Positions 1 to 64,000 of a stretch of DNA of 64,000 nt are shown piece by piece. The translations under genes were made by a program, and so were the position numbers. The notes below the pieces were generated by a model that worked only from the letters and a program-made list of their open reading frames with translations, had not been told where the DNA came from and searched no databases. Each line of letters begins with the position of its first letter. Within the stretch, counting starts at the first letter, position 1. The stretch comes from Rhodoligotrophos sp. CJ14 (GTDB lineage Bacteria; Pseudomonadota; Alphaproteobacteria; Rhizobiales; Im1), in contig NZ_CP133319.1 of the NCBI RefSeq assembly GCF_038811545.1, forward strand, positions 4,166,001 through 4,230,000. The letters are read 5' to 3'.

Positions 1-561
1 CCAGCCCGGCGAGACGGCATTGGCGCGAATGCCGCAAGCCGCGCCTTCGACCGCGAGCGCCCGCGTCAATGCTTCGAGCCCGGCCTTGGCTACCGCGTAA
101 TTTCCCCATTGGCCATGAAACGTGGCTGTGGATGAAATATTGACGATGGCTCCTCGGCCCGCAGCGGCAAGATGCGGCAGGGCATAGGCTGAGGTGAAAT
201 AGGCCGCCTCGAGATTGGGGCCGATCACCTTGCGCAGCCGGACACCGGGTGTATCGCTGGCATCGACCCCGGAGCGCATGGCACCCGCGCCCGCATTATT
301 GACGAGCACATCAAGCCGGCCGAATGCGGCCGCTGCCTGGTCCACGATCCTCTTGCAGTGGTCCTCTATGGTGAGGTCGCCGGCCACGAACGCTCCTTCG
401 CCACCCAACGCCCGCACCGTATTGAGCGTGGCGCGGCCCTTCTCTTCATCTCGCCCGCTGATCACGACGCGCGCGCCCTCCTGGACGGCGCGCAGCACGA
501 TACCTCGGCCGATACCGGAATTGCCGCCGGTCACGAGCACGACCTTGTCTTTGAGACGCAT
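1..561 (-). CDS. SDR family oxidoreductase (3' end outside window)
   Basis: This is a short-chain dehydrogenase/reductase, an NAD(P)-dependent oxidoreductase with a Rossmann fold. The 187 codons present start MRLKDKVVLVTGG. The cofactor-binding TGGNSGIG motif is at residues 11-18, the NNAG motif follows near residue 88, and the YAVAK sequence carries the catalytic Tyr-x3-Lys pair. An ending of VNAVSPG is reached at the window edge, so roughly the last 60 residues are missing. The substrate cannot be told from sequence. It stands alone, divergent from the META-MliC gene, with 258 bp between them in which I see no clear promoter. Confidence 0.9.
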   Translation of the reverse strand, partial: MRLKDKVVLVTGGNSGIGRGIVLRAVQEGARVVISGRDEEKGRATLNTVRALGGEGAFVAGDLTIEDHCKRIVDQAAAAFGRLDVLVNNAGAGAMRSGVDASDTPGVRLRKVIGPNLEAAYFTSAYALPHLAAAGRGAIVNISSTATFHGQWGNYAVAKAGLEALTRALAVEGAACGIRANAVSPGW

Positions 562-819
562 AGATCTTCCCCTCATCAGGTCCGGAAAGATACAGTTTCG
601 CCATATTCCCTTCCGGTTTCTCAATCCTTCCCGGTGACGATAAGCAGTCGGCTTTGCTCGCCTCCAGCCACGTCGCGGCTGTCATCATAGCCTCTCTCGC
701 CGATATGCCACGCTCAGTGGCGAATGATCGTTGACTGGGAACCGCGGCTTTGCAGATCCGCGCGGGCATGCCAGACTGGGCAACGGTATGGAATTGGAAC
801 GACCCATGGGGAAAGGCCA

Positions 820-1542
820 ATGATCAGGACCGCAAGACGGATATGCGGCGCGGTGGCATTCAGCCTGGTCGGCATCATCTGTTCAGCATCAGCCTTCGCA
901 CAATCGGGCGCCATGGCCGGACGCTGGCTGGTGGAGGATATCGGCGGTCAAGGTGTGCTCGACCGGGTGCAGACGACGCTGGAGCTGACCGCTGATGGTG
1001 CGTTTCAGGGGTCCGGCGGCTGCAACACCTATAGCGGTCAGGCTAAAATCGACGGGAACGCGATCACTTTCGACCGGCCGGTCTCGACCCGCAAGGCCTG
1101 CATCTCGGCCGTGATGGGCCAAGAGAACAAATTCTTCAAGGCGCTTGAGTCTGTTCGCAGTTGGAAGCGTGATCAGCACGGCAAGCTGTTGCTTGTCGAT
1201 GGCGCTGGCAAGGAGATCATGCGCCTGACGACCATGCGATCGCAGGCTTCCATAAGCTTTCCCGTGCCTGGAGCCGAGGAGATCACCACGCAGACCCTGA
1301 GCTATCGCTGCGATGAAACCGATACCCGTCTCGATGTGACCTATATCAATGCGGGCTCGGTTTCACTGGCGCTGCTGAGCATCAAGGATCAGTTCGTTGT
1401 GGCTGCGAACGTTCTGTCAGGCTCCGGGGCCAAAGATGCCGGTGCGCAATATATCTGGTGGACCAAGGGCGAGACCGCCAATCTCTACGATCTGATGGGT
1501 GGCGAGGACGCAGCCCCTGTGGACTGCGCCGAAGTCGAGTAG
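820..1542 (+). CDS. Secreted META (HslJ-like) plus MliC two-domain protein
   Basis: A 241-residue exported protein. Residues 1-28 are a Sec signal peptide (MIRTARR, a hydrophobic core, then ASAFA before Q). The Cys in the core lacks a proper lipobox, so a soluble periplasmic protein is likelier than a lipoprotein. Residues about 32-133 fit the META/DUF306 fold of HslJ, with the hallmark GGCNTYSG and a later Thr-x-Lys-Ala-Cys. Residues about 145-236 look like an MliC domain: YRCDE near its start and a WWTKGETANLYDL-like end. MliC proteins inhibit c-type lysozyme. The start at 820 follows GGGGAAAGG; a longer in-frame reading from 724 would bury the signal peptide. A role in envelope defence is inferred from the domains. 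Confidence 0.85.
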   Translation: MIRTARRICGAVAFSLVGIICSASAFAQSGAMAGRWLVEDIGGQGVLDRVQTTLELTADGAFQGSGGCNTYSGQAKIDGNAITFDRPVSTRKACISAVMGQENKFFKALESVRSWKRDQHGKLLLVDGAGKEIMRLTTMRSQASISFPVPGAEEITTQTLSYRCDETDTRLDVTYINAGSVSLALLSIKDQFVVAANVLSGSGAKDAGAQYIWWTKGETANLYDLMGGEDAAPVDCAEVE

Positions 1543-1581
1543 CGGCAAGTGACGCGGGCTCCACACCCGCTGCCATCCCGC

Positions 1582-2616
1582 CTAGGAGAGGAAGGGACCA
1601 TGGTGACCACTGGCCTGGTCATGGTGGTACCGTTCGAGCGCGGGATCTGCTGCTGAGGAGTGATGATCGTTTTGTGTAAGGTCGGGCGTTGATACCGCTT
1701 TGACGAGCGCCGATGGCCGGAGCTGATAATGGTCCTTGTGGCCGAGCGCATTGAATTTGGCCTGGAGCTCGTCGGTAAGATTCTGCTGGCTTTTGGCAAG
1801 ATCAGCCGACAGGCCGGCATGAGGGCCCCTGACGACATGGTTTGCGCCCCGAGGCACGTCGTCTGAGACCAGCCACTTTCCAGTATTCGGATCTTTCTGC
1901 CCACCCGTGCGGATCGCAATGGTCGAGAGCGGCGGCGGAGGCGGCGGCGGCGGTGGTGGCACCTTGGCAATGTCGTGATGTTCGCCCGCGGCGAGGTTGG
2001 GCGTTGAAACGGCCTTCGTCAGCGTGCTGGCTGAATGGTCCGGCTGGCTTTGGGTGGAGCCGATCTTCTGATGGCCATGGTCCGTCGGCACTGGCTCAGC
2101 TTTCACCTGCGGTCCGGCATGCTTGACCGGAACAGGGCGGGACGGCTCATTGCGATAGATGTTCTCGAGCCTTGCCTTGAAACCGGCATCGATTGGCATC
2201 CGAGAGGGAGACTGGGCGTTCGCAGTAGCGGCGCTGAGGTGTCCATTGCTCCCATGGGCCGGATCCAAAAAAGCGGTCTTGAGTACGCCCACCGGTTTTT
2301 CCGGGTGGAGTGAGGGATCATGGCTCACGCTGTGCTGGCTCGTCTGGCCATTTCCCTGAAACAGGCCGATGAGCTTGGCAACCTTGCCGGTTTGTTCGTG
2401 GAGAACGGCTTTCGGTTCGGCAATTGTGGTCTGTGGCCGAAATCCGCTTCCCAATCCCGGTACGGCTTTGCTGGGCGCCACGTTCCCGAGGGGGTGGGGG
2501 CCCAATGCAGCATTGCTGAATTGCGGACGAATGCCTGGATCTGCCGGTATGGTTGTGGAGCTCTTTTTTGCGAATGGAGATGGATAAACCGATCTAAACA
2601 CGGGGTATGCTCTCAT
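1582..2616 (-). CDS. Proline-rich protein of unknown function
   Basis: I do not recognise this 344-residue protein. It is low in complexity and rich in Pro, His, Ser and Lys. It has an uninterrupted run of ten prolines at 220-229, coded by mixed CCA/CCG/CCT codons. Two copies of a motif lie either side of that run: LTKAVSTPNL near 199-208 and LVKAVSTPDL near 304-313, each followed a few residues later by HH. There is no signal peptide or membrane segment. The start at 2616 has no Shine-Dalgarno sequence, but TATATT lies just upstream, so leaderless expression is possible. The upstream DNA is AT-rich for this genome. It follows the HerA-like gene on the same strand. The longer reading back to 2991 overlaps that gene and is unlikely. 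Confidence 0.6.
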   Translation of the reverse strand: MRAYPVFRSVYPSPFAKKSSTTIPADPGIRPQFSNAALGPHPLGNVAPSKAVPGLGSGFRPQTTIAEPKAVLHEQTGKVAKLIGLFQGNGQTSQHSVSHDPSLHPEKPVGVLKTAFLDPAHGSNGHLSAATANAQSPSRMPIDAGFKARLENIYRNEPSRPVPVKHAGPQVKAEPVPTDHGHQKIGSTQSQPDHSASTLTKAVSTPNLAAGEHHDIAKVPPPPPPPPPPLSTIAIRTGGQKDPNTGKWLVSDDVPRGANHVVRGPHAGLSADLAKSQQNLTDELQAKFNALGHKDHYQLRPSALVKAVSTPDLTQNDHHSSAADPALERYHHDQASGHHGPFLS

Positions 2617-2779
2617 AAAAATATAGGATTTTGCGTGGTCTCGAAACGGAGACAACCGCGCAAAGGGACAACCGATATATGGATGTTCAACCACAGATTG
2701 CAATTCCCCAAAGAACAATGTCTCATCATGGCGACATTCTGTCCTTCCTAGATCCTTGCGGGAGCGGCAGTGGACCGGA

Positions 2780-4678
2780 TTATCGCTCGCCGGATATGCC
2801 GATGATCCGGTTGCGCAAGCTTCGCCAGTCGATGGAGCCCGCGCCTGTCCGCGGCCTGACGGCGGATGCGAAGCGCTCGGTAGTGGACGTTGCTGCATAT
2901 CCATCACGCGTCCCCTCTCGCGACGAGATCTCCTCGGCAGCGAAACGGATGACGGTATTGCGCTCCATCTGCCCGGATTGCCGCCTTTCATGCATCATAG
3001 GCGATGGCCGATCCGGTAACACTGCCGTGGAGACGTCCTCTGCCTTTGCTGGCTTATGCGGCGGGTACGGCTCATTTGAAGGCACATCAAGCCGGAACGC
3101 TTCGCCCTCTCCGCCAGCCAACAGGGCTGATATGGGCTTTGCCGGGCAGTTCTCCGGCGGCAATGGATCGAGACGGATCCGTGTGGGCACCGGAAATGCC
3201 GCGCCAAACAGAATGGCTTCGCCGTCAGCCGCAACTGCCAGGAGCCCTGCCCAGCCTGGAGATAGGCCAGACACCATGCTGCGGACCGAACTCTGGTCCC
3301 GCTCGCGGCTCAATCTCATGGCCATCAAGCTTTTGCAGCGAGACAGAACGGCCGGTTCGATCTTCGATGCCTCGGCGCTGACCATGATCAGGGAGAGGCC
3401 CAGCGCCTCACCGTCGCACGCAAGCTGCAACAGGGATTGTCTGGCGGATGGCGGATGCGCAACGGGATCGCCCGGCGCAAAGCGCTCGGCCTCCTCGCAG
3501 ACGACAATTGCTGGCACTTGCCCGCCGCTCAACCGGGCGAGCCGAAGGGCCAGACGCGTGATCACGGCGACAACGATATGCATAGCCTCGGACGGCAGGC
3601 CCGCCAGATCAAGGACCGTGATCGGCTTGCTCTGCTGAGGGATCTGAAAGATCTGCCCCAGGATTTCCGTCTCGCTCCCACCCGGCGCAAACAGGAATGA
3701 GAAGCCAGGGTCGTGAGAGATCGCGCCGATCCGATCAGCAAGCTGTCTTGCAAGATGAGCATCCGCGTCCGAATGCGCCTCATCATCTTCGATTGCGGCG
3801 AGAAGATCGGCTGTCTCATAGGGCAGGGGCAACCAGCCGCCCGCGATGAAGCCGGACCGATCGGGAAGCGGATGACCTGTCGTGTTTCGCGCCCTATAGA
3901 GCGCGTTCGCCCGCCCAATGAGACGGCTAACCGAGATATGGCAGGCTGCGATGTCGGTCCGTTCGGGAAGCAGCAGCTGTGTCAGCTCTGCTGGGCTCAG
4001 CAGCCAGAGAGGCAGGCGCAACCGGCCACGGCCGATCACTTCCGCTCGATCGCCGAGCGCTGGTCCGTACTCACCCTTGATATCAAGAACGACGGCGCGC
4101 ACTCGCGGTGCCGCCTCGGCCAGCCGGCGCAACAGGAGAGTGACGGCGCAAGACTTGCCGCTGCCATGATCACCGACAATGGCAAGATGGCCCTGAAGGA
4201 GTTGCCCGATGCCGAACATGGCCGGCATCTCCGGAAAACCTGCAATATCCCCGAGCTGGATGTCTGGCTGCGCGGCCGCCGGACTGAACAGATCAGCAAG
4301 ATCTGACGGCGCGAGGGTGAATGCTCCATCGTCCAAGACGGGAAAGATTGAGACGCCGCGGCGAAACCGTCCGGTGAAGCTGCTCCCCTGCCGCGACAGC
4401 TCGCCCAGGAACTCGACCTCGAGCAATCGGAGATCATCCTCGCTTCTCGGCGCGGGCGCATTCATCGCCGTTACGAGACCGACAACATTGGCCGACTGAG
4501 GCGCGCCGAGCTTCAGCAATGTGCCGATATCAGGCGGATCCCGTAAAGCGGCGCCGGATGGATCGCCCTCAAGCAGCACGATGGCCTGGGTGCTGGTCAC
4601 AGCCACGATCTGGCCCACGCGATGAGTGGATTGCGCATCCGCGTGCTCCGAGCCGATCGCCTGCTGTTGCGTGCTCAT
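2780..4678 (-). CDS. HerA-like ATP-binding protein (DUF87 family)
   Basis: A 632-residue FtsK/HerA-superfamily ATPase. The N-terminal 130 residues resemble the beta-barrel (HAS-barrel) that precedes the motor in HerA. The Walker A motif GDHGSGKS is at 169-176, a VVLDIKGEYGPAL stretch follows near 196, and a Walker B-like VPAIVVCEEAERF is near 388-400. Family members move along DNA in hexameric rings and often work with the NurA nuclease, but no nuclease gene is next to this one. The last 90 residues are a polar tail of unknown role. The start overlaps the stop of the upstream histidine kinase by 4 bp (4675-4678), so the two are co-translated. Confidence 0.85.
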   Translation of the reverse strand: MSTQQQAIGSEHADAQSTHRVGQIVAVTSTQAIVLLEGDPSGAALRDPPDIGTLLKLGAPQSANVVGLVTAMNAPAPRSEDDLRLLEVEFLGELSRQGSSFTGRFRRGVSIFPVLDDGAFTLAPSDLADLFSPAAAQPDIQLGDIAGFPEMPAMFGIGQLLQGHLAIVGDHGSGKSCAVTLLLRRLAEAAPRVRAVVLDIKGEYGPALGDRAEVIGRGRLRLPLWLLSPAELTQLLLPERTDIAACHISVSRLIGRANALYRARNTTGHPLPDRSGFIAGGWLPLPYETADLLAAIEDDEAHSDADAHLARQLADRIGAISHDPGFSFLFAPGGSETEILGQIFQIPQQSKPITVLDLAGLPSEAMHIVVAVITRLALRLARLSGGQVPAIVVCEEAERFAPGDPVAHPPSARQSLLQLACDGEALGLSLIMVSAEASKIEPAVLSRCKSLMAMRLSRERDQSSVRSMVSGLSPGWAGLLAVAADGEAILFGAAFPVPTRIRLDPLPPENCPAKPISALLAGGEGEAFRLDVPSNEPYPPHKPAKAEDVSTAVLPDRPSPMMHERRQSGQMERNTVIRFAAEEISSREGTRDGYAATSTTERFASAVRPRTGAGSIDWRSLRNRIIGISGER

Positions 4679-5550
4679 TCCGGAGGCTGCTTGCCGTGAT
4701 GTGCGGTGAGTTTGGTGGGCAGATGCGCAGTCACCACCGTGCCTTCTCCGGGAGTGCTGCGAATATCCAGTCGTCCACGGTGGAGGTGGATAACCGCCGC
4801 GCAGAAGGCGAGCCCGAGACCTATGCCTTCATGGCCACGGCGGCTCACCGCATAACCATGGCCGAAGGGCGACACGGCCGCCTGCACCTGGCTCGGCGTC
4901 ATGCCTATTCCATTATCGGCAACCGAGAGAGCAAGCTGTTCGCTCTCCATATCGGCTCCAATTCTGACGAGGCCGCCTTCGTGACTGAATTTCACCGCGT
5001 TCGAGAGTAAATTCACCAGCATCTGTTTGATGCGCGCGGCATCCCCCTCGATTGGGCCGAGATCGCCGGCAAGCTCGGTGACGATCTCGATCCCGCGCTG
5101 TCGTGCCTGCTCTTCGACAGCCTGAATGGCTGAAGGCACGATCTCCTCCACATGGAAGGAATCCCGCGCCAGCACCAGGCTGCCGGCCTGGATCTTTGAG
5201 AGATCCAGCATGCGGTTCACCGTATCGAGCAGGTGCTCGGCAGCTTCTTTGATGTATCCGGTATATTCCTGCGTTCTCTGATCAGCCTTGTGCGTATGGG
5301 AGAGGATATGCGCAAAGCCCATGATAGCGTTGAGCGGTGTGCGCAACTCATGGCTCATGCGAGCGATGAAGTCCGATTTGGCTTTGGTCGCGACTTCCAC
5401 CTCCATCAGTGCGGTCTCACCAGCTGTTTCAGTTTTTCTATGCAAGGCGGCTTGCTGCATGTCTCGATGCATGTCGCGGCTATAGCGTGCGAGCAGAGAG
5501 TCGCGACCGGTCGCGGTTCCGGTGAGCAGGCGGGGATGCTGGCTGCTCAT
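4675..5550 (-). CDS. Soluble sensor histidine kinase
   Basis: A 291-residue histidine kinase with no membrane segment and no recognisable PAS, GAF or HAMP input domain. The phospho-acceptor His67 sits in FIARMSHELRTPLNAI (HisKA). The ATP-binding domain has the N box (NLLSNAVKF, 180-188), G1 (DNGIG, 212-216) and G2 (GIGLGL, 242-247). The short N-terminus (1-50) is likely helical and may sense a partner protein. No response regulator gene lies nearby. It is the first gene of the pair with the HerA-like ATPase. It is divergent from ppx, with a 279-bp region between. Confidence 0.9.
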   Translation of the reverse strand: MSSQHPRLLTGTATGRDSLLARYSRDMHRDMQQAALHRKTETAGETALMEVEVATKAKSDFIARMSHELRTPLNAIMGFAHILSHTHKADQRTQEYTGYIKEAAEHLLDTVNRMLDLSKIQAGSLVLARDSFHVEEIVPSAIQAVEEQARQRGIEIVTELAGDLGPIEGDAARIKQMLVNLLSNAVKFSHEGGLVRIGADMESEQLALSVADNGIGMTPSQVQAAVSPFGHGYAVSRRGHEGIGLGLAFCAAVIHLHRGRLDIRSTPGEGTVVTAHLPTKLTAHHGKQPPE

Positions 5551-5829
5551 GAAGACTGACCAATCTTGCCCATTCGAGCAACTACCTAGCGACTAAGGGG
5601 CAAACCACCGGTTAACCTGTTTACTAAAATTATTAGAGAATGGTTAGCAGGGCCGTAAAGGCGGGATTTCGGCGGCGCAATGCCATGCCGGGTTCCGGAA
5701 AAGGCCAACCTCCGTGCGCTGCTTGCTTTACCTTCCGGTGCAAGCTGCTAGGATGAAGGCGACAAACAATTTTGAAGGCGGCAGATCCGGCCCTGGCGTT
5801 AACCCTGTGGCCGATGTTTCAGCCGCTGG
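5551..5829. promoter_or_regulatory. Divergent intergenic region between the histidine kinase and ppx
   Basis: This 279-bp gap must hold the promoters for both directions. It contains an AT-rich block around 5608-5645 with the 8-bp palindrome GGTTAACC (5610-5617). That could be a CtrA-type half site (TTAACC), but a full TTAA-N7-TTAA pair is absent. No confident -35/-10 pair was found. Confidence 0.3.
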
Positions 5830-7086
5830 GTGATGGCCGTGATCACGACGACCGGAGGGGATCAAGGCGCGCAGAAGGGGCGAAGGAGACGCCGCAGGTC
5901 ACGGCGGCGCTCGCGAAAGGCCCTGGCCACGAATACCGTCACGAACGGTGGCCTGCAGCCTCAACTGACAGACCCCGCCTCGGTGCAAGGGGCGGGCGGC
6001 CTGCTCTGTGCGCGGGCCCCTCGCGTTGCCCAATCAGTGGCCGAGGCTAGGCGCCCTGGCGGCCGCATGCCCCGCAGGAACGACCATTATCCCGTCTATG
6101 GCGCTTTGGACCTCGGCACGAACAATTGCCGCCTTTTGATTGCACGGCCGGCGCTTGGCGGCTTCAAGGTGATCGATGCCTTTTCGCGCATCGTCCGGCT
6201 TGGTGAAGGGGTGAGCGGCAGCGGCCGTTTGAGCGAGCTTGCCATGAGCCGCACCATCGACGCCTTGCGAGTCTGCGCTGGCAAATTGGCTTGGCAGAAC
6301 GTATCACGCTGGCGCTTGATCGCGACGGAAGCCTGCCGCATGGCTGCCAACGGCTCGAGCTTCATTGACCGGGTGGAACGCGAAACGGGCTTGCGGCTGG
6401 AGATCATCGATCGCAGCCTTGAGGCTGAATTGGCAGTGGCGGGGTCTGCAGCGTTGCTGGCGCCCGATGCCCGGACCGCGCTGGTTTTCGATATCGGCGG
6501 CGGCTCGACGGAACTGATGTGGCTGGCCCTTGATCGAGGCAGCTACCGTATTGTGAACTGGACCTCGCTGCCCTTCGGGGTGGTCACGCTGGCCGAAATG
6601 TTCGGTGGCATCGATGTGACCCCGGAAGATTTCGACGCCATGCTCGATTATGTGGAAGCGCCCTTGCGCCGCTTCGCCGAGGTCTGCGGCGCGGGCCCTG
6701 AGTCACCCCCCGATCATCTCCTAGGCACCTCGGGGACGGTGACGACCATTGCCGGCGTGCATCTCTCTCTCATGCGCTATGACCGCAACCGGGTGGATGG
6801 TTGCTGGCTGAAGCGTGAGGACGTGCGGCGGGTAACCCGTCAGCTCCTCGCTATGTCCTATGCCGAGCGTGCGGCAAGCCCTTGCATCGGCAAGGATCGC
6901 GCCGATCTCGTGCTTGCGGGATGCGCCATTCTCGAGGGCATTCAGGCCCTGTGGCCGAGCGAGCTGATCCGCGTGGCCGATAGGGGCCTGCGTGAAGGCA
7001 TTCTCACCACCTTGATGGTCGAGGATGGCACCTTCGGCATCGAGCCGGGGCATTCGCCCGCCCTTGCCGAGCTAGGGGCAATCTGA
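5830..7086 (+). CDS. ppx: Ppx/GppA family phosphatase
   Basis: Exopolyphosphatase or guanosine pentaphosphate phosphatase of the actin-like ATPase superfamily, acting on polyphosphate or pppGpp in the cytoplasm. The phosphate-1 motif DLGTNNCRLLIA is at 94-105, the phosphate-2 motif DIGGGSTEL is at 221-229, and GTSGTVTT lies further on. The family fold begins only near residue 85. The 80-residue extension before it holds an arginine tract (RRRRRRSRRRSRK) near 18-30. The proposed start is GTG at 5830 with ATG directly after; neither has a good Shine-Dalgarno sequence. An internal ATG at 6067 would give a protein without the extension. It overlaps rlmE by one base, a gene pair I recall as common in Rhizobiales. 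Confidence 0.9.
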   Translation: MMAVITTTGGDQGAQKGRRRRRRSRRRSRKALATNTVTNGGLQPQLTDPASVQGAGGLLCARAPRVAQSVAEARRPGGRMPRRNDHYPVYGALDLGTNNCRLLIARPALGGFKVIDAFSRIVRLGEGVSGSGRLSELAMSRTIDALRVCAGKLAWQNVSRWRLIATEACRMAANGSSFIDRVERETGLRLEIIDRSLEAELAVAGSAALLAPDARTALVFDIGGGSTELMWLALDRGSYRIVNWTSLPFGVVTLAEMFGGIDVTPEDFDAMLDYVEAPLRRFAEVCGAGPESPPDHLLGTSGTVTTIAGVHLSLMRYDRNRVDGCWLKREDVRRVTRQLLAMSYAERAASPCIGKDRADLVLAGCAILEGIQALWPSELIRVADRGLREGILTTLMVEDGTFGIEPGHSPALAELGAI

Positions 7087-7781
7087 TGACGAAAACGCCT
7101 GGCCGGGGCGGATCCCGGCAGCTTGCCGTGCGCGTGAAGACGGCGAAGAAGCGCACCGTTTCCTCGAAGCTCTGGCTCGAGCGCCAGCTGAACGATCCCT
7201 ATGTGGCTGAGGCAAAACGCCAAGGTTACCGGTCGCGCGCCGCCTTCAAGCTCATCGAAATCGACGATAAATACCACTTGCTCCAGCCCGGCAAGCGGGT
7301 GGTGGACCTCGGCGCAGCACCCGGCGGCTGGTCCCAGGTCGCCGCCAAGCGGGTGGGATCCCTCGAAGGCCGTGGCCGCGTGGTGGCACTTGACATCAAT
7401 GCCTTCGAAAACCTCCCCGGCGTGACCTCGATCATCCTCGATTTCCTTGATCGCACCGCCCCGGATGCGATCATCGACGCGCTTGGCGGCGAGGCGGATG
7501 TGGTGATGTCGGACATGGCGGCACCGGCAACGGGGCACGCCAAGACAGATCATCTGAAGGTCATGGCGCTCTGCGAGGCAGCCCTTGACTTCGCCTATGA
7601 GGTTCTAGCCCCCGGGGGCGTCTTCCTTGCCAAGGTTTTCCAGGGCGGCACGGAGCATGAGCTCCTGGCTGGAATGAAGCGCGCCTTCAAAACGGTTCGG
7701 CATGTGAAGCCCAAGGCGAGCCGTCCGGAATCGGCAGAGCTCTATGTGCTTGCCACGGGCTTTCGTGGCCGCGCTTCCTGA
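7086..7781 (+). CDS. rlmE: 23S rRNA (uridine-2'-O)-methyltransferase RlmE
   Basis: RrmJ/FtsJ family enzyme that methylates the 2'-O of U2552 (E. coli numbering) in 23S rRNA using S-adenosylmethionine, late in 50S assembly. The SAM-binding loop is DLGAAPGGWSQV (74-85). The K-D-K-E catalytic tetrad appears as Lys55 (AAFKL), Asp143 (MSDMAAP), Lys183 (LAKVFQG) and Glu218 (AELY). The 231-residue length is normal, with a short basic N-terminal tail. The ATG overlaps the ppx stop (TGATG), so expression is coupled. Confidence 0.95.
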   Translation: MTKTPGRGGSRQLAVRVKTAKKRTVSSKLWLERQLNDPYVAEAKRQGYRSRAAFKLIEIDDKYHLLQPGKRVVDLGAAPGGWSQVAAKRVGSLEGRGRVVALDINAFENLPGVTSIILDFLDRTAPDAIIDALGGEADVVMSDMAAPATGHAKTDHLKVMALCEAALDFAYEVLAPGGVFLAKVFQGGTEHELLAGMKRAFKTVRHVKPKASRPESAELYVLATGFRGRAS

Positions 7782-7786
7782 TCCTC

Positions 7787-7801
7787 CCGAGCTTTGCTCG
7801 G
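7787..7801. terminator. Small hairpin between convergent rlmE and the MFS gene
   Basis: CCGAGC-TTT-GCTCGG forms a perfect 6-bp GC-rich stem with a 3-nt loop in the 25 bp between two convergent stop codons. It has no T tract, so termination is plausible rather than certain. Confidence 0.4.
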
Positions 7802-7806
7802 CCGGT

Positions 7807-9267
7807 CTATTCATCCAGTGCCGGATCGCGCGTCGCCACGGCGGCGGGCGTGCTTCCGCCCATCGCGCCGGAATGGCCGGCGGTCTGCACGGCCCGGCCC
7901 GACATTTCGGCGCCCGCGTCCTGATGCAATCGCATGAATGTCAGCGAGGCCACAGCTGAAATGACCCCAACGGCAATGAAGGCCGGGGTGAAGGTGTCGG
8001 TCGTGACCTCACCGCCGGTCAACAGCATGGATAACTGTAGAAGCGCAGCGCCGAGCGCGATGCCGATGCTAAGCGCAAGTTGCTGCGCCATGCTGATGAA
8101 ACCTGTGGCGTTCGAGAGCATGCGCTGAGGGATATCGGCAAAGGCGATCGTGTTGAGAGCGGTGAATTGCAGCGACCGGAAAAGTCCTCCGACGAGCAGG
8201 ATACCGACCATCACCCAATACGGAGTGGATGGCGTGAACAGGGCGCATGCCGCCATGCTGAGGCCGCAGAGCCACGCATTCCAAACGAGCACATTGCGAA
8301 AGCCCCACTCGCTCAACACCCGGCCGACCGCCGCTTTCATGACCAGGGCGCCCGCGGCTGCCGCAAAAGTCACCGCGCCTGATTCGAGTGCGCTCCTGCC
8401 GAAGCCCACCTGCAGTAGCAGCGGCAATAGGAAGGGGAGGGCGCCGACCCCGATCCGGAACAGGCTACCCCCCAGGACGCTCGCGCGGAACGTTGCGAAC
8501 TTGAGCAGGCGCAGATCGATGATCGGATTGGACATGTGCCGGGCGTGATAGACATAGGCGGCAAGCAGCAAAGTCCCCAGCCCCGCCGCGGGCAGCGAAA
8601 TTTGAAGCGGCATCGCGCCATCGCCCAAATTTTCGAGCCCGAACACGAGCCCGGCCACACCGAGCCCGCAAAGCAGGAAGCCGGAAAGGTCGAGCGGTGG
8701 AACGTCCTGTTCCTGAACCTCGGGAATGAAGGCCAGCGCCATGGTGATGGCGATGATCCCGAACGGTACATTGATCCAGAAGATCCAGTGCCAGCTGGCA
8801 TAGGTCACGAGAAAGCCGCCGACCAGCGGTCCGAGCACCGGCCCGACCAGCGCCGGCATCGTCACCCACGCCATGGCCCCCACCAGCTCGGATTTTGGCA
8901 CGTTGCGCACGAGCACGAGCCGCGCGACCGGCACCATCATGGCGCCACCTATGCCCTGCAGCACGCGCGCGGCGATCAGCGTTGTGACATTCGGTGCAAG
9001 GCCGCAGGCAATTGACGAGACCGTGAATAAGAACACCGCATAGCAGAATACGCGCCGCGCCCCGAACCGGTCTGCCATCCAGCCCGAGATCGGCATGAAC
9101 ACCGCAAGGCTCAGCAGATAGGCCGTCATCGCGAGGTGCAGGCTGAGCGGATCGACGCCGAATGAATGACCGATGGCCGGCAGCGCGGTGCCGAGGACCG
9201 TCGAATCCAGATTCTGCATGAACAGCGCGCAGGCGACGATAAGGGCGATCAGGCGTTGGCGAGGCAT
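7807..9267 (-). CDS. MFS transporter, DHA2 (EmrB/MdtD-like) family
   Basis: A 486-residue inner-membrane proton-driven exporter. The first helix carries NLDSTVLGTALP, typical of DHA2 drug pumps. Motif A follows as GWMADRFGARR near 62-72, and motif C-like VGPVLGPLVGGFLV is near 140-153. About 13-14 hydrophobic segments are visible. The C-terminal 40 residues are polar and probably cytoplasmic. The substrate is unknown; multidrug export is the family default. It is single, convergent with rlmE and divergent from guaB, and no regulator gene adjoins it. Confidence 0.9.
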   Translation of the reverse strand: MPRQRLIALIVACALFMQNLDSTVLGTALPAIGHSFGVDPLSLHLAMTAYLLSLAVFMPISGWMADRFGARRVFCYAVFLFTVSSIACGLAPNVTTLIAARVLQGIGGAMMVPVARLVLVRNVPKSELVGAMAWVTMPALVGPVLGPLVGGFLVTYASWHWIFWINVPFGIIAITMALAFIPEVQEQDVPPLDLSGFLLCGLGVAGLVFGLENLGDGAMPLQISLPAAGLGTLLLAAYVYHARHMSNPIIDLRLLKFATFRASVLGGSLFRIGVGALPFLLPLLLQVGFGRSALESGAVTFAAAAGALVMKAAVGRVLSEWGFRNVLVWNAWLCGLSMAACALFTPSTPYWVMVGILLVGGLFRSLQFTALNTIAFADIPQRMLSNATGFISMAQQLALSIGIALGAALLQLSMLLTGGEVTTDTFTPAFIAVGVISAVASLTFMRLHQDAGAEMSGRAVQTAGHSGAMGGSTPAAVATRDPALDE

Positions 9268-9436
9268 ATGTACAAATTCCTGGTCTTGAAAATGCTGTTG
9301 CTTGGAAATCGCGTCAACAAGCCTACCCGTACTGCAGCTATGCGCAGGACGCGGGGAAGAATATGCGTGCTAAACCCTTTCCAAAAACGCCAGGCGGTGT
9401 TAAAGACGCTCGCCATCCTTGGGCCCAGGGGCCCGG

Positions 9437-11004
<1,568 letters not shown>

Positions 11005-11032
11005 ACCGGGTGAATTCTGCGGCTCCGCAACG

Positions 11033-12325
11033 ATGACGCCGGGCGCACGCATTGAGGCGGCGATCGAAGTCCTCACCGACGTGATCGACCGCCATCGTCC
11101 GGCAAGCGAGGCGCTCAAGGATTGGGGCCGGATGCACCGCTTCGCCGGCGCCGGCGACCGGGCAGCCATAGGCAACCTTGTCTTCGACGCGCTCCGTCGC
11201 CGAAACAGCTTGGCGGCTCGGATGCAGGATGATGCGTCACGCGCGCTCGCTCTGGCGGCTGCGGCCGAGCTCTTGCAGCTCGACGAAGACGGGCTCGCGC
11301 GCCTCATCGACGTTCCTCATGGACCCGCGCCCCTGAGCGATGCCGAGCGCAAGCGACTGGCCGCCAGCGATGCGCCGGCCCATGAGCCATGGGTGCTCGG
11401 CAACTATCCCGAATGGCTAGGCCCCTCCCTCGCCCGCGTTTTCGGCGAGCGCGCGGCGGCGGAGGGGGCCGCTTTGAGCGAAAGGGCGCCCATCGACCTT
11501 CGGGTGAACACGCTGAAAGCGAGCCGCGAGAAGGTGCTTAAGGCGCTGGCCCGTTTCGCGCCCGAGCCAACGCGATTATCCCCGGTTGGCCTTCGCCTCG
11601 CGCCACCCGAGGGGCTCGGCCGCTCCCCAAATATTGAGCGTGACGCGGCCCATGAGCGCGGACAATTCGAGGTGCAGGACGAGGGATCGCAACTGGCCGC
11701 CCTTCTGGTGGCAGCGCGCCCGGGCATGCAGGTGGCCGATCTCTGCGCGGGCGCCGGCGGCAAGACCCTCGCCCTGGCGGCCGCCATGGAGAACAAGGGG
11801 CAGATCTATGCCCATGATGCCGACGCAAGCCGGCTGAAGCCGATCTTCGCGCGGATGACGAGGGCATCGGCGCGCAATGTGCAGGTGATCGGTGCGCACG
11901 AGCCCGAGCGCCTGGATGGCCTGGGCGGCAGGCTCGACCGCGTGGTGGTGGATGCACCTTGCACCGGCACGGGCGCATGGCGCAGGCATCCTGATGCGAA
12001 ATGGCGCTTGAAGCCGCAAGCCTTGGAGCAACGATTGCAGGACCAGCGCGACGTGCTGGACAAGGCCGCTGCTCTGGTCAAGCCGGGCGGCAGGCTCATA
12101 TACATAACCTGCTCGGTGCTCGCCGAGGAGAATGGCGATCAGGTCGCGTCATTCCTTGAGCGCCATTCTCGGTTCCGCGTTCTGCCCTGGGCTGAAGTCT
12201 GGGCGGAGGCGATTGGCGGTGATGCGCCCGTGTCCGCTTCTGCCGATCCCCATGGGCTTTTGCTCACCCCCGCTGTTCACCGGACGGACGGGTTCTATAT
12301 AGCGGTCATCGAGGCTGGACGATGA
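11033..12325 (+). CDS. RsmB/NOP family RNA (cytosine-C5)-methyltransferase
   Basis: A SAM-dependent m5C RNA methyltransferase of 430 residues. The SAM site is [16 protein letters not shown] (234-249). The two cysteines used in this family are Cys310 in VDAPCTGTG and Cys360 in ITCSVL. A helical N-terminal domain (1-110) replaces the full NusB-like domain of E. coli RsmB, so the exact target (16S C967 or another site) is not settled. It lies between guaB (28 bp before) and guaA (46 bp after) on the same strand, an arrangement I know from other Rhizobiales. Confidence 0.9.
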
Positions 12326-12371
12326 TCCGCCAGCAGGCGTCATTCAGCCCCCTAGCCATGAAAGCACTTGC

Positions 12372-13919
12372 ATGTCCGACACTGTTCTGATCATCGATTT
12401 CGGCAGCCAGGTCACCCAGCTGATCGCCCGCCGGGTACGAGAGGCAGGCGTCTATTCCGAGATCGTGCCGTTCCAGTCGGCGGAAGCAGCTTTTTCGCGC
12501 ATCAAGCCGCGCGCCGTGATCCTCTCCGGCAGCCCGGCAAGCGCCCTGGACATGGGCTCGCCGCGCGCGCCCCAGGCGATCTTCGATGCGGGCCTGCCGG
12601 TGCTTGGCATCTGCTATGGCGAGCAGACGATCTGCGCTCAGCTCGGCGGCAAGGTCGAAGGCGGCCATCACCGGGAATTCGGCCGGGCTTTCCTCGAGGT
12701 CAGGGACGATTGCCGCCTGTTCGACGGCGTGTGGCGCAAGGGCGAGCGCCATCAGGTCTGGATGAGCCATGGCGACCGGGTGACGGCCATTCCGGAAGGT
12801 TTCCGTGTGGTGGGCACCTCCGACGGCGCGCCTTTCGCCGCCATTGCTGATGACGAGCGACGCATCTACGCGGTCCAGTTCCATCCAGAGGTGGTGCACA
12901 CCCCGGATGGGGCCAAGCTGATCGCCAATTTCGTGCATCAGGTGGCCGGCATAAAGGGCGACTGGTCAATGGCCGCCTTCCGCGAGGCTGCGGTGCAGCG
13001 CATCCGCCGCGAAGTGGGCGAGGGCCGCGTGCTCTGCGCTCTGTCCGGCGGTGTCGACAGCTCGGTTGCCGCCATCTTGATTCACGAAGCAATCGGCGAG
13101 CAACTGACCTGCGTTTTTGTCGATCATGGCCTCATGCGGCTCAACGAGGCGCAGGAAGTGGTCTCCATGTTCCGCGACCACTACAATATTCCCCTCATTC
13201 ACGTGGACGCCTCTGACCGCTTCATCGGCGCGCTGGAGGGTGAGGCCGATCCCGAGGTCAAGCGGAAGACCATCGGCCGGCTGTTCATCGAGGTCTTCGA
13301 GGAACAGGCAAAGAAGCTGGGCGGGGCTGATTTCCTGGCCCAGGGCACCCTTTACCCCGATGTGATCGAGAGCGTCTCCTTCCACGGCGGCCCCTCGCAG
13401 ACCATCAAATCCCACCATAATGTCGGTGGTTTGCCCGAGCGCATGAACATGAAGCTGGTCGAGCCACTGCGCGAGCTGTTCAAGGACGAGGTGCGCGCGC
13501 TTGGCCGCGAGCTCGGCCTGCCGGAGCGGTTCGTCGGCCGTCATCCCTTTCCCGGGCCGGGGCTGGCCATCCGCTGTCCCGGCGGGGTCACCCGCGAGAA
13601 GCTCGACATCCTGCGCCAGGCGGATGCCATCTATCTCGATGAGATCCGCAAAGCCGGCCTTTATGATGCGATCTGGCAGGCCTTTGCCGTGCTTCTGCCG
13701 GTGCAGACGGTGGGCGTCATGGGCGATGGCCGCACCTATGAGAGCGTCCTGGCGCTCAGGGCCGTGACCTCGACCGATGGCATGACGGCGGATTTCTACC
13801 ATTTCGACATGGACTTCCTGGGCCGCACCGCCACGCGCATCATCAACGAGGTGCGCGGCGTCAACCGCGTCGTCTATGATGTGACGAGCAAACCGCCGGG
13901 AACAATCGAGTGGGAATGA
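12372..13919 (+). CDS. guaA: GMP synthase (glutamine-hydrolysing)
   Basis: Converts XMP to GMP using ATP and glutamine. The N-terminal class I glutamine amidotransferase has nucleophile Cys81 in LGICYGEQ and the His171/Glu173 pair in QFHPEV. The ATP-pyrophosphatase domain has the PP-loop SGGVDSS (225-231), and the C-terminal dimerisation domain ends [11 protein letters not shown], the usual GuaA ending. The 515-residue length is normal. It is the last gene of the guanine block. Confidence 0.97.
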
Positions 13920-14327
13920 TTCAGGCCCATCCGAACGCCGCCCATTTTACGCCAGAGTGCGACGTAAGACGCTGAAATAAAATAATTTTCGTGACTGGGC
14001 CTATCGATACCTATCAGTGGGCATAGATCGCATGTACCGTCACGGCCGACGGCCCTTACCCATATTGATCCTGCTGTTTTTGAAACCGTCATAGCTTAGT
14101 CTGCACAGCGTCGCGGCCGAACTCCATCGGAAAGACCCTTAGCGCCCGGCCAACAAGGGCCAGGTAAAGCGCAGGTATGGTAAGCGTGAGTTTGGCCACG
14201 GTGTCTCCTCGGCGCCTGCTCAAGCTTAGTCCAACCTCACCGTTTCCATTGCAACCGCGATCGCGGTGGCGGCCGGGAGGGGAGCAGTTCGAGGAGCCGC
14301 TTCGGGAAGGGATCACTCAGCGGTGAG
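13920..14327. other. Intergenic region after guaA, no confident gene
   Basis: 408 bp. The first part is AT-rich (around 13970-13992), which may include the guaA terminator, but I see no strong stem. On the minus strand, a GTG at 14199 follows GAGGAGA and opens a 36-codon hydrophobic reading frame to 14089 (VAKLTLTIPALYLALVG at its start). It might be a small membrane peptide, but nothing else supports it. The plus-strand end holds GGGAAGGGAT before the Imm11 gene. Confidence 0.3.
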
Positions 14328-14939
14328 ATGATGAAAGTCTATGAGTTAACCCTCGCCGACGGACAGGAATGGACCATGCCGAAGGTGCTGGAGGATAATC
14401 ATGTGCTGTCGGATCTTCGCGGGCAGCATCAACTTCACTGGACCCCTATCGGAATGGACCTCCTCACTGAGGACGACAAGGGTACGCCACGGGGATATTC
14501 TGATTTTCCATGGTATGGGTCGCATGTCCTCATTCTTCGCTCCGACGCGGCCGACAGCCTGCGCGAGATAATGAGGCCATATGGTGAGTTCTTGCCGCTG
14601 AAGGGCGGTGATGGACTGGAGCTATTTAACGCGACGACCGTCTTGGATGCGCTAGACGAAAATCGGTCGAAAATCATACGCTTCGACGACGGCGATATCC
14701 TGAACATTGAGCGCTATGTGTTTCGCCAGGAAGCTGTTGGGAATCAGCTCATCTTCAAACTGCCCTACCGAGCATCGAACTTGTATATGCAGGCCGGATT
14801 CATTGACCAGATCAAGGACATGGGGTTTTGTGGAATTGGGTTCAAACTCGTGTGGAGCGATGAGACTCACCCGGTGCGTGAGGTCATTTTTCCGCCTCGC
14901 GACCGGCGCTTTAGAAAAAGACATTCGTGGTGGCGCTGA
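14328..14939 (+). CDS. Imm11-type immunity protein (DUF1629 family)
   Basis: A 203-residue cytosolic protein that fits the Imm11/DUF1629 family. It has the opening KVYELTLADGQEW, the central DFPWYGSHVLILRSDAAD, then ELFNATTVLDALDENRS and IERYVFRQEAV. Members of this family are predicted immunity proteins of polymorphic toxin systems. No toxin gene with a matching layout is next to it, so it is an orphan here. The base composition is visibly lower in GC than guaA next door, which suggests transfer. Two ATGs (14328, 14331) are possible starts. Confidence 0.75.
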   Translation: MMKVYELTLADGQEWTMPKVLEDNHVLSDLRGQHQLHWTPIGMDLLTEDDKGTPRGYSDFPWYGSHVLILRSDAADSLREIMRPYGEFLPLKGGDGLELFNATTVLDALDENRSKIIRFDDGDILNIERYVFRQEAVGNQLIFKLPYRASNLYMQAGFIDQIKDMGFCGIGFKLVWSDETHPVREVIFPPRDRRFRKRHSWWR

Positions 14940-15050
14940 TCCCGAAGAGCAATCGCATGCGCGCGCTGGGGGCGCTGCGAGCCGGGTTTGCTGGGTGGGA
15001 GACGTGCGTCGTTCCACCCCGAATGAACTCATCGCTGGCAAAGACCAAGT

Positions 15051-15452
15051 TCACTGCGGCTTTGATTTGGTCCGATATTGCGTTCCCTCTGGAGCCCAGA
15101 ACAGCATGCCGTTCTCCGCAATTTCCAAATGATCTGAGAGCCCGCGCTTACGAAGTTCGCTCCGCACGCCTTCAACGCCCTCAGTGGTCTCGATGACGTA
15201 GCCCTCCGCGAGCACGTCGCCGTAATGTTTCTCGGTATTTTGTCGAGCTAACGCGACGATATCACCGGGAGTCCCAGCAATAGACCAGACATGCACGTCC
15301 TGGTCTATCGCATAAGTCTTGATACGCCAGGCCCCGCGATCTGTTGCCAGAAACTGAATTGTATCAAAGGCCCCTTCAGTCGCATCGGCCTCGGTGTTGT
15401 CGAGATAGCTGCTCTGTGTTGTAAGGAAAAATATTACGAGGGCTATCTTCAT
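15051..15452 (-). CDS. Hypothetical exported protein
   Basis: A 133-residue protein that I do not recognise. The chosen start (15452) gives a short hydrophobic N-terminus, MKIALVIFFLTTQSSYL, that may act as a signal or anchor. The rest is a soluble alpha/beta-looking domain with no known motif; VHVWSIAGTPGDIVALA is its most hydrophobic part. Upstream GAGAAAC is only a weak ribosome site. The frame stays open to 15677 without a better start. It is convergent with the Imm11 gene and shares its lower GC content, so both may have arrived together. Confidence 0.55.
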   Translation of the reverse strand: MKIALVIFFLTTQSSYLDNTEADATEGAFDTIQFLATDRGAWRIKTYAIDQDVHVWSIAGTPGDIVALARQNTEKHYGDVLAEGYVIETTEGVEGVRSELRKRGLSDHLEIAENGMLFWAPEGTQYRTKSKPQ

Positions 15453-15756
15453 GTTTCTCGATTTCTCATTTGATTGGCCCGCGAGGCTGCCCTGTCCGTT
15501 AGGAATATTCAAGAGTCTGGAATGGGCCGCGGGTCTCTGGCAAGGCACGTTCCCCACGTTAATCAGGCCTATTAGCGCAGCGAGCGGGGAGTCCCCTCCA
15601 GGGATGCTGGCGCACCCTCTCGCTCGAGATCGACCCCGTATATCAAACGGATCGGCTGCAGCGGAGAGTCCTTTCAACGTGCCCCAAAGTCCGATTCAAG
15701 TGTAAAGTCATAATTCGCCTACTGGATTAACGGTGCGATCTTGTAAACAACTTCCT
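15453..15756. other. Intergenic region before the AraC gene
   Basis: 304 bp between divergent genes. It should hold promoters for the small exported protein and the AraC regulator. A short palindrome GGGGAGTCCCC lies near 15586. No convincing coding potential was seen. Confidence 0.3.
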
Positions 15757-16776
15757 ATGCAAGACACGACCAAATCGCAGGCCGGAAGCAGACAGGAAGA
15801 GCGGACCGATTCGACGATTGCCGTCTCTGCCGTTAAGCTCGCCGCGGCCGACCTGAACAACCTCATGCGGGCGCTTGAGATCGATGTCGTCGCGCTCACC
15901 GAGATGCTGATTCCATCGGACTATCGCGCCGAGATGGGGACGATGGACGCGCCGGCGATCCATTACACAATCAGTGGCAGGGGACGAATCTCGATCGGCA
16001 ATGGGCCTTGGATGTCGCTCGAGCCTCATCTGCTCATTATCAAGCCTCCGAATACCCCGTTCACGATTGAAGTCGACGGACCCACCGGCCAGAAGAGGCT
16101 CATCTCCCGCGATTGCTGGAGGCAGCATGATGGGGTATTGCGCATCGGAATACCCAACGAACAACCAGAGGTCATCCAGATCTGCGGCTTCTTCAACGCA
16201 TCCTTCGGGCAATCCGTCGGCTTGTTCCGCGAATTGCGAGAGCCTGTGGTCGAGAAATTCGAGCCGACCGACAAGATCGACCTGAAGCTTCGCGAAGCGA
16301 TCGAGGAGCTTTGCGCTCAGGAAATCGGCATGGGCGCCATGACGGCGTCCCTGCTGAAGCAGGTCATCATCGCCCTGGTGAGGCGGTCGATGAAATCCTC
16401 CCGCAGCTGGACTGATCGCTTTTCGATTCTCACGGACCGGCAGATCACGCGTGCATTCGCCGACATGGTGGCGCGTCCGGGGGCCGCCCACACGGTTCAG
16501 AGCCTGGCGCATAGCGCGGGTCTCAGTCGGTCGGCATTCATGGCGCGGTTCTCGGCGATCTTCGGCCGTTCGCCCATGGTGATCCTTCGCGACCTCAGGA
16601 TGCGGCAGGCGGCGCTCGAGCTTACGACGACGTCAGCCCCCATCGAGGTTGTGGCCTACAACGCCGGCTACGAAAGCCGGTCGAGCTTCGTGCGCGCTTT
16701 CCGCAAAGCCTACGAGGTTGATCCCAGCCAATACCGGCAGCGCATGAAGAACGGTGAGGGTGATAAGGGCACTTGA
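15757..16776 (+). CDS. AraC family transcriptional regulator with cupin-type sensor domain
   Basis: A 339-residue regulator. Residues about 15-200 form a cupin-like ligand domain of the Cupin_6/AraC-binding type (IHYTISGRGRISIGNG, then LLIIKPPNTPF). The C-terminal 100 residues hold the double helix-turn-helix: VQSLAHSAGLSRSAFMARF and the second helix pair ending GYESRSSFVRAFRKAY. In this group the regulator often controls an adjacent gene for a redox or detoxification enzyme. The MDR oxidoreductase at 17221 is the nearest candidate. The start could instead be GTG at 15733; neither has a clear ribosome site. Confidence 0.9.
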   Translation: MQDTTKSQAGSRQEERTDSTIAVSAVKLAAADLNNLMRALEIDVVALTEMLIPSDYRAEMGTMDAPAIHYTISGRGRISIGNGPWMSLEPHLLIIKPPNTPFTIEVDGPTGQKRLISRDCWRQHDGVLRIGIPNEQPEVIQICGFFNASFGQSVGLFRELREPVVEKFEPTDKIDLKLREAIEELCAQEIGMGAMTASLLKQVIIALVRRSMKSSRSWTDRFSILTDRQITRAFADMVARPGAAHTVQSLAHSAGLSRSAFMARFSAIFGRSPMVILRDLRMRQAALELTTTSAPIEVVAYNAGYESRSSFVRAFRKAYEVDPSQYRQRMKNGEGDKGT

Positions 16777-17220
16777 GCCCAAACACCGCGCGTCCGCGCC
16801 ATCTCTCCCCGCAGGCATGCCTCAAGCAAGAACTTGAGACGCGGTTTCGCGATTCAACGGAAAGCGGAACGCTCTAGCCACGTTCGTGCACGGTTGTGCA
16901 CTGATCCGACGCTGGGCAGCTCTGGAATCCCGAATGCGTGTCCGCTCGTCCAGGGACGCCTGACGCGGGTTTCGTCGCGCCGGCACCAGTGGCAACGTGC
17001 TTTTCAGATGTAGCGCTTTTGCGCGCAGCGTGAGCGGCATCGACATCACAGGTGCGCGGTAGCGCCAGCAATAGTTGACGGTGACATCCAATGGAGCTCC
17101 ACCAGGTTCAGCCCCTTCTAGCGGTTACAAGCACGCTGAACTTCACGCGTGCGCCCTGTTTTAGCTCGTCTGCAATGTAATTCCCAAGATGACGAGCTAC
17201 GACACACAGGCAGGTGGACG
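16777..17220. other. 444-bp region between the AraC gene and the oxidoreductase
   Basis: No supported gene. The minus-strand frame at 16822-17091 has the composition of a random frame and no ribosome site. The right end carries a 9-bp inverted repeat listed separately. Promoters for the following stress-gene run are expected here. Confidence 0.4.
17162..17199. promoter_or_regulatory. Inverted repeat upstream of the MDR oxidoreductase
   Basis: TAGCTCGTC (17162-17170) and GACGAGCTA (17191-17199) are perfect 9-bp arms with a 20-bp spacer. They end 21 bp before the start codon at 17221. The position suits an operator or a leader hairpin. The AraC protein next door would be expected to bind direct repeats, so another regulator is possible. 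Confidence 0.5.
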
Positions 17221-18138
17221 ATGAAGGCAATCATTGTGACGGACCAGGCCGCGGGATTGGCTGGGATGAAGCTGGTGGAGCGGCCCGAGCCGCAGGCAGC
17301 GATAAACGACGTCGTCGTTCAGATTTATGCATCGGGATTCGTCCCGACCGAGATGGAGTGGCCCTCGACCTGGACCGATCGCGCCGGCCGTGACCGAACA
17401 CCGTCGATCCCCGGCCACGAGCTGGCCGGAGTGGTCACCGCCCTCGGCTATGGTACGACGGGACTGTCGGTCGGACAGCGGGTGCTCGGCCTCGCCGACT
17501 GGTATCGCGACGGCACCCTGGCGGAGTATACGGCCGTCGAGGCACGTAACCTCGCGCCGCTGCCGGGCGACGTCGAGTTCACGGCGGGTGCGAGCCTGCC
17601 GATCTCGGGGCTCACCGCGTGGCAGGGCCTCTTCCAACACGGCCGTCTTCAGGCGGGGCAGAGCGTCCTCGCGCACGGCGCGGCCGGCGCAGTCGGGACG
17701 ATGGTGACGCAACTCGCGCGCGAAGCCGGCGCGTATGTCATCGGCACCGGACGCGCGGCCGACCGTCAGAAAGTGCTCGACTACGGTGCGCAGGAGTTCG
17801 TCGACCTTGACAACGACGCGCTGGAAGACGTCGGCGGCGTCGACCTGGTGTTCGATGTCATCGGCGGCGACATCGGCAAGCGGTCCGCAGGCCTGATTCG
17901 AGCCGGAGGAACACTGGTGTCGGTCGTTGGGCCAGTCCAGGCGCGCCCCGCCGATGGCTTGGCGATCGACTTCGTTGTCGAGGCCGATCGTGCCCAATTG
18001 AGTGAGATCGTCCAACGGGTGCGGGACGGACGGCTGCGGCCGAATATCGGCAACGTCTCGACCCTCGACAAAGCTGTCGCCGCCCTCAACTCGACCGAAC
18101 GGCGGGCCGGGAAGACGGTCATTCGCGTTCGTCCGTGA
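17221..18138 (+). CDS. NADP-dependent MDR oxidoreductase (quinone oxidoreductase type)
   Basis: A 305-residue medium-chain dehydrogenase without the zinc ligands, as in quinone oxidoreductases. The N-terminal GroES-like domain has PSIPGHELAGVV. The Rossmann domain has AHGAAGAVGTMVTQLA with the NADPH-binding glycines. Such enzymes reduce quinones or alpha,beta-unsaturated carbonyls. The start at 17221 follows CAGGTGG. Nitroreductase and AhpD-like genes follow on the same strand, which suggests a detoxification role. Confidence 0.9.
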   Translation: MKAIIVTDQAAGLAGMKLVERPEPQAAINDVVVQIYASGFVPTEMEWPSTWTDRAGRDRTPSIPGHELAGVVTALGYGTTGLSVGQRVLGLADWYRDGTLAEYTAVEARNLAPLPGDVEFTAGASLPISGLTAWQGLFQHGRLQAGQSVLAHGAAGAVGTMVTQLAREAGAYVIGTGRAADRQKVLDYGAQEFVDLDNDALEDVGGVDLVFDVIGGDIGKRSAGLIRAGGTLVSVVGPVQARPADGLAIDFVVEADRAQLSEIVQRVRDGRLRPNIGNVSTLDKAVAALNSTERRAGKTVIRVRP

Positions 18139-18224
18139 ACGACACCCACCTATCGATGCACGCGGCCGGTGCTCTCCAGATCGGCCGGCAATTCAACCTA
18201 TCCCTTCACTCACAGGAATCACCC

Positions 18225-18842
18225 ATGACCAATGGCGTCATCGAATGCATCTTGAGCCGAACCGCCACCAAGTACTACGACCCTGCCGCCACCTTGAGCG
18301 ACGATCAGATTCGGGAGTTGGTCCGAATCGGCACCACTGCGCCGACCTCCTTCCACTTGCAGAACTGGCGCTTCATCGCCGTGCGAACGCGGGAAGCCAA
18401 GGCTCGTCTACGTCCGATCGCGTGGGATCAGCCTGCGATCACGGAAGCAGCCGTGACCTTCATCGTCATCGGCCAGTTGGCTGATTCCAGCGTAGTGCCG
18501 GAGCGCCTGGCACCGGTGGTGGAAGCGGGCATCATGCCGGCAAAGATGGTGCCGGAATGGGAAATCCCCGCCCGCGGTCTGTATCAGGATTTCCCGCAGC
18601 GCCAGCGCGATGAAGCGGTGCGCACCGCCACATTCGGCGCAGCAGCGATGATTTATGCGGCTCGCTCATGGGGCTTGGGTTCGACGCCGATGATCGGTTT
18701 CGATGACAAAGCGGTGCACCGCGAGTTCGGACTGGCCGAGGATGAAGTGCCCGTGATGCTGCTGTCCGTGGGTGCAGAGCGTCCGGGCAACTGGCCGCAA
18801 AAGCCCCGCCGTCCGGTGGCCGATGTGCTGGATCTCGTGTGA
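18225..18842 (+). CDS. Nitroreductase family protein
   Basis: A 205-residue FMN-dependent NAD(P)H oxidoreductase. The N-terminal SRTATKYYDPAATLSDD is typical of the family, the FMN-binding PTSFHLQNWRFIAV follows near residue 40, and AAAMIYAARSWGLGSTPMIGFD is the late conserved helix. Likely substrates are nitro-aromatics, quinones or enals. AGGAA at 18213-18217 supports the start at 18225; an upstream in-frame ATG at 18135 overlaps the previous gene. Confidence 0.9.
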   Translation: MTNGVIECILSRTATKYYDPAATLSDDQIRELVRIGTTAPTSFHLQNWRFIAVRTREAKARLRPIAWDQPAITEAAVTFIVIGQLADSSVVPERLAPVVEAGIMPAKMVPEWEIPARGLYQDFPQRQRDEAVRTATFGAAAMIYAARSWGLGSTPMIGFDDKAVHREFGLAEDEVPVMLLSVGAERPGNWPQKPRRPVADVLDLV

Positions 18843-18873
18843 CTGTCAGTAAATCAGTATTGCGGAGACTAGA

Positions 18874-19419
18874 ATGCCAAGAGCTACAGCTCTGAAGCCC
18901 GACCAGGTGCCGGCGCATTCCAAACCGACTCTCGATGCGTTCACCAAGAGCATCGGGTTCACCCCGAATATGATGGCGACATTCGCGCAGAGCCCGATCG
19001 CGTTCAACGCCTGGGCCACCTTGCTCGGCTCTTTGAGCAAGGCGCTCGACGTGAAGACGCGTGACAGCATCGGCCTTGCTGTTTCCGAAGTGAATGGCTG
19101 CAACTACTGCCTGACGGTTCACAGCTTCACGGCCGAGCATATGGCCAAGCTGCCGGCCAATGAAATCATGCTTGCTCGGAAGGGTCATGCGAGCGATCCC
19201 AAGCGCGATGCCGCGGTCCAGTTCGCACGCAAGGTCATCGAGACCCGCGGCAAGGTCAGTGATGCCGACGTGAAGGCGGTCCGCGATGCCGGCTACACGG
19301 ATGCGAACGTCATGGAGATCGTCGCGCTGGTGGCCATGTATTCTCTGACGAATTTTTTCAACAACGTGTTCGATCCCGAGCAGGATTTTCCCGCCGTTGC
19401 GCCGGCTGGCTCGGTCTGA
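18874..19419 (+). CDS. AhpD-like carboxymuconolactone decarboxylase family protein
   Basis: A 181-residue all-helical protein. The AhpD signature Glu-x3-Cys-x2-Cys-x3-His is complete: Glu72, Cys76, Cys79, His83 in SEVNGCNYCLTVH. In AhpD this site relays protons and electrons to reduce peroxidase partners. A peroxide or radical defence role fits the neighbours, but no AhpC gene is present here. GGAGA lies just before the ATG. Confidence 0.9.
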   Translation: MPRATALKPDQVPAHSKPTLDAFTKSIGFTPNMMATFAQSPIAFNAWATLLGSLSKALDVKTRDSIGLAVSEVNGCNYCLTVHSFTAEHMAKLPANEIMLARKGHASDPKRDAAVQFARKVIETRGKVSDADVKAVRDAGYTDANVMEIVALVAMYSLTNFFNNVFDPEQDFPAVAPAGSV

Positions 19420-19456
19420 GCCCCAGAGGATTGCAGTGAGGATCTCCGAAGGTGAG

Positions 19457-19652
19457 AGATTTCATGTGAACGCCGTTGCTTCGGGAAATATCGACGCCGA
19501 TGCACGCGCCTGAAAATCACGAAGCGCTCGGCGCCTTCTCGCCTATCGGACGCATGAGTGAACATGTGATATCGCCATCCTGTTTCGGCTCTGCACCGTT
19601 TATCACCGGAGAGAGTCTGCACATCGACGGTGGGCAAAGCGCCGGCCGCTGA
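19457..19652 (+). pseudogene. Decayed 3' end of an SDR oxidoreductase gene
   Basis: The two joined frames read FHVNAVASGNIDA, then (after a one-base shift near 19499) MHAPENHEALGAFSPIGRM, and finally FITGESLHIDGGQSAGR before a stop at 19650-19652. That is the C-terminal third of an SDR (VNAVSPG ... PIGRM ... APFITGE ... HVDGG), with a frameshift and a short garbled stretch between GRM and SAPF. The catalytic and cofactor domains are absent. It is a remnant, not a working gene. Confidence 0.75.
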
Positions 19653-19681
19653 GATGCGACATCACACGTAGGAGGAAGAAA

Positions 19682-20377
19682 GTGACGCTCGATCATCCAA
19701 TTTTCGCGCGTTGGCCGGCGCAGTACCCTGATCGGCTCCAGCTCTTTTCTCTGCCGACGCCCAACGGCGTAAAGGTCGGCATCATGCTGGAGGAAACGGG
19801 CCTCGCCTATGAGCCGCATCGGATCGACATCATGGCGGCCGAAAATCACGACCCGGCCTTTCTCGCGCTCAACCCCAACGGCAAGATTCCCGCCATCTAC
19901 GATCCCGACGGGCCGAGCGGCAAGCCGCTCGCGCTGTTCGAATCGGGCGCGATCCTCCTTTACCTCGCCGACAAGACGGGACGATTCATCTCGGCCGATC
20001 CGAACACCCGCTACGAAACGATCCAGTGGGTGATGTGGCAGATGGGCGGTGTCGGGCCGATGTTCGGCCAGGTCGGCTTCTTCAACAAATTCGCGGGCAA
20101 GGCCTATGAGGACAAGCGCCCGCGCGATCGCTACGCAAAGGAGTCCGCGCGGCTGCTTGGTGTCCTCGACGAACGGCTCGCCGGTCGCGACTGGGTGATG
20201 GGCGCCGACTATAGCATCGCCGATATTTCCCTGCTCGGCTGGGTGCGCAACCTGATCGGCTTTTACGAAGCGCGCGAGCTGGTCGGCTTCGATCGTTTTC
20301 TTCATGTGCAGGCGTGGCTCGACCGTGGCCTAGCACGTCCGGCAGTGCAGCGCGGGCTGGAGGTGACGGCGAGCTAG
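19682..20377 (+). CDS. Glutathione S-transferase (YghU/Ure2p-like)
   Basis: A 231-residue cytosolic GST. The thioredoxin-like N-terminal domain has FSLPTPNGVKVGIMLEE and ALNPNGKIPAIYDPDG. The Glu-Ser pair that binds the gamma-glutamyl part of glutathione is ALFESGAILLYLADK. The C-terminal helical domain carries IQWVMWQMGGVGPMFGQ, typical of the nu/YghU branch. The start is GTG at 19682, set by AGGAGG at 19670-19675. Its last 60 bases are repeated at 20917-20979. Confidence 0.93.
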   Translation: MTLDHPIFARWPAQYPDRLQLFSLPTPNGVKVGIMLEETGLAYEPHRIDIMAAENHDPAFLALNPNGKIPAIYDPDGPSGKPLALFESGAILLYLADKTGRFISADPNTRYETIQWVMWQMGGVGPMFGQVGFFNKFAGKAYEDKRPRDRYAKESARLLGVLDERLAGRDWVMGADYSIADISLLGWVRNLIGFYEARELVGFDRFLHVQAWLDRGLARPAVQRGLEVTAS

Positions 20378-20410
20378 AGAGGGTCTGTGAAGAGCGAAGC
20401 GAGGGTATTT

Positions 20411-20881
20411 ATGATTGAAATCACTGCCGACATGCAGGCGATCATCAAGCAGGCGATACTGTCTTTCGTTGCGACAGTCAACGAGGACGGAACGCCTAAT
20501 CTTTCGCCGAAGGCGTCTTTGACGGTCGCGAACGGTACTCTCTACTTCGCCGATATTGCATCGCCCCAGACGATACAGAACCTGAGGCGCAGCCCCTTCA
20601 TCGAAATCAACGTGGTCGATATCTTTCAGAGACGCGGTTATCGATTTAAGGGCCGTGCTTCGATACTGCCGCCAGGTGATGACGAGTATCTGATGATCGC
20701 CGACTGGGTTCGGGCGACGAACGGCCCCGAATACCCTGTCGATCACGTCGTTAGAATCGAAACCACTTCGATCAGCCCGCTGCTGTCGCCGGCCCATATC
20801 TTTGCCAGCCCTCCTCGCAGCCAGGACGAGATCAGCAACACCTACCATCAAAAATACGGTGTGAAACCCATCGGGTCATAG
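20411..20881 (+). CDS. Pyridoxamine 5'-phosphate oxidase-like protein
   Basis: A 156-residue flavin-binding split-barrel protein. ILSFVATVNEDGTPNLSPKASLTV and LYFADIASPQTIQNLRRSPFIEINVVD match the PNPOx-like family. Members bind FMN or F420, but this short form is not the vitamin B6 enzyme itself. GAGGG at 20401-20405 supports the ATG at 20411; a GTG at 20387 is an alternative. It continues the run of redox genes. Confidence 0.85.
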   Translation: MIEITADMQAIIKQAILSFVATVNEDGTPNLSPKASLTVANGTLYFADIASPQTIQNLRRSPFIEINVVDIFQRRGYRFKGRASILPPGDDEYLMIADWVRATNGPEYPVDHVVRIETTSISPLLSPAHIFASPPRSQDEISNTYHQKYGVKPIGS

Positions 20882-20916
20882 GCGCGGGGCTAGGGTTGGC
20901 TCTGCCGAAATGCGTC

Positions 20917-20979
20917 GGCCTCGGCCGTGGCTTTGTGCGTCCGGCAGTGCAGCACGGACTGGAGGTGACGGCGGCATGA
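20917..20979 (+). pseudogene. Remnant of a second GST gene (3' end only)
   Basis: The 21 codons ending in the stop at 20977-20979 read LGRGFVRPAVQHGLEVTAA near the end. They align codon by codon with the last 21 codons of the intact GST (20315-20377, LDRGLARPAVQRGLEVTAS). A tandem GST copy was probably deleted, leaving this tail. Its GGAGGTG may now serve as a ribosome site for an ATG at 20976. Confidence 0.7.
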
Positions 20980-21017
20980 AGAACAAAGATCAACCGATAC
21001 TCAGAGTGAGAAAACTC

Positions 21018-21437
21018 ATGAAGTTTCGAACCATGATCGCCGGCGCGTGCACTGCGCTCGCTATCTCGATGGCCGGCCCCGTCTTGGCCCGTGATGGCGA
21101 AGGGCAAACCGTTACGAAGAACTTCGAGGCGGCCATTCCCAATATCCCTGGCAAGTCGCTGATCGCCGTGGAAGTTGATTACCAACCCGGCGCAGCCTCT
21201 GCACCCCATACCCACGCCAAGTCGGCTTTCATCTACGCCTATGTGATCTCGGGCGCGATCGAATCGAAGGTGAACGACGGCGAGACGCGAATCTATACGG
21301 CAGGTGAGAGCTGGTCGGAACCGCCGGGTGCGACCCACTCCATCAGCCGCAACGCGAGCAAGACCGAGCCGGCAAAGCTGCTCGCTGTCTTCATCCTCGA
21401 CGCCAATGACAAAGCACTGACCACGCCCATCAAATAA
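21018..21437 (+). CDS. Exported cupin-domain protein
   Basis: A 139-residue single-domain cupin with a signal peptide (MKFRTMIAGACTALAISMAGPVLA). The metal-site region reads PGAASAPHTHAKSAFIYAYVISG, and the second motif EPPGATHSISRN follows. Small periplasmic cupins of this type are common beside RclC- and DoxX-like genes in stress clusters; the substrate is unknown. An upstream ATG at 20976 follows GGAGGTG and would add 14 residues before the signal peptide. Confidence 0.85.
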   Translation: MKFRTMIAGACTALAISMAGPVLARDGEGQTVTKNFEAAIPNIPGKSLIAVEVDYQPGAASAPHTHAKSAFIYAYVISGAIESKVNDGETRIYTAGESWSEPPGATHSISRNASKTEPAKLLAVFILDANDKALTTPIK

Positions 21438-21554
21438 TCCCCTGGACGCATCGGCCCCACCAAGGTTTGAGGTCTTGCATCGTGCAAGACCCGCGAGCCG
21501 CTATCAGGGAATGGCGGTGAAACTGCATTTCCCCCGAAGCACACTCAACTCAAA

Positions 21555-22064
21555 ATGAGATTGGAAATGTCCAACCCTGTTCGTCTTCAAATCGCTGAAA
21601 GAGGCGCTGGCTCTCTCAATGTGCTGGCGCTGCTGAGATGGGCTTTGGTCGTTGTCTTTCTTTGGTTCGGCGGAATGAAGTTCACCGCATACGAAGCAGC
21701 CGGTATTGCACCGTTCATTGAGCACAGCCCGATCATAAGCTGGCTGCATGCCCTGTTCGGAGTTCAAGGGGCGAGCTACGTCATCGGGATAATCGAACTG
21801 TCGACCGCCGCTGCTCTCATCCTTGGGGCGTTTCAGCCCGTTTTTTCCGCATTGGGAGCGGCGATGTCCGCTGCGACCTATCTTATTACGCTCACCTTCT
21901 TCTTGAGCACCCCTGGCGTAGCAGAAGCGACGGCGGGCGGTTTTCCGGCGATCTCAGCGGCACCAGGCCAGTTCCTTCTTAAAGACCTTGTTCTGCTGGC
22001 CGCATCACTTTGCCTTCTCTCGGCCTCTGTACAAGGGCCATGGCTCAATGCTCGGAAGCCGTGA
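21555..22064 (+). CDS. DUF417 (RclC/YkgB) family membrane protein
   Basis: A 169-residue inner-membrane protein with four hydrophobic segments. It shows the family pattern FWFGGMKFTAYEAAGIAPFIEHSP-like near 40-60, then IGIIELSTAAALILG, FFLSTPG and GQFLLKDLVLL. E. coli RclC belongs to the reactive-chlorine resistance operon under the AraC-type RclR. An AraC gene also heads this run. A role in oxidant resistance is an inference. ATG at 21567 is an alternative start. Confidence 0.85.
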   Translation: MRLEMSNPVRLQIAERGAGSLNVLALLRWALVVVFLWFGGMKFTAYEAAGIAPFIEHSPIISWLHALFGVQGASYVIGIIELSTAAALILGAFQPVFSALGAAMSAATYLITLTFFLSTPGVAEATAGGFPAISAAPGQFLLKDLVLLAASLCLLSASVQGPWLNARKP

Positions 22065-22116
22065 CCAATTTCTATGACCAGAGCCGCGGTGTGCCGAGTG
22101 CGGCCACGTCGCTGGT

Positions 22117-22233
22117 TCATCTCGCGAAGAACCGGTGCACACGGGCCTCGACCGTCTGGACGCCCCATCCGGCGAAAAGGCCGATCGCATTTGCCAAGGC
22201 CAGTTGCGCAAGGGAGTCCAGTTGCGCTGCCAT
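22117..22233 (-). CDS. Possible 38-residue protein with strong ribosome site
   Basis: MAAQLDSLAQLALANAIG begins a 38-codon frame. It is preceded by GAAAGGAGGAAGATC, as good a ribosome site as any in the window. It lies 40 bp after the SDR stop on the same strand. The peptide could form an amphipathic or membrane helix. It may be a true small gene of the SDR operon, or the truncated start of a lost gene; nothing in the following DNA continues it convincingly. Confidence 0.4.
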   Translation of the reverse strand: MAAQLDSLAQLALANAIGLFAGWGVQTVEARVHRFFAR

Positions 22234-22272
22234 GATCTTCCTCCTTTCGTCCTGGCTTTGCGTTGGTGAGGC

Positions 22273-23007
22273 TCAGTTCATGCCGCCATTGGCGTAGATG
22301 ACCTGGCCATTGACCCAGCGCGTGCGTCCGGCCAGGAACGAGACCACCTCGGCGATATCGGCGGGCGTTCCGAGCCGCTCGAGCGGGTTGAGCTTGGCGA
22401 GCCGATCGATGGTGGCCTCGTCCTTGCCATTCAGGAAGAGGTCCGTGGCCGTCGGGCCAGGCGCGACGGTGTTGACCGTGATGTCCCGGCCACGCAGCTC
22501 ACGGGCGAGGATCATGCCGATGGCTTCGACCGCCCCCTTGCTGGCGGCATAGGCGGCATAGCCCGGGAGCCCCTGGCGCTCGGCCGAGGTCGAGACATTG
22601 ATGATGGCACCGCCGTTGCGGACGTGCCTGGCGGCGAACTGATCGACAATGAACGTGCCGCGCACATTTATCCTGTGCATGCGGTCGAATGCATCGAGGT
22701 CGAATTCGGCGACCGGACCCAGCACCATGATGCCGGCGCAGCTCACGACGACGTCGATGCCGCCGAACTCGCGCGTCGCGGTATCGAACATGGCCGCGAC
22801 GGCCGCTTCGTCGGCCACATCCGCCTGCATGGCGATGGCTCGTCCACCCGCAGCCTTGATGGACTCGATCGTCTGCTGGGCCTCTGCCGCCTGACTTGCA
22901 TAGTTGACGACAACGGCGAAGCCATCATGGGCCAGCCGCTCTGCGATGGCCTTGCCGATCCCGCGTGACGCGCCCGTGACGATCGCCGTCCTTCCATCAT
23001 TGGTCAT
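22273..23007 (-). CDS. SDR family oxidoreductase
   Basis: A 244-residue classical SDR. TGASRGIG (11-18) binds the cofactor, followed by CAGIMVLG in place of NNAG and catalytic Tyr-x3-Lys in YAAYAASKGA. It ends with VNGQVIYANGGMN. The best family match by eye is the FabG-like or glucose 1-dehydrogenase-like group; the substrate is unknown. It is divergent from the LysR gene, the usual layout for a LysR target. Confidence 0.9.
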   Translation of the reverse strand: MTNDGRTAIVTGASRGIGKAIAERLAHDGFAVVVNYASQAAEAQQTIESIKAAGGRAIAMQADVADEAAVAAMFDTATREFGGIDVVVSCAGIMVLGPVAEFDLDAFDRMHRINVRGTFIVDQFAARHVRNGGAIINVSTSAERQGLPGYAAYAASKGAVEAIGMILARELRGRDITVNTVAPGPTATDLFLNGKDEATIDRLAKLNPLERLGTPADIAEVVSFLAGRTRWVNGQVIYANGGMN

Positions 23008-23069
23008 GATGTTGCTCCTTCTCTCTCTGGCAACAAATTGCGCTGCCGCTGGAGCTGCGTTCTAACTCT

Positions 23070-23093
23070 TGATCATGCATTATCAGAATGCAT
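23070..23093. promoter_or_regulatory. Candidate LysR-type binding site
   Basis: TGAT-N8-ATCA (23070-23085) fits the T-N11-A LTTR box, and it overlaps ATGCAT-N7-ATGCAT (23075-23093). Both lie in the 121-bp gap between the divergent SDR and LysR genes. Autoregulation and SDR control are the expected roles. Confidence 0.5.
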
Positions 23094-23128
23094 ACTGGTC
23101 AGGCTTTGAATGACTGAAAGTTTGCCTT

Positions 23129-24028
23129 ATGGCCTTCGACTCGCGGCTCCTGAGCGGGATCGGCGTTCTCTCGGCGGTGATCGAGGCCGGCAGCTTCGTG
23201 CGGGCCGGTGAGGCCCTCGGCCTTACGCAACCCGCTGTGAGCCGGGCGGTCGCGCGCCTCGAAGCGCGGATCGGGATCCGCATCTTCAATCGCACCGCGC
23301 GGTCCATCACACTCACCGACGAAGGCCGGCGGTTCTACAAAGCCGTCGCACCACACCTGTCCGGTATCGAGGAAGCAGCGGTTCTCGCGGCTGGAACCAG
23401 AGCCGTGGTGCAGGGGCGGATGCGGGTCAATGTGGACGGAGCATTCGGCCATTACATACTTGCTCCGAACCTCGAAAGATTTCTGTCCCGATATCCCGAT
23501 CTCTCGGTCGAGGTGAGCGTCAGGGACCGGATGGGCGATCTCGTCGCGGACGGGTTCGATCTGGCAGTGCGCTTCGGTGTCCCGGATCCCTCGGCGCTCA
23601 TCGGGAGGCTACTGCTCGAGACGCGCGTGATTACCTGCGCATCGCCCGAATACGTGGCGCGTCGTGGCGCGCCAGCGCATCCGAAGGATCTTGAGCAAGG
23701 GCACGAATGCGTGCTCCTGCGCGATCCGAGCACAGGGCGTCACTTCGACTGGGAATTCGTGAAGGGCGACGCGGCCGTCCCGATAGCGGCCAAAGGACAT
23801 CTTCAAGTCAATGACACGGGAAGCCTGTTAGGTGCCTCCCTGGGCGGGCAGGGGATAGCGCAACTGCTTGAGCTTTATGCGCGCGACATGCTTGCCGATG
23901 GCCGTCTCGTGCAGATCCTTCCCGATTGGTCGGACGAGACCTTTCCGCTTTATGCCTTTTATCACTCGGCCAAGCCTGTCCCCGCAAAGGTGCGGGCCTT
24001 CCTCGACTTTGTCCTCGAATTGGTGTGA
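23129..24028 (+). CDS. LysR family transcriptional regulator
   Basis: A 299-residue LTTR. The N-terminal winged helix-turn-helix (residues 8-66) has FVRAGEALGLTQPAVSRAVARLEARIG and LFNRT-like IFNRTARSITLTDEG. The effector domain follows, with the typical VEVSVRDRMGDLVADGFDLAVRFG hinge region. It most likely controls the divergent SDR gene. It is convergent with the TetR gene. Confidence 0.93.
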   Translation: MAFDSRLLSGIGVLSAVIEAGSFVRAGEALGLTQPAVSRAVARLEARIGIRIFNRTARSITLTDEGRRFYKAVAPHLSGIEEAAVLAAGTRAVVQGRMRVNVDGAFGHYILAPNLERFLSRYPDLSVEVSVRDRMGDLVADGFDLAVRFGVPDPSALIGRLLLETRVITCASPEYVARRGAPAHPKDLEQGHECVLLRDPSTGRHFDWEFVKGDAAVPIAAKGHLQVNDTGSLLGASLGGQGIAQLLELYARDMLADGRLVQILPDWSDETFPLYAFYHSAKPVPAKVRAFLDFVLELV

Positions 24029-24055
24029 TGGACGGCGCCGATGCCGGGCCCGCCG

Positions 24056-24754
24056 CTACGGCTCCTGCCGCTCATCGCGCGCTTTTTCCCCGCGCGCACT
24101 CCTCGCAGAAGCAGGTTGCACCGAGCCCTCCGTAAACAGCCCATGGCTGATCAGCTTCATGTAAGCCGTCTGAACAGTGTCGGGCACCTCGGCATTGGCA
24201 TAGCGCAGGCTCAGATAGGAACGCGCGGCCAAGAGGATATAGGCGATCGGCTCGAGCTCCTCATCGGTGAAGTCATTGAGCTCCCCGCGCCGCTTGGCTC
24301 TCCGCAACGCGCGAATATATCCCTCGCCAAGTGTTTCCACATGGCGCCGGAACACGGTGGGGACGAAAACCTCGGCCTCGTTCAGGATCCGATAGAATTC
24401 CGGATGCAGCCTGAGAAAGTCGAACCATGCTTCGAGCCTCGCCTCTTCTCTTGCAAGTCCCCCCGGGACCGGTGCGACTTTCTCGGTGACATGCGCAAGC
24501 AGCAGCTGGCCCAATGCCGGCAGCAGCTGCTCGAAGAGTTCTTGGCGGGATTCGAAGTAATTATAGAAGGTGCCGTGGGCGACATTGGCCGCTTGCGTAA
24601 TCTTGCTGATCGACGCGTCCGCATAACCGTAGCGGCCGACCACCCGCGCAGCAGCCAGAAACAGAGCCTGCCGAATGGCCTCCGACCGCTCGGCGCGGTT
24701 CTTGCGCGGCCGCCGTGGCTGTCTTCTTGCCTCCACCCCCGTAAATCCTTTCAT
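24056..24754 (-). CDS. TetR/AcrR family regulator of the first Liv operon
   Basis: A 232-residue repressor-type protein. A basic tail (RRQPRRPRKNRAERSE) leads into the HTH at about residues 28-72: ALFLAAARVVGRYGYADASISKITQAANVAHGTFYNYF in pieces, ending with the family hallmark GTFYNYFESRQELF. The C-terminal helical domain would bind a ligand, perhaps an acyl-CoA. It is divergent from livM, with a near-ideal palindrome in between, so control of the 24.9-36 kb operon is likely. Confidence 0.92.
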   Translation of the reverse strand: MKGFTGVEARRQPRRPRKNRAERSEAIRQALFLAAARVVGRYGYADASISKITQAANVAHGTFYNYFESRQELFEQLLPALGQLLLAHVTEKVAPVPGGLAREEARLEAWFDFLRLHPEFYRILNEAEVFVPTVFRRHVETLGEGYIRALRRAKRRGELNDFTDEELEPIAYILLAARSYLSLRYANAEVPDTVQTAYMKLISHGLFTEGSVQPASARSARGEKARDERQEP

Positions 24755-24851
24755 CGACGCGAACCACTGGCCTAAAGCACGTGATCATTGGCTGAGCAAC
24801 TTGTTGGCTGTGGCTCAAAGGTCAAGCCTTATCCGCCGCAACGCCACATTA

Positions 24852-24905
24852 TTGACAAGTCCCGCCGGCCTTGGCAATGATTGATGACCCACGAGTCATC
24901 AATCA
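24852..24905 (+). promoter_or_regulatory. Promoter and 28-bp palindromic operator of the first Liv operon
   Basis: TTGACA (24852-24857) is an ideal -35 box; AATGAT (24876-24881) is a 4/6 -10 box at 18-bp spacing. TGATTGATGAC (24878-24888) and GTCATCAATCA (24895-24905) are perfect 11-bp inverted arms around 6 bp. The palindrome covers the -10 box and the expected start of transcription, which is the classic position for TetR repression. Confidence 0.75.
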
Positions 24906-24927
24906 GATAACGAAGCACAGGGGCGTG

Positions 24928-25917
24928 GTGAGGAAATTGCCAGGAACAGGGGATACCCTTGGCCGGCCGCGGCTGCAGGCTTGGCAAGGGGACGTGCAAA
25001 CCGGAGTGCTATGGTTGGCCATAGCCGCCCTGTTGATGTTCATCGCGCCGCGCCTTTTATCGGACTATCAGCTCTACACGCTGAACTTGGCCCTCGTGAA
25101 CGTGCTGCTGGCGGTGGGTCTCAATCTCGTCATCGGCGTGAGTCGGCAATTCGCCTTGTTCACCGGCGCGCTGTTCGGTATCGGCGCCTATGCATCGGCG
25201 CTCTGCCAGCTCCACTACGGCTTTTCATTCATCGAGGCTTTGCCCGTGGCCATAGGCGCGGCAACGCTTGCCTCGGCCGCAACGAGCCTCGTCGCCTGGC
25301 GGGCTGGCGGGCTCTACCTCGCCATGATTACATTCGGTTTCGGCGAGATCTTCCAATTCATCCTCGTCCATGCCGATCAGCTGACGAACGGCCCTGATGG
25401 GCTTGCCGTGCCGCGACCGGTCATTGCGGGCACGTCCTTCGCATCGCCGGCCGATCTGTTTCTGCTGTTCCTGCCGATCACCGCCGTCGCAATCTATCTC
25501 TACCGTGTGATGGAGCGGGGCCGCCTTGGCCGCATGTTCGTGGCGCTCGGTGATTCGGAGACGGCCTTGGCGAGCATCGGCTATGATCCGCGGATGGCCA
25601 AGACGATCGCCTTTGCGATCCAGGGGGCCTATGCCGGACTGGCCGGCGCCTTCTTTGCCGCTGTGGTCGGCTTCATCGATCCCTATTCCTTCGGCCTCGA
25701 CGTGACCTTGCAGCAGCTCACCGCCATTGCGGTGGGTGGCTTCGGCAGTCTCACCGGGGCAGTGCTCGGCGGTGTGGTCCTCACCCTCATCGATCGTGTC
25801 CTCATCGACTTCCCGGGCCTGCGCGAGCTTGGTTATGGCCTGTGCCTCCTCTTCGTCTTTCTGGTGTTTCCAGGCGGGCTCGCAGGAATCCTCTCCCGGG
25901 GCAGGAGCAAGCGATGA
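24928..25917 (+). CDS. Branched-chain amino acid-type ABC transporter permease (LivM-like)
   Basis: A 329-residue inner-membrane permease of the hydrophobic amino acid transporter family. About nine or ten hydrophobic segments are present. The family motif near residue 90 is GALFGIGAYASAL, and the EAA-like loop is FVALGDSETALASIGYDPRMAKTIAF. AGGGG just before the GTGs at 24925/24928 supports this start; a TTG at 24871 would place the operator inside the gene. Its stop overlaps livG (ATGA). Confidence 0.9.
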   Translation: MRKLPGTGDTLGRPRLQAWQGDVQTGVLWLAIAALLMFIAPRLLSDYQLYTLNLALVNVLLAVGLNLVIGVSRQFALFTGALFGIGAYASALCQLHYGFSFIEALPVAIGAATLASAATSLVAWRAGGLYLAMITFGFGEIFQFILVHADQLTNGPDGLAVPRPVIAGTSFASPADLFLLFLPITAVAIYLYRVMERGRLGRMFVALGDSETALASIGYDPRMAKTIAFAIQGAYAGLAGAFFAAVVGFIDPYSFGLDVTLQQLTAIAVGGFGSLTGAVLGGVVLTLIDRVLIDFPGLRELGYGLCLLFVFLVFPGGLAGILSRGRSKR

Positions 25918-26648
25918 CGGATCTCCTGGAGATGCGCGACGTCTCGGTGCGCTTCGGTGGCCTTGCCGCGGTCTCGAATGCAAGCCTCACCATCGCCCCG
26001 CGGGAAGTGCATGCGCTCATCGGCCCGAATGGCGCCGGCAAGAGCACGGTCATCAACTGCATTTCCGGATTTCAGCGCCTTGCCGCGGGCGAGCTCTTTC
26101 TGAACGCGGTACCCTTGGCGCATATGGCCCCCTCGGCGGTCGCGCGCCGCGGCATCGCCCGCACCTTTCAGACCCCACAGCTGTTCGGCCGCTTGAGCGT
26201 CGCCGACAATATCCGCGTCGCCCATCAGCGGCTGAACCGTGCCGAAACGGGCGTAGCTCCGCTCAGCGTCGAGGAGCTGGTGAGGCTGGTCGGGTTGAGC
26301 GGAAGCGAAGATGTGCCCGCTGAGCGCCTGGCCTATGGCCAGCAGCGTCTGCTGGAAGTGGCGCGCGCCTTGGCCACCGCACCGCGACTGCTCCTGCTCG
26401 ATGAGCCCGCCGCGGGACTAAGCAGCGAAGAGGTCGATCGGCTCGCGAGCCTCGTCCGCATGATCGCGGGCGAGCTTGGAATTTCGGTGCTATTCGTCGA
26501 GCACAACGTGCCGCTCGTACGCCGCATCGCTGATCGCATCACCGTCATGAACCACGGCCTCGTCATTGCGGCGGGCGCACCGGAGGACGTGCTGGCCGAT
26601 CCCGCCGTGATCACCGCCTATCTCGGCACCGCCGCGGTGGAGCATTAG
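25914..26648 (+). CDS. ABC transporter ATP-binding protein (LivG-like)
   Basis: A 244-residue ATPase. Walker A is GPNGAGKST, the Q loop is RTFQTPQLFG, and Walker B is LLLLDEPAAGLSSEE. The signature is reduced: where LSGGxQ is expected the sequence has LAYGQQRLLEVARAL, as in most LivG proteins. The ATG overlaps the livM stop. Substrate choice depends on the binding proteins encoded downstream. Confidence 0.93.
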   Translation: MTDLLEMRDVSVRFGGLAAVSNASLTIAPREVHALIGPNGAGKSTVINCISGFQRLAAGELFLNAVPLAHMAPSAVARRGIARTFQTPQLFGRLSVADNIRVAHQRLNRAETGVAPLSVEELVRLVGLSGSEDVPAERLAYGQQRLLEVARALATAPRLLLLDEPAAGLSSEEVDRLASLVRMIAGELGISVLFVEHNVPLVRRIADRITVMNHGLVIAAGAPEDVLADPAVITAYLGTAAVEH

Positions 26649-26650
26649 CC

Positions 26651-27349
26651 ATGTTGCAGGTCGAGAGGATCGAGATCGCCTATGGGGCCGCAACCGCGAT
26701 CCGGGACGTGTCCTTCACCGTGCCGCCAGGCCAGGTGACGGCGCTGCTCGGTGCGAATGGTGCGGGAAAGACCACCATCATGCTCGGCCTGTCGGGCCTC
26801 TTGCCGGTGAAGGCCGGCCGTATCCTCTTCGACGGGGTGCCCCTCGAGACCCGCGACAGCGAGCAGCGTCTAAAGCTCGGCATCGCCCAGGTTCCGCAAG
26901 GCCGGCAGGTCTTTCCCGAGATGACGGTCATGGAAAACCTGGAACTCGGCGCTTTCGTGCGACGTGATGCTGAGATTACGACGGACCTCGCCCGTATATT
27001 GGACCTCTTTCCCCGCCTGGCCGAACGCGCCGGCCAGTTCGCCGGCACCTTGTCCGGTGGCGAGCAGCAGATGCTGGCGATCGGGAGAGCCCTCATGGCC
27101 CGCCCCAAGCTGCTGCTTTTGGATGAGCCCTCCTTAGGGCTCGCGCCCTTGGTTGTCGACATGGTCTACGAGGTCATCGGGCGTCTGGCCACCGAAGGCC
27201 TGTCGATCCTGCTCGCAGAACAAAATGTGACGAAGGGCCTATCGGTCGCAACCCAAGGCTTCGTCCTCGACCATGGCGCGGTGATCGCCGGCGGCCCGGC
27301 CCAGGGGCTCGCCACCACTGATTTCGTACGGAAGGCCTATCTGGGTTAG
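26651..27349 (+). CDS. ABC transporter ATP-binding protein (LivF-like)
   Basis: A 232-residue ATPase. It has Walker A GANGAGKTT, signature LSGGEQQMLAIGRALM, Walker B LLLLDEPSLGLAP and the LivF-type LAEQNV switch. It begins 2 bp after livG and completes the two-ATPase engine of the importer. Confidence 0.93.
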   Translation: MLQVERIEIAYGAATAIRDVSFTVPPGQVTALLGANGAGKTTIMLGLSGLLPVKAGRILFDGVPLETRDSEQRLKLGIAQVPQGRQVFPEMTVMENLELGAFVRRDAEITTDLARILDLFPRLAERAGQFAGTLSGGEQQMLAIGRALMARPKLLLLDEPSLGLAPLVVDMVYEVIGRLATEGLSILLAEQNVTKGLSVATQGFVLDHGAVIAGGPAQGLATTDFVRKAYLG

Positions 27350-27405
27350 CTGGCCCTGCGCTCGCAGTGGCCTCGAATGTTTCGACGCGAAGGAGATTTC
27401 AGAGG

Positions 27406-28620
27406 ATGAGTTTGCGTTCAGACACCGCAGTGGCGATCGCCGGGGTCGGGGAGACCGCGGTCGGCAAGCTGCCGGGACGGCATTCCACCAGCCTGTATAT
27501 CGAGGCGGCCAAGCGCGCGATAGAGGATGCGGGGATCGATAAATCCGAGATCGACGGCCTTTTGACCACCGCTTCCGTGGTGGACGACAACGTCCGGCAT
27601 CATATCGTGATTGCCGAGCATCTTGGCCTGTTCTGCAAGACCCTGTGCGATACTCTGCGCACCGGCGGTGCAGCTTTCGGTTATGCCCTGCAGCTTGCGC
27701 AATGGGCAGTTCAGTCGGGCCGCTGCCGCGCCGTGCTGGTGGTCTCCGCCGATAATCTGCTCACCGGCCCGGGTCAGGGGCAAGGCGTTACGGCCTATAC
27801 TGAGCTAGGCGCCCACTCCCTCGAATTCGAGGTGCCTTATGGGGCGCATATCCCAGCCTTCTATGCGCTTGTGGCACAGCGGCACATGCATGAATACGGC
27901 ACGACCCCCGAGCAGCTGGCAGCCATAGCGGTTGCCTGCCGCAAGCATGCCTCTCTCAACCCGGCGGCCCAGAAGCGCGAGCCGATCACTATCGATGACG
28001 TCCTCAACTCGCGCATGATCTCGACGCCCTTGCGGGTGCTCGACTGCAGCCTCATTTCCGATGGCGGCGGCGCCTTCATCGTCACCTCCCTCGAGCGCGC
28101 CCGCGATCTGAAGCAGAGGCCGATCCGCGTGCTCGGCACTGGCCAGGCGCAGTCCTACTATCACATGGGCCATCTTGCCGGCGGAATCGGCTTGCCCGCC
28201 GATCGCCACGGCGCCTTCAACCTGACCAATACGGTTCAGACCGTGGCTGCGCGGGATGTGTTTGCCGAAGCCGGCATCACTCACGCCGATATCGACGTGG
28301 CGCAGATCTACGACAGCTTCACGATCACGGCCTTGATGCAGTTCGAGGACCTCGGCTTCTGCAAGAAGGGAGAGGGCGGGGCGTTTGTGGAAGGTGGCCG
28401 TATCGAGCTCGGCGGTGAGCTTCCCGTCAATACCCATGGCGGCCTTCTCTCCTTTGCCCATCCCGGCATGCCCGGCGGCATTTTTCACGTGACCGAAGCG
28501 GTTCGCCAGCTCCGCCACGAATGTGGTGTGCGTCAGGTTCCCGATGCGCAAGTCGCCCTGGCCACCAGCGTCAGCGCGGTCGCGTCAAACCACTCCATCT
28601 GCCTCCTTGGAAGGGATTGA
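27406..28620 (+). CDS. Thiolase-fold protein without the nucleophilic Cys (SCP-x/Ltp2-like)
   Basis: A 404-residue thiolase-superfamily protein of the lipid-transfer type. Thiolases carry the nucleophile in a CxxG motif near residue 85; here the equivalent stretch is TLRTGGAA, with Leu84 at the Cys position. It keeps IYDSF (301-305), NTHGG (342-346) and AHPG (352-355), as in aldolase-type Ltp2 relatives. The partner DUF35 gene starts 5 bp after its stop. It may cleave or form a C-C bond in a CoA thioester rather than act as a thiolase. AGGAG at 27391 supports the start. Confidence 0.85.
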   Translation: MSLRSDTAVAIAGVGETAVGKLPGRHSTSLYIEAAKRAIEDAGIDKSEIDGLLTTASVVDDNVRHHIVIAEHLGLFCKTLCDTLRTGGAAFGYALQLAQWAVQSGRCRAVLVVSADNLLTGPGQGQGVTAYTELGAHSLEFEVPYGAHIPAFYALVAQRHMHEYGTTPEQLAAIAVACRKHASLNPAAQKREPITIDDVLNSRMISTPLRVLDCSLISDGGGAFIVTSLERARDLKQRPIRVLGTGQAQSYYHMGHLAGGIGLPADRHGAFNLTNTVQTVAARDVFAEAGITHADIDVAQIYDSFTITALMQFEDLGFCKKGEGGAFVEGGRIELGGELPVNTHGGLLSFAHPGMPGGIFHVTEAVRQLRHECGVRQVPDAQVALATSVSAVASNHSICLLGRD

Positions 28621-28625
28621 TCGAA

Positions 28626-29039
28626 ATGGTCGATGTCATGCCCACCATCCCGCCGCGCCCAACCGACATATCCAAGCCCTTTTGGGATGGCTGCCGGGAT
28701 CATCGCCTGCTGATGCAGCAATGCCAGGACTGCCGCACCGTCACCTTCTATCCCGTCTATATGTGCCCGAGCTGCGCGAGTGAGCGCCTCGAATGGGTCG
28801 AGCTCAGCGGCCGTGGCCATGTGCACTCGGTGACGACCGTCCACCGTCCCTCGGCCCCGGCTTTTGCCCCGGCCGTCCCTTACGTGCTGGCGCTGATCGA
28901 GGTAGCCGAGGGGCCGATCATGATGAGCAATATTGTCGGACCCGATGCCTTGTCGACCCAGATCGGCGATGAGGTGGCCGTGGTGTTCGAGGATGTCGGC
29001 GAGGTCACTCTGCCGCGATTCCGGCGCGTGGGGGCCTGA
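28626..29039 (+). CDS. DUF35 OB-fold / zinc-ribbon acyl-CoA-associated protein
   Basis: A 137-residue protein with a rubredoxin-like zinc ribbon (CQDC ... CPSC, about residues 36-57) and an OB fold after it (GRGHVHSVTTVHRPSAP). DUF35 proteins partner thiolase-fold enzymes and help bind the acyl-CoA. Its place directly after the thiolase-fold gene and one base before the ligase start supports this. Confidence 0.9.
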   Translation: MVDVMPTIPPRPTDISKPFWDGCRDHRLLMQQCQDCRTVTFYPVYMCPSCASERLEWVELSGRGHVHSVTTVHRPSAPAFAPAVPYVLALIEVAEGPIMMSNIVGPDALSTQIGDEVAVVFEDVGEVTLPRFRRVGA

Positions 29040-29040
29040 A

Positions 29041-30642
29041 ATGCAGACCTTCGTTGATCTCGCTGAGCGGGTGGCCCTTCGGGGAGATCACGTGCTGTCC
29101 TACGAGGGCCTGAGGTTTCGCGGCACCGATGTCGTTGCCGAAGCAAAACGCCTCGCCCGGGCGCTGCTGGCCGACGGCGTCCAGCGCGGCGATCGTGTGT
29201 GCGTCTGGCTCCCCAACGGGCCGGAATTCGTCTTGCTCGAGCTCGCCACCACCATCATCGGCGCGATCTTCGTGCCGATCCACAGCCGCTATGGCGCGGT
29301 CGAGCTTGGCAATATCCTGCAGCGCGCAAAGCCCGTGGCCTTGTTCTATCGCAAGAGCTTTCGCGATGTGGATTTCGAGACCATCCTCGAGAAGGCGCAC
29401 CCTCCCGTCAGCTCCAGTCGCTTTGGCGATGGAAAGGGCCCGGTCCCTGAGCTGCGCCGGCTGGTCTCGCTCGATGGCAGCCGCTTCCCGGCAGTGGACG
29501 ATTGGGCGCGCTTCCGCGAGCGCGCCGAGAAAACATCCGAGACCGCGCTCGATCGTGCGATGGCGCGCGTTGCACCCTCCGATCCGGCAATCTGCATCTT
29601 CACCAGCGGCACCACAGGCATGCCGAAGGGGGCGATGCTCAGCCACGGCGCCATCCTGTTCACCGAGCAGCATGTGGGCGACATTCTTGAGATCGCGCCA
29701 AAGGAGCGGGTTCTCTACGGGGCGCCAATGCCCTCCGTCTTCGGCTGCTGCAATGCGCTCGTCGCCAGTTGGACTCATGATGCCTGTTTCGTGCTGATGC
29801 CCACCTTCGATGCCGGCGAAGCGTTGAAAACGATCCAGCGCGAGGCATGCAACGTGATCTACGGCGTGCCCACCATGTTCCACATGCTGCTCAACCACCC
29901 CGATTTCGCGCCGGCCCGCACCCGCTCGCTCCGCTCCGGCATCGTCGGTGGCGCGCCCTGTCCGGTGACACTCGCCGATGCCATCGTGAACCGGCTCGGC
30001 GTGCGCCACCTGGTGAGCGGCTATGGCATGTCGGAAACTTGCGCGATCATGACCGCAACCCGGATCGGCGATACCCTCGAGGTCGTCACCGGCACCGTGG
30101 GCCGGCCTCTTCCCGATGTGGAGATAAGAATCTGCGGTCCAGACGCGATCGGTGCGCTGGGTGAGGAGCAGGAGGGCGAGATCTGCGTGCGTGGACGCAA
30201 TCTCATGCTCGGCTATTTCAATGGCGAGCCAGAGCTTGCCAAGCCCTTCACCGAGGGCTGGTTCCGCACCGGGGATCTCGGCATGTTGCGCCGCGATGGC
30301 AATCTGCGCATCACCGGCCGCGTCTCCGACATGATCCTGGTGGGCGGCTTCAATGTCTATCCCGTCGAGATCGAGAACCTGCTCGCGAGACATCCTGATG
30401 TGATCCAGGCCTATGTGGTCGGCATTGAGGATGAGCGCTTGGGCGAACGCCCGGTCGCCTTCGTTCAGGCCCGCCCGGGAGCTGAGGTCGACCCGGATGA
30501 GCTCTCCAGGTTTTGCGTGGAAAACCTTGCGAAATACAAGCTCCCGGCCCGCTTCTTCATGGTCGAGAGCTTTCCGATGACACCCCTCGGCAAGGTGCAG
30601 AAGTTCGAACTCAAGAAGATCGCCAAACAAGCCATGGCATGA
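29041..30642 (+). CDS. AMP-forming acyl-CoA synthetase
   Basis: A 533-residue ANL-superfamily ligase that activates a carboxylic acid to its CoA thioester through an acyl-AMP. The phosphate-binding motif TSGTTGMPKG is near 188-197. SGYGMSETCA is the A5 region, GWFRTGDLG the A7 motif, GRVSDMILVGGFNVYP the hinge, and PLGKVQKFELK holds the late catalytic Lys. The acid is unknown. It starts directly after the DUF35 stop (TGAAATG). Confidence 0.93.
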   Translation: MQTFVDLAERVALRGDHVLSYEGLRFRGTDVVAEAKRLARALLADGVQRGDRVCVWLPNGPEFVLLELATTIIGAIFVPIHSRYGAVELGNILQRAKPVALFYRKSFRDVDFETILEKAHPPVSSSRFGDGKGPVPELRRLVSLDGSRFPAVDDWARFRERAEKTSETALDRAMARVAPSDPAICIFTSGTTGMPKGAMLSHGAILFTEQHVGDILEIAPKERVLYGAPMPSVFGCCNALVASWTHDACFVLMPTFDAGEALKTIQREACNVIYGVPTMFHMLLNHPDFAPARTRSLRSGIVGGAPCPVTLADAIVNRLGVRHLVSGYGMSETCAIMTATRIGDTLEVVTGTVGRPLPDVEIRICGPDAIGALGEEQEGEICVRGRNLMLGYFNGEPELAKPFTEGWFRTGDLGMLRRDGNLRITGRVSDMILVGGFNVYPVEIENLLARHPDVIQAYVVGIEDERLGERPVAFVQARPGAEVDPDELSRFCVENLAKYKLPARFFMVESFPMTPLGKVQKFELKKIAKQAMA

Positions 30643-30654
30643 TGGGAGGAAGAG

Positions 30655-31866
30655 ATGAACTTGAAGCGGATCTTACTGGCGGCTGTGCTTGCCACGGCGC
30701 CTTCGGCCGTGATCGCGGATGATTTCGGCGTCACCGAGACGGCCATACGCATCGCGGTGCAGGATTCCCTCAGCGGTGCCTATTCGCAATATGGCGTGCC
30801 GAGCCTCAATGGCGTCCGCTATGTCTTCGACAAGGTGAATGCCGAAGGTGGGATCAACGGCCGTAAGATCGAGGTCGTTGCCGAGGATGACGGCTGCTCG
30901 CCCAAGCAATCGGTGGGGGTGGCAACCAAGCTTGCCTCCGAGCGCTCTGTGCTCGCGGTCATGGGGCTGACCTGCTCGGCGGCCGCGATCGCCGTGCGTG
31001 ATACGGTGGCCCCCACGACGCCCATGCCGTTCATCTCCTTTTCCAGCGGCGGCTATACATCGAGCTCGCCCGACCTCGGCGGCCTGAAGGAGAATTTCTT
31101 TTTCATCACCCCCTCCGTTCACACCCAGGGCGGCGCGCTCGTGAACTTCGTCATGAATACGCTGAAGCCGCAGCGGGTCGCTTTCATCGGCCAGACCGAT
31201 GTCTATGGCAAGGAAGGCCGTCAGGGTGTCGAGGCCATGCTCGCCGAATACGGCCAGAAGATCATCGCCGATGACACGATGGAGCCCCGCGGCACTGACG
31301 CAACCGCCCAGGTTCTGAAGCTGAAAGCGGCCAATCCCGATGTGGTGATCGCGTTCCTCTATCAGGTCCCGGCCCAGATCCTGCTCCGCCAGGCCAATGA
31401 GCTGGGCTTGAAGGCGACCATTGTCACCTCCGCCTCGGTGACTGATAGCAGCATCTACAAGTCGCTGCCCCCGGCGGCGCTTGAGAACTACTACGGAAGC
31501 ATGATGGCAAAGGACGTGCTGGACAGCGCCAGAATGAAGCCGATCATGGATGATCTGCGCGCCCGCTATCCCGATGTCACCTTCAATCCCCTGGTCGTGT
31601 CCGGCATCGGCGCCGCCGAGCTCATGGTCGAGGCATTGCGCAGCCTCGGCAAGGACGTGACGCCCGAGAAACTCGCCAAGGCCATCGACCAGAGCAAGGA
31701 TGTGAAGACCAGCGCGCTCAGCTATCCCGTGACCTTCACACCCGAGAACCACATGGGCGGGCGCGGGCTCGGCATCTACGAGATCAAGGACAATGCCGAG
31801 GTCCTCGCCATGCCGGGCTATTGGCCGGGAACGGAGAAAGCCTCCGAGCCCGTAGTGGCGAACTGA
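30655..31866 (+). CDS. ABC transporter substrate-binding protein (LivK-like)
   Basis: A 403-residue periplasmic type I binding protein. It has a Sec signal peptide (MNLKRILLAAVLATAPSAVIA), then the family start IRIAVQDSLSGAYSQYG and VNAEGGINGRKIEVVAEDDGC. GGGAGGAAGAG precedes the ATG. It lies between the ligase and livH genes inside the operon, so it is the main candidate for the receptor of this importer. Confidence 0.93.
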   Translation: MNLKRILLAAVLATAPSAVIADDFGVTETAIRIAVQDSLSGAYSQYGVPSLNGVRYVFDKVNAEGGINGRKIEVVAEDDGCSPKQSVGVATKLASERSVLAVMGLTCSAAAIAVRDTVAPTTPMPFISFSSGGYTSSSPDLGGLKENFFFITPSVHTQGGALVNFVMNTLKPQRVAFIGQTDVYGKEGRQGVEAMLAEYGQKIIADDTMEPRGTDATAQVLKLKAANPDVVIAFLYQVPAQILLRQANELGLKATIVTSASVTDSSIYKSLPPAALENYYGSMMAKDVLDSARMKPIMDDLRARYPDVTFNPLVVSGIGAAELMVEALRSLGKDVTPEKLAKAIDQSKDVKTSALSYPVTFTPENHMGGRGLGIYEIKDNAEVLAMPGYWPGTEKASEPVVAN

Positions 31867-31870
31867 TCCA

Positions 31871-32749
31871 ATGACCCTCTCGATGCTGCCGCAGCTGATG
31901 GTTGCGGGCGTGGTCAGCGGATCGATCTATGCTCTGGTTGCCTTGGGTCTCGTCATCGTGTTCAAGGCAACCGGCGTGATCAATTTCGCCCACGGCACCA
32001 TGATCATGCTCGGCGCCTATCTTGGTGTCACCGCCGCGGGCCCTCTCGGCCTCAGCTACCCCCTGGCGATCGTAGTGGCGGTCGCCGTGGTGGCGGTGAT
32101 CGGGCTTGCCATCAACGAGAGCGTTTACCGGCCGCTGCTGACAGCACCTCATATCGTTCAGGTGCTCGCCACCCTGGCGATCGCCAATGTACTGAGCGGC
32201 TCGATCCATCTCCTCTGGGGGTCCAACAGCTATAGTTTCGCACCCAGCGAGCGGATGAGCCCCGTGATGGTCAACCCTCTCGTGATCACCGGCCAGCAAT
32301 TGCTCATCGTGCTGAGTGCGATCGCGGCCATGGCGGCACTGGCGGCCTTCTTCCGCTGGACGCGATGGGGCAAGGCGATGCGGGCGCTTTCGCAAAACGA
32401 GCGCGGCGCCAATCTCTGCGGGATCAGCACCGGTAAGGTCTTCCGCATCGCGGTGACCACCGGCGCGGCATTCGGCGCCGTTGCCGGCGTGCTCTATGCG
32501 CCTTTGACCCTCGTGGATCCAAGCTTTGGCTGGCTTCTCATCAAGGGCTTTGCCGCCGCGGCGCTGGGCGGGCTTGCGAGCCTGCCGGGCGCTGTGGTGG
32601 GCGGCATCGTGCTGGGACTGTGCGAAAGCCTGTGGGTGGCGGTGCTGCCGGCGCTTTGGGCACCGAGCCTCAGCTATCTCATCATCATCGCGGTCCTGCT
32701 GATCAAGCCAACCGGCGTGTTTGGCACGCCTTCCGGCCAGAAGCTTTAG
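31871..32749 (+). CDS. Branched-chain amino acid-type ABC transporter permease (LivH-like)
   Basis: A 292-residue permease with about eight hydrophobic segments. GSIYALVALGLVIVFKATGVINFAHG in pieces is the family's N-terminal signature; ALGGLASLPGAVVGGIVLG is the late one. It supplies the second permease of the complex, though it is separated from livMGF by four genes, an uncommon order. Confidence 0.93.
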   Translation: MTLSMLPQLMVAGVVSGSIYALVALGLVIVFKATGVINFAHGTMIMLGAYLGVTAAGPLGLSYPLAIVVAVAVVAVIGLAINESVYRPLLTAPHIVQVLATLAIANVLSGSIHLLWGSNSYSFAPSERMSPVMVNPLVITGQQLLIVLSAIAAMAALAAFFRWTRWGKAMRALSQNERGANLCGISTGKVFRIAVTTGAAFGAVAGVLYAPLTLVDPSFGWLLIKGFAAAALGGLASLPGAVVGGIVLGLCESLWVAVLPALWAPSLSYLIIIAVLLIKPTGVFGTPSGQKL

Positions 32750-32765
32750 CCCTCGGGGAGCCATC

Positions 32766-34367
32766 ATGATGCAGATTGCCGGCGAAACCGTACCCTGGAA
32801 TTCGATACACGAGCTGTTGCGTGCCCGCGCGCTTGCCCATGGCGACAAGCCGCGCGTGGATATTGCGGGCACGGTGACCTCCTGGGGCGAGCTCGACCGG
32901 CTCTCCGACACCATGGCCGCGACCCTCCATGCCGGTGGTATCGGCAGGGGTGACCGCGTCTGCAGCATGATGGCGGGCCGCATCGAGCAGCTGATCACCT
33001 GGTTTGCCGCGGTGAAGCTCGGGGCCATATGGGTGCCGCTCAACACCGGGCTGATTGGCGATGATCTCGTCTACACCGTGCGGGATGCGGCCCCCAAGGT
33101 GCTCATCGTCGAGGCCGAAACGGCGGAGCGCTTCCGCAACTGGCCGGACGAGGTGCCCTTGCCCGCTGCGCGCTATTCGACGGAGCCCGCGCCGGGCTTT
33201 CGCTCCTGGCAGGAATTGCTCAGCGGGCGCTCAACCCCACCAGCGGTCACGGTCATGCCGAACGAGCCCGGCGTGATCATCTATACCGGCGGCACCACTG
33301 GCCGGCCGAAAGGCGTCGTGCTGCCTCATTTCGCATTCATCGCCGCCGGCTACCGCTTCCGCGATGCCTTCGACGTCACCCCTGATGATCACCAATTCTC
33401 GGTGCTGCCGCTCTTTCATGTGGGCGGCACCATGCTCGGCATCATGGGGCCGCTGGTGAGCGACATTCCAACGACCCTCGAGCGGAAATTCAGCGCGAAG
33501 AACTTCTGGCCGCGCGCGAGGGCGAGAGAGGCAACCCTCACCGATCCCGTGGGCACCATGGTGACCGTGCTCACCCAATTGCGGGAAAGTCCGGATGATC
33601 GCGCCCATCGCGTGCGTGCAGCGGTGGGTGTGACCGGGCAGGTGCCGCCCGATGTGGCGCCGACCTTCGAGCGCCGCTTCGGGGTGAAACTCGTCAACCT
33701 CTATTCACTCACCGAGGCCGGTGGCGTGCTCATCACCTATACCAAGCCCACAAGCGCCCGACCGGATGCCCATGGCGAGCCGGGGCGCTGGGCGGATTTC
33801 CGCATTGGCGACGCCTATGACCAGGAACTGCCGCCCGGAGAAATCGGCGAGATCCTGCTGCGGCCGCGCGTGCCCTACACCTTCATGCTGCGCTACCACA
33901 ATGCCCCCGAGCGCACGCTCGAATGCTGGTCGAATTTCTGGCTGCACACGGGTGATCTCGGCCGCATCGATCAGGATGGCTTTCTGCATTTCGTCGGCCG
34001 CCAGGCTCACTGGCTGCGCTGCCGCGGCGAGAATGTCTCCGCATACGAGGTCGAGACGGTGGTCGCGCGCTGTCCCGGTGTCGCCGAGGTGGCTGTCGTC
34101 GGAGTGCCGTCTGAGCTCGGTGAGGAGGACGTGAAGGTGTTCGTCATCCCCGATCAGCAGCATGCGCTGACCCCGGAGGATATTGTTGCCTGGTGCCGCA
34201 CTCGGCTCGCCAAGTTCAAGGTGCCGCGCTTCGTGGAGTTCGTCAGCGATTTCCCGCGCTCGGCTGCCAAGCAGGAGGTTGAGCGACACAAGCTGCGGGC
34301 GCTTCCGAACGACAAGGCCTGGGATGCGCAAAAGCCGGTGTCGGAGAAGAAAGGTCTTTCACAGTAA
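32766..34367 (+). CDS. AMP-forming acyl-CoA synthetase
   Basis: The second ANL-family ligase of the operon, 533 residues. The P-loop is YTGGTTGRPKG near 172-182, with Gly-Gly where the first ligase has Ser-Gly. Other motifs are YSLTEAGG, WLHTGDLGRIDQDGF and RGENVSAYEVE. The final catalytic-lysine region is SAAKQEVERHKLR. It resembles crotonobetaine/carnitine-CoA ligase-like members; the substrate is unknown. GGGAG precedes the ATG, and the stop overlaps the MaoC start by one base. Confidence 0.92.
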   Translation: MMQIAGETVPWNSIHELLRARALAHGDKPRVDIAGTVTSWGELDRLSDTMAATLHAGGIGRGDRVCSMMAGRIEQLITWFAAVKLGAIWVPLNTGLIGDDLVYTVRDAAPKVLIVEAETAERFRNWPDEVPLPAARYSTEPAPGFRSWQELLSGRSTPPAVTVMPNEPGVIIYTGGTTGRPKGVVLPHFAFIAAGYRFRDAFDVTPDDHQFSVLPLFHVGGTMLGIMGPLVSDIPTTLERKFSAKNFWPRARAREATLTDPVGTMVTVLTQLRESPDDRAHRVRAAVGVTGQVPPDVAPTFERRFGVKLVNLYSLTEAGGVLITYTKPTSARPDAHGEPGRWADFRIGDAYDQELPPGEIGEILLRPRVPYTFMLRYHNAPERTLECWSNFWLHTGDLGRIDQDGFLHFVGRQAHWLRCRGENVSAYEVETVVARCPGVAEVAVVGVPSELGEEDVKVFVIPDQQHALTPEDIVAWCRTRLAKFKVPRFVEFVSDFPRSAAKQEVERHKLRALPNDKAWDAQKPVSEKKGLSQ

Positions 34368-34819
34368 TGCAGTCGCTTTTCTACGAGGACTTCCATGTCG
34401 GCCAGGTCTTTGAAAGCCCTGGTCGGACGGTCACCGACACCGACCTGTCCATGTTCTGCATGCTCTCCGGTGACTGGCATCCGGTTCACTCGGACGAGGA
34501 ATACGCAAAGTCTACGCAGTTCGGACGGCGGATCGTCGGGGGCGTCTTTGGAATTGCGCTGGTTACCGGCGCGATGAGCCGTTGGGGAATCTTCGACGAT
34601 TCCGTCATCGCCATGCTGTCGATCGATGATTGGCGCTTTCATGCACCTATTTTCATCGGCGACACCCTGATGGTGACGATGACCATCACAGAAAAGAGGC
34701 TGACAAGCAGCGGCCAGCTCGGGGTCATCGACCGACGTTTCGAGATCAGCAACCAGACCGATGCCCTCGTTCAGGAGGGCCGCTCGGCATGCCTGATCAA
34801 GCTGCGCGCGCACCACTGA
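34367..34819 (+). CDS. MaoC family (R)-specific enoyl-CoA hydratase-like protein
   Basis: A 150-residue hotdog-fold protein. The hydratase motif is intact: Asp36 and His41 in SGDWHPVHSDEEYA, then FGRRIVGGVFGIAL. It would hydrate an enoyl-CoA made from the acid activated by the neighbouring ligases. It is translationally coupled to the ligase gene. Confidence 0.9.
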   Translation: MQSLFYEDFHVGQVFESPGRTVTDTDLSMFCMLSGDWHPVHSDEEYAKSTQFGRRIVGGVFGIALVTGAMSRWGIFDDSVIAMLSIDDWRFHAPIFIGDTLMVTMTITEKRLTSSGQLGVIDRRFEISNQTDALVQEGRSACLIKLRAHH

Positions 34820-34847
34820 TCAATCATCAGGAATAGGGGAGGAAAAG

Positions 34848-36050
34848 ATGAGGAAGGCACTGGCAATTGTCGTCGCGGCCATAGCCGCTTTCGGCTTTGG
34901 CGCATCCGCGCGCGCTGAAGAGCCGATCAGGATCGGCATTCTCAACGATCAATCAGGCCCCTATTCGGCAATCGACGGGCCGACCTCGGTGGATGCCGCC
35001 CGCATGGCGGTGGAGGATTTCGGCGGAACCGTGCTTGGCCGCAAGGTGGAGGTGGTCTCGGCCGACCATCAGAACAAGGCGGATGTCGGCTCGACCATCG
35101 CGCGCAAATGGTTCGACGTCGACGGCGTGACCGCCATTCTGGACGTGGCCGTGTCATCCGTGGCGCTTGCCGTGCAGGAACTGGCCCGCGAACGCAACAA
35201 GATCGTCATCTATTCCGGTGCGGGCACCTCCGATCTCACCGGCAAGGCCTGCTCGCCCACGAGCGTTCACTGGACCTATGACACCTATGCGCTCACCGCC
35301 GGCACCAGCCGAGCAATCGTCGGCCAAGGGGGTGACAGCTGGTATTTCATCAGCTCCGACAACGCCTTCGGCCAGGCCTTGCAGCGCGATTCGACCAAGG
35401 CGATCACCGCTGCCGGCGGCAAGGTGGTGGGCAGCGTGCTGCACCCCTACGGTACGCCGGATTTTGCAAGCTACATCCTCCAGGCGCAGTCATCGGGAGC
35501 AAAGGTTGTGGCCCTTGCCAATGCGGGCGAGGACACCAAGAACGCCATCAAGACCGGCACCAGCATGGGCATGACCGAAACCCAGCAGATGCTGGGGCTT
35601 CTGACCCTCTTGCCGGACGTGCATGGCCTCGGCCTCGATGCGGCCAAGGGGCTTCTCGTCACCGAGTCCTTCTACTGGAACATGAATGACGAGACCCGGA
35701 GCTGGTCTAAGCGCTTTTTCGAGCGCAACAACGTGATGCCCCATATGGTGCCGGCAGGCGTCTACGGCAGCGTCATGCACTATCTCAAGGCGGTGAAGCA
35801 GGCGGGCACCACCGAATCGGCTGTCGTGATGAAGGCCATGAAGGAGATGCCGATCAACGACTTCATGACCAAGAACGGGCACATCCGTGAGGATGGCCGT
35901 GTGCTCCGCGATTTCTACATCTTCCGCGTGAAAGCGCCCGATCAGGCAAAGGAGCCTTGGGACTATTACGAGCTTGTTGCGACCATTCCAGCCGATCAGG
36001 CCGCACGCCCCCTCGCCGAGAGTGAATGTCCGCTGATCAAGAACCAGTGA
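34848..36050 (+). CDS. ABC transporter substrate-binding protein (LivK-like)
   Basis: A 400-residue binding protein with signal peptide MRKALAIVVAAIAAFGFGASARA. The mature start is IRIGILNDQSGPYSAIDGP, and DSWYFISSDNAFGQALQ is the inter-lobe region. It is the last gene of the operon and differs clearly from the binding protein at 30655. The importer may therefore serve two ligands. GGGGAGG precedes the ATG. Confidence 0.92.
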   Translation: MRKALAIVVAAIAAFGFGASARAEEPIRIGILNDQSGPYSAIDGPTSVDAARMAVEDFGGTVLGRKVEVVSADHQNKADVGSTIARKWFDVDGVTAILDVAVSSVALAVQELARERNKIVIYSGAGTSDLTGKACSPTSVHWTYDTYALTAGTSRAIVGQGGDSWYFISSDNAFGQALQRDSTKAITAAGGKVVGSVLHPYGTPDFASYILQAQSSGAKVVALANAGEDTKNAIKTGTSMGMTETQQMLGLLTLLPDVHGLGLDAAKGLLVTESFYWNMNDETRSWSKRFFERNNVMPHMVPAGVYGSVMHYLKAVKQAGTTESAVVMKAMKEMPINDFMTKNGHIREDGRVLRDFYIFRVKAPDQAKEPWDYYELVATIPADQAARPLAESECPLIKNQ

Positions 36051-36057
36051 CCCCTGG

Positions 36058-36086
36058 CAAGCTCGCCTCAGGCATAGGCGAGCTTG
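36058..36086. terminator. Strong bidirectional hairpin at convergent gene ends
   Basis: CAAGCTCGCCT (36058-36068) and AGGCGAGCTTG (36076-36086) are perfect 11-bp arms with a 7-nt loop. They lie between the binding-protein stop and the coding end of the alcohol dehydrogenase, whose stop codon (36068-36070) and last codons form part of the stem. No T tract is present on either strand. Confidence 0.7.
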
Positions 36087-37276
36087 AGGATCGCGAGCGC
36101 ATCCGCTTGCGTCTTCACGGGCCGGATATTCGCCTGCACGAAGGCATTGCCGAGGCTGGTCTCGGCAATGCGGCTAAGCGCCTCTTCCGGCACGTCGAGC
36201 TGCGAAATGCGTGTCGGAAGGCCGAGCCCGGCGATGAAGTCGCGCACCGCATCCGCCGCCTTCACGCCCGGCCGGTTGAATGCGGCTGCGATTTCCGCCT
36301 GCCGCTCGGACGACATTGGCTCGTTATAGGTCAGGACTGCCGGCAACAGCACACAGGAGGTGATGCCATGCGGAACACCTGCCACCGCTCCGAGCTGGTG
36401 ACCGAGCCCATGGCTTGCACCATAAGGGACGCGGCCGATCGTCGATCCGGCAAGCCAGACCCCGAGCTGGCAATGATGACGCGCTGCAATACTATTGGGT
36501 TGGGCGTGCGATCCGCGAAGCCCCTCCTGCAAGAGCTTGAGGCCGCGCAGCGCGAGCGCATCGGTGAGCGGGGTCGCATCTCGCGACAGCACGGCCTCGA
36601 TGCCGTGATCAACCGAGCGGATCCCCGTCGACAGCCACAGATCCGGTGGCGTCTCCGCGCCAAGCCATGGATCATAGACCACCACATCCGGCGCGAGCGT
36701 CTCGGACCGGAAGATATGCTTGATGCCGGTCGTCATGTCCGTTGCCCCGCCGATAATGCCGAACTCGGCCGCCGACAATGTGGTCGGCACCGCGATGATC
36801 GGCAGGGATCCAGGCTCGGGCAGGCGGCGCCCGCTCTGATCCCCGCGCAGACCGAGCAGGCCTTCCCTGTCCCTTTGTCCCGCGGCGATCGCAAGTCGGG
36901 CGATCTTGGCCGCGTCGATGGCGCTGCCGCCCCCGAACACCACGATCAGGTCCGGGTTGAGCCGGTCGATCGTTTCAACGAGGTCCAGCACGACCTCGAG
37001 CGGCGTGTGCGGCTTCAGCGCGCTGAATACCGGGCAGGTGGAGGAGCCGAGGCGAGCAAGCGTGTTCTGCACGGTCCGGTTGGCAAGAAGCGACGAGGTT
37101 ACGACCGGCAGCACCCTACGTGCCCCACGCTCGGAGGCAAGGCGCGAAATCGCCTCCTCGGCATGACATCCATAATGGACGATCGGAAGACGGAACAGGT
37201 TGAGCATCCCGGCCCCAATGGCGGGATCAGCTTCGATCTTCGGTGGATTTGCGCTCAACTGCTGCCCTCCCATCAT
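36068..37276 (-). CDS. Iron-containing alcohol dehydrogenase / maleylacetate reductase family
   Basis: A group III dehydrogenase of about 400 residues. VVFGGGSAIDAAKI binds the dinucleotide, and PTTLSAAEFG follows. The metal-site region reads GIRSVDHGIEAVLS, with later histidines in GASHGLGHQLGAVAGVPHG. The RSVDH pattern is nearer to maleylacetate reductases than to Fe-alcohol dehydrogenases. Starts at ATG 37276 or TTG 37258 are possible; GGGAGGG six bases before the TTG favours the latter. It is divergent from the MaoC-thiolase operon and separates it from the Liv operon. Confidence 0.88.
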   Translation of the reverse strand: MMGGQQLSANPPKIEADPAIGAGMLNLFRLPIVHYGCHAEEAISRLASERGARRVLPVVTSSLLANRTVQNTLARLGSSTCPVFSALKPHTPLEVVLDLVETIDRLNPDLIVVFGGGSAIDAAKIARLAIAAGQRDREGLLGLRGDQSGRRLPEPGSLPIIAVPTTLSAAEFGIIGGATDMTTGIKHIFRSETLAPDVVVYDPWLGAETPPDLWLSTGIRSVDHGIEAVLSRDATPLTDALALRGLKLLQEGLRGSHAQPNSIAARHHCQLGVWLAGSTIGRVPYGASHGLGHQLGAVAGVPHGITSCVLLPAVLTYNEPMSSERQAEIAAAFNRPGVKAADAVRDFIAGLGLPTRISQLDVPEEALSRIAETSLGNAFVQANIRPVKTQADALAILKLAYA

Positions 37277-37444
37277 CCTGCACCGGGTGCACCCGCTACC
37301 GCGGTGTCCGATTTGCATTCGAACCTAACCTATTCTGGCGGCTGACAATAACCCGTGAGGTGATCACTTGCTAATGCTCATCCATGTCAAATCCCGATCT
37401 CGCCTTGAAGCTGCACGCGCCGTGCGGTCTCGAAAGGCCAGGTC

Positions 37445-37843
37445 ATGAGCGGGCAACCCTTTTGGACCTTCGACCGCTTCGAGCCCGGCGCGCTGGTGGG
37501 AGAAAGCGAACTCGTACTCGATCGCGAGCAGATCCTGCGGTGGAAGCTCTTGTTTCCCGGCGAAAACCAGGCGGAGGCAGCCCCGCCGGGGCTTCTAATT
37601 GCCATGCTGATGAAGGGCTATATGCAAGTGATCGCATCGCGGCCACCCGGAAACGTGCATGCCGGACAAAGCCTCCGCTGGACCGGCGCGCGCGTGACTG
37701 AAGGTGCCCGCCTCAAAGCTCGCTTTCACTGTCTCGACAAGGAAATCCGGAAAGAGCGGCGCTGGCTTCACCTCTCCGCTGAGCTCTCCGCCGGTGGAAC
37801 ACCGGTCCTGTCCGGTGAGATGACCATGTTATGGGCGGCTTGA
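37445..37843 (+). CDS. MaoC-like hotdog protein lacking the hydratase motif
   Basis: A 132-residue hotdog-fold protein beginning MSGQPFWTFDRFEPGALVG. The Asp-x4-His pair of active MaoC hydratases cannot be found. It is probably the non-catalytic half of a heteromer with the next gene product, as small MaoC-like proteins are in some steroid-degradation hydratases. The gap to the next start is 13 bp. Confidence 0.75.
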   Translation: MSGQPFWTFDRFEPGALVGESELVLDREQILRWKLLFPGENQAEAAPPGLLIAMLMKGYMQVIASRPPGNVHAGQSLRWTGARVTEGARLKARFHCLDKEIRKERRWLHLSAELSAGGTPVLSGEMTMLWAA

Positions 37844-37856
37844 GGGGAGGGCGACA

Positions 37857-38267
37857 ATGAACGCAACAGACCACGAATGGCCCAGGCAACTCGCTCCGGT
37901 GAGCCTCACCGCCAATGCAGAATCGATCGCGCTCTACGCGGAGCTCACCTCGGACTTCAACCCCATCCATCTCGATGCGGAATTCGCAGCGGGCACGCCG
38001 TTCGGCAAGCCCATTGCCCATGGCACCATGGTGCTCAATCTCGTCTGGATCTCGCTGAGTGAGACCTTTCCCCGCCTGGATTTGCCCTGGGCGGCTGAGA
38101 TCCGCTTTCTCAAGCCCGTCAAGATTGGCGACACCGTGACGGCCAGCGGATTGCTCAGTGAGCAGCCGGGCCGCTACGAGGTGGCCGTGCGCAACGAGGC
38201 TGGCGATATCGTCCTTGCGGGATCTGTTCAGCTCGATGCCGCAGGCCGGGGGAGGAGCGAGGCATGA
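37857..38267 (+). CDS. MaoC family enoyl-CoA hydratase-like protein
   Basis: A 136-residue hotdog hydratase with the intact motif Asp33/His38 in TSDFNPIHLDAEFA, then FGKPIAHGTMVLNL. The gene follows a MaoC-like gene without the motif and overlaps the thiolase-fold gene by 4 bp. Paired active and inactive MaoC subunits are known for bulky acyl-CoA substrates. Confidence 0.9.
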   Translation: MNATDHEWPRQLAPVSLTANAESIALYAELTSDFNPIHLDAEFAAGTPFGKPIAHGTMVLNLVWISLSETFPRLDLPWAAEIRFLKPVKIGDTVTASGLLSEQPGRYEVAVRNEAGDIVLAGSVQLDAAGRGRSEA

Positions 38268-39409
38268 CGGGCGCCTGGATTGCCGGTTTTGGACAGACCG
38301 ACTTCGGCCGTCTTGAAGGCCGTGACACCCTCGATCTCATGTCGCAGGCAGCTGGCTTGGCTCTGGACAATGCAGGCTTTGCCAGGGAAGAAATCGATGG
38401 CCTGCTGACTGGCTACTCGACCGCGTTTCCCCACCTCATGCTTGCCAATCTCTTTGCCGAGCATTTCGGCCTCCTGCCCAGCTATTGCCATGGCATCCAG
38501 ATGGGTGGCGCCACCGGTTGCGCGCTCATCATGCTGGGCAAGCTGCTGATCGAGGCCGGCCAGTGCCGTAACGTGCTGGTGGTCGCGGGCGAGAACCGCC
38601 TGAGCAATCCCGGCGGGCGCGACAGCGCAATCCAGACCTTGGCGCAGGTGGGCCATGCCGATTACGAAGTGCCCTATGGGGCAAGCATTCCCGCCTATTA
38701 CGGTCTGCTCGCATCGAGCTATATGGATCGCTACGGTCTCACTGAAGCGGATCTGGCGGAGCTCGCGGTGCTGATGCGGGCGAATGCTGCCCTCAATCCG
38801 CAGGCTCATTTGCGCGAACCGATCACGGTGGCGGACGTCTTGAGCTCGCGCCCCATCGCGACACCGCTGAAACTGCTCGACTGCTGCCCGATTTCCGATG
38901 GCGGTACGGCCGTGCTGCTGACCGCTGATGAGAACCGCGCCAAGGGCATCCGGCTTGTGGCGGCGGGCCAGGCCCATTTGCACCAGCATGTCAGTGCGAT
39001 CAGGGATATCAGCGACCTCGGGGCGTATCAGGCAGCACAGCGCGCCTTTGCTGGCTCCGGGCTGAAGACGGCCGATATCGAAATGGCCGGGATCTATGAT
39101 TCTTTCAGCATCACCCTGGCGATCCTTCTGGAAGAGCTCGGTCTCTGCGGCAGGGGTCAATCAGGTGCCGCCGCGCGGGCGGGCCGCTTCGGGCCAAAGG
39201 GCGAGTTGCCACTCAACACCCATGGCGGTCTGCTCTCTTTCGGCCATTCCGGTGTGGCCGGCGGTATGGCCCATCTGATCGAGGTCGCGCGCCAGATGGC
39301 CGGGGAGGCGGGGGAGCGGCAAGTGCAGAAGCAGCCGAAGACAGGCTTCGTTCACGGCGATGGCGGCGTGCTCTCCGCGCATGTCAGCCTGCTACTGGCG
39401 AGAGGATAG
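38264..39409 (+). CDS. Thiolase-fold protein without the nucleophilic Cys (Ltp2-like)
   Basis: A 381-residue thiolase-superfamily protein related to the one at 27406. The CxxG nucleophile site reads GIQMGGAT, with Ile78 at the Cys position. GIYDSF (276-281), LNTHGG and GHSG are kept. The position between a MaoC pair and a DUF35 gene matches the Ltp2 aldolase layout of steroid side-chain cleavage. A retro-aldol role is inferred, not shown. Confidence 0.85.
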   Translation: MTGAWIAGFGQTDFGRLEGRDTLDLMSQAAGLALDNAGFAREEIDGLLTGYSTAFPHLMLANLFAEHFGLLPSYCHGIQMGGATGCALIMLGKLLIEAGQCRNVLVVAGENRLSNPGGRDSAIQTLAQVGHADYEVPYGASIPAYYGLLASSYMDRYGLTEADLAELAVLMRANAALNPQAHLREPITVADVLSSRPIATPLKLLDCCPISDGGTAVLLTADENRAKGIRLVAAGQAHLHQHVSAIRDISDLGAYQAAQRAFAGSGLKTADIEMAGIYDSFSITLAILLEELGLCGRGQSGAAARAGRFGPKGELPLNTHGGLLSFGHSGVAGGMAHLIEVARQMAGEAGERQVQKQPKTGFVHGDGGVLSAHVSLLLARG

Positions 39410-39415
39410 GCTTTG

Positions 39416-39790
39416 ATGAAAGCCCTTATGGACGAATATCGGCAATATGCCCGCGAGGGCAGGATTGCCTATCAGCATTGCGAGAGCTGCGGCCACGATC
39501 AGGCCTTCATCCGGCCCTTCTGCGCCAAATGCGGTGAGACGCACCTGGCCTGGAGGATGGCCGCCGGCAGCGGCAAGGTCGCCGCACTGTCGGTCGTGCA
39601 CCGTGCGCCGACAGCGGATTATCGGGACAAGGTGCCTTATGCGATCGCCCTGGTCGATCTGGACGAAGGTTTGCGGATGATGGCGCATGCCCCGGTCGAC
39701 CTTGAGATCGGTGACAGTGTCAAGCTCAAGCTTGAGCCGCAGGATGGCGCCTATCTCGCGCGCTGCCAACGCCTCTCGTCGAGAGCGTGA
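39416..39790 (+). CDS. DUF35 OB-fold / zinc-ribbon protein
   Basis: A 124-residue partner protein for the thiolase-fold enzyme just upstream (6-bp gap). The zinc ribbon is CESCGHDQAFIRPFCAKCG (residues about 21-39). The OB fold includes GKVAALSVVHRAPTADYRDKVPY in pieces. It ends the operon; no hairpin is obvious before the convergent ABC gene. Confidence 0.9.
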   Translation: MKALMDEYRQYAREGRIAYQHCESCGHDQAFIRPFCAKCGETHLAWRMAAGSGKVAALSVVHRAPTADYRDKVPYAIALVDLDEGLRMMAHAPVDLEIGDSVKLKLEPQDGAYLARCQRLSSRA

Positions 39791-39828
39791 GGCGAGCCCA
39801 CATGCTTGCCGGGCGATATCGATAGTCC

Positions 39829-40890
39829 TCAGCTCGGCTCGGCCTCCAATAGGACGGCGCTGTCCTTTGGCACGACGACCAGCACGGACTGCCCGACCTC
39901 GGCGCCCGGATTTGCGGTGGCTGAAGCGGTGATCATCTGGCCATCGCCGAGCTTGAGCTGATAGTCCGTATAGACGCCGCGATAGGTGATCCGTGCAAGC
40001 TCGGCGGGAAAGCTGAGGTCCTGAGGTCCGGGCGTTCCATTGATCCTCAGGTTCTCGCCGCGGATCGCCACCGCCGGTGGCTCAGCGAGCCGCGCTTGCG
40101 ACGCCGGAACAGGCAGCCGGAACGCCGCGCAGGTAAAAGCACCATCGGCAATCCGGCCGGTGATCACGTTGCTGCCGCGGAAGAAATCCGCGACGAACTT
40201 GGTGCGCGGTCGCCGGAACAGGGCATGCGGCTCATCCACCTGTACCAGATGGCCGCGATTGAGCACCGCCACGCGGTCGCTCATGGTCAGCGCTTCTTCC
40301 TGGTCGTGGGTGACATAGACGAAGCTCGTTCCGGTGGCGCGCTGAATATCCTTGAGCTGTGCCTGCATCTCCCGTCGGATCTTTTCATCCAGCGCCGATA
40401 AGGGCTCGTCCAGGAGCAGAAGCCGCGGCCCCGGCGCGAGCGCCCGGGCGATGGCCACACGCTGTTGCTCGCCGCCGGAAAGCCGCGTGACCGGCCGCTG
40501 CTCGAAGCCCGGCAAGTTGACCAGCTCCAAGAGCTCCGACACGCGCTTGGCAATTGCGCCGCGGTCCATGGCCTTGCGCCGCAGCCCATAGCCGACGTTC
40601 TGCGCAACCGTCATATGTGGGAAATTGGCATATTGCTGAAACACCATGCCAAGCTCCCGCCGCCATGGCGGAAGCTCGGTCACGTCCTGGCCGCTGATCA
40701 GGATCCGGCCTGCATCTGGCTGTTCGAGCCCGGCGATCATCCGCAGCACGGTCGATTTGCCCGACCCGCTCGGACCCAGCATGGTGAAGAACTCGCCATT
40801 GCCCACCTGCAGGTCGACCCCGGCTGCTGTGACCAGCGCGCCGAACCTTTTTTCAACCTTGCTGACATGGAGAAGGGGTTGAGCTGCCAT
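39829..40890 (-). CDS. ABC transporter ATP-binding protein (PotA-like)
   Basis: A 353-residue ATPase of the spermidine/putrescine and iron importer type. Walker A is GPSGSGKST, the Q loop VFQQYANFP, the signature LSGGEQQRVAIARAL, and Walker B LLLLDEPLSALDEK. A C-terminal TOBE-like regulatory domain fills about 250-350. It is the last gene of an operon with two permeases, a binding protein and a pyroglutamyl-peptidase gene. The start is at 40890; the frame is open further upstream but that overlaps pcp. Confidence 0.93.
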   Translation of the reverse strand: MAAQPLLHVSKVEKRFGALVTAAGVDLQVGNGEFFTMLGPSGSGKSTVLRMIAGLEQPDAGRILISGQDVTELPPWRRELGMVFQQYANFPHMTVAQNVGYGLRRKAMDRGAIAKRVSELLELVNLPGFEQRPVTRLSGGEQQRVAIARALAPGPRLLLLDEPLSALDEKIRREMQAQLKDIQRATGTSFVYVTHDQEEALTMSDRVAVLNRGHLVQVDEPHALFRRPRTKFVADFFRGSNVITGRIADGAFTCAAFRLPVPASQARLAEPPAVAIRGENLRINGTPGPQDLSFPAELARITYRGVYTDYQLKLGDGQMITASATANPGAEVGQSVLVVVPKDSAVLLEAEPS

Positions 40891-40895
40891 ACGTC

Positions 40896-41555
40896 TCAAA
40901 TCCCGGCGACAGAGACGGCCAAGGTGGTGCGCACTGCCTCCACCATCATCTCGAGGCTCATCGAGGCGAGATCCGCCCGCTGATGAAGCTCGAGCTGGCC
41001 CTGTTCGCTCAACTCGTCCAGCAGCTCGGCCACCTGCTGCGGCAGGTAGGGCAGATGCACGAAGCCGCAGTGGGCAGGATGGTCCACCTGTTCGCACGCA
41101 CCCAACGCGCGATAGAGCGTCGTGTTGCAGAGAAATGTGCCGGCAGTGTCCGAGACGCGCGCCGGAATGCCTTTGCGGCGCAGCGCGATGATGATATCGC
41201 CAACGGGCAGCGTGACCGCACGGGCAACCGGCCCCCGCGCATCGACCGGATCGTCACGCATCAGGGTCCCGTCATTGTCGGGGATCTCAAAACTGGCGCG
41301 GTTCACCGCCACCCGTTCGAGCCGGATCATCGGCTCGCCCGGCCACAACCCGGTTGAGAGGACAACCGCCGGCCGGAACGTTGCGATCGCCTCCTCCAGC
41401 GGGTCCTTGGCCGCGGTGAACGAGCAGGGCAACAGCAGGCCGTGCACTGTCGCTCCCTCGATGCGGCTGCCATCGAGTGCCCGCAAGACCTCCGCGGATG
41501 GGTTGAGCTGCCGTCCGCCATAGGGCTGAAAGCCGGTCAGGAGAATATCGGCCAT
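40896..41555 (-). CDS. pcp: Pyroglutamyl-peptidase I
   Basis: A 219-residue cysteine peptidase (family C15) that removes N-terminal pyroglutamate from peptides. The catalytic triad is visible as Glu80 (IRLERVAVN), Cys143 (SDTAGTFLCN) and His167 (GFVHLPYLP). It opens LLTGFQPYGG, where the family usually has LLTGFEPFGG. It lies inside the PotABCD-type operon, 5 bp before the ATPase start. The product, 5-oxoproline, is the substrate of the divergent oxoprolinase, so import, cleavage and ring-opening may be linked. Confidence 0.93.
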   Translation of the reverse strand: MADILLTGFQPYGGRQLNPSAEVLRALDGSRIEGATVHGLLLPCSFTAAKDPLEEAIATFRPAVVLSTGLWPGEPMIRLERVAVNRASFEIPDNDGTLMRDDPVDARGPVARAVTLPVGDIIIALRRKGIPARVSDTAGTFLCNTTLYRALGACEQVDHPAHCGFVHLPYLPQQVAELLDELSEQGQLELHQRADLASMSLEMMVEAVRTTLAVSVAGI

Positions 41556-41565
41556 GATGTCGATC

Positions 41566-42330
41566 CTAGCTTTGCTGCTGCTTGCGGCCCAACCCGACCA
41601 GAACCAGGATGAGCAGCAGGGTGATGATGATGATCAGGCTCATCAGCGCATACATGTTCGGCGTGAGGCCGACCTGCTGATAGCGCGACCAGATGAAGGT
41701 CTGCACCGTGTTGTTGCCGCCCTGTACCACCGCCGTGCGCACTGTTTCGTTGAACGACAGGATGATGGAGAAGGTGGCGGCCCCGGTCAGGCCAGGAGCG
41801 ATTTGGGGGAGCTCCACCTCACGGAACGCCTGCAGCCGGTTGGCCCCTGACGTATAGGCGGCCTCGAGATAAAGGGTATCGAAACCGGACATCACCGTGA
41901 GGATGATCAGGAAGGCAAACGGCAGCGCCCATAGGGTCTGCACCACGGCCATGGTGAACAGCGAGGGATCGATGCCGGTCAGCTTGAAGAACAGGCTGGT
42001 GGACACGCCCATGCTCACCCCGGGAATGAAGAGCGGCAGCAGGACTATGGTGATGATCAGTCGCGGCAGGCCGAAGCTGCGCACCGCCTGGGCTGCCGCC
42101 AGCCCGAGCAGCGGCGCGGCGATGCCGACGATCGCGGCGAGCAGCACCGAATTGGTGAGCGCGCTCACCAGGGTCGGATCGGCGCCGATTGCTGCGAAAT
42201 TCTTGAGGGTTGCCGCCCCGGTCTGCGGGTCGCGTATGGCCAAGAGCAGCGGCGGCACGAGCGGCGCATAGAGGAAGAGCAGGACCACCGCAAGGCACAG
42301 CCACACGAGAAGGTGCACGCTTCCTCTCAT
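41566..42330 (-). CDS. ABC transporter permease (PotC-like)
   Basis: A 254-residue inner-membrane permease with about six hydrophobic segments. The EAA loop that contacts the ATPase reads LEAAYTSGANRLQAFREVELPQI. It starts one base after the stop of the other permease, so the pair is co-expressed. Confidence 0.92.
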   Translation of the reverse strand: MRGSVHLLVWLCLAVVLLFLYAPLVPPLLLAIRDPQTGAATLKNFAAIGADPTLVSALTNSVLLAAIVGIAAPLLGLAAAQAVRSFGLPRLIITIVLLPLFIPGVSMGVSTSLFFKLTGIDPSLFTMAVVQTLWALPFAFLIILTVMSGFDTLYLEAAYTSGANRLQAFREVELPQIAPGLTGAATFSIILSFNETVRTAVVQGGNNTVQTFIWSRYQQVGLTPNMYALMSLIIIITLLLILVLVGLGRKQQQS

Positions 42331-42331
42331 G

Positions 42332-43207
42332 TCAGCGCCCCAGCACTTTGCCGAGGAACAGGCGCAAATCGAAGAACCTGAGCCAGAGCAGCAGCATGAT
42401 CAGCATGCAGCCGACCACCACTGTCGACATGGCGGCGGCCATGGGATAGTTCAGCACGTCGAGCGAGCTGGTGATCGCATTGCCCATGAGCTGATAGCCG
42501 ACCCCGCCCAGGATCTGCGACACGGCGACCTCACCAAAAGCGCCCACAAAGCCGAAAATGGCCGCCGCGAACACGCCGGGCAGCGAAAGGGGGAGCACCA
42601 CCCGCAGGAAAGTTTGCAGCGGCGCTTCGCCCAGCATCCAGCTGGCCTCGATGAGGCGCCTGTCGATCGCGCTTAAGGAGAGCCAGATCGGATAGACCAT
42701 GAATGGCATATAGGCGGCGATCAGTCCGAGATAGACAGCGAAATCGGAAAACAACAGCCAGTCGAGCGGCTCGTTGATCACGCCCGTGCCGAGCAGGAAC
42801 TGGTTCACCGGTCCGGTGCGCCCGAGCAGATAGGCCCAGGCGAACGTCCTAATCACATAGTTCACGAGGAACGGAACTGAGAGCAGGAACAGGAAGATCC
42901 TGGTCTGGCTGGGCTTCAGCCGGAAGGTGATGAGATAGGCGACCGCATAGGCGATCAGCAGCATGATCAGGGTTGAGCTGATCGCCACGAAGAAGCTGCG
43001 CTTCAGTACGGAGAAGCGCGCGCCCTCAAAGAACAGCCCATAAGAGGTGAGGGTGAAGCCTGGCTGCATCCCGATCATCTTCCGCTCCCAGAAGCTGACG
43101 AGGAGCGTCAGCACCAGGGGCACGATGATGGCGAGCGCACAGAGCAGGACCGGCCCCGCGAGCAGGACCAGTGCTGCCGGATCACGACGCTTCACGGCAA
43201 GGCTCAT
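42332..43207 (-). CDS. ABC transporter permease (PotB-like)
   Basis: A 291-residue permease with six hydrophobic segments and a large first periplasmic loop. The EAA-like loop is LIEASWMLGEAPLQTFLRVVLPLS in pieces near 190-215. It follows the binding-protein gene by 15 bp in the order binding protein - B - C - pcp - ATPase. Confidence 0.92.
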   Translation of the reverse strand: MSLAVKRRDPAALVLLAGPVLLCALAIIVPLVLTLLVSFWERKMIGMQPGFTLTSYGLFFEGARFSVLKRSFFVAISSTLIMLLIAYAVAYLITFRLKPSQTRIFLFLLSVPFLVNYVIRTFAWAYLLGRTGPVNQFLLGTGVINEPLDWLLFSDFAVYLGLIAAYMPFMVYPIWLSLSAIDRRLIEASWMLGEAPLQTFLRVVLPLSLPGVFAAAIFGFVGAFGEVAVSQILGGVGYQLMGNAITSSLDVLNYPMAAAMSTVVVGCMLIMLLLWLRFFDLRLFLGKVLGR

Positions 43208-43222
43208 CTCGACCTCGAGACC

Positions 43223-44389
43223 TCAAGCTGCCTTGAACCGCTGCCATTCCTCCTCATAGGTCTCGATATTGGTCGGCCAGCGCGCCTGCCAGGTGCCGCC
43301 GGCCTCGAATTTCTGCTTCACGCCCGCATCGATCTCGGCGATCCGCTTGGCGGTGGCCGCGTCGAACTTGTCGGACTTCGCAGCGAAAGCTGGCGCGTCC
43401 GGATTGGTCATGTAGCCGCGCAGGCTGGTGATCATCGCGCCATATTCTGGGCTCAGCATATAGTCGAGCAGCTGGTAGGAAGCCTCGATCTTGTCCGGCG
43501 ACCGGTCGCCATTGACGAGATAGGCCGCCATGGCCCAGAGCAGATAGCCCTCTTTCGGTTTGGCATAGACCGCATCCACGCCTTTCGCCTTTGCCGCGAA
43601 CACCATCGGCTCCCAGCAGTCCATCACGTAGACCTCCTGGTTGACCAACAGGTTCACCGCCTGCTCGAAGCTCGACCAGATGACCCGGAACTGACCTTCC
43701 TTTTTCTTCTCGATGAGGAAATCGACGACCTTGGCGATCTCCTCCTTGCTCATGTCCGAGGGATCTTTGATATCCGCAAGGCCTGCCGACTTCAGATAAA
43801 GCGCGGTCTTCTGGCCTGCAGTGGTGTAGTTGTCTTCCAGCGCGACGAAACCCTTGAACTTGGGGTCGAACAGCGCCCCGTAGGAATCGAGCGTGCCGCC
43901 GGTCTTTTCCGGCAGATAGGCGAAGGAATCGCCCTGCAGCACGGTCGGCACGCCATAGATCTTGCCGTCATAGCCGATGAAATCGAAGCCCTTGGAGCCC
44001 GGCTTGAAGAAATCGGCGATATAGGCGTTGTTCTGCCAATTCTTGAGTCGGCTCACATCGAGCGGCAGGATGAGCTCGTTCTCGACCAGCGGCTTCTGCA
44101 TGCCGCCGACAATGTTGATGATGTCGTAGGACTGGCGACCGCCCCCGGCGATGAGCTGATTGAGCACGGCCGACGGGCCATTGCCGATCGACACCACATT
44201 GACGCTATTGCCCGTTTCTTTCGTATAGGTCGCCCAATCGCCATTCGGGTCACCGACCCCGATATCCGCCAGCGTCACCGTTTGACCCGCCGCCAGGGCC
44301 AAGCCCGGCCGCAGGCTGAGCGCTGCAGCGCCCATCGCTGCCGATGTAAGCAAGGTTCGGCGGCTCACCGCCTTCAGCATGATGGTCAT
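43223..44389 (-). CDS. Extracellular solute-binding protein (PotD-like)
   Basis: A 388-residue periplasmic protein with a twin-arginine-like signal: SRRTLLTSAAMGAAALSLRP, ending LALAAG. The mature part fits the PotD/iron-binding family (TWQARWPTNIETYEEEW near the end). The ligand is unknown; with pcp and oxoprolinase beside it, pyroglutamate or a pyroglutamyl peptide is a reasonable guess. The start at 44389 follows GGGAGGG. Confidence 0.9.
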   Translation of the reverse strand: MTIMLKAVSRRTLLTSAAMGAAALSLRPGLALAAGQTVTLADIGVGDPNGDWATYTKETGNSVNVVSIGNGPSAVLNQLIAGGGRQSYDIINIVGGMQKPLVENELILPLDVSRLKNWQNNAYIADFFKPGSKGFDFIGYDGKIYGVPTVLQGDSFAYLPEKTGGTLDSYGALFDPKFKGFVALEDNYTTAGQKTALYLKSAGLADIKDPSDMSKEEIAKVVDFLIEKKKEGQFRVIWSSFEQAVNLLVNQEVYVMDCWEPMVFAAKAKGVDAVYAKPKEGYLLWAMAAYLVNGDRSPDKIEASYQLLDYMLSPEYGAMITSLRGYMTNPDAPAFAAKSDKFDAATAKRIAEIDAGVKQKFEAGGTWQARWPTNIETYEEEWQRFKAA

Positions 44390-44441
44390 GACACCCTCCC
44401 GTTCCCAAGGAACCCCTCGTCCGAGCATGATGATGGCGAAA

Positions 44442-44482
44442 TGTCGATAACTTGTCGAGAAGTTGCTTCGAGCGTATCGACA
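44442..44482. promoter_or_regulatory. Inverted repeats before the PotD-like operon
   Basis: TGTCGATA (44442-44449) and TATCGACA (44475-44482) are perfect 8-bp arms. AACTTGTCGAGAAGTT (44449-44464), with 5-bp arms, lies between them. They sit in the 93-bp gap between the MarR-like gene and the binding-protein gene. The TATCGA core recurs in the divergent promoter at 45067-45080. Confidence 0.5.
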
Positions 44483-45004
44483 CTATAACGATGCCGCGGC
44501 CCGGGCCGCCTGATCGTAATAGCCGGAAAGCGTGCGCATCTGCGCGGCGATGCGCGACATGCTTGCTTCATCGAGCCCGAGCGATGCCACGGGTTGCACC
44601 AGCAAGGCCTCCCGAATGGCCTTGTAACGTTCACAGGCCTTGGTGCCGGCAGGTGTGGCGGAGATGAACTTCTCCTTCCCCTGGCGATGACTGCTCACGA
44701 ATTTCAGCCGTTCGAGCTTCTTCACCGAATAGCTCACCACATGGGTATCCTCGATATTCAGCACGAAACAGAGATCCGCAAGGCGCTTCGCCTTGGAGCG
44801 GTGCTGCACGGAATGGAGCACAAGAACGTCGATGGCCGAGAGATCGGGCAGACCTGCCGCGGCCATCGCTCGCACCATCCATCGCTGGAAGGCATGTGAG
44901 ACGAGAATCAGGCCAAACTCGAATTCCGAGAGCACCGGCAGGGCGCCGCTGGCCAGATGGGCTGACGAAACGATGGGGCCGGGAGCGGGTGAGGAAAGCG
45001 ACAC
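44483..45004 (-). CDS. MarR-like winged-helix regulator
   Basis: A 173-residue winged-helix protein. The HTH region is [31 protein letters not shown] in pieces (about 75-105), followed by a wing with [17 protein letters not shown]. It starts with GTG at 45004, nine bases after GGAG. It stands between the importer operon (same strand) and the divergent oxoprolinase gene, so it is the likely controller of both. Confidence 0.85.
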
Positions 45005-45049
45005 GTCGAGCGTCTCCGAATTGCGTTGAGGGGACCAGGTTCAACGATG

Positions 45050-45080
45050 TTGACAATATGCTGGCATTTTATCGATAAAA
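45050..45080 (+). promoter_or_regulatory. Oxoprolinase promoter with a 14-bp palindrome
   Basis: TTGACA (45050-45055) is an ideal -35 box. GATAAA (45074-45079) is a 4/6 -10 box at 18-bp spacing. TTTTATCGATAAAA (45067-45080) is a perfect 14-bp palindrome that covers the -10 box, which suits repression by the adjacent MarR-like protein. Confidence 0.6.
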
Positions 45081-45118
45081 CACGCAGCGTTGAATGCCAC
45101 ATTGATAATGGGAAAACG

Positions 45119-48100
45119 ATGGCTTCGGGCAAGTGGGACTTCTGGATAGATCGCGGCGGCACCTTCACCGATATCGTCGCCCGCAGGCCCGATGGTACTC
45201 TTCTGCCTCACAAATTGCTGTCGGATAACCCGGAAGCTTATCGGGATGCCGCCATTCAGGGCATCCGTGAGCTCATGGGCGTAGGTCCTCGCGAACGCAT
45301 TCCGTCGGAAAAAATCGCCACGGTGAAGATGGGAACCACGGTCGCCACCAATGCGCTGCTGGAGCGCAAGGGCGACCGCACGGTCCTCGTGACCAGCAAA
45401 GGGTTCGGCGATGCTTTGCGTATAGGTTATCAGGCCCGCGCTGATATCTTTGCCAAGAAGATCATCAAGCCCGACCAGCTTTACGAGCACGTGCTGGAGG
45501 TGGACGAACGCGTGCTGGCGGATGGGACAGTGGAGAAATCGCTGGACCTGCAGGCGGTCCGCCGGGACCTCGCAGCCATTTTTGCGCAAGGCATCCGCGC
45601 TTGCGCCATCCTGTTCATGCATGCCTACCGCTACCCCGAGCATGAGAAGGCGGTCGCGGCTGTAGCGCGCGAACTGGGCTTCACCCAGGTCTCGACGTCT
45701 CATGAGGTCAGCCCCCTGATCAAGCTGGTGGGCCGCGGCGATACCACGGTGGTCGATGCTTATCTCTCCCCGGTGCTGCGCCGCTATGTGGATCAGGTGG
45801 CATCCGAACTCGCAGTGGGCGATGACGAAAGCACCGCCCGGGTCATGTTCATGATGTCGTCCGGTGGCTTGACCGATGCGCGCCTGTTCCAGGGGCGGGA
45901 TGCGATCCTCTCCGGCCCCGCCGGCGGTGTGGTCGGCTGTGTGGAAACGGCCCGTATTGCCGGCTTCGATAAGATCATCGGTTTCGACATGGGAGGCACC
46001 TCGACGGATGTGTCCCATTTCGACGGCACCTTCGAGCGCACGCTGGAGAGCGAGGTGGCCGGTGTGCGCATGCGCGCTCCCATGATGCTGATCCACACGG
46101 TGGCCGCCGGAGGCGGCTCGATCCTGCATTTCGATGGCGCCCGCTTCCAGGTTGGTCCGGACAGCGCCGGCGCCAATCCCGGCCCGCGCTGCTATCGCCG
46201 TGGCGGGCCGCTGGCGGTGACCGATGCCAATGTGATGGTCGGCAAGCTCGATCCGCGCTTTTTTCCGGCGATCTTCGGGCCGGAGCGCGACCAGCCGCTC
46301 GATGCGGAGGCGGTCGCCCAAGCCTTTGCCGAGCTTGCGTCCCGCGTGGGCGAGGGGGCAACGCCGGAATCGGTGGCCGACGGCTTCATCCGTATTGCGG
46401 TGGAGAACATGGCCAATGCCATCAAGAAAATCTCGGTGCAGCGCGGCTATGACGTCACTGAATATGCCCTGCAATGCTTCGGTGGCGCCGGGGGCCAGCA
46501 TGCCTGCCTGGTGGCCGACACGCTGGGCATCAAGACGGTGATGATCCACCCTCTGTCGAGCCTGCTCTCGGCCTATGGCATGGGTCTCGCCGATATCCGC
46601 GCGACCCGGCAGCGCACCGTCGAGGCACCGCTCGACGTGAATGGGCTTGCTGCCGCCACCCGCACCCTGGACGAGCTGGCGGCCGATGCGCAACGAGAGC
46701 TGCTGGATCAACGGGTTCCGGCCGACGACATCGTCCTCCACCGCCGCGCCCATATCCGCTATGCCGGCACGGATACGTCACTCGAGATCGAGTTCGGCGC
46801 CATCCCCGAGATGACGGCGCGATTCGAGGCCGCGCACCGCTCCCGTTTCGGCTTTATCGATGAGACCCGGGCGCTCAGCATCGATGCGGTCTCCATCGAG
46901 GCGGTCGGTGGCGGCGGCGCCGCTGACGAGCCGGATCTGCCGGTGACGCCGACTGAGCCTTCTCCCTCGGCTCTAACCCGCTTCTTCTCGCAAGGGGCTT
47001 GGCACGAGGCGCCGGTCTTCATCCGCAACAAGCTCGCACCCGGTGTTCGGCTGGCGGGCCCGGCGCTTTTGATCGAGCCGCATCAGACCATCGTGATCGA
47101 GCCCGGCTGGCGTGCCGAGATCACCGTGAAGAACCACGTGATGCTGCACCGGACGCAAGCCGCCCGCATCGCGCCGGCCGTGGGCACCAAGGCCGATCCG
47201 GTGATGCTGGAAGTGTTCAACAACCTCTTCATGTCCATCGCCGAGCAGATGGGCGTGACGCTCCAGAACACCGCCTATTCCGTGAACATCAAGGAGCGGC
47301 TTGACTTCTCCTGCGCCGTGTTCGACGCGCAAGGTCAGCTCGTTGCCAATGCGCCCCATATGCCCGTCCATCTGGGCTCCATGGACCGGTCGGTTGAAAG
47401 CGTCATCGCCGCCCATAAGGGCCAGATCAGACCCGGCGATGTCTATGCCATCAACGCGCCCTATAATGGCGGCACCCATCTGCCCGACATCACCGTCGTA
47501 ACCCCGGTCTTCGACGCGGCCGACAAGGAGATCCTCTTCTTCGTGGCCTCACGCGGCCATCACGCCGATGTGGGCGGCATCGCGCCGGGCTCCATGTCGC
47601 CGCGCGCGACGACCATCGAAGAGGAGGGGGTCTATATCGACAACTTCAAGCTGGTCGATCGCGGCCGGTTTCGGGAACAGGCTCTGAATGAGCTACTGCT
47701 TGGGGCGAAATACCCCGTCCGCAACCTCGTGCAGAACGTCAATGACCTGAAGGCGCAGATTGCCGCCAATGAGAAAGGCGTAGCCGAGCTGCGCCGGATG
47801 ATCGATCATTTCGGCCTTGATGTGGTGCAGGCCTATATGGGCCATGTGCAGGACAATGCGGCCGCGAGCGTGCGGCGGGTGATCGACAGCCTGAAGGATT
47901 CCGCTTTCGAATACGAGATGGACCAGGGTTGCGTCATCCGGGTGAAGATCGCGATCGACCGCGATCGGCGCGAAGCGACGGTCGATTTCACCGGCACCTC
48001 GCCCCAGCGCGACGATAATTTCAACGCACCCGAACCGGTGACCCGCGCCGCTGTGCTCTACGTGTTCCGGGTGATGGTCGAGGGCAATATCCCGATGAAT

Positions 48101-48724
48101 GCGGGATGCTTGCGGCCGATCAACGTCGTCATCCCGCAAGGATCTATGCTATCGCCCCGCTATCCCGCTGCGGTGGTGGCCGGCAATGTCGAGGTGAGCC
48201 AGGCAGTGACCAACTGCCTGTTCGGCGCGCTGGGTGCTATGGCGGCCGCCCAGGGCACGATGAACAACCTGACCTTCGGCAACGAGACCTACCAATATTA
48301 CGAGACCATCTGCTCCGGCGCGCCCGCGGGCCCTGGCTTCAATGGGGCGGATGCAGTGCACACGCATATGACCAATTCGCGCCTCACCGATCCCGAGGTG
48401 CTGGAGCTACGCTACCCCGTGGTATTGGAGGACTTCCATATCCGGCGCGGCTCGGGCGGTCGCGGCAAGTGGCATGCGGGTGACGGCACGTCCCGCACCA
48501 TCCGCTTCCTCACCCGCATGGACTGCGCCATCCTCTCAGGCCATCGTCGGGTTCGCCCATTCGGACTTGAGGGCGGTGAGCCCGGCCAATGCGGCGAGAA
48601 CCTGGTCCGTCGCAAGGATGGACGGATCGAACGCCTCATTGGTGCGGATCAGACCGTGCTCGATGCGGGTGACGCGATCATCATCAAGACGCCGACCGGC
48701 GGCGGCTTCGGGCCCGCCGAGTAG
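45119..48724 (+). CDS. Fused hydantoinase A/B family 5-oxoprolinase (ATP-hydrolysing)
   Basis: A 1201-residue enzyme in which the HyuA-like and HyuB-like parts are fused, as in 5-oxoprolinase (OplaH). The N-terminal part has [14 protein letters not shown] and [14 protein letters not shown] (ATP-binding, actin-like). The second part starts near residue 695 with [18 protein letters not shown] and has [21 protein letters not shown]. The expected reaction is 5-oxo-L-proline + ATP + water to glutamate; a hydantoinase role cannot be excluded. The fusion, the length and the nearby pcp favour oxoprolinase. Confidence 0.88.
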
Positions 48725-48745
48725 GCGCCGATTTGGACCTTCGCG

Positions 48746-49207
48746 ATGGAACACCAAGAACACGAGCGGCGCGCACGGCGTCCTCTCGTCATCCGCAACG
48801 CCACCGCCGAGGATGAGCCCTATGTCATTGCCCTGTGGCGCGCCGCCAATCTGGTGACGAGCTATAACGATCCCTCAAAGGACTTCCACTTTGCCCGCGC
48901 GAAGGAAGGCTCTGACATTCTGGTGGGGCTCGATGCGCAAGGATCCATTGTCGGCAGCGTGATGGTCGGCCATGACGGTCATCGTGGCTGGATCTATTAC
49001 CTCGCCTCCGATCCAAGCCATCGCAACCAAGGCATCGGCCGCTCCATGGTCGCGGCTGCGGAGCAATGGCTCAAGGACAGAGGCGTCGTGAAGCTCATGC
49101 TGCTGGTGCGCGAAACCAACACGCAGGTGATCGATTTCTACGAGCATCTCGGCTTCGAAGCCATTCCGCGCGTTATCATGCAGAAATGGCTTCAGGACGA
49201 TGCTTGA
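48746..49207 (+). CDS. GNAT family N-acetyltransferase
   Basis: A 153-residue acetyltransferase. The acetyl-CoA loop is DPSHRNQGIGRSMV (motif A, R/Q-x-x-G-x-G/A), and the C-terminal NTQVIDFYEHLGFE is typical of YpeA-like members. It starts 21 bp after the oxoprolinase stop and may belong to the same transcript. The target is unknown. Confidence 0.9.
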   Translation: MEHQEHERRARRPLVIRNATAEDEPYVIALWRAANLVTSYNDPSKDFHFARAKEGSDILVGLDAQGSIVGSVMVGHDGHRGWIYYLASDPSHRNQGIGRSMVAAAEQWLKDRGVVKLMLLVRETNTQVIDFYEHLGFEAIPRVIMQKWLQDDA

Positions 49208-49212
49208 GCATT

Positions 49213-49238
49213 AGCGGAAACGCTCTAAGAAGTCTTAG
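49213..49238. terminator. Paired hairpins between convergent genes
   Basis: AGCG-GAAA-CGCT (49213-49224) is a short stem with a GAAA tetraloop, and CTAAGA-AG-TCTTAG (49225-49238) follows at once. They fill the 27-bp gap between the acetyltransferase stop and the binding-protein stop and overlap the latter. Two-way termination is likely. Confidence 0.5.
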
Positions 49239-50461
49239 AACCCCTTGCAGCCGGTCTCTGCGACCTCGACCTTCACTGCATCCCACGGCAGTGCCTCGAT
49301 CACCTTCCATCCGATGGCCGCACCATAACGCGATCCATCGAGCTTGGCCGCCTCTGCCACATAGGTGCCGACGGTGCCCTGGTGATCCTCCTTGCGAATG
49401 GCAAGGTGGCCGGTGACGGTGTCGACCTCGGTTGCCTCGAGCGCGGCGATGATGGCATCCGTATCGAGCGAGTCCGCCTTATCGAGTGCCGCCAGCAGCA
49501 GCCGCATCCCGGCATAAGCCTGAATGGCCTGAGGACCAGGCACTCGCTGATAGGCCGCGTAGTATTCATCAACGAACTTTTTCAGCGCCGGGTTCTGGTC
49601 CTCATACATCCACGAGCCGAACAATCCCCCGGTGATCAGCCCCTCTGCCTGATCGCCCAAGGCCTGCAGCATCGAATCGGGCATGCCCAGCGGCGGCAGC
49701 ATGAAATCCTTGATTCCGAAGCTGCGGGCCTGGCGAATGAAAGCCGGCATGTCATCGCCAACCGCAAGCGCGAGATAGATCGCATCGGCACCGCTCGCCT
49801 GGATCTGCGAGATCGCCGATGACCAATCCGCCGTGCCCAGCGGCCGCCCCGCCTCACCAACGATGGTGATGCCCGGGATCTTGGCGAATTGCTCCTTGTT
49901 GCTCTTGCCCCAGACGAAGTCGTGGAACACCACGAACCACTTCTTCTGCAACAGGTCCGGTCGCGCCTTGGTCAAGAGCTTGTTGCCATTGGCCATCATC
50001 GCGTCATTGGGATTGGTGCGGAACACGAAGCGGCTGCATTGCTCGCCCGTCACCTGCACCGCCTGCGAATTGGTCGTGAGGATCGGCACGTTGAGCCGCG
50101 GCGCCTGTGCCGTGAGCCCCAGCACGCCTGCACTGCTCGCGCCGCCGACCAATGCCTTTACCTCATCTTCGAGAACCAGCTTCTGGGCTTTCTGAAGCGT
50201 GGCGGCGGCATCGGCCCGGTCGTCCTCGACCACGAGCTTGACCGGCTGGCCCTTGATGGTCGGCGCATCCTTGATCGCGAGCTCATAGCCGTTGCGCATG
50301 TCGATGCCCAGCGGGGCCAAAGGGCCGGTGAGCGGCACGATGGCCCCCAGCACCACATCCTCTGCCCAGGCATCAGCGCTTGGCGTCATCAATGCTGCCG
50401 ATGCCAACGCGAAGGCGCCAACGGCGCGCCCTATCCATGATCCTGTCTTTGCCTGTCTCAT
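49235..50461 (-). CDS. ABC transporter substrate-binding protein (LivK-like)
   Basis: A 408-residue binding protein with a signal peptide (WIGRAVGAFALASAALMTPS ... ADAWA). The mature protein begins VVLGAIVPLTGPLAPLG and has VVEDDRADAAATLQKAQKLV. It is the last gene of the second Liv operon (livH-M-G-F - crotonase - ligase - binding protein), and the natural receptor for that importer. Confidence 0.93.
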   Translation of the reverse strand: MRQAKTGSWIGRAVGAFALASAALMTPSADAWAEDVVLGAIVPLTGPLAPLGIDMRNGYELAIKDAPTIKGQPVKLVVEDDRADAAATLQKAQKLVLEDEVKALVGGASSAGVLGLTAQAPRLNVPILTTNSQAVQVTGEQCSRFVFRTNPNDAMMANGNKLLTKARPDLLQKKWFVVFHDFVWGKSNKEQFAKIPGITIVGEAGRPLGTADWSSAISQIQASGADAIYLALAVGDDMPAFIRQARSFGIKDFMLPPLGMPDSMLQALGDQAEGLITGGLFGSWMYEDQNPALKKFVDEYYAAYQRVPGPQAIQAYAGMRLLLAALDKADSLDTDAIIAALEATEVDTVTGHLAIRKEDHQGTVGTYVAEAAKLDGSRYGAAIGWKVIEALPWDAVKVEVAETGCKGF

Positions 50462-50500
50462 GAACCTTTCCTCCCATAGCTTCGTTCGGCGCGCGCGGAA

Positions 50501-52621
50501 TCACGCCGGGCGCCGGGTCATTCTGAAAAGCTTGTCCTGTGCGAGAACTGCCCGGGTCGTGGTGCCAAAAACGGCGATGCCCTCCGGCAGCAGCCGCACG
50601 CGCTGCTCGCGCACGAAATCGTCCTGCAGCTTGTCACCGGCGCTGCGCAGCGCCAGCGTGACCTTGGCACCCCCTGGCCGTGAACGCAGAACCGAATCGC
50701 AGATATCCTCGAGCTGCTGCAGTCCTTCCGCATCGCTCTCGGCAAAGTCCATGATCGAGCCCATCTCGACATAGACGATGATGCTGTCGAGATTGCCGTC
50801 ATCCTTGAGAAGATTGATGACGTCCTCGAGAATATAGCGTTCGCCCTCTTTCAGGCCCCAGACGGGAATGTCGATGGGATTGGCGACACTGGTGCCGGGA
50901 ATGCCGAAGCGGACGAGACTTGCCGCGGTCTTCTCCGCCAGCGGCGGAATGGTGAGCCCGGCCCGTGCAGCCGCATCCGACGTGGTGACGCTCACCCCGC
51001 CGCCGGAGCCGAAAATGCCCAGCCGGTTGCCCCTGAGCTCCCCATGGGCGCTGAAGATCAAGAGCGCATCGAGCAGGGCATCGACCGTGTCGACCTGCAA
51101 AATTCCCGACTGTCGAACCGCTGCATCCCACAGCACCGCATCCGTGGCGAGCGCCGCCGTATGGCTGCTTGCTGCTATGACACCCTGGCTCGTCGTCCCG
51201 CCCTTGAGCATGACGATCGGCTTGCTCGCCCGTTCGGCGATACGGAAGAACAGGGCGGGATCGCGAATGGTCTCCACATAGAAGGCCGTGAGCTGGGTTG
51301 CGGGATCATCCTCGCAGAACAACAGATAATCGATCGGATCAAGGTCGAGGCAATTGCCGGCTGACAAGACCCGTCCCACCGGCAAGCCCATGATCTTGGC
51401 ACGGCGGATGACATCGCCCGCGAATGTGCCGCTCTGTGAGATGAATGTTATGTTGCCAGGCTTATTTGGGCAGTTGCGCGGGGACCCGAACGACATGCGC
51501 GCCGAAGCTGAGAAGGTGCCGATGCAATTCGGCCCCACCATGCGCAGGGATTGGCCATGAAGCGTCTCGGCGATCTCGCGTTCCAGCGATTTACCGGCAT
51601 CGCCCCCGCTTTCGCTCGACCATTCGGAAAACCCGGCGGTGAGCACCTGCGCGACCTTCACCCCCTTGCGCGCCGAGGCGGCGAGCACTTCCGGCACATG
51701 CTCCGCCTTGACCATCACATAAGTCCGATCAACCGGACCCGGAATGGCTTCAACCGAAGGATAGGCCTTGAGTCCGAGGATTTCCGTTGCGGTCGGATGA
51801 ATGGGATAGATCGGCCCCTTGAAGCCGAATTCCTGATGATACTTGATGATGCGATAGCCGAGCTTGTCCGGCTGGGCTGATGCGCCCACCACCGCGATCG
51901 CCTTGGGATCAAACAGCGCATCAAGGCCCGCAAGCCGTGCCCGCCTGAGCTCGATCTGCTCCCTCAAATCGGCGGATGACCCGCGACGTCCCTCGTCAGC
52001 CAGATGGATCACCGCATCCGCGGCAACCGCCCCGTCACCGTTGACGATCACCGGATTGATGTCGAGCTCGCGGACGCCTTCGCGCTCGATCAGTCCGCCC
52101 GGTCCGGCAATCGCCATGAGATATTTGGCGAGCCTCACCTGCGCAGATGCGGGAAGCGCTTTGCCGAAGGCTTCCTCGATCAGCGCGCCAGCTTTATCCT
52201 CATTGAGCGGCGCCAGCGCGGCTGCGGGCCGTGTGCCCCGTTCCACATTGCCGCCGCCATAGCCGACCAGCACGACCGGCCCGAACTCCGCATCGAGGCG
52301 CGCGCCAAGGAAGACCTCCAGGCCGGGCGGCAGCATCTCCTCGACCAGCACCCCCTCGATCGGGGCGCCGGGCTGTGCCGCCGACACCGCCTTGACGATC
52401 CGCTCATACGCGGCGGCGGCAGTGGCTGGCGAGACATCGAGCACGACGCCACCCACGGCTGCCTTGTGAACGATGGCGCTCGAGACCACCTTCAGCGCGG
52501 CCGGCCCGTCGAGTGCCACAACATGAGCGTGAGCCTCCTCGGCACTGCGGGCGATTGTCGGATTGGTGGTGGTGATCCCATACCGTTTGAGCAGGGATTT
52601 GGCATCGCGTTCATTCAGCAT
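50501..52621 (-). CDS. Acyl-CoA synthetase, ADP (NDP)-forming
   Basis: A 706-residue acetate-CoA ligase-family protein. An ATP-grasp domain comes first (residues 1-220, ALKVVSSAIVHKAAVGGV), then the CoA-binding domain (IAVVGASAQPDKLGY) and the succinyl-CoA-ligase-like domain with VGPNCIG. The phosphohistidine lies in ASSHTAALATD near residue 487. The ATP-grasp-first order is a permuted arrangement of this family. ATG 52621 follows AGGTGAG; a GTG at 52630 is the alternative. It likely activates the acid brought in by the Liv importer. Confidence 0.9.
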   Translation of the reverse strand: MLNERDAKSLLKRYGITTTNPTIARSAEEAHAHVVALDGPAALKVVSSAIVHKAAVGGVVLDVSPATAAAAYERIVKAVSAAQPGAPIEGVLVEEMLPPGLEVFLGARLDAEFGPVVLVGYGGGNVERGTRPAAALAPLNEDKAGALIEEAFGKALPASAQVRLAKYLMAIAGPGGLIEREGVRELDINPVIVNGDGAVAADAVIHLADEGRRGSSADLREQIELRRARLAGLDALFDPKAIAVVGASAQPDKLGYRIIKYHQEFGFKGPIYPIHPTATEILGLKAYPSVEAIPGPVDRTYVMVKAEHVPEVLAASARKGVKVAQVLTAGFSEWSSESGGDAGKSLEREIAETLHGQSLRMVGPNCIGTFSASARMSFGSPRNCPNKPGNITFISQSGTFAGDVIRRAKIMGLPVGRVLSAGNCLDLDPIDYLLFCEDDPATQLTAFYVETIRDPALFFRIAERASKPIVMLKGGTTSQGVIAASSHTAALATDAVLWDAAVRQSGILQVDTVDALLDALLIFSAHGELRGNRLGIFGSGGGVSVTTSDAAARAGLTIPPLAEKTAASLVRFGIPGTSVANPIDIPVWGLKEGERYILEDVINLLKDDGNLDSIIVYVEMGSIMDFAESDAEGLQQLEDICDSVLRSRPGGAKVTLALRSAGDKLQDDFVREQRVRLLPEGIAVFGTTTRAVLAQDKLFRMTRRPA

Positions 52622-52646
52622 GGGGCTCACCTATTCTGATGGGGGA

Positions 52647-53411
52647 TCACCGGAACACCGGCCGGCGCTTTTCGAGGAAGGCGGTGATCCCCTCGTGAGC
52701 ATCAGGCTCGTCCTGCAGCTTGCGCCCGTACTCCCATTCGAAATCACTGGCCTTTGCCGGGCCATCCGCGGCCACCACCTCCAGCCCGCGCTTGATCTCA
52801 CGGATGACGGAGGCGGAGTTGGCTGCAATCATCTCAGCCGTTGCGAGCGCGGCCTGCACGGCTTCCCCTCTTGGGACCACTTGGTTGGCAAAACCCAGCC
52901 GATGTGCTTCCTCGGCCTTCATCTCGCGGCAGGTGATCAGCAGTTCATGCGCGATCGCCCGCGGTAAGAGCAGCGGCAAGCGGCTGAGCTGGCCGCCAAT
53001 CGGCAACAGGCCGATACGCGCGCCGGGCGCTGCGAAGGATGCGTTCTCTGCACAGATCCGCAAGTCGCAATTGAGCGCCAGAATGAAACCAGCAGCGAAG
53101 GCATAGCCATTGATTGCCGCGATGGTGGGCGTGGTTATCTGGGCCGGCAGCAGGAAGGGCTCATTCAGCGCGGGGTCGGATGCATGTTCAGGATCCGCCA
53201 GCATCTCGCGCAAGTCATGACCGCTGGAAAACGCCACATCCCCACGGCCGGTGATGATGATGGCCTTGACCCCCGGGTCCTCGTCGGCTGAACGCAACAG
53301 CGTGCCGAGCTGCTTGGTCATCTCATGGGTGAAGGCATTGCGCTTCGCCTCATTGCTGATCGTCAGCACGGTAACGGCGCCCCGGCGCGCGAGCTCGATG
53401 GTCGCTGTCAT
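52647..53411 (-). CDS. Enoyl-CoA hydratase/isomerase (crotonase) family protein
   Basis: A 254-residue crotonase. The oxyanion-hole parts are FSSGHDLREM and YAFAAGFILALNCDLRI. The two catalytic glutamates of classic enoyl-CoA hydratase are missing: the first site reads AGFIL instead of GxxEL, and the second reads APGARIGLLP instead of PExxxGL. It may be an isomerase, a hydrolase or a dehalogenase-like member. It starts just after livF (5-bp gap). Confidence 0.88.
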   Translation of the reverse strand: MTATIELARRGAVTVLTISNEAKRNAFTHEMTKQLGTLLRSADEDPGVKAIIITGRGDVAFSSGHDLREMLADPEHASDPALNEPFLLPAQITTPTIAAINGYAFAAGFILALNCDLRICAENASFAAPGARIGLLPIGGQLSRLPLLLPRAIAHELLITCREMKAEEAHRLGFANQVVPRGEAVQAALATAEMIAANSASVIREIKRGLEVVAADGPAKASDFEWEYGRKLQDEPDAHEGITAFLEKRRPVFR

Positions 53412-53415
53412 GTCC

Positions 53416-54123
53416 TCAATCCACAGCCAGAAGTTTGTCCAAGGCGGAATCATCCTGGGCGATCTCGGCCCGTTCCGCCGCGAAAATGAGCTCGCCGTTC
53501 TCGATCACATGAAAGCGATCGCCCACTGCCTTCGATAAGGGCAGGCTCTGCTCCACCAGCAGCACGCCAATCCCGTGCTCCCGCACTTTCAGGATCGCGT
53601 CCCGTATGATCTCGACATAGAAGGGCGCGAGCCCTTCGCTCGGCTCATCCAGCAGCAGATATTTCGGATTGGCGAGCATGGCCCGCGCGATCACCAGCAT
53701 CTGCTGCTCACCGCCGCTGAGCGTGCCGGCACTCTGGCTGAGGCGCTCCTCCAGCCGAGGAAACAGCGTAAGCACATCCTCCATCGTGAAGCCGCGGGCC
53801 TCAGCCCTCGCTTGCAGCGCCACTTTGAGGTTCTCATGCACGGTGAGATTGGGAAAGACCTTGCGGTCCTCCGGCACCAGGGTGATGCCTTGCCGGGCGC
53901 GTTGATAGGTCGTGCCATCGAGCGCCGCGCCATCGAGCGTGATGCGGCCCTCCACCCGGTCGACGAGCCCCATGATCGCGCGCAACGTGGTGGTCTTGCC
54001 CATGCCATTGAGCCCGAGCAGGCACACCACGCCGCCGCGTGGCACCTCGAGGCTGATCTCGTGCAGGATCTGGCTGCCTGCATAGAATGCCGACACGCCG
54101 GTGAGCGACAGGCTTGCACTCAT
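53416..54123 (-). CDS. ABC transporter ATP-binding protein (LivF-like)
   Basis: A 235-residue ATPase with Walker A GLNGMGKTT (Met in place of the usual Ala), signature LSGGEQQMLVIARAML, Walker B LLLDEPSEGLAP and the LivF-type LLVEQSL switch. Its ATG overlaps the livG stop by 4 bp. Confidence 0.93.
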   Translation of the reverse strand: MSASLSLTGVSAFYAGSQILHEISLEVPRGGVVCLLGLNGMGKTTTLRAIMGLVDRVEGRITLDGAALDGTTYQRARQGITLVPEDRKVFPNLTVHENLKVALQARAEARGFTMEDVLTLFPRLEERLSQSAGTLSGGEQQMLVIARAMLANPKYLLLDEPSEGLAPFYVEIIRDAILKVREHGIGVLLVEQSLPLSKAVGDRFHVIENGELIFAAERAEIAQDDSALDKLLAVD

Positions 54124-54872
54124 GCGGCAAAGCTCCCATGCAGATAGGCGCGTTTGACGTCTTCGTTTTCCTTGATCGCCTGAGGCGGCCCTTCGGCGAT
54201 CACCCGGCCCGTCTGCATCACCGTCACCACGTCGGAGAGCTGCATGACGACGCCGATATCGTGTTCGACCAGGAGAATGGTGAGGCCGAACTCATCGCGC
54301 AGCTTCACGATCAGATCGGCCATCCGGTGCCGGTCGCCCTTCGACATGCCGGCCATCGGCTCGTCCATGAGAATGAGCTTCGGTTGCAGCGCCAGCGCGA
54401 TGGCGATATCCAGTGTGCGCTGGCTGCCATGGGCCAAAGTGCCCGCGGTGACCCGCTCGCGTCCGCTTAGGCCGACCTTGGTGAGCATCGCCTGCGCTTC
54501 GTCCTCGATGTCGAGGCGCTCGGGACGGGTGAGTCGCACGGCGCCATTGACTCCCCGCCGCGAGCGGATGGCGAGCTGCACGTTTTCCGCAACCGAAAGA
54601 TTGCGGAAGATGCTTGTGCGTTGGAAGCTGCGCACCAGCCCCTTTCGCGCCAGTCGCTCCGGTGCGGCACCGGTCACATCTTCGCCTTGAAACCGGATTG
54701 TACCCGCGACTGGAGCCACCGCACCGGTGATGAGATTGAAAAGCGTGGTCTTGCCCGCGCCATTGGGCCCGATCACTGACTGAATGGTACGGTCGACTAC
54801 AGCCAGGGAAACGTCATCCACGGCCTTGAGACCCCCGAAATTGCGCGAGAGACTCTGTATCTCCAGGATCAT
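54120..54872 (-). CDS. ABC transporter ATP-binding protein (LivG-like)
   Basis: A 250-residue ATPase. Walker A is GPNGAGKTT, the Q loop is RSFQRTSIF, and the signature is the LivG-type LAHGSQRTLDIAIAL. Walker B is LILMDEPMAGMSKGD and the switch is LLVEHD. It overlaps livM and livF by 4 bp each, so the block is tightly coupled. Confidence 0.93.
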   Translation of the reverse strand: MILEIQSLSRNFGGLKAVDDVSLAVVDRTIQSVIGPNGAGKTTLFNLITGAVAPVAGTIRFQGEDVTGAAPERLARKGLVRSFQRTSIFRNLSVAENVQLAIRSRRGVNGAVRLTRPERLDIEDEAQAMLTKVGLSGRERVTAGTLAHGSQRTLDIAIALALQPKLILMDEPMAGMSKGDRHRMADLIVKLRDEFGLTILLVEHDIGVVMQLSDVVTVMQTGRVIAEGPPQAIKENEDVKRAYLHGSFAA

Positions 54873-55873
54873 CGCCGCCCCTCCGGTGCCAGAGAGTGCC
54901 AGGCCCTTTGCGCAAGCCCATAAAGGCCGCCCGGCGCCACGATGACCACGATCACGAACAAGGCGCCGAAATAGATGAGCCAGGAATCCGTGAGGCTGCT
55001 CACATAATGCTCGGCGAAGGTGAAGGCGATAGCCCCCAGCACAGGGCCGATGATCGTGCCCGTGCCGCCGAGCACCACATACATCATGATTTCACCGGAC
55101 TTGAGCCAGCTGACCGTGTTCGGTGCCGCAGCACCGTTCATTAGAACGAACAGCGCGCCGGCGATAGCGGCGATTGCCGCCGACAGCACATAGGCGAGCA
55201 GCTTGAAGCGGTTTACGTCGATGCCGATGAACCGCGCCCGTTCCGCATTCTCGCGAATGGCGAGCCAGGTCTTGCCCAGCGGCGACAGGCGTAAGGCGAA
55301 GGCGAGCACGATGAACAGGACAAGTGTTCCGTAGAGAAGCCAGTACCAGCTGGGTGGCCGTGCGATCGAAAAGCCGAACAGGGTAGGGATCGGAATCCCC
55401 TGCAGGCCGTCTTCGCCCCCCGTCCACTCATCCGCAACGAAGACGAGCGCGAACAGGATCTGGCTGAAGGCCAGGGTGAGGATCGCGAAAGTCTTCCCGA
55501 TCTGCCGCGTCAGGATGCTCCCCACGATCACCGCGACCAGCGCCGCAAGCACTGCGGTTGCAGCGACGACCAGCAGAATATCGGCGGTCACGAATTTCGC
55601 GATCAGCCCGCCCGCATAGGCGCCGAACCCGTACCAGGCCGCGTGGCCAAAGGACAGAAGCCCCGTATTGCCGGTCAAGAGATCGAGGCTGAGCGCCAGC
55701 AGCGCAGCGATGATCGCTTGCGAAGCAAGCACGATGATGAAGGGCGATCCGGCCGCGAGCAACGGCACGCAGGCGCCCAGGATCATGATGAGCGCGATCA
55801 GGCCCCAGGCCGTGAGTCGGATGGGCAAGGTCGGCTTGGCGAGCTCGCGCAGGCTGTCGGCGGGCGGGGTCAC
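54869..55873 (-). CDS. Branched-chain amino acid-type ABC transporter permease (LivM-like)
   Basis: A 334-residue permease with about nine hydrophobic segments. LLSFGHAAWYGFGAYAGGL is the family's early signature, and LAIRENAERARFIGIDVNRFKLLAYVLS the EAA-like loop. The start is GTG at 55873, overlapping the livH stop. Confidence 0.93.
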   Translation of the reverse strand: MTPPADSLRELAKPTLPIRLTAWGLIALIMILGACVPLLAAGSPFIIVLASQAIIAALLALSLDLLTGNTGLLSFGHAAWYGFGAYAGGLIAKFVTADILLVVAATAVLAALVAVIVGSILTRQIGKTFAILTLAFSQILFALVFVADEWTGGEDGLQGIPIPTLFGFSIARPPSWYWLLYGTLVLFIVLAFALRLSPLGKTWLAIRENAERARFIGIDVNRFKLLAYVLSAAIAAIAGALFVLMNGAAAPNTVSWLKSGEIMMYVVLGGTGTIIGPVLGAIAFTFAEHYVSSLTDSWLIYFGALFVIVVIVAPGGLYGLAQRAWHSLAPEGRR

Positions 55874-56745
55874 TCGGTTCGTCCTTCCCCGAAGAAGCCG
55901 CGTGGCCAGCGGATCAGCATGAGCATCACGACAGCGAACAGCACCATCAGCGCGGCCTGTCCGCCAAACAGACCCTCCCCGAACACCACCAGCAGGCCCA
56001 CCACATAGGTGGCGACCACCGCCCCGCGCAGGCTGCCGAGCCCACCCAGGATGATGGCCATGAACGCAAGGATCATGATCTTGTCGCCCACCGTGGCATA
56101 GGCATTGAAGATGGGTGCGGCGGTGACACCGGAGATCGCGGCCAGCCCGGCACCGATTCCAACGACTGAATGCATGAGCGTCTCGCGATTGATCCCCAGG
56201 CAGGCCGCCATTTCCGGATCATCATTGGCCGCACGCACCCGCAGGCCCCAGTTTGAATTCCGCAATGTCAGGAGCAATAGCGCCATGAGTGCGAGCGCGA
56301 GCACGGTGACGAAGAGCCGGTAGGCCGGTATTGTCGCGCCAAGGAAGGAGACGGCCTCGTCGAGAGCGGGCGGCGTCTGCAGCACGTGAATGTTCCTTCC
56401 CCCGAACTCGTAGAGCACGCCGGTGATGAACAGGGCGAGCCCGAACGTAAGCAACAGGCTGTCGACGATTGGCCGATCGCGGATGCGGGCGAGAATGGCC
56501 CAGTCCACAATCGCCCCGAGGAGCCCCACCAGGAGCGGCGCGATAATGAGGCACAACCAGAAGGGCAGGCCGGCCGTTGAGAGCCACGCACCTCCAAGCG
56601 CACCGATGCTGAACAGGGCGCCATGGGCGAAATTGACGATGCGCCCGACCCCATAGATCAGTGTCAGCCCCAGGCTGAACAGCAGCAGCATCGATCCCAG
56701 CACCAGCCCGTTAATGGCCAACGACGCGATCAGCACGCGAAACAC
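55870..56745 (-). CDS. Branched-chain amino acid-type ABC transporter permease (LivH-like)
   Basis: A permease with eight or nine hydrophobic segments. LLLFSLGLTLIYGVGRIVNFAHGAL in pieces is the N-terminal signature, and ILGGLGSLRGAVVATYVVG the late one. I chose GTG at 56745 (291 residues): the first membrane helix begins at once, GGGGAGG is upstream (14 bases, rather far), and the palindromes at 56774-56806 stay outside the gene. The frame is open to 56898, with an ATG at 56829 as the alternative. It leads the second Liv operon. Confidence 0.88.
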   Translation of the reverse strand: MFRVLIASLAINGLVLGSMLLLFSLGLTLIYGVGRIVNFAHGALFSIGALGGAWLSTAGLPFWLCLIIAPLLVGLLGAIVDWAILARIRDRPIVDSLLLTFGLALFITGVLYEFGGRNIHVLQTPPALDEAVSFLGATIPAYRLFVTVLALALMALLLLTLRNSNWGLRVRAANDDPEMAACLGINRETLMHSVVGIGAGLAAISGVTAAPIFNAYATVGDKIMILAFMAIILGGLGSLRGAVVATYVVGLLVVFGEGLFGGQAALMVLFAVVMLMLIRWPRGFFGEGRTE

Positions 56746-56773
56746 CCACGCAAGACGTACCTCCCCAGGCACT

Positions 56774-56929
56774 GTTCTTAAATAAGAACGTCGTTCGTCT
56801 TTACGGACTTTAGCGGAACGGCTGCACATGTCAACGTGGGCTCGCACGTGAAGCGCGTTTTTCAGCGGGTGGAATATGACCGACGAGACTCCCGGCATAT
56901 CTGCTCAATCCGAACGTTCGTCATTCCGG
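56774..56929. promoter_or_regulatory. Palindromes and a repeated 15-mer in the divergent livH region
   Basis: GTTCTTAAATAAGAAC (56774-56789) is a perfect palindrome with 7-bp arms, and CGAACGTTCG (56911-56920) is another. CGTTCGTCTTTACGG (56792-56806) and CGTTCGTCATTCCGG (56915-56929) agree at 13 of 15 positions, 123 bp apart. They lie between the divergent livH and thioesterase genes and are candidate operators, perhaps for the TetR protein at 58481. Confidence 0.5.
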
Positions 56930-57028
56930 TTCAATGATCGAATATCGAAAACGAATTCGGATTAGAAAATGGATTGACCTTCGTGCGCTTAAGCCTTAGC
57001 CGATAGGCAATTCACGCTTTCCCGGGGA

Positions 57029-57574
57029 TTGTGTGCCTTGCCGCGCTCTGAGACGAACCACTCTGCCGATGCCGGCCTCGACACTTGCCTTGGCGATCCG
57101 CGATTGCCGCAGCATCGCCTGCGGGTCTTGCCCGAATGGATCGACGGCAACCGGCACATGAACGCATGCTATTACCTTGCCATCGTCAAGGAACCCGCCA
57201 TGGCGGTGCATGACGAATGGGATTATGGCACGGCTTTTCGCGCCCGCACCAACCAGTCGAACTTCGTGCTGGAATCGCAAGTCGTGCACCTTCGCGAGCT
57301 GCTGCTCGACGATCCCATTCTCGTCACCACCCGCATCACCGGTCTCGATGACAAGCGCATGCATCTCCTGTTCGAGATTCACAATGAGCAGGAAGGCTAT
57401 CTCGCGGCGCTCGCCCAATATCTCGTGATCCATGTGCACATGGGGCCGCCGCCGAAGGTCCAGCCAATGCCCCGTGATCTTCATGAGCGTTTGTGTCAAA
57501 TCCATGCTGTGCACGCGACGATACCCTTGCCGCCGGGCGCCGAGCGGCTGCACCGCCTGGGCACTCGCCGCTAG
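57029..57574 (+). CDS. Acyl-CoA thioesterase, hotdog fold
   Basis: A protein of up to 181 residues. RVLPEWIDGNRHMNACYYLAI is, in pieces, the 4-hydroxybenzoyl-CoA thioesterase-like motif (W-I-D-x-N-x-H-M-N), close to betainyl- or carnityl-CoA thioesterases. It probably releases a free acid from CoA. The start is unclear: TTG at 57029 or TTG at 57038, the latter nine bases after CGGGGA. It lies between the divergent livH gene and a crotonase gene. Confidence 0.85.
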   Translation: MCALPRSETNHSADAGLDTCLGDPRLPQHRLRVLPEWIDGNRHMNACYYLAIVKEPAMAVHDEWDYGTAFRARTNQSNFVLESQVVHLRELLLDDPILVTTRITGLDDKRMHLLFEIHNEQEGYLAALAQYLVIHVHMGPPPKVQPMPRDLHERLCQIHAVHATIPLPPGAERLHRLGTRR

Positions 57575-57588
57575 CGTAGTCCAGTACC

Positions 57589-57611
57589 GGTTCGCGTGAG
57601 GAATGCGAACC
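57589..57611. promoter_or_regulatory. Inverted repeat between thioesterase and crotonase genes
   Basis: GGTTCGC (57589-57595) and GCGAACC (57605-57611) are perfect 7-bp arms with a 9-bp spacer, 31 bp before the next start. It may be an operator or a weak intercistronic hairpin. No T tract follows. Confidence 0.4.
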
Positions 57612-57642
57612 AGATAATCACGATAAGGGAGGGGCCTGACCC

Positions 57643-58437
57643 ATGACGTTTGCAATGATCGAGGTCGAGCAGTTTGGCCCGGTGCGCCGGATCAGTCATA
57701 ACCGTCCGGAAGCACGCAACGCGGAAAGCCGCCAGCTTCTTCAGGAGCTTGATGAGGCGGTCACTGAGGCGGTGGCTGATGACGCCGTGCGGGTGATTGT
57801 GATCGCCGGCAAAGGCGATCATTTCTCCGCAGGTCACGATCTCAAGGAGGCCCAGCGCGAGCGGGCCGATTTCACCGTCGAGCAGCGCTGGGCCTTCGAA
57901 GAGGTCCATTACTACGACTACTGCCTGCGCATCTTCAATGCGCCCAAGCCGGTGATTGCTCAGGTCCAGGGGGCCTGCGTGGCCGGTGCTTTCATGGTCG
58001 CCAATATGTGCGATATCATAATCGCATCCGAAGACGCCGTCTTTTCGGACCCCGTGGCGCACACCTTGGGCGCGGCGGCGGTCGAGGTGCTCGTGCATCC
58101 CTGGGTGCTCGGCCACAGGAAGGCGCGCGAGTTGCTTTACACCGGTGGCCGTCTCTCCGCAGCTGAGGCCGAGAAGGCCGGGATGGTCAATCATGTGGTC
58201 CCCCGCGATCAGCTCGAGGAGCGCACTCTCGCTCTTGCCAATAAGATCGCGGAAGCGCCGCCCTTTGCCCTGCGCCTGCTCAAGCGGTCCCTCAATCGCT
58301 CGCTGGAGGCGCAGGGATTCGCGATTGCGCTCGCGGCCCATTTCGACACCCATCAGCTTTCGCATGTGTCGGAAGCCTTCAAGGCGGCGCGCGATAAGGG
58401 GCTAAGTACAGCTATTCGTAAGCATGGTGGCGACTAA
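57643..58437 (+). CDS. Enoyl-CoA hydratase/isomerase (crotonase) family protein
   Basis: A 264-residue crotonase. Oxyanion-hole motifs are FSAGHDLKEA and GACVAGAFMVANMCDIII. As in the protein at 52647, both catalytic glutamates are replaced (AGAFM and DPVAHTLGA). It may act on a CoA thioester other than a simple enoyl-CoA. The TetR gene follows after 43 bp on the same strand. AAGGGAG precedes the start region. Confidence 0.88.
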   Translation: MTFAMIEVEQFGPVRRISHNRPEARNAESRQLLQELDEAVTEAVADDAVRVIVIAGKGDHFSAGHDLKEAQRERADFTVEQRWAFEEVHYYDYCLRIFNAPKPVIAQVQGACVAGAFMVANMCDIIIASEDAVFSDPVAHTLGAAAVEVLVHPWVLGHRKARELLYTGGRLSAAEAEKAGMVNHVVPRDQLEERTLALANKIAEAPPFALRLLKRSLNRSLEAQGFAIALAAHFDTHQLSHVSEAFKAARDKGLSTAIRKHGGD

Positions 58438-58480
58438 TATCGTAGAATGGGAAAGAGCAACCTGATCTCTGGACGGATTA

Positions 58481-59182
58481 ATGCCGCGCGTCACGCCTAC
58501 GAAAACAAAAACCTCCAAGTCTTCTGTCAAGCCGGCTCGCACGCAGCCAAAGAAATCGGACGTGACGCGCGCCCGCATCCTTGATGCTGCCGCCCATATG
58601 TTCCGCCATAAGGGCTATGCGCTGACCCGCCTCAGCGACATCGCCAAGCGGGCGCGCACCCGCACCAGCAGCATCTATTACTATTTCGAGTCCCGTGAGG
58701 CGATCGTCACCGAGGTTCTGCGCATCGCCAATGAGCAGACCGCGCAGTTCGTGCTGGACGCGGTGAGTGCCCTGCCGCCGGACGCGCCGGTGCGTGAAAA
58801 GATAACAGCGGCCATGCGCGGGCATTTTGCCATTGTCCTCTCCGGCAATCAGTATACCTGGGCTCACATGCGGATCTTCGACCAGATCCCGCCGAAGCTT
58901 CGCGAGCATTTCCTGCGCGTGCTCGATGACTATGCGGAAGTCTGGCGCAACCTGCTGGATGAGGCCAAGGCGGCCGGGGAGATTCGCGATGACCTGGATT
59001 TGTCCGTCGTGCGTCTGCTGATGCTGGGCATGATGAACTGGTCCATCGAGTGGTATAAGCCGAGCGGACGGTTCACGCCGGACGAGCTTGCCAGTCAGGC
59101 CGCCATTCTGTTGTTCGAGGGCGTGGGGGCAAAGACCACAGCGAAAAAGCGCGTCAAGCCGCAGGCCAAGCTGCCGGCTTGA
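58481..59182 (+). CDS. TetR/AcrR family regulator
   Basis: A 233-residue regulator with a lysine-rich start (TKTKTSKSSVKPARTQPKKS). The HTH region is ARILDAAAHMFRHKGYALTRLSDIAKRA, then SSIYYYFESREAIVTEV. The C-terminal domain has the family's FDQIPPKLREHFLRVLDDY-like ligand-pocket helices and ends with a basic tail. Its targets are probably the flanking acyl-CoA genes and the second Liv operon. Confidence 0.92.
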   Translation: MPRVTPTKTKTSKSSVKPARTQPKKSDVTRARILDAAAHMFRHKGYALTRLSDIAKRARTRTSSIYYYFESREAIVTEVLRIANEQTAQFVLDAVSALPPDAPVREKITAAMRGHFAIVLSGNQYTWAHMRIFDQIPPKLREHFLRVLDDYAEVWRNLLDEAKAAGEIRDDLDLSVVRLLMLGMMNWSIEWYKPSGRFTPDELASQAAILLFEGVGAKTTAKKRVKPQAKLPA

Positions 59183-59516
59183 GCCATGGTGCCGTCATAG
59201 GGCGACCCTGAGGAAAACTGCGCACCCGAAGCGCTGCGTCACAGCCTGTCCCGTGAGCCGAGGCTGTCGCCCCGAACGGCTGCGACCCGCGCTGTTTCGC
59301 CGAACATAGAGCCGAGATCGGCGCCGACTGGCGCTGGCATTTTGGGTTGTTCCATTGCGCTTTTTGAACTCGAATATGAATTCGAAAAATGTTGACGCCC
59401 GCCAAGGCCTGTGATGAAGTTGCCGCCATGGCTCGGGCATTCCGGCGAGGGATGCCGACCGATAAATCGCCGCCGGGGGCTACCGTTAGAGGCGGCGCGT
59501 TCCGTGGGAGGAATGC
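59183..59516. other. 334-bp region before the binding-protein gene, with a palindrome
   Basis: No gene is supported. TCGAAT-ATGA-ATTCGA (59370-59385) is a palindrome with perfect 6-bp arms in an AT-rich patch. TCGAATAT and GAATTCG also occur together at 56938-56959 in the divergent livH region. The site may be an operator shared by the two promoters. GGGAGGAA lies before the ATG at 59517. Confidence 0.45.
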
Positions 59517-60782
59517 ATGCCAAAATTCGTAACACGCCGCGCCATCCTGGGCGGCGGCGCTGCCGCTTTGGGCTCGCTCGCCCTCGGGTCTGGGCGCGCC
59601 GCTCGCGCACAGGGCAATGACCCCATTCGTATCGGGATCCTGCTGCCCCTGACCGGTTCGCAGGCGAGCTATTCGCCCGATTGTCAGCTGTCGGCGCAGA
59701 TCGCCGTGGACCAGATCAACGCCGCCGGTGGCATTCTCGGCCGCAAGCTCGAGACCGTCTTCCGCGACGACAAGGCCAATCCCAATGCGGCGATCGCGGC
59801 GGCCAAGGAGCTGATGGGCGAGGGGATCAATCTCTTGATCGGTGGGCTGAACACCCCCTCGGCCCTGGCCATTGCCGGCATCATGCCCGATGCGAAATGC
59901 GTGCTGATCACCATCGGCTCGGTCGCGGACTCACTCACCCACGAGTCCTTCAACCGCAATTTCTTCCGCATCACCGACAGCGCCTATAGCCGCGCCCAGG
60001 CACAGGCCCGCCTCGCCGCGGAAAAATATCCCGAGATTACCCAGTGGGGCGGAATCTTGCCCGATGTCGAGTTCGGCCATGCTCTGTGGCGCTCATACAC
60101 GCATGGTCTAAAGCAGTTCTATCCAGAGCTCGCCAAGGCCGACCCGGAGATCGCCGACCCCGTGCTCTTCAAGTTTGGTGCGATCGATTTCAAGAACCAG
60201 ATTGCCGGCCTGGTCCGCCAGCCGGTCGAGGGTGTCTATCAGTCGCTCACCGGCGAAGACTTCCTCACCATGATCAATCAGTCTCGTCCTTTCGGCCTCA
60301 CCAAGAAGATCAAGGTGTTCATGGATCTGAGTGGCGAACTGATCTTCGCCAAGATCCTCAAGCAGAACCTGCCCGAGAACTTCTGGTCGGGCAGCCATTG
60401 GTATTACGGCTCCTACCTCAATATCCCCACGGGCAAGGCGCTTTACGATGAATATGTGAAGCGCACCGGCGACAGATACCCGACCGGCTATATCGGCCCT
60501 GCCCATATGGCGCTTCATGCTTATGCCCATGCCATCAAGGCTGCCGGGAATACCGAGACGGATGCGGTCATCAACGCCCTGGAAGGCGTCGAATTCGAAA
60601 GCGCCAAGGGCATGATCTCCTTCCGCAAGGAAGACCACCAGGTCATCTCCGACATCAACATCATCAAGCTCGGCCCCAAGGACAATGACCTGGGTTGGGA
60701 AGTGTCCGACCACGCCAAAGTGCCCGGCAAGGATCTGCTGGGCCCGGCAACTCCTGGAAAGCCCCTGACCATCGAGGGCTGA
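59517..60782 (+). CDS. ABC transporter substrate-binding protein (LivK-like)
   Basis: A 421-residue binding protein with a twin-arginine-like signal (TRRAILGGGAAALGSLALG ... ARAQ). The mature part starts IRIGILLPLTGSQASYS and has VDQINAAGGILGRKLETVFRDD. It is clearly paralogous to the protein at 62416; both share ADSLTHESF and EGxxF(E/D)xAKG. No permease genes are adjacent, so it may feed one of the two Liv importers. Confidence 0.92.
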   Translation: MPKFVTRRAILGGGAAALGSLALGSGRAARAQGNDPIRIGILLPLTGSQASYSPDCQLSAQIAVDQINAAGGILGRKLETVFRDDKANPNAAIAAAKELMGEGINLLIGGLNTPSALAIAGIMPDAKCVLITIGSVADSLTHESFNRNFFRITDSAYSRAQAQARLAAEKYPEITQWGGILPDVEFGHALWRSYTHGLKQFYPELAKADPEIADPVLFKFGAIDFKNQIAGLVRQPVEGVYQSLTGEDFLTMINQSRPFGLTKKIKVFMDLSGELIFAKILKQNLPENFWSGSHWYYGSYLNIPTGKALYDEYVKRTGDRYPTGYIGPAHMALHAYAHAIKAAGNTETDAVINALEGVEFESAKGMISFRKEDHQVISDINIIKLGPKDNDLGWEVSDHAKVPGKDLLGPATPGKPLTIEG

Positions 60783-60845
60783 TCGCCGCTGCCGCTCGTC
60801 ATGGGCGGCGGTGGCAATGTTCCGCAACGCACATGGTTGAGAGTA

Positions 60846-61601
60846 ATGGCGCTCAGAGGATTATCGGGAAAAACCGCCCTTGTAACCGGCGCCGGCGGTG
60901 CCATTGGCTCAGCAATTGTCAGACGCCTGCTCGAGGAGGGCTGCAACGTCGCAGCCACCGATGTGAACGCCGCCGCCTTGCGCGATCTTGTAAAGGCGCA
61001 GGACTCCGAACGCCTCCGCGCCATCGAGGCCGATCTTGCGACCGAGCAGGGCGCCGATCTCGCCATATCAGAGGCCGTGAAGCACTTTGGCGGGGTTGAT
61101 CTCCTGGCCAATGCCTTGGGGATTCTCGGCCCCTCCGGCCCCATCACCTCACTCACCGCCGAGGATCTCGATCTCGTCTACAAGGTCAATGTGCGCGCTG
61201 TCTTTCTCATCATGAAGGCGGCGCTCTTGCAGATGATCGCCCAGGGCCGTGGTGGGGCTGTGGTGAACTTTGCCTCTGTTGCCGCCCTGAAGGCGCGGGC
61301 CGACCGCTCCTTCTATGGGGCTTCGAAGCGCGCCGTCGTCGCCTTGAGCTCCTCCGCTGCCATCGAAAATGGCAAATATGGCATCCGCGTCAACGCGGTG
61401 GCCCCCGGCGCGATTGAAAGCCCCATGCTGCGCTCACTTGCGCAGGCGGCAGGCGTGGGCCCCTGGGGCAGCGCCGGCCGGCCCATTGAACGCAATGGCG
61501 AGCCCGAAGAAGTCGCAAGCTTGGTCGCTTTTCTCCTCAGTGATGAGGCCAGCTACACAACTGGCGCCGTCTACACCGTGGATGGCGGCCTGATCGCGTG
61601 A
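60846..61601 (+). CDS. SDR family oxidoreductase
   Basis: A 251-residue SDR. TGAGGAIG (residues 14-21) binds the cofactor, SFYGASKRA has Tyr-x3-Lys, and NAVAPGAIESPM follows. It ends TGAVYTVDGGLIA. With the SDR just downstream, it probably oxidises a hydroxyacyl-CoA or hydroxyacid from the same pathway. The start at 60846 has GAGAG before it; a longer frame begins at 60801. Confidence 0.9.
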   Translation: MALRGLSGKTALVTGAGGAIGSAIVRRLLEEGCNVAATDVNAAALRDLVKAQDSERLRAIEADLATEQGADLAISEAVKHFGGVDLLANALGILGPSGPITSLTAEDLDLVYKVNVRAVFLIMKAALLQMIAQGRGGAVVNFASVAALKARADRSFYGASKRAVVALSSSAAIENGKYGIRVNAVAPGAIESPMLRSLAQAAGVGPWGSAGRPIERNGEPEEVASLVAFLLSDEASYTTGAVYTVDGGLIA

Positions 61602-61619
61602 ACCTGAATCGAGGTGACA

Positions 61620-62390
61620 ATGCCAGCACCCGCAGCAACATCGACTGATCTCACCGGCCGGCTCGCGGTGGTGACCGGCGCCGCCAATGGCATCGGCCGC
61701 GCCTCTGCCATCCATCTCGCCCGCAATGGCGCCGATGTGGTGCTGATCGACATCCATAAGGAAGGTCTGGAAAGCGGCGCTGAAGAGATCCGCAAGCTCG
61801 GCCGCACCGCTCACCCCATGCGGGTCGACTGCACGGACAATTCCGAGATCATCGAGGCCTTCAAGCGCATCGACCAGGACATCAAGCCCGTCGACATTCT
61901 CTTGAACAATGTCGGTCAGAGCGCCCGGGAAAAAGCCTCGGAATTCTGGTGCTCCGAGCCAGAAACCTGGGACTTCATCCTGAAGCTCAATCTCTATACG
62001 GCGATGACCTGCTCGCGCCAGGTGGTGCCTGGCATGCGTGAGCGGCGCTCCGGCAAGATCATCTCCATTGCCTCCGAGGCGGCCTATATGGGCTCGCAAG
62101 GGGTCGCTGATTATGCAGCCGCCAAGGCCGGCATCATCGGCCTGACCCGGGCGCTTGCCCGTGAGCTCGCGCCCTTCCACGTGAATGTCAACGCGGTCTG
62201 TCCTGGGCCGATCCGCACCGCTGCAGCCGACCGCCTGCCCATTTGGGAGCAATATCTCAAGGAGACGCCTATGGGCTTTGCCGGCGAGCCTCAGGACATT
62301 GCCAATGTCGTGGTGTTCTTTGCGAGCGACCAGAGCCGCTACATCACCGGCCAGTCGCTGATCGTGAATGGCGGCCGCTGGTGGAGTTGA
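61620..62390 (+). CDS. SDR family oxidoreductase
   Basis: A 256-residue SDR. TGAANGIG is the cofactor motif, followed by NNVGQSA (in place of NNAG) and YAAAKAG with the catalytic pair. It ends SLIVNGGRWWS. It differs clearly from the SDR upstream, so two steps or two substrates are likely. GAGGTGAC precedes the ATG at 61620. Confidence 0.9.
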   Translation: MPAPAATSTDLTGRLAVVTGAANGIGRASAIHLARNGADVVLIDIHKEGLESGAEEIRKLGRTAHPMRVDCTDNSEIIEAFKRIDQDIKPVDILLNNVGQSAREKASEFWCSEPETWDFILKLNLYTAMTCSRQVVPGMRERRSGKIISIASEAAYMGSQGVADYAAAKAGIIGLTRALARELAPFHVNVNAVCPGPIRTAAADRLPIWEQYLKETPMGFAGEPQDIANVVVFFASDQSRYITGQSLIVNGGRWWS

Positions 62391-62415
62391 GCGGCGGAAG
62401 GGGAGGAGACGCGCC

Positions 62416-63687
62416 ATGATTTTCATGAGAACCACACGGCGCCAGCTGCTTGCCGGGATAGCAGGCTCGACGCTTCTGCTTGGAACCGGGTTTCGACCGA
62501 TCGACGCAGCCGCTGAGGAAGGGCCGATCCGGCTGGGCTTCATCGGTCCCTTGAGCGGTGCCCAGGAGATCTTCGGCGCGCCGATGCTGACCGGCGCCCA
62601 GATCGCGGCAGAGCAGATCAATGCGGCCGGCGGCATCAATGGCCGCAAGCTCGAAATTGTCGCCCGCGACGACAAGGCGGCCGGCCCCGAGGCGGTGAAG
62701 CAGGCGCAAGGCCTGATCGGGGAGGGCGTGCACCTCATGTTCGGTGCGATCCAGACGGCTGTGGCCTTGGCCATCGGGCCCTTGCTGGGGCCCAATCATG
62801 CGGTGCTGATTTCCTGCGCCGCCATTGCCGACAGCCTCACCCATGAAAGCTTCGTGCCCAATTATTTCCGGATCAGCGACAACTCCTACATGCGCTACCG
62901 GGCGCTCGCCCGCGTGATGGCCGAGAAATTCCCGGACGTTACCAAATGGACCGGCATCTTCCCTGATGCCGCCTATGGTCACCAATCCTGGGATGGCTTC
63001 GTCGACGGCCTGAAGGAATACTACCCGGCGATCGCCAAGAAGGACGTCGAAATCTACGATCCCGTCCTCACCAAATTCGGCGCGACCGATTTCAAGCCGC
63101 AGATCACGGCATTGATGCGCTCGCCTGCCGATGGTCTCTTCAACAACACCAATGGCGCCGACGCCGTCACCCTGCTGGCTCAGGCCGCCAATTTCGGCCT
63201 CGACCGCAAGTTCAAGGTCATCGCCGATGGGGCCAATGAATTCAACGTGCCCAAGGCTTTGGGCAAGCGCATGATTCCCAATTTCTGGACCGCCATGCAC
63301 TGGTACTATGGTGGCTATCAGGACACTCCGATCGGCAGGAAGCTCTATGAGGATTACGTCGCCAAGACCGGCGATAAGCTGCCGATCGGCTATGTGGAGC
63401 AGGGTCATGCTGCCGTGCTTGCCTATGCCGAGGCGATCAAGAAGGCCGGCTCGACCGATGCCGCTGCCCTGGTCAACGCGCTGGAGGGCATGACCTTCGA
63501 CACCGCCAAGGGCAAGCGCACCTTCCGCAAGGAGGATCATCAGGCCATTCTGGATGTGAACTTCATCACCTTCGGCTCGGATGACACCGAGCAGGGCTGG
63601 GCGGTGACGGATTTCGTGCGCATCCCCGGCCAGGAGGTGATCGAGCCGGCAAACCCCGGCAAGCCCATCGAGTTCAAATTCAAATAA
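62416..63687 (+). CDS. ABC transporter substrate-binding protein (LivK-like)
   Basis: A 423-residue binding protein with a twin-arginine-like signal (RTTRRQLLAGIAGSTLLLG ... DAAAEE). The mature start is IRLGFIGPLSGAQEIFG. It is paralogous to the protein at 59517 across its whole length. GGGAGGAG at 62401-62408 fixes the start at 62416. It is followed after 16 bp by an acyl-CoA ligase gene. Confidence 0.92.
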   Translation: MIFMRTTRRQLLAGIAGSTLLLGTGFRPIDAAAEEGPIRLGFIGPLSGAQEIFGAPMLTGAQIAAEQINAAGGINGRKLEIVARDDKAAGPEAVKQAQGLIGEGVHLMFGAIQTAVALAIGPLLGPNHAVLISCAAIADSLTHESFVPNYFRISDNSYMRYRALARVMAEKFPDVTKWTGIFPDAAYGHQSWDGFVDGLKEYYPAIAKKDVEIYDPVLTKFGATDFKPQITALMRSPADGLFNNTNGADAVTLLAQAANFGLDRKFKVIADGANEFNVPKALGKRMIPNFWTAMHWYYGGYQDTPIGRKLYEDYVAKTGDKLPIGYVEQGHAAVLAYAEAIKKAGSTDAAALVNALEGMTFDTAKGKRTFRKEDHQAILDVNFITFGSDDTEQGWAVTDFVRIPGQEVIEPANPGKPIEFKFK

Positions 63688-63703
63688 TCTGCGGGAGATG
63701 TGG

Positions 63704-64000
63704 ATGCGTCAGGACGTGAGCGGCTGGACGGTGCTCTGGGACGAGCAGCGGGCCCGTCGACTCAAGGCGGAAGGGGCCTGGGCCGATAAGACCATCGCGG
63801 ATTATGCCGGGGAGATGCTGGCCAAGACGCCGGACAAGGTCCTGGTGGTCGACCGCGAGCAGAACTATACAGTACGCCAGCTGCACGCCGAGGCGGAGCG
63901 ACTGGCGCGTGCGCTGATCCAGCGTGGGCTCAAGCCCGGCGATACCATCTCCTTCCAGCTCCCCAACTGGTACGAGACGGTGGTGATCAATCTCGCAGCC
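63704..64000 (+). CDS. AMP-forming acyl-CoA synthetase (3' end outside window)
   Basis: The first 99 codons of an ANL-family ligase, cut by the window edge. TIADYAGEMLAKTPDKVLVVD, in pieces, and the loop QNYTVRQLHAEAERLARAL are typical of the N-terminal domain. GDTISFQLPNWYETVVINLAA matches cyclohexanecarboxylate- and crotonobetaine-CoA-ligase-like members. GGGAG six bases upstream supports the start; an ATG at 63698 is in frame. Confidence 0.85.
   Translation, partial: MRQDVSGWTVLWDEQRARRLKAEGAWADKTIADYAGEMLAKTPDKVLVVDREQNYTVRQLHAEAERLARALIQRGLKPGDTISFQLPNWYETVVINLAA

What the first reader, a model, noticed from the sequence alone, without database searches (positions are those of the whole stretch)
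37445..39790. Split hydratase-aldolase operon: inactive MaoC, active MaoC, Ltp2-like, DUF35
In actinobacterial steroid degradation, a MaoC-like protein, a MaoC-DUF35 fusion and Ltp2 form one machine. Here the same parts occur with the MaoC and DUF35 halves as separate genes, in four tightly packed frames. With two Liv-type binding proteins and two acyl-CoA ligases upstream, this could be an unrecognised pathway for branched or cyclic side-chain acids.
Basis: partly seen in the sequence, partly recalled or inferred. Interest (0 to 1): 0.7.

Follow-up and report, generated by a model that had tools for sequence, protein, structure and literature searches.

The report
Split hydratase–aldolase gene set, substrate unknown
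Four neighbouring bacterial genes appear to encode a machine that adds water to a CoA-bound acid and then cuts the chain, built from the same kinds of parts as a known steroid-degrading machine but as four separate proteins and with a different active-site pattern; what it degrades is not known.

Summary
The four genes are real, in the stated place and order: a hot-dog protein without the catalytic motif (MaoC1), a MaoC hydratase with its Asp/His motif (MaoC2), a thiolase-fold protein lacking the thiolase cysteine, and a zinc-ribbon/OB protein (DUF35). I found the quartet in six more loci (Azospirillum, Roseovarius and a Paracoccaceae strain among them), in two gene orders. MaoC1 and MaoC2 are adjacent and co-directional in 13 of 13 loci compared; thiolase and DUF35 in 31 of 31 loci of close relatives, of which only one has MaoC1. 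Best reading: a heteromeric hydratase coupled to a retro-aldolase, working like ChsH1–ChsH2–Ltp2 or Shy–Sal, with the ChsH2 halves as separate genes. It is a member of neither family: the aldolase lies in a separate, well-supported clade and carries Gly/YDSF/His instead of YDHF+Tyr (Ltp2) or YDCY+Gln (Sal). A steroid substrate is not supported by what I tested. A neighbouring iron alcohol dehydrogenase (43% identical to one near the Azospirillum quartet) suggests a carbonyl product. The upstream ligases and Liv genes form another operon with its own thiolase–DUF35 pair and MaoC. New variant of a known kind; substrate, reaction and complex formation are unproven.

The parts
37445..37843 (+). 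MaoC1: 132-aa hot-dog protein without Asp/His dyad; proposed non-catalytic, substrate-binding hydratase subunit (counterpart of the ChsH2 MaoC half)
   Evidence: (no Pfam hit)
37857..38267 (+). MaoC2: 136-aa hydratase subunit with D33-F-N-P-I-H38 motif (counterpart of ChsH1)
38264..39409 (+). Thiolase-fold C-C lyase (proposed retro-aldolase): Gly82 in place of the nucleophilic Cys, Y278-D-S-F281, His328
39413..39790 (+). DUF35: zinc ribbon (CxxC...CxxC) plus OB fold; proposed aldolase partner, counterpart of the ChsH2 C-terminal half (start TTG 39413 or ATG 39416)
36068..37318 (-). Iron-containing alcohol dehydrogenase, divergent from the quartet; 42.6% identical over 357 aa to the one upstream of the Azospirillum quartet (L096)
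37319..37444 (.). Intergenic region between the divergent dehydrogenase and the quartet; presumed promoter region, no consensus promoter reported in it
24871..36050 (+). Neighbouring, separate operon: LivM 24871, LivG 25842, LivF 26651, thiolase-like ThioA 27367-28620, DUF35A ~28626-29039, acyl-CoA ligase ~29041-30642, Liv binding protein 30655-31866, LivH 31871-32749, acyl-CoA ligase ~32766-34367, MaoC3 34367-34819, Liv binding protein 34848-36050 (starts marked ~ are my choice inside longer ORFs; that it is one operon is inferred from spacing; DUF35A is named by my reading and by its hits to DUF35 places)

Best explanation
The quartet encodes a hydratase–retro-aldolase for a CoA-activated acid. 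MaoC1 and MaoC2 form a heteromeric enoyl-CoA hydratase: MaoC2 supplies the Asp33/His38 pair, MaoC1 has none and shapes the acyl-binding site. The 3-hydroxyacyl-CoA made is cut by the thiolase-fold protein, held by DUF35 in a 2+2 assembly as in Sal–Shy(DUF35). Without the nucleophilic Cys the enzyme should not do thiolysis. I propose Tyr278 as base on the 3-OH and His328 (perhaps with Ser280) as acid on the enolate, releasing acetyl- or propionyl-CoA and a carbonyl compound, which the divergent iron alcohol dehydrogenase may reduce or oxidise. Shown here: gene content, folds, motifs, recurrence, pairing, separate clade. Inferred: complex formation, the reaction, the roles of Tyr/His/Ser, the dehydrogenase's part. 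Unknown: the substrate.
For: All four parts by domain and fold. MaoC1 followed by MaoC2 on the same strand, gap -61 to +18 bases, in 13 of 13 loci compared (three of them, L061-L063, from one genus); D-x4-H absent from 12 of 13 MaoC1, the one match (L096) lying in a C-terminal strand and not at the motif place; DxNPxH in 11 of 13 MaoC2. Thiolase–DUF35 adjacent in 31 of 31 loci. Full quartet in 7 loci (window, L030, L059, L064, L093, L095, L096), order MaoC1-MaoC2-Thio-DUF35 (in L030 with an SDR gene inside) or Thio-DUF35-MaoC1-MaoC2. Acyl-CoA dehydrogenase genes, the preceding step, lie close by in L059, L064 and L095, CoA ligase genes in L030, L093, L095, L096. Gly at the Cys site, YDSF and His328 invariant in 26 of 26 aligned rows. 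Closest solved structures include Sal–Shy(DUF35) 9myr and Ltp2–ChsH2(DUF35) 6ok1. In print the Cys-less relatives Sal and Ltp2 are aldolases coupled to MaoC hydratases through DUF35 (PMC12329534, sections 9 and 11 part 1; PMC11321319, sections 2 and 10 part 1).
Against: The thiolase–DUF35 pair mostly lives without MaoC1: at E <= 0.01 the MaoC1 profile hit 1 of the 31 relatives' loci (L030, itself in the profile; several of these loci are cut by contig ends) and 0 of 10 other thiolase loci of the host. Of the 13 MaoC1–MaoC2 loci, 6 show no thiolase–DUF35 next door (one, L062, ends 265 bases after MaoC2; L066 has a DUF35–thiolase pair about 5 kb away). The proposed Tyr/His pair is not tested in any enzyme I read about, and Sal C304S is inactive (PMC12329534), so YDSF cannot work by the Sal mechanism. 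No acyl-CoA dehydrogenase is among the 30 window proteins scanned. Foldseek hits of the thiolase model include a true thiolase at rank 2 (6esq), so the fold does not decide. The order of the deeper forks in the tree is unresolved.
Confidence: 0.6

Rival explanations
1. It is a true bile-acid or sterol side-chain system: a diverged ChsH1–ChsH2–Ltp2 or Shy–Sal with ChsH2 split.
For: Same four parts; Ltp2–ChsH2(DUF35) and Sal–Shy(DUF35) are among the PDB hits of thiolase and DUF35.
Against: Separate clade from CtSal and TcLtp2 (100/99) and different catalytic letters. In the host no match at E <= 0.001 to the extradiol dioxygenase model TIGR03213, though the model rings weakly in 5 of 14 control genomes, and 8 KstD-model matches, none over the cut-off; neither search had a steroid degrader as positive control. 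I recognised no steroid genes among the neighbours of the quartets that I read, but did not search for them there.
Confidence: 0.1
2. MaoC1 is not a hydratase subunit but a thioesterase-like or other hot-dog protein, and MaoC2 is an ordinary homodimeric (R)-hydratase, as Shy works without an inert partner.
For: Shy's MaoC domain works as a homodimer (PMC11321319); the window MaoC1 has no Pfam hit; thioesterase-type models give weak hits, each in 1 of 9 MaoC1 members, best E 0.084 to 0.23; FapR and FlK (hot-dog, not hydratases) are among the Foldseek hits.
Against: MaoC1 followed by MaoC2 in 13 of 13 loci; 7 of 9 MaoC1 members match FAS1_DH_region (E <= 10, best 2.4e-9); the best Foldseek hits are MaoC-type, with HadAB chains below them.
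Confidence: 0.2
3. The thiolase-fold protein runs in the bond-forming direction (aldol condensation or acyl transfer, as PhlABC does), so the operon is biosynthetic.
For: PhlABC and MucABC contain a thiolase-fold protein and a DUF35-like protein.
Against: The Cys site is Gly here. The recurrent neighbours are uptake ABC or TRAP systems, CoA ligases, acyl-CoA dehydrogenases and aldehyde or alcohol dehydrogenases, which look catabolic.
Confidence: 0.1

Closest known systems
ChsH1–ChsH2–Ltp2 hydratase–aldolase (Mycobacterium, Thermomonospora; ORF40/42/43 of C. testosteroni TA441)
   Same: Catalytic plus non-catalytic MaoC, DUF35, Cys-less thiolase-fold aldolase: the same four functional parts
   Different: There the inert MaoC and DUF35 are one chain, here two genes. 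Ltp2 has YDHF + Tyr344, here YDSF + His328. Different clade. Substrate there a C3 steroid side chain
Shy–Sal (Comamonas, Stutzerimonas bile-acid side chain)
   Same: MaoC hydratase plus DUF35-bound aldolase with Gly at the Cys site; carbonyl product
   Different: Shy is one chain with DUF35 and MaoC and needs no inert MaoC; Sal needs Tyr302 and Cys304 (YDCY), its C304S variant is inactive; here YDSF, and His in place of Gln352
HadA–HadB / HadB–HadC mycolic-acid dehydratases
   Same: Two hot-dog proteins, one without catalytic residues (described in PMC11321319)
   Different: Acyl-ACP and biosynthesis, no aldolase or DUF35 (recalled). Likeness seen here by fold only
IpfD–IpfE of ibuprofen degradation
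   Same: SCPx-thiolase homolog plus a partner without known function, with a CoA ligase; removes the acyl-CoA group, propionyl-CoA (PMC6063337 and PMC9195938, passages)
   Different: No MaoC pair; acts on a dearomatised diol; sequences not compared here; that IpfE is a DUF35 protein is recalled
Benzoylsuccinyl-CoA thiolase BbsAB
   Same: Thiolase-fold + DUF35 pair as separate chains (7pxp)
   Different: A thiolase by name; weaker sequence match (E 3.7e-31 against 2.3e-49 for Sal)

Membership tests
ChsH1–ChsH2–Ltp2 | One MaoC with Asp/His dyad and one without | tested here: met
   Window MaoC2 DFNPIH, MaoC1 no D-x4-H
ChsH1–ChsH2–Ltp2 | Inert MaoC fused to DUF35 in one chain | tested here: not met
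   Separate ORFs with two genes between them
ChsH1–ChsH2–Ltp2 | Aldolase with YDHF and Tyr344 | tested here: not met
   YDSF and His328 in the aligned places
ChsH1–ChsH2–Ltp2 | Aldolase in the Ltp2 clade | tested here: not met
   Window protein in a 13-row clade (100/99) without TcLtp2; another host copy groups with TcLtp2 (96/91)
ChsH1–ChsH2–Ltp2 | Steroid ring-degradation genes in the host | tested here: inconclusive
   TIGR03213 0 matches; NF009479 8 matches, none over cut-off; no positive control
ChsH1–ChsH2–Ltp2 | Hydratase–aldolase complex | not testable with these tools
Shy–Sal | MaoC and DUF35 in one chain, no inert MaoC | tested here: not met
   Separate ORFs, with a second MaoC-type gene
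Shy–Sal | Catalytic Tyr302–Cys304 (YDCY) | tested here: not met
   Ser in place of Cys; Sal C304S inactive (PMC12329534)
SCP2-type or biosynthetic thiolase | Nucleophilic Cys | tested here: not met
   Gly in the window protein and in 26 of 26 rows
Thiolase-fold + DUF35 pair (PF22691 + PF01796) | Both domains in adjacent genes | tested here: met
MaoC (R)-hydratase (MaoC2) | PF01575 and D-x-N-P-x-H | tested here: met

The most novel reading that the evidence does not exclude
The clade holding the window protein is a third class of thiolase-fold CoA retro-aldolase, using a Tyr278/His328 pair instead of Tyr/Tyr (Ltp2) or Tyr/Cys (Sal). Joined to a naturally split hydratase it opens a non-steroid pathway for branched or cyclic acids in Alphaproteobacteria; as the aldolase–DUF35 pair without MaoC1 it also occurs in Betaproteobacteria and Actinomycetota.
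Probability: 0.35. Interest if true: 0.6.

Novelty: new variant of a known kind. Interest (0 to 1): 0.45.

Why it matters
Shy works without an inert MaoC, which calls into question why other steroid hydratases keep one (PMC11321319), and why hydratase and aldolase are tied together at all is called unclear (PMC12329534). A natural version in which all four domains are free proteins lets each link be tested by leaving out one protein. If the Tyr/His reading holds, a group now annotated as thiolase or acetyl-CoA acetyltransferase would need renaming as aldolases, and a degradation route present in culturable bacteria such as Azospirillum would become visible.

Tried and rejected
Ltp2 or Sal orthology: rejected by tree and motifs. 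Thiolase or acyl transferase by a Cys nucleophile: rejected, Gly at the site. Steroid pathway in the host: no support, but the test lacks a positive control. A link of MaoC1 to the N-terminal half of double-MaoC proteins (host L083, L030): no significant profile match (3.4 and 1.5 bits), while MaoC2 matches their C-terminal halves. MaoC1 profile against PDB sequences: 10 chains at E up to 10, none named a steroid hydratase. Census of MaoC1: one search gave 2 of 101 relatives; one search gave 16 of 385 class genomes at E <= 0.001, 6 of them (own genome included) below 1e-10; one search gave 8 of 398 phylum genomes at E <= 1e-8, own genome included, of which I opened only G733; the other six (E 1.4e-10 to 7.5e-9, open frames of 435-528 aa) were not opened. 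Foreign origin by G+C: quartet 0.63-0.64, 0.58-0.65 over 20000-46000, no sign. Promoter and terminator scan: nothing above chance. Conserved neighbours of the thiolase–DUF35 pair (AtuA, cyclase, NDP-forming ligase, transketolase halves, glycerol dehydrogenase) did not lead to one named pathway.

Selection to bear in mind: of the 12 loci fetched, alignment A4 used seven (L059-L064, L066), so their scores are by construction; L065 and L067-L070 were left out as weak matches. Of 31 thiolase loci, 24 went into alignment A3 and 12 into the tree. Of 40 plasmid hits listed (573 records matched), I opened 7; 3 of the 7 have the quartet. The 13 MaoC1–MaoC2 loci were found by MaoC1 or thiolase searches, so they are not a random sample. 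Names of genes in unannotated loci were given by my reading and BLAST hits; ten of them were checked by Pfam and held.
Full report
WHAT IS THERE. The four + strand ORFs are at the stated place: MaoC1 37445-37843, MaoC2 37857-38267, a thiolase-fold protein 38264-39409, DUF35 39413-39790 (start TTG 39413 or ATG 39416). Pfam names genes 2-4 and is silent on gene 1. Gene 1 was settled by an AF2 model (best model pLDDT 81.5, the other four 59-68, two-row alignment) whose best Foldseek hits are MaoC-type hot-dog proteins (PaaZ entry 6jql E 1.2e-5; further down HadAB 4rlj E 1.4e-4 and the Comamonas steroid hydratase 8vwr E 1.7e-4; FapR and FlK, which are not hydratases, also appear), and by a nine-member profile that hits an (R)-specific enoyl-CoA hydratase at 1.2e-9. 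Seven of the nine members match FAS1_DH_region at E <= 10, best 2.4e-9; the window member matches nothing.

SURROUNDINGS. Those form their own + strand run from 24871 to 36050: LivM, LivG, LivF, a second thiolase-like gene with its own DUF35, an acyl-CoA ligase, a Liv binding protein, LivH, a second ligase, MaoC3 and a second Liv binding protein. So the window holds two hydratase–lyase sets, and the quartet is probably its own transcription unit. After it comes an ABC ATPase ORF on the other strand (39829-41097; by my reading of the sequence, not scanned). None of the 30 window proteins scanned by Pfam is an acyl-CoA dehydrogenase; the window was not scanned throughout.

THE ACTIVE SITE. In 26 of 26 aligned rows (24 of 31 relatives, the window protein and ThioA) the place of the thiolase nucleophile is Gly, and YDSF and His328 are invariant. 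Aligned with solved relatives: Ltp2 has YDHF and Tyr, Sal has YDCY and Gln, a true thiolase has Cys, HDCF and His; the window protein has Gly, YDSF and His. The uncharacterised Sphaerobacter structure 4u4e, the best PDB match, has the same Gly, YDSF and His. PMC12329534 (sections 9 and 11 part 1 read) reports Tyr294/Tyr344 as catalytic in Ltp2, Tyr302/Cys304 in Sal, and that Sal C304S is inactive. Hence neither published mechanism fits as it stands; Tyr278 with His328 is my proposal. A 29-row tree puts the window protein in a 13-row clade (100/99), joined by the quartet thiolase of L064 (100/99), apart from Sal and Ltp2; deeper forks are unresolved. The quartet thiolase of the congener (L059) lies in another group, with 4u4e. 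The AF2 model of the window thiolase (pLDDT 87.3) matches 4u4e, 6esq, Sal–Shy(DUF35) and Ltp2–ChsH2(DUF35).

RECURRENCE. A thiolase query gave 31 genome loci, each with DUF35 next door, 31 of 31, but only L030 had MaoC1 (some loci are cut by contig ends). A MaoC1 query in relatives matched 2 of 101 genomes, the own one and a congener; in the class 16 of 385 at E <= 0.001, 6 of them below 1e-10; in the phylum 8 of 398 at E <= 1e-8. Reading neighbourhoods and seven plasmid loci, I find the full quartet in seven loci: window, L030 (Rhizobiaceae MAG; SDR between MaoC2 and thiolase), L059 (congener), L064 (same class), L093 (Paracoccaceae La 6 plasmid), L095 (Roseovarius indicus pRIdsm_01), L096 (Azospirillum sp. 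TSH58 p03). L093, L095 and L096 were not in the MaoC1 profile and score 86.5, 121.4 and 134.7 bits. In 13 of 13 MaoC1–MaoC2 loci both genes are on one strand with gaps of -61 to +18 bases (L061-L063 come from one genus, and the overlaps depend on the start chosen). DxNPxH is in 11 of 13 MaoC2 (not L066, L080). MaoC1 lacks D-x4-H in 12 of 13; the one match (L096) lies in a C-terminal strand.

NEIGHBOURS OF THE QUARTETS. Acyl-CoA dehydrogenase in L059, L064 (Pfam) and L095 (annotation); crotonase in L064, L095, L096; NDP-forming ligase in L030, L093, L095 and AMP ligase in L030, L095, L096; Liv transporter in L096 and TRAP in L095; aldehyde and alcohol dehydrogenases in L030 and L093; iron alcohol dehydrogenase in the window, and in L096 (43% identical to the window's, Pfam); L093 has an annotated 1,3-propanediol dehydrogenase 29% identical to it. 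This looks like a catabolic set with carbonyl-handling enzymes, as expected if the lyase leaves an aldehyde or ketone. It does not name the substrate. Without MaoC1, one more relative (L031) also has zinc alcohol and aldehyde dehydrogenases nearby.

THE HOST. The window's genome (4.81 Mb, one contig) has 12 thiolase-like matches. Around the 10 not in the window, 8 have a DUF35 neighbour (not L089 and L091), so 10 of 12 with the window's two; ligases, acyl-CoA dehydrogenases and Liv transporters are frequent there (BLAST hits). No other copy has MaoC1. One (L083) sits by a double-MaoC protein, a fused counterpart of the MaoC1–MaoC2 idea, though its N-terminal half does not match the MaoC1 profile. 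Of three closest genomes, one congener has the weak MaoC1 match (34%), the other congener and the one of the same family have none.

KNOWN SYSTEMS. ChsH1–ChsH2–Ltp2: inert MaoC plus DUF35 in one chain, partner ChsH1, aldolase Ltp2 (PMC11321319, sections 2 and 10 part 1). Shy–Sal: one chain with MaoC and DUF35, no inert MaoC. In TA441 a mutant with the ChsH2 halves expressed apart kept both activities (PMC12502768: abstract, introduction part 1 and passages read); its Figure 1 legend mentions a gene for a DUF35 protein in one of the compared clusters, so a natural split in a steroid cluster may already be drawn there, which I could not see. Bile-acid review PMC8399759 and ibuprofen papers PMC9195938 and PMC6063337 were seen in passages only. 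None of the papers listed by searches (open-access library) was seen to deal with this quartet.

VERDICT. Real, recurrent, works most likely as a split hydratase–retro-aldolase (0.6), not a member of the Ltp2 or Sal families, steroid substrate unlikely (0.1). New variant of a known kind; interest 0.45 because the substrate and the complex are unproven but directly testable.

Noticed in passing
window 27367-29039 and 34367-34819: A second thiolase-like/DUF35 pair plus a single MaoC inside a Liv-transporter and ligase operon; looks like a second, different hydratase-lyase set. A DUF35-thiolase-MaoC set with related genes (thiolase 44%, MaoC 34% identity) is on an Achromobacter plasmid (L097).
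   Followed up: partly
G000:C1:95775-96881 (L005, context L084): Host thiolase-like copy that groups with Ltp2 (96/91), with YDNF and a Tyr near the Ltp2 Tyr344 place; BLAST hits for acyl-CoA dehydrogenase, crotonase and DUF35 next to it.
   Followed up: no
L009, L010, L011, L012, L021, L092: Close relatives of the thiolase-DUF35 pair lie by AtuA-family genes (Pfam in L009; annotation in L092; the rest by clustering) and an NDP-forming acyl-CoA ligase.
   Followed up: no
L093 and L094: Thiolase-DUF35 and an NDP-forming ligase beside transketolase-type genes, a short-chain dehydrogenase (in L093 annotated kduD) and glycerol dehydrogenase, in an alphaproteobacterium and an actinobacterium.
   Followed up: no
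L066, L080: A second MaoC1-like subfamily (PPGVLHAQE) with MaoC partners lacking DxNPxH; by my reading near MmgE/PrpD and TctC-type genes.
   Followed up: no
window 49235-63687: Further Liv binding proteins and a permease with an NDP-forming acyl-CoA ligase (50501-52630): another uptake-activation cluster.
   Followed up: no
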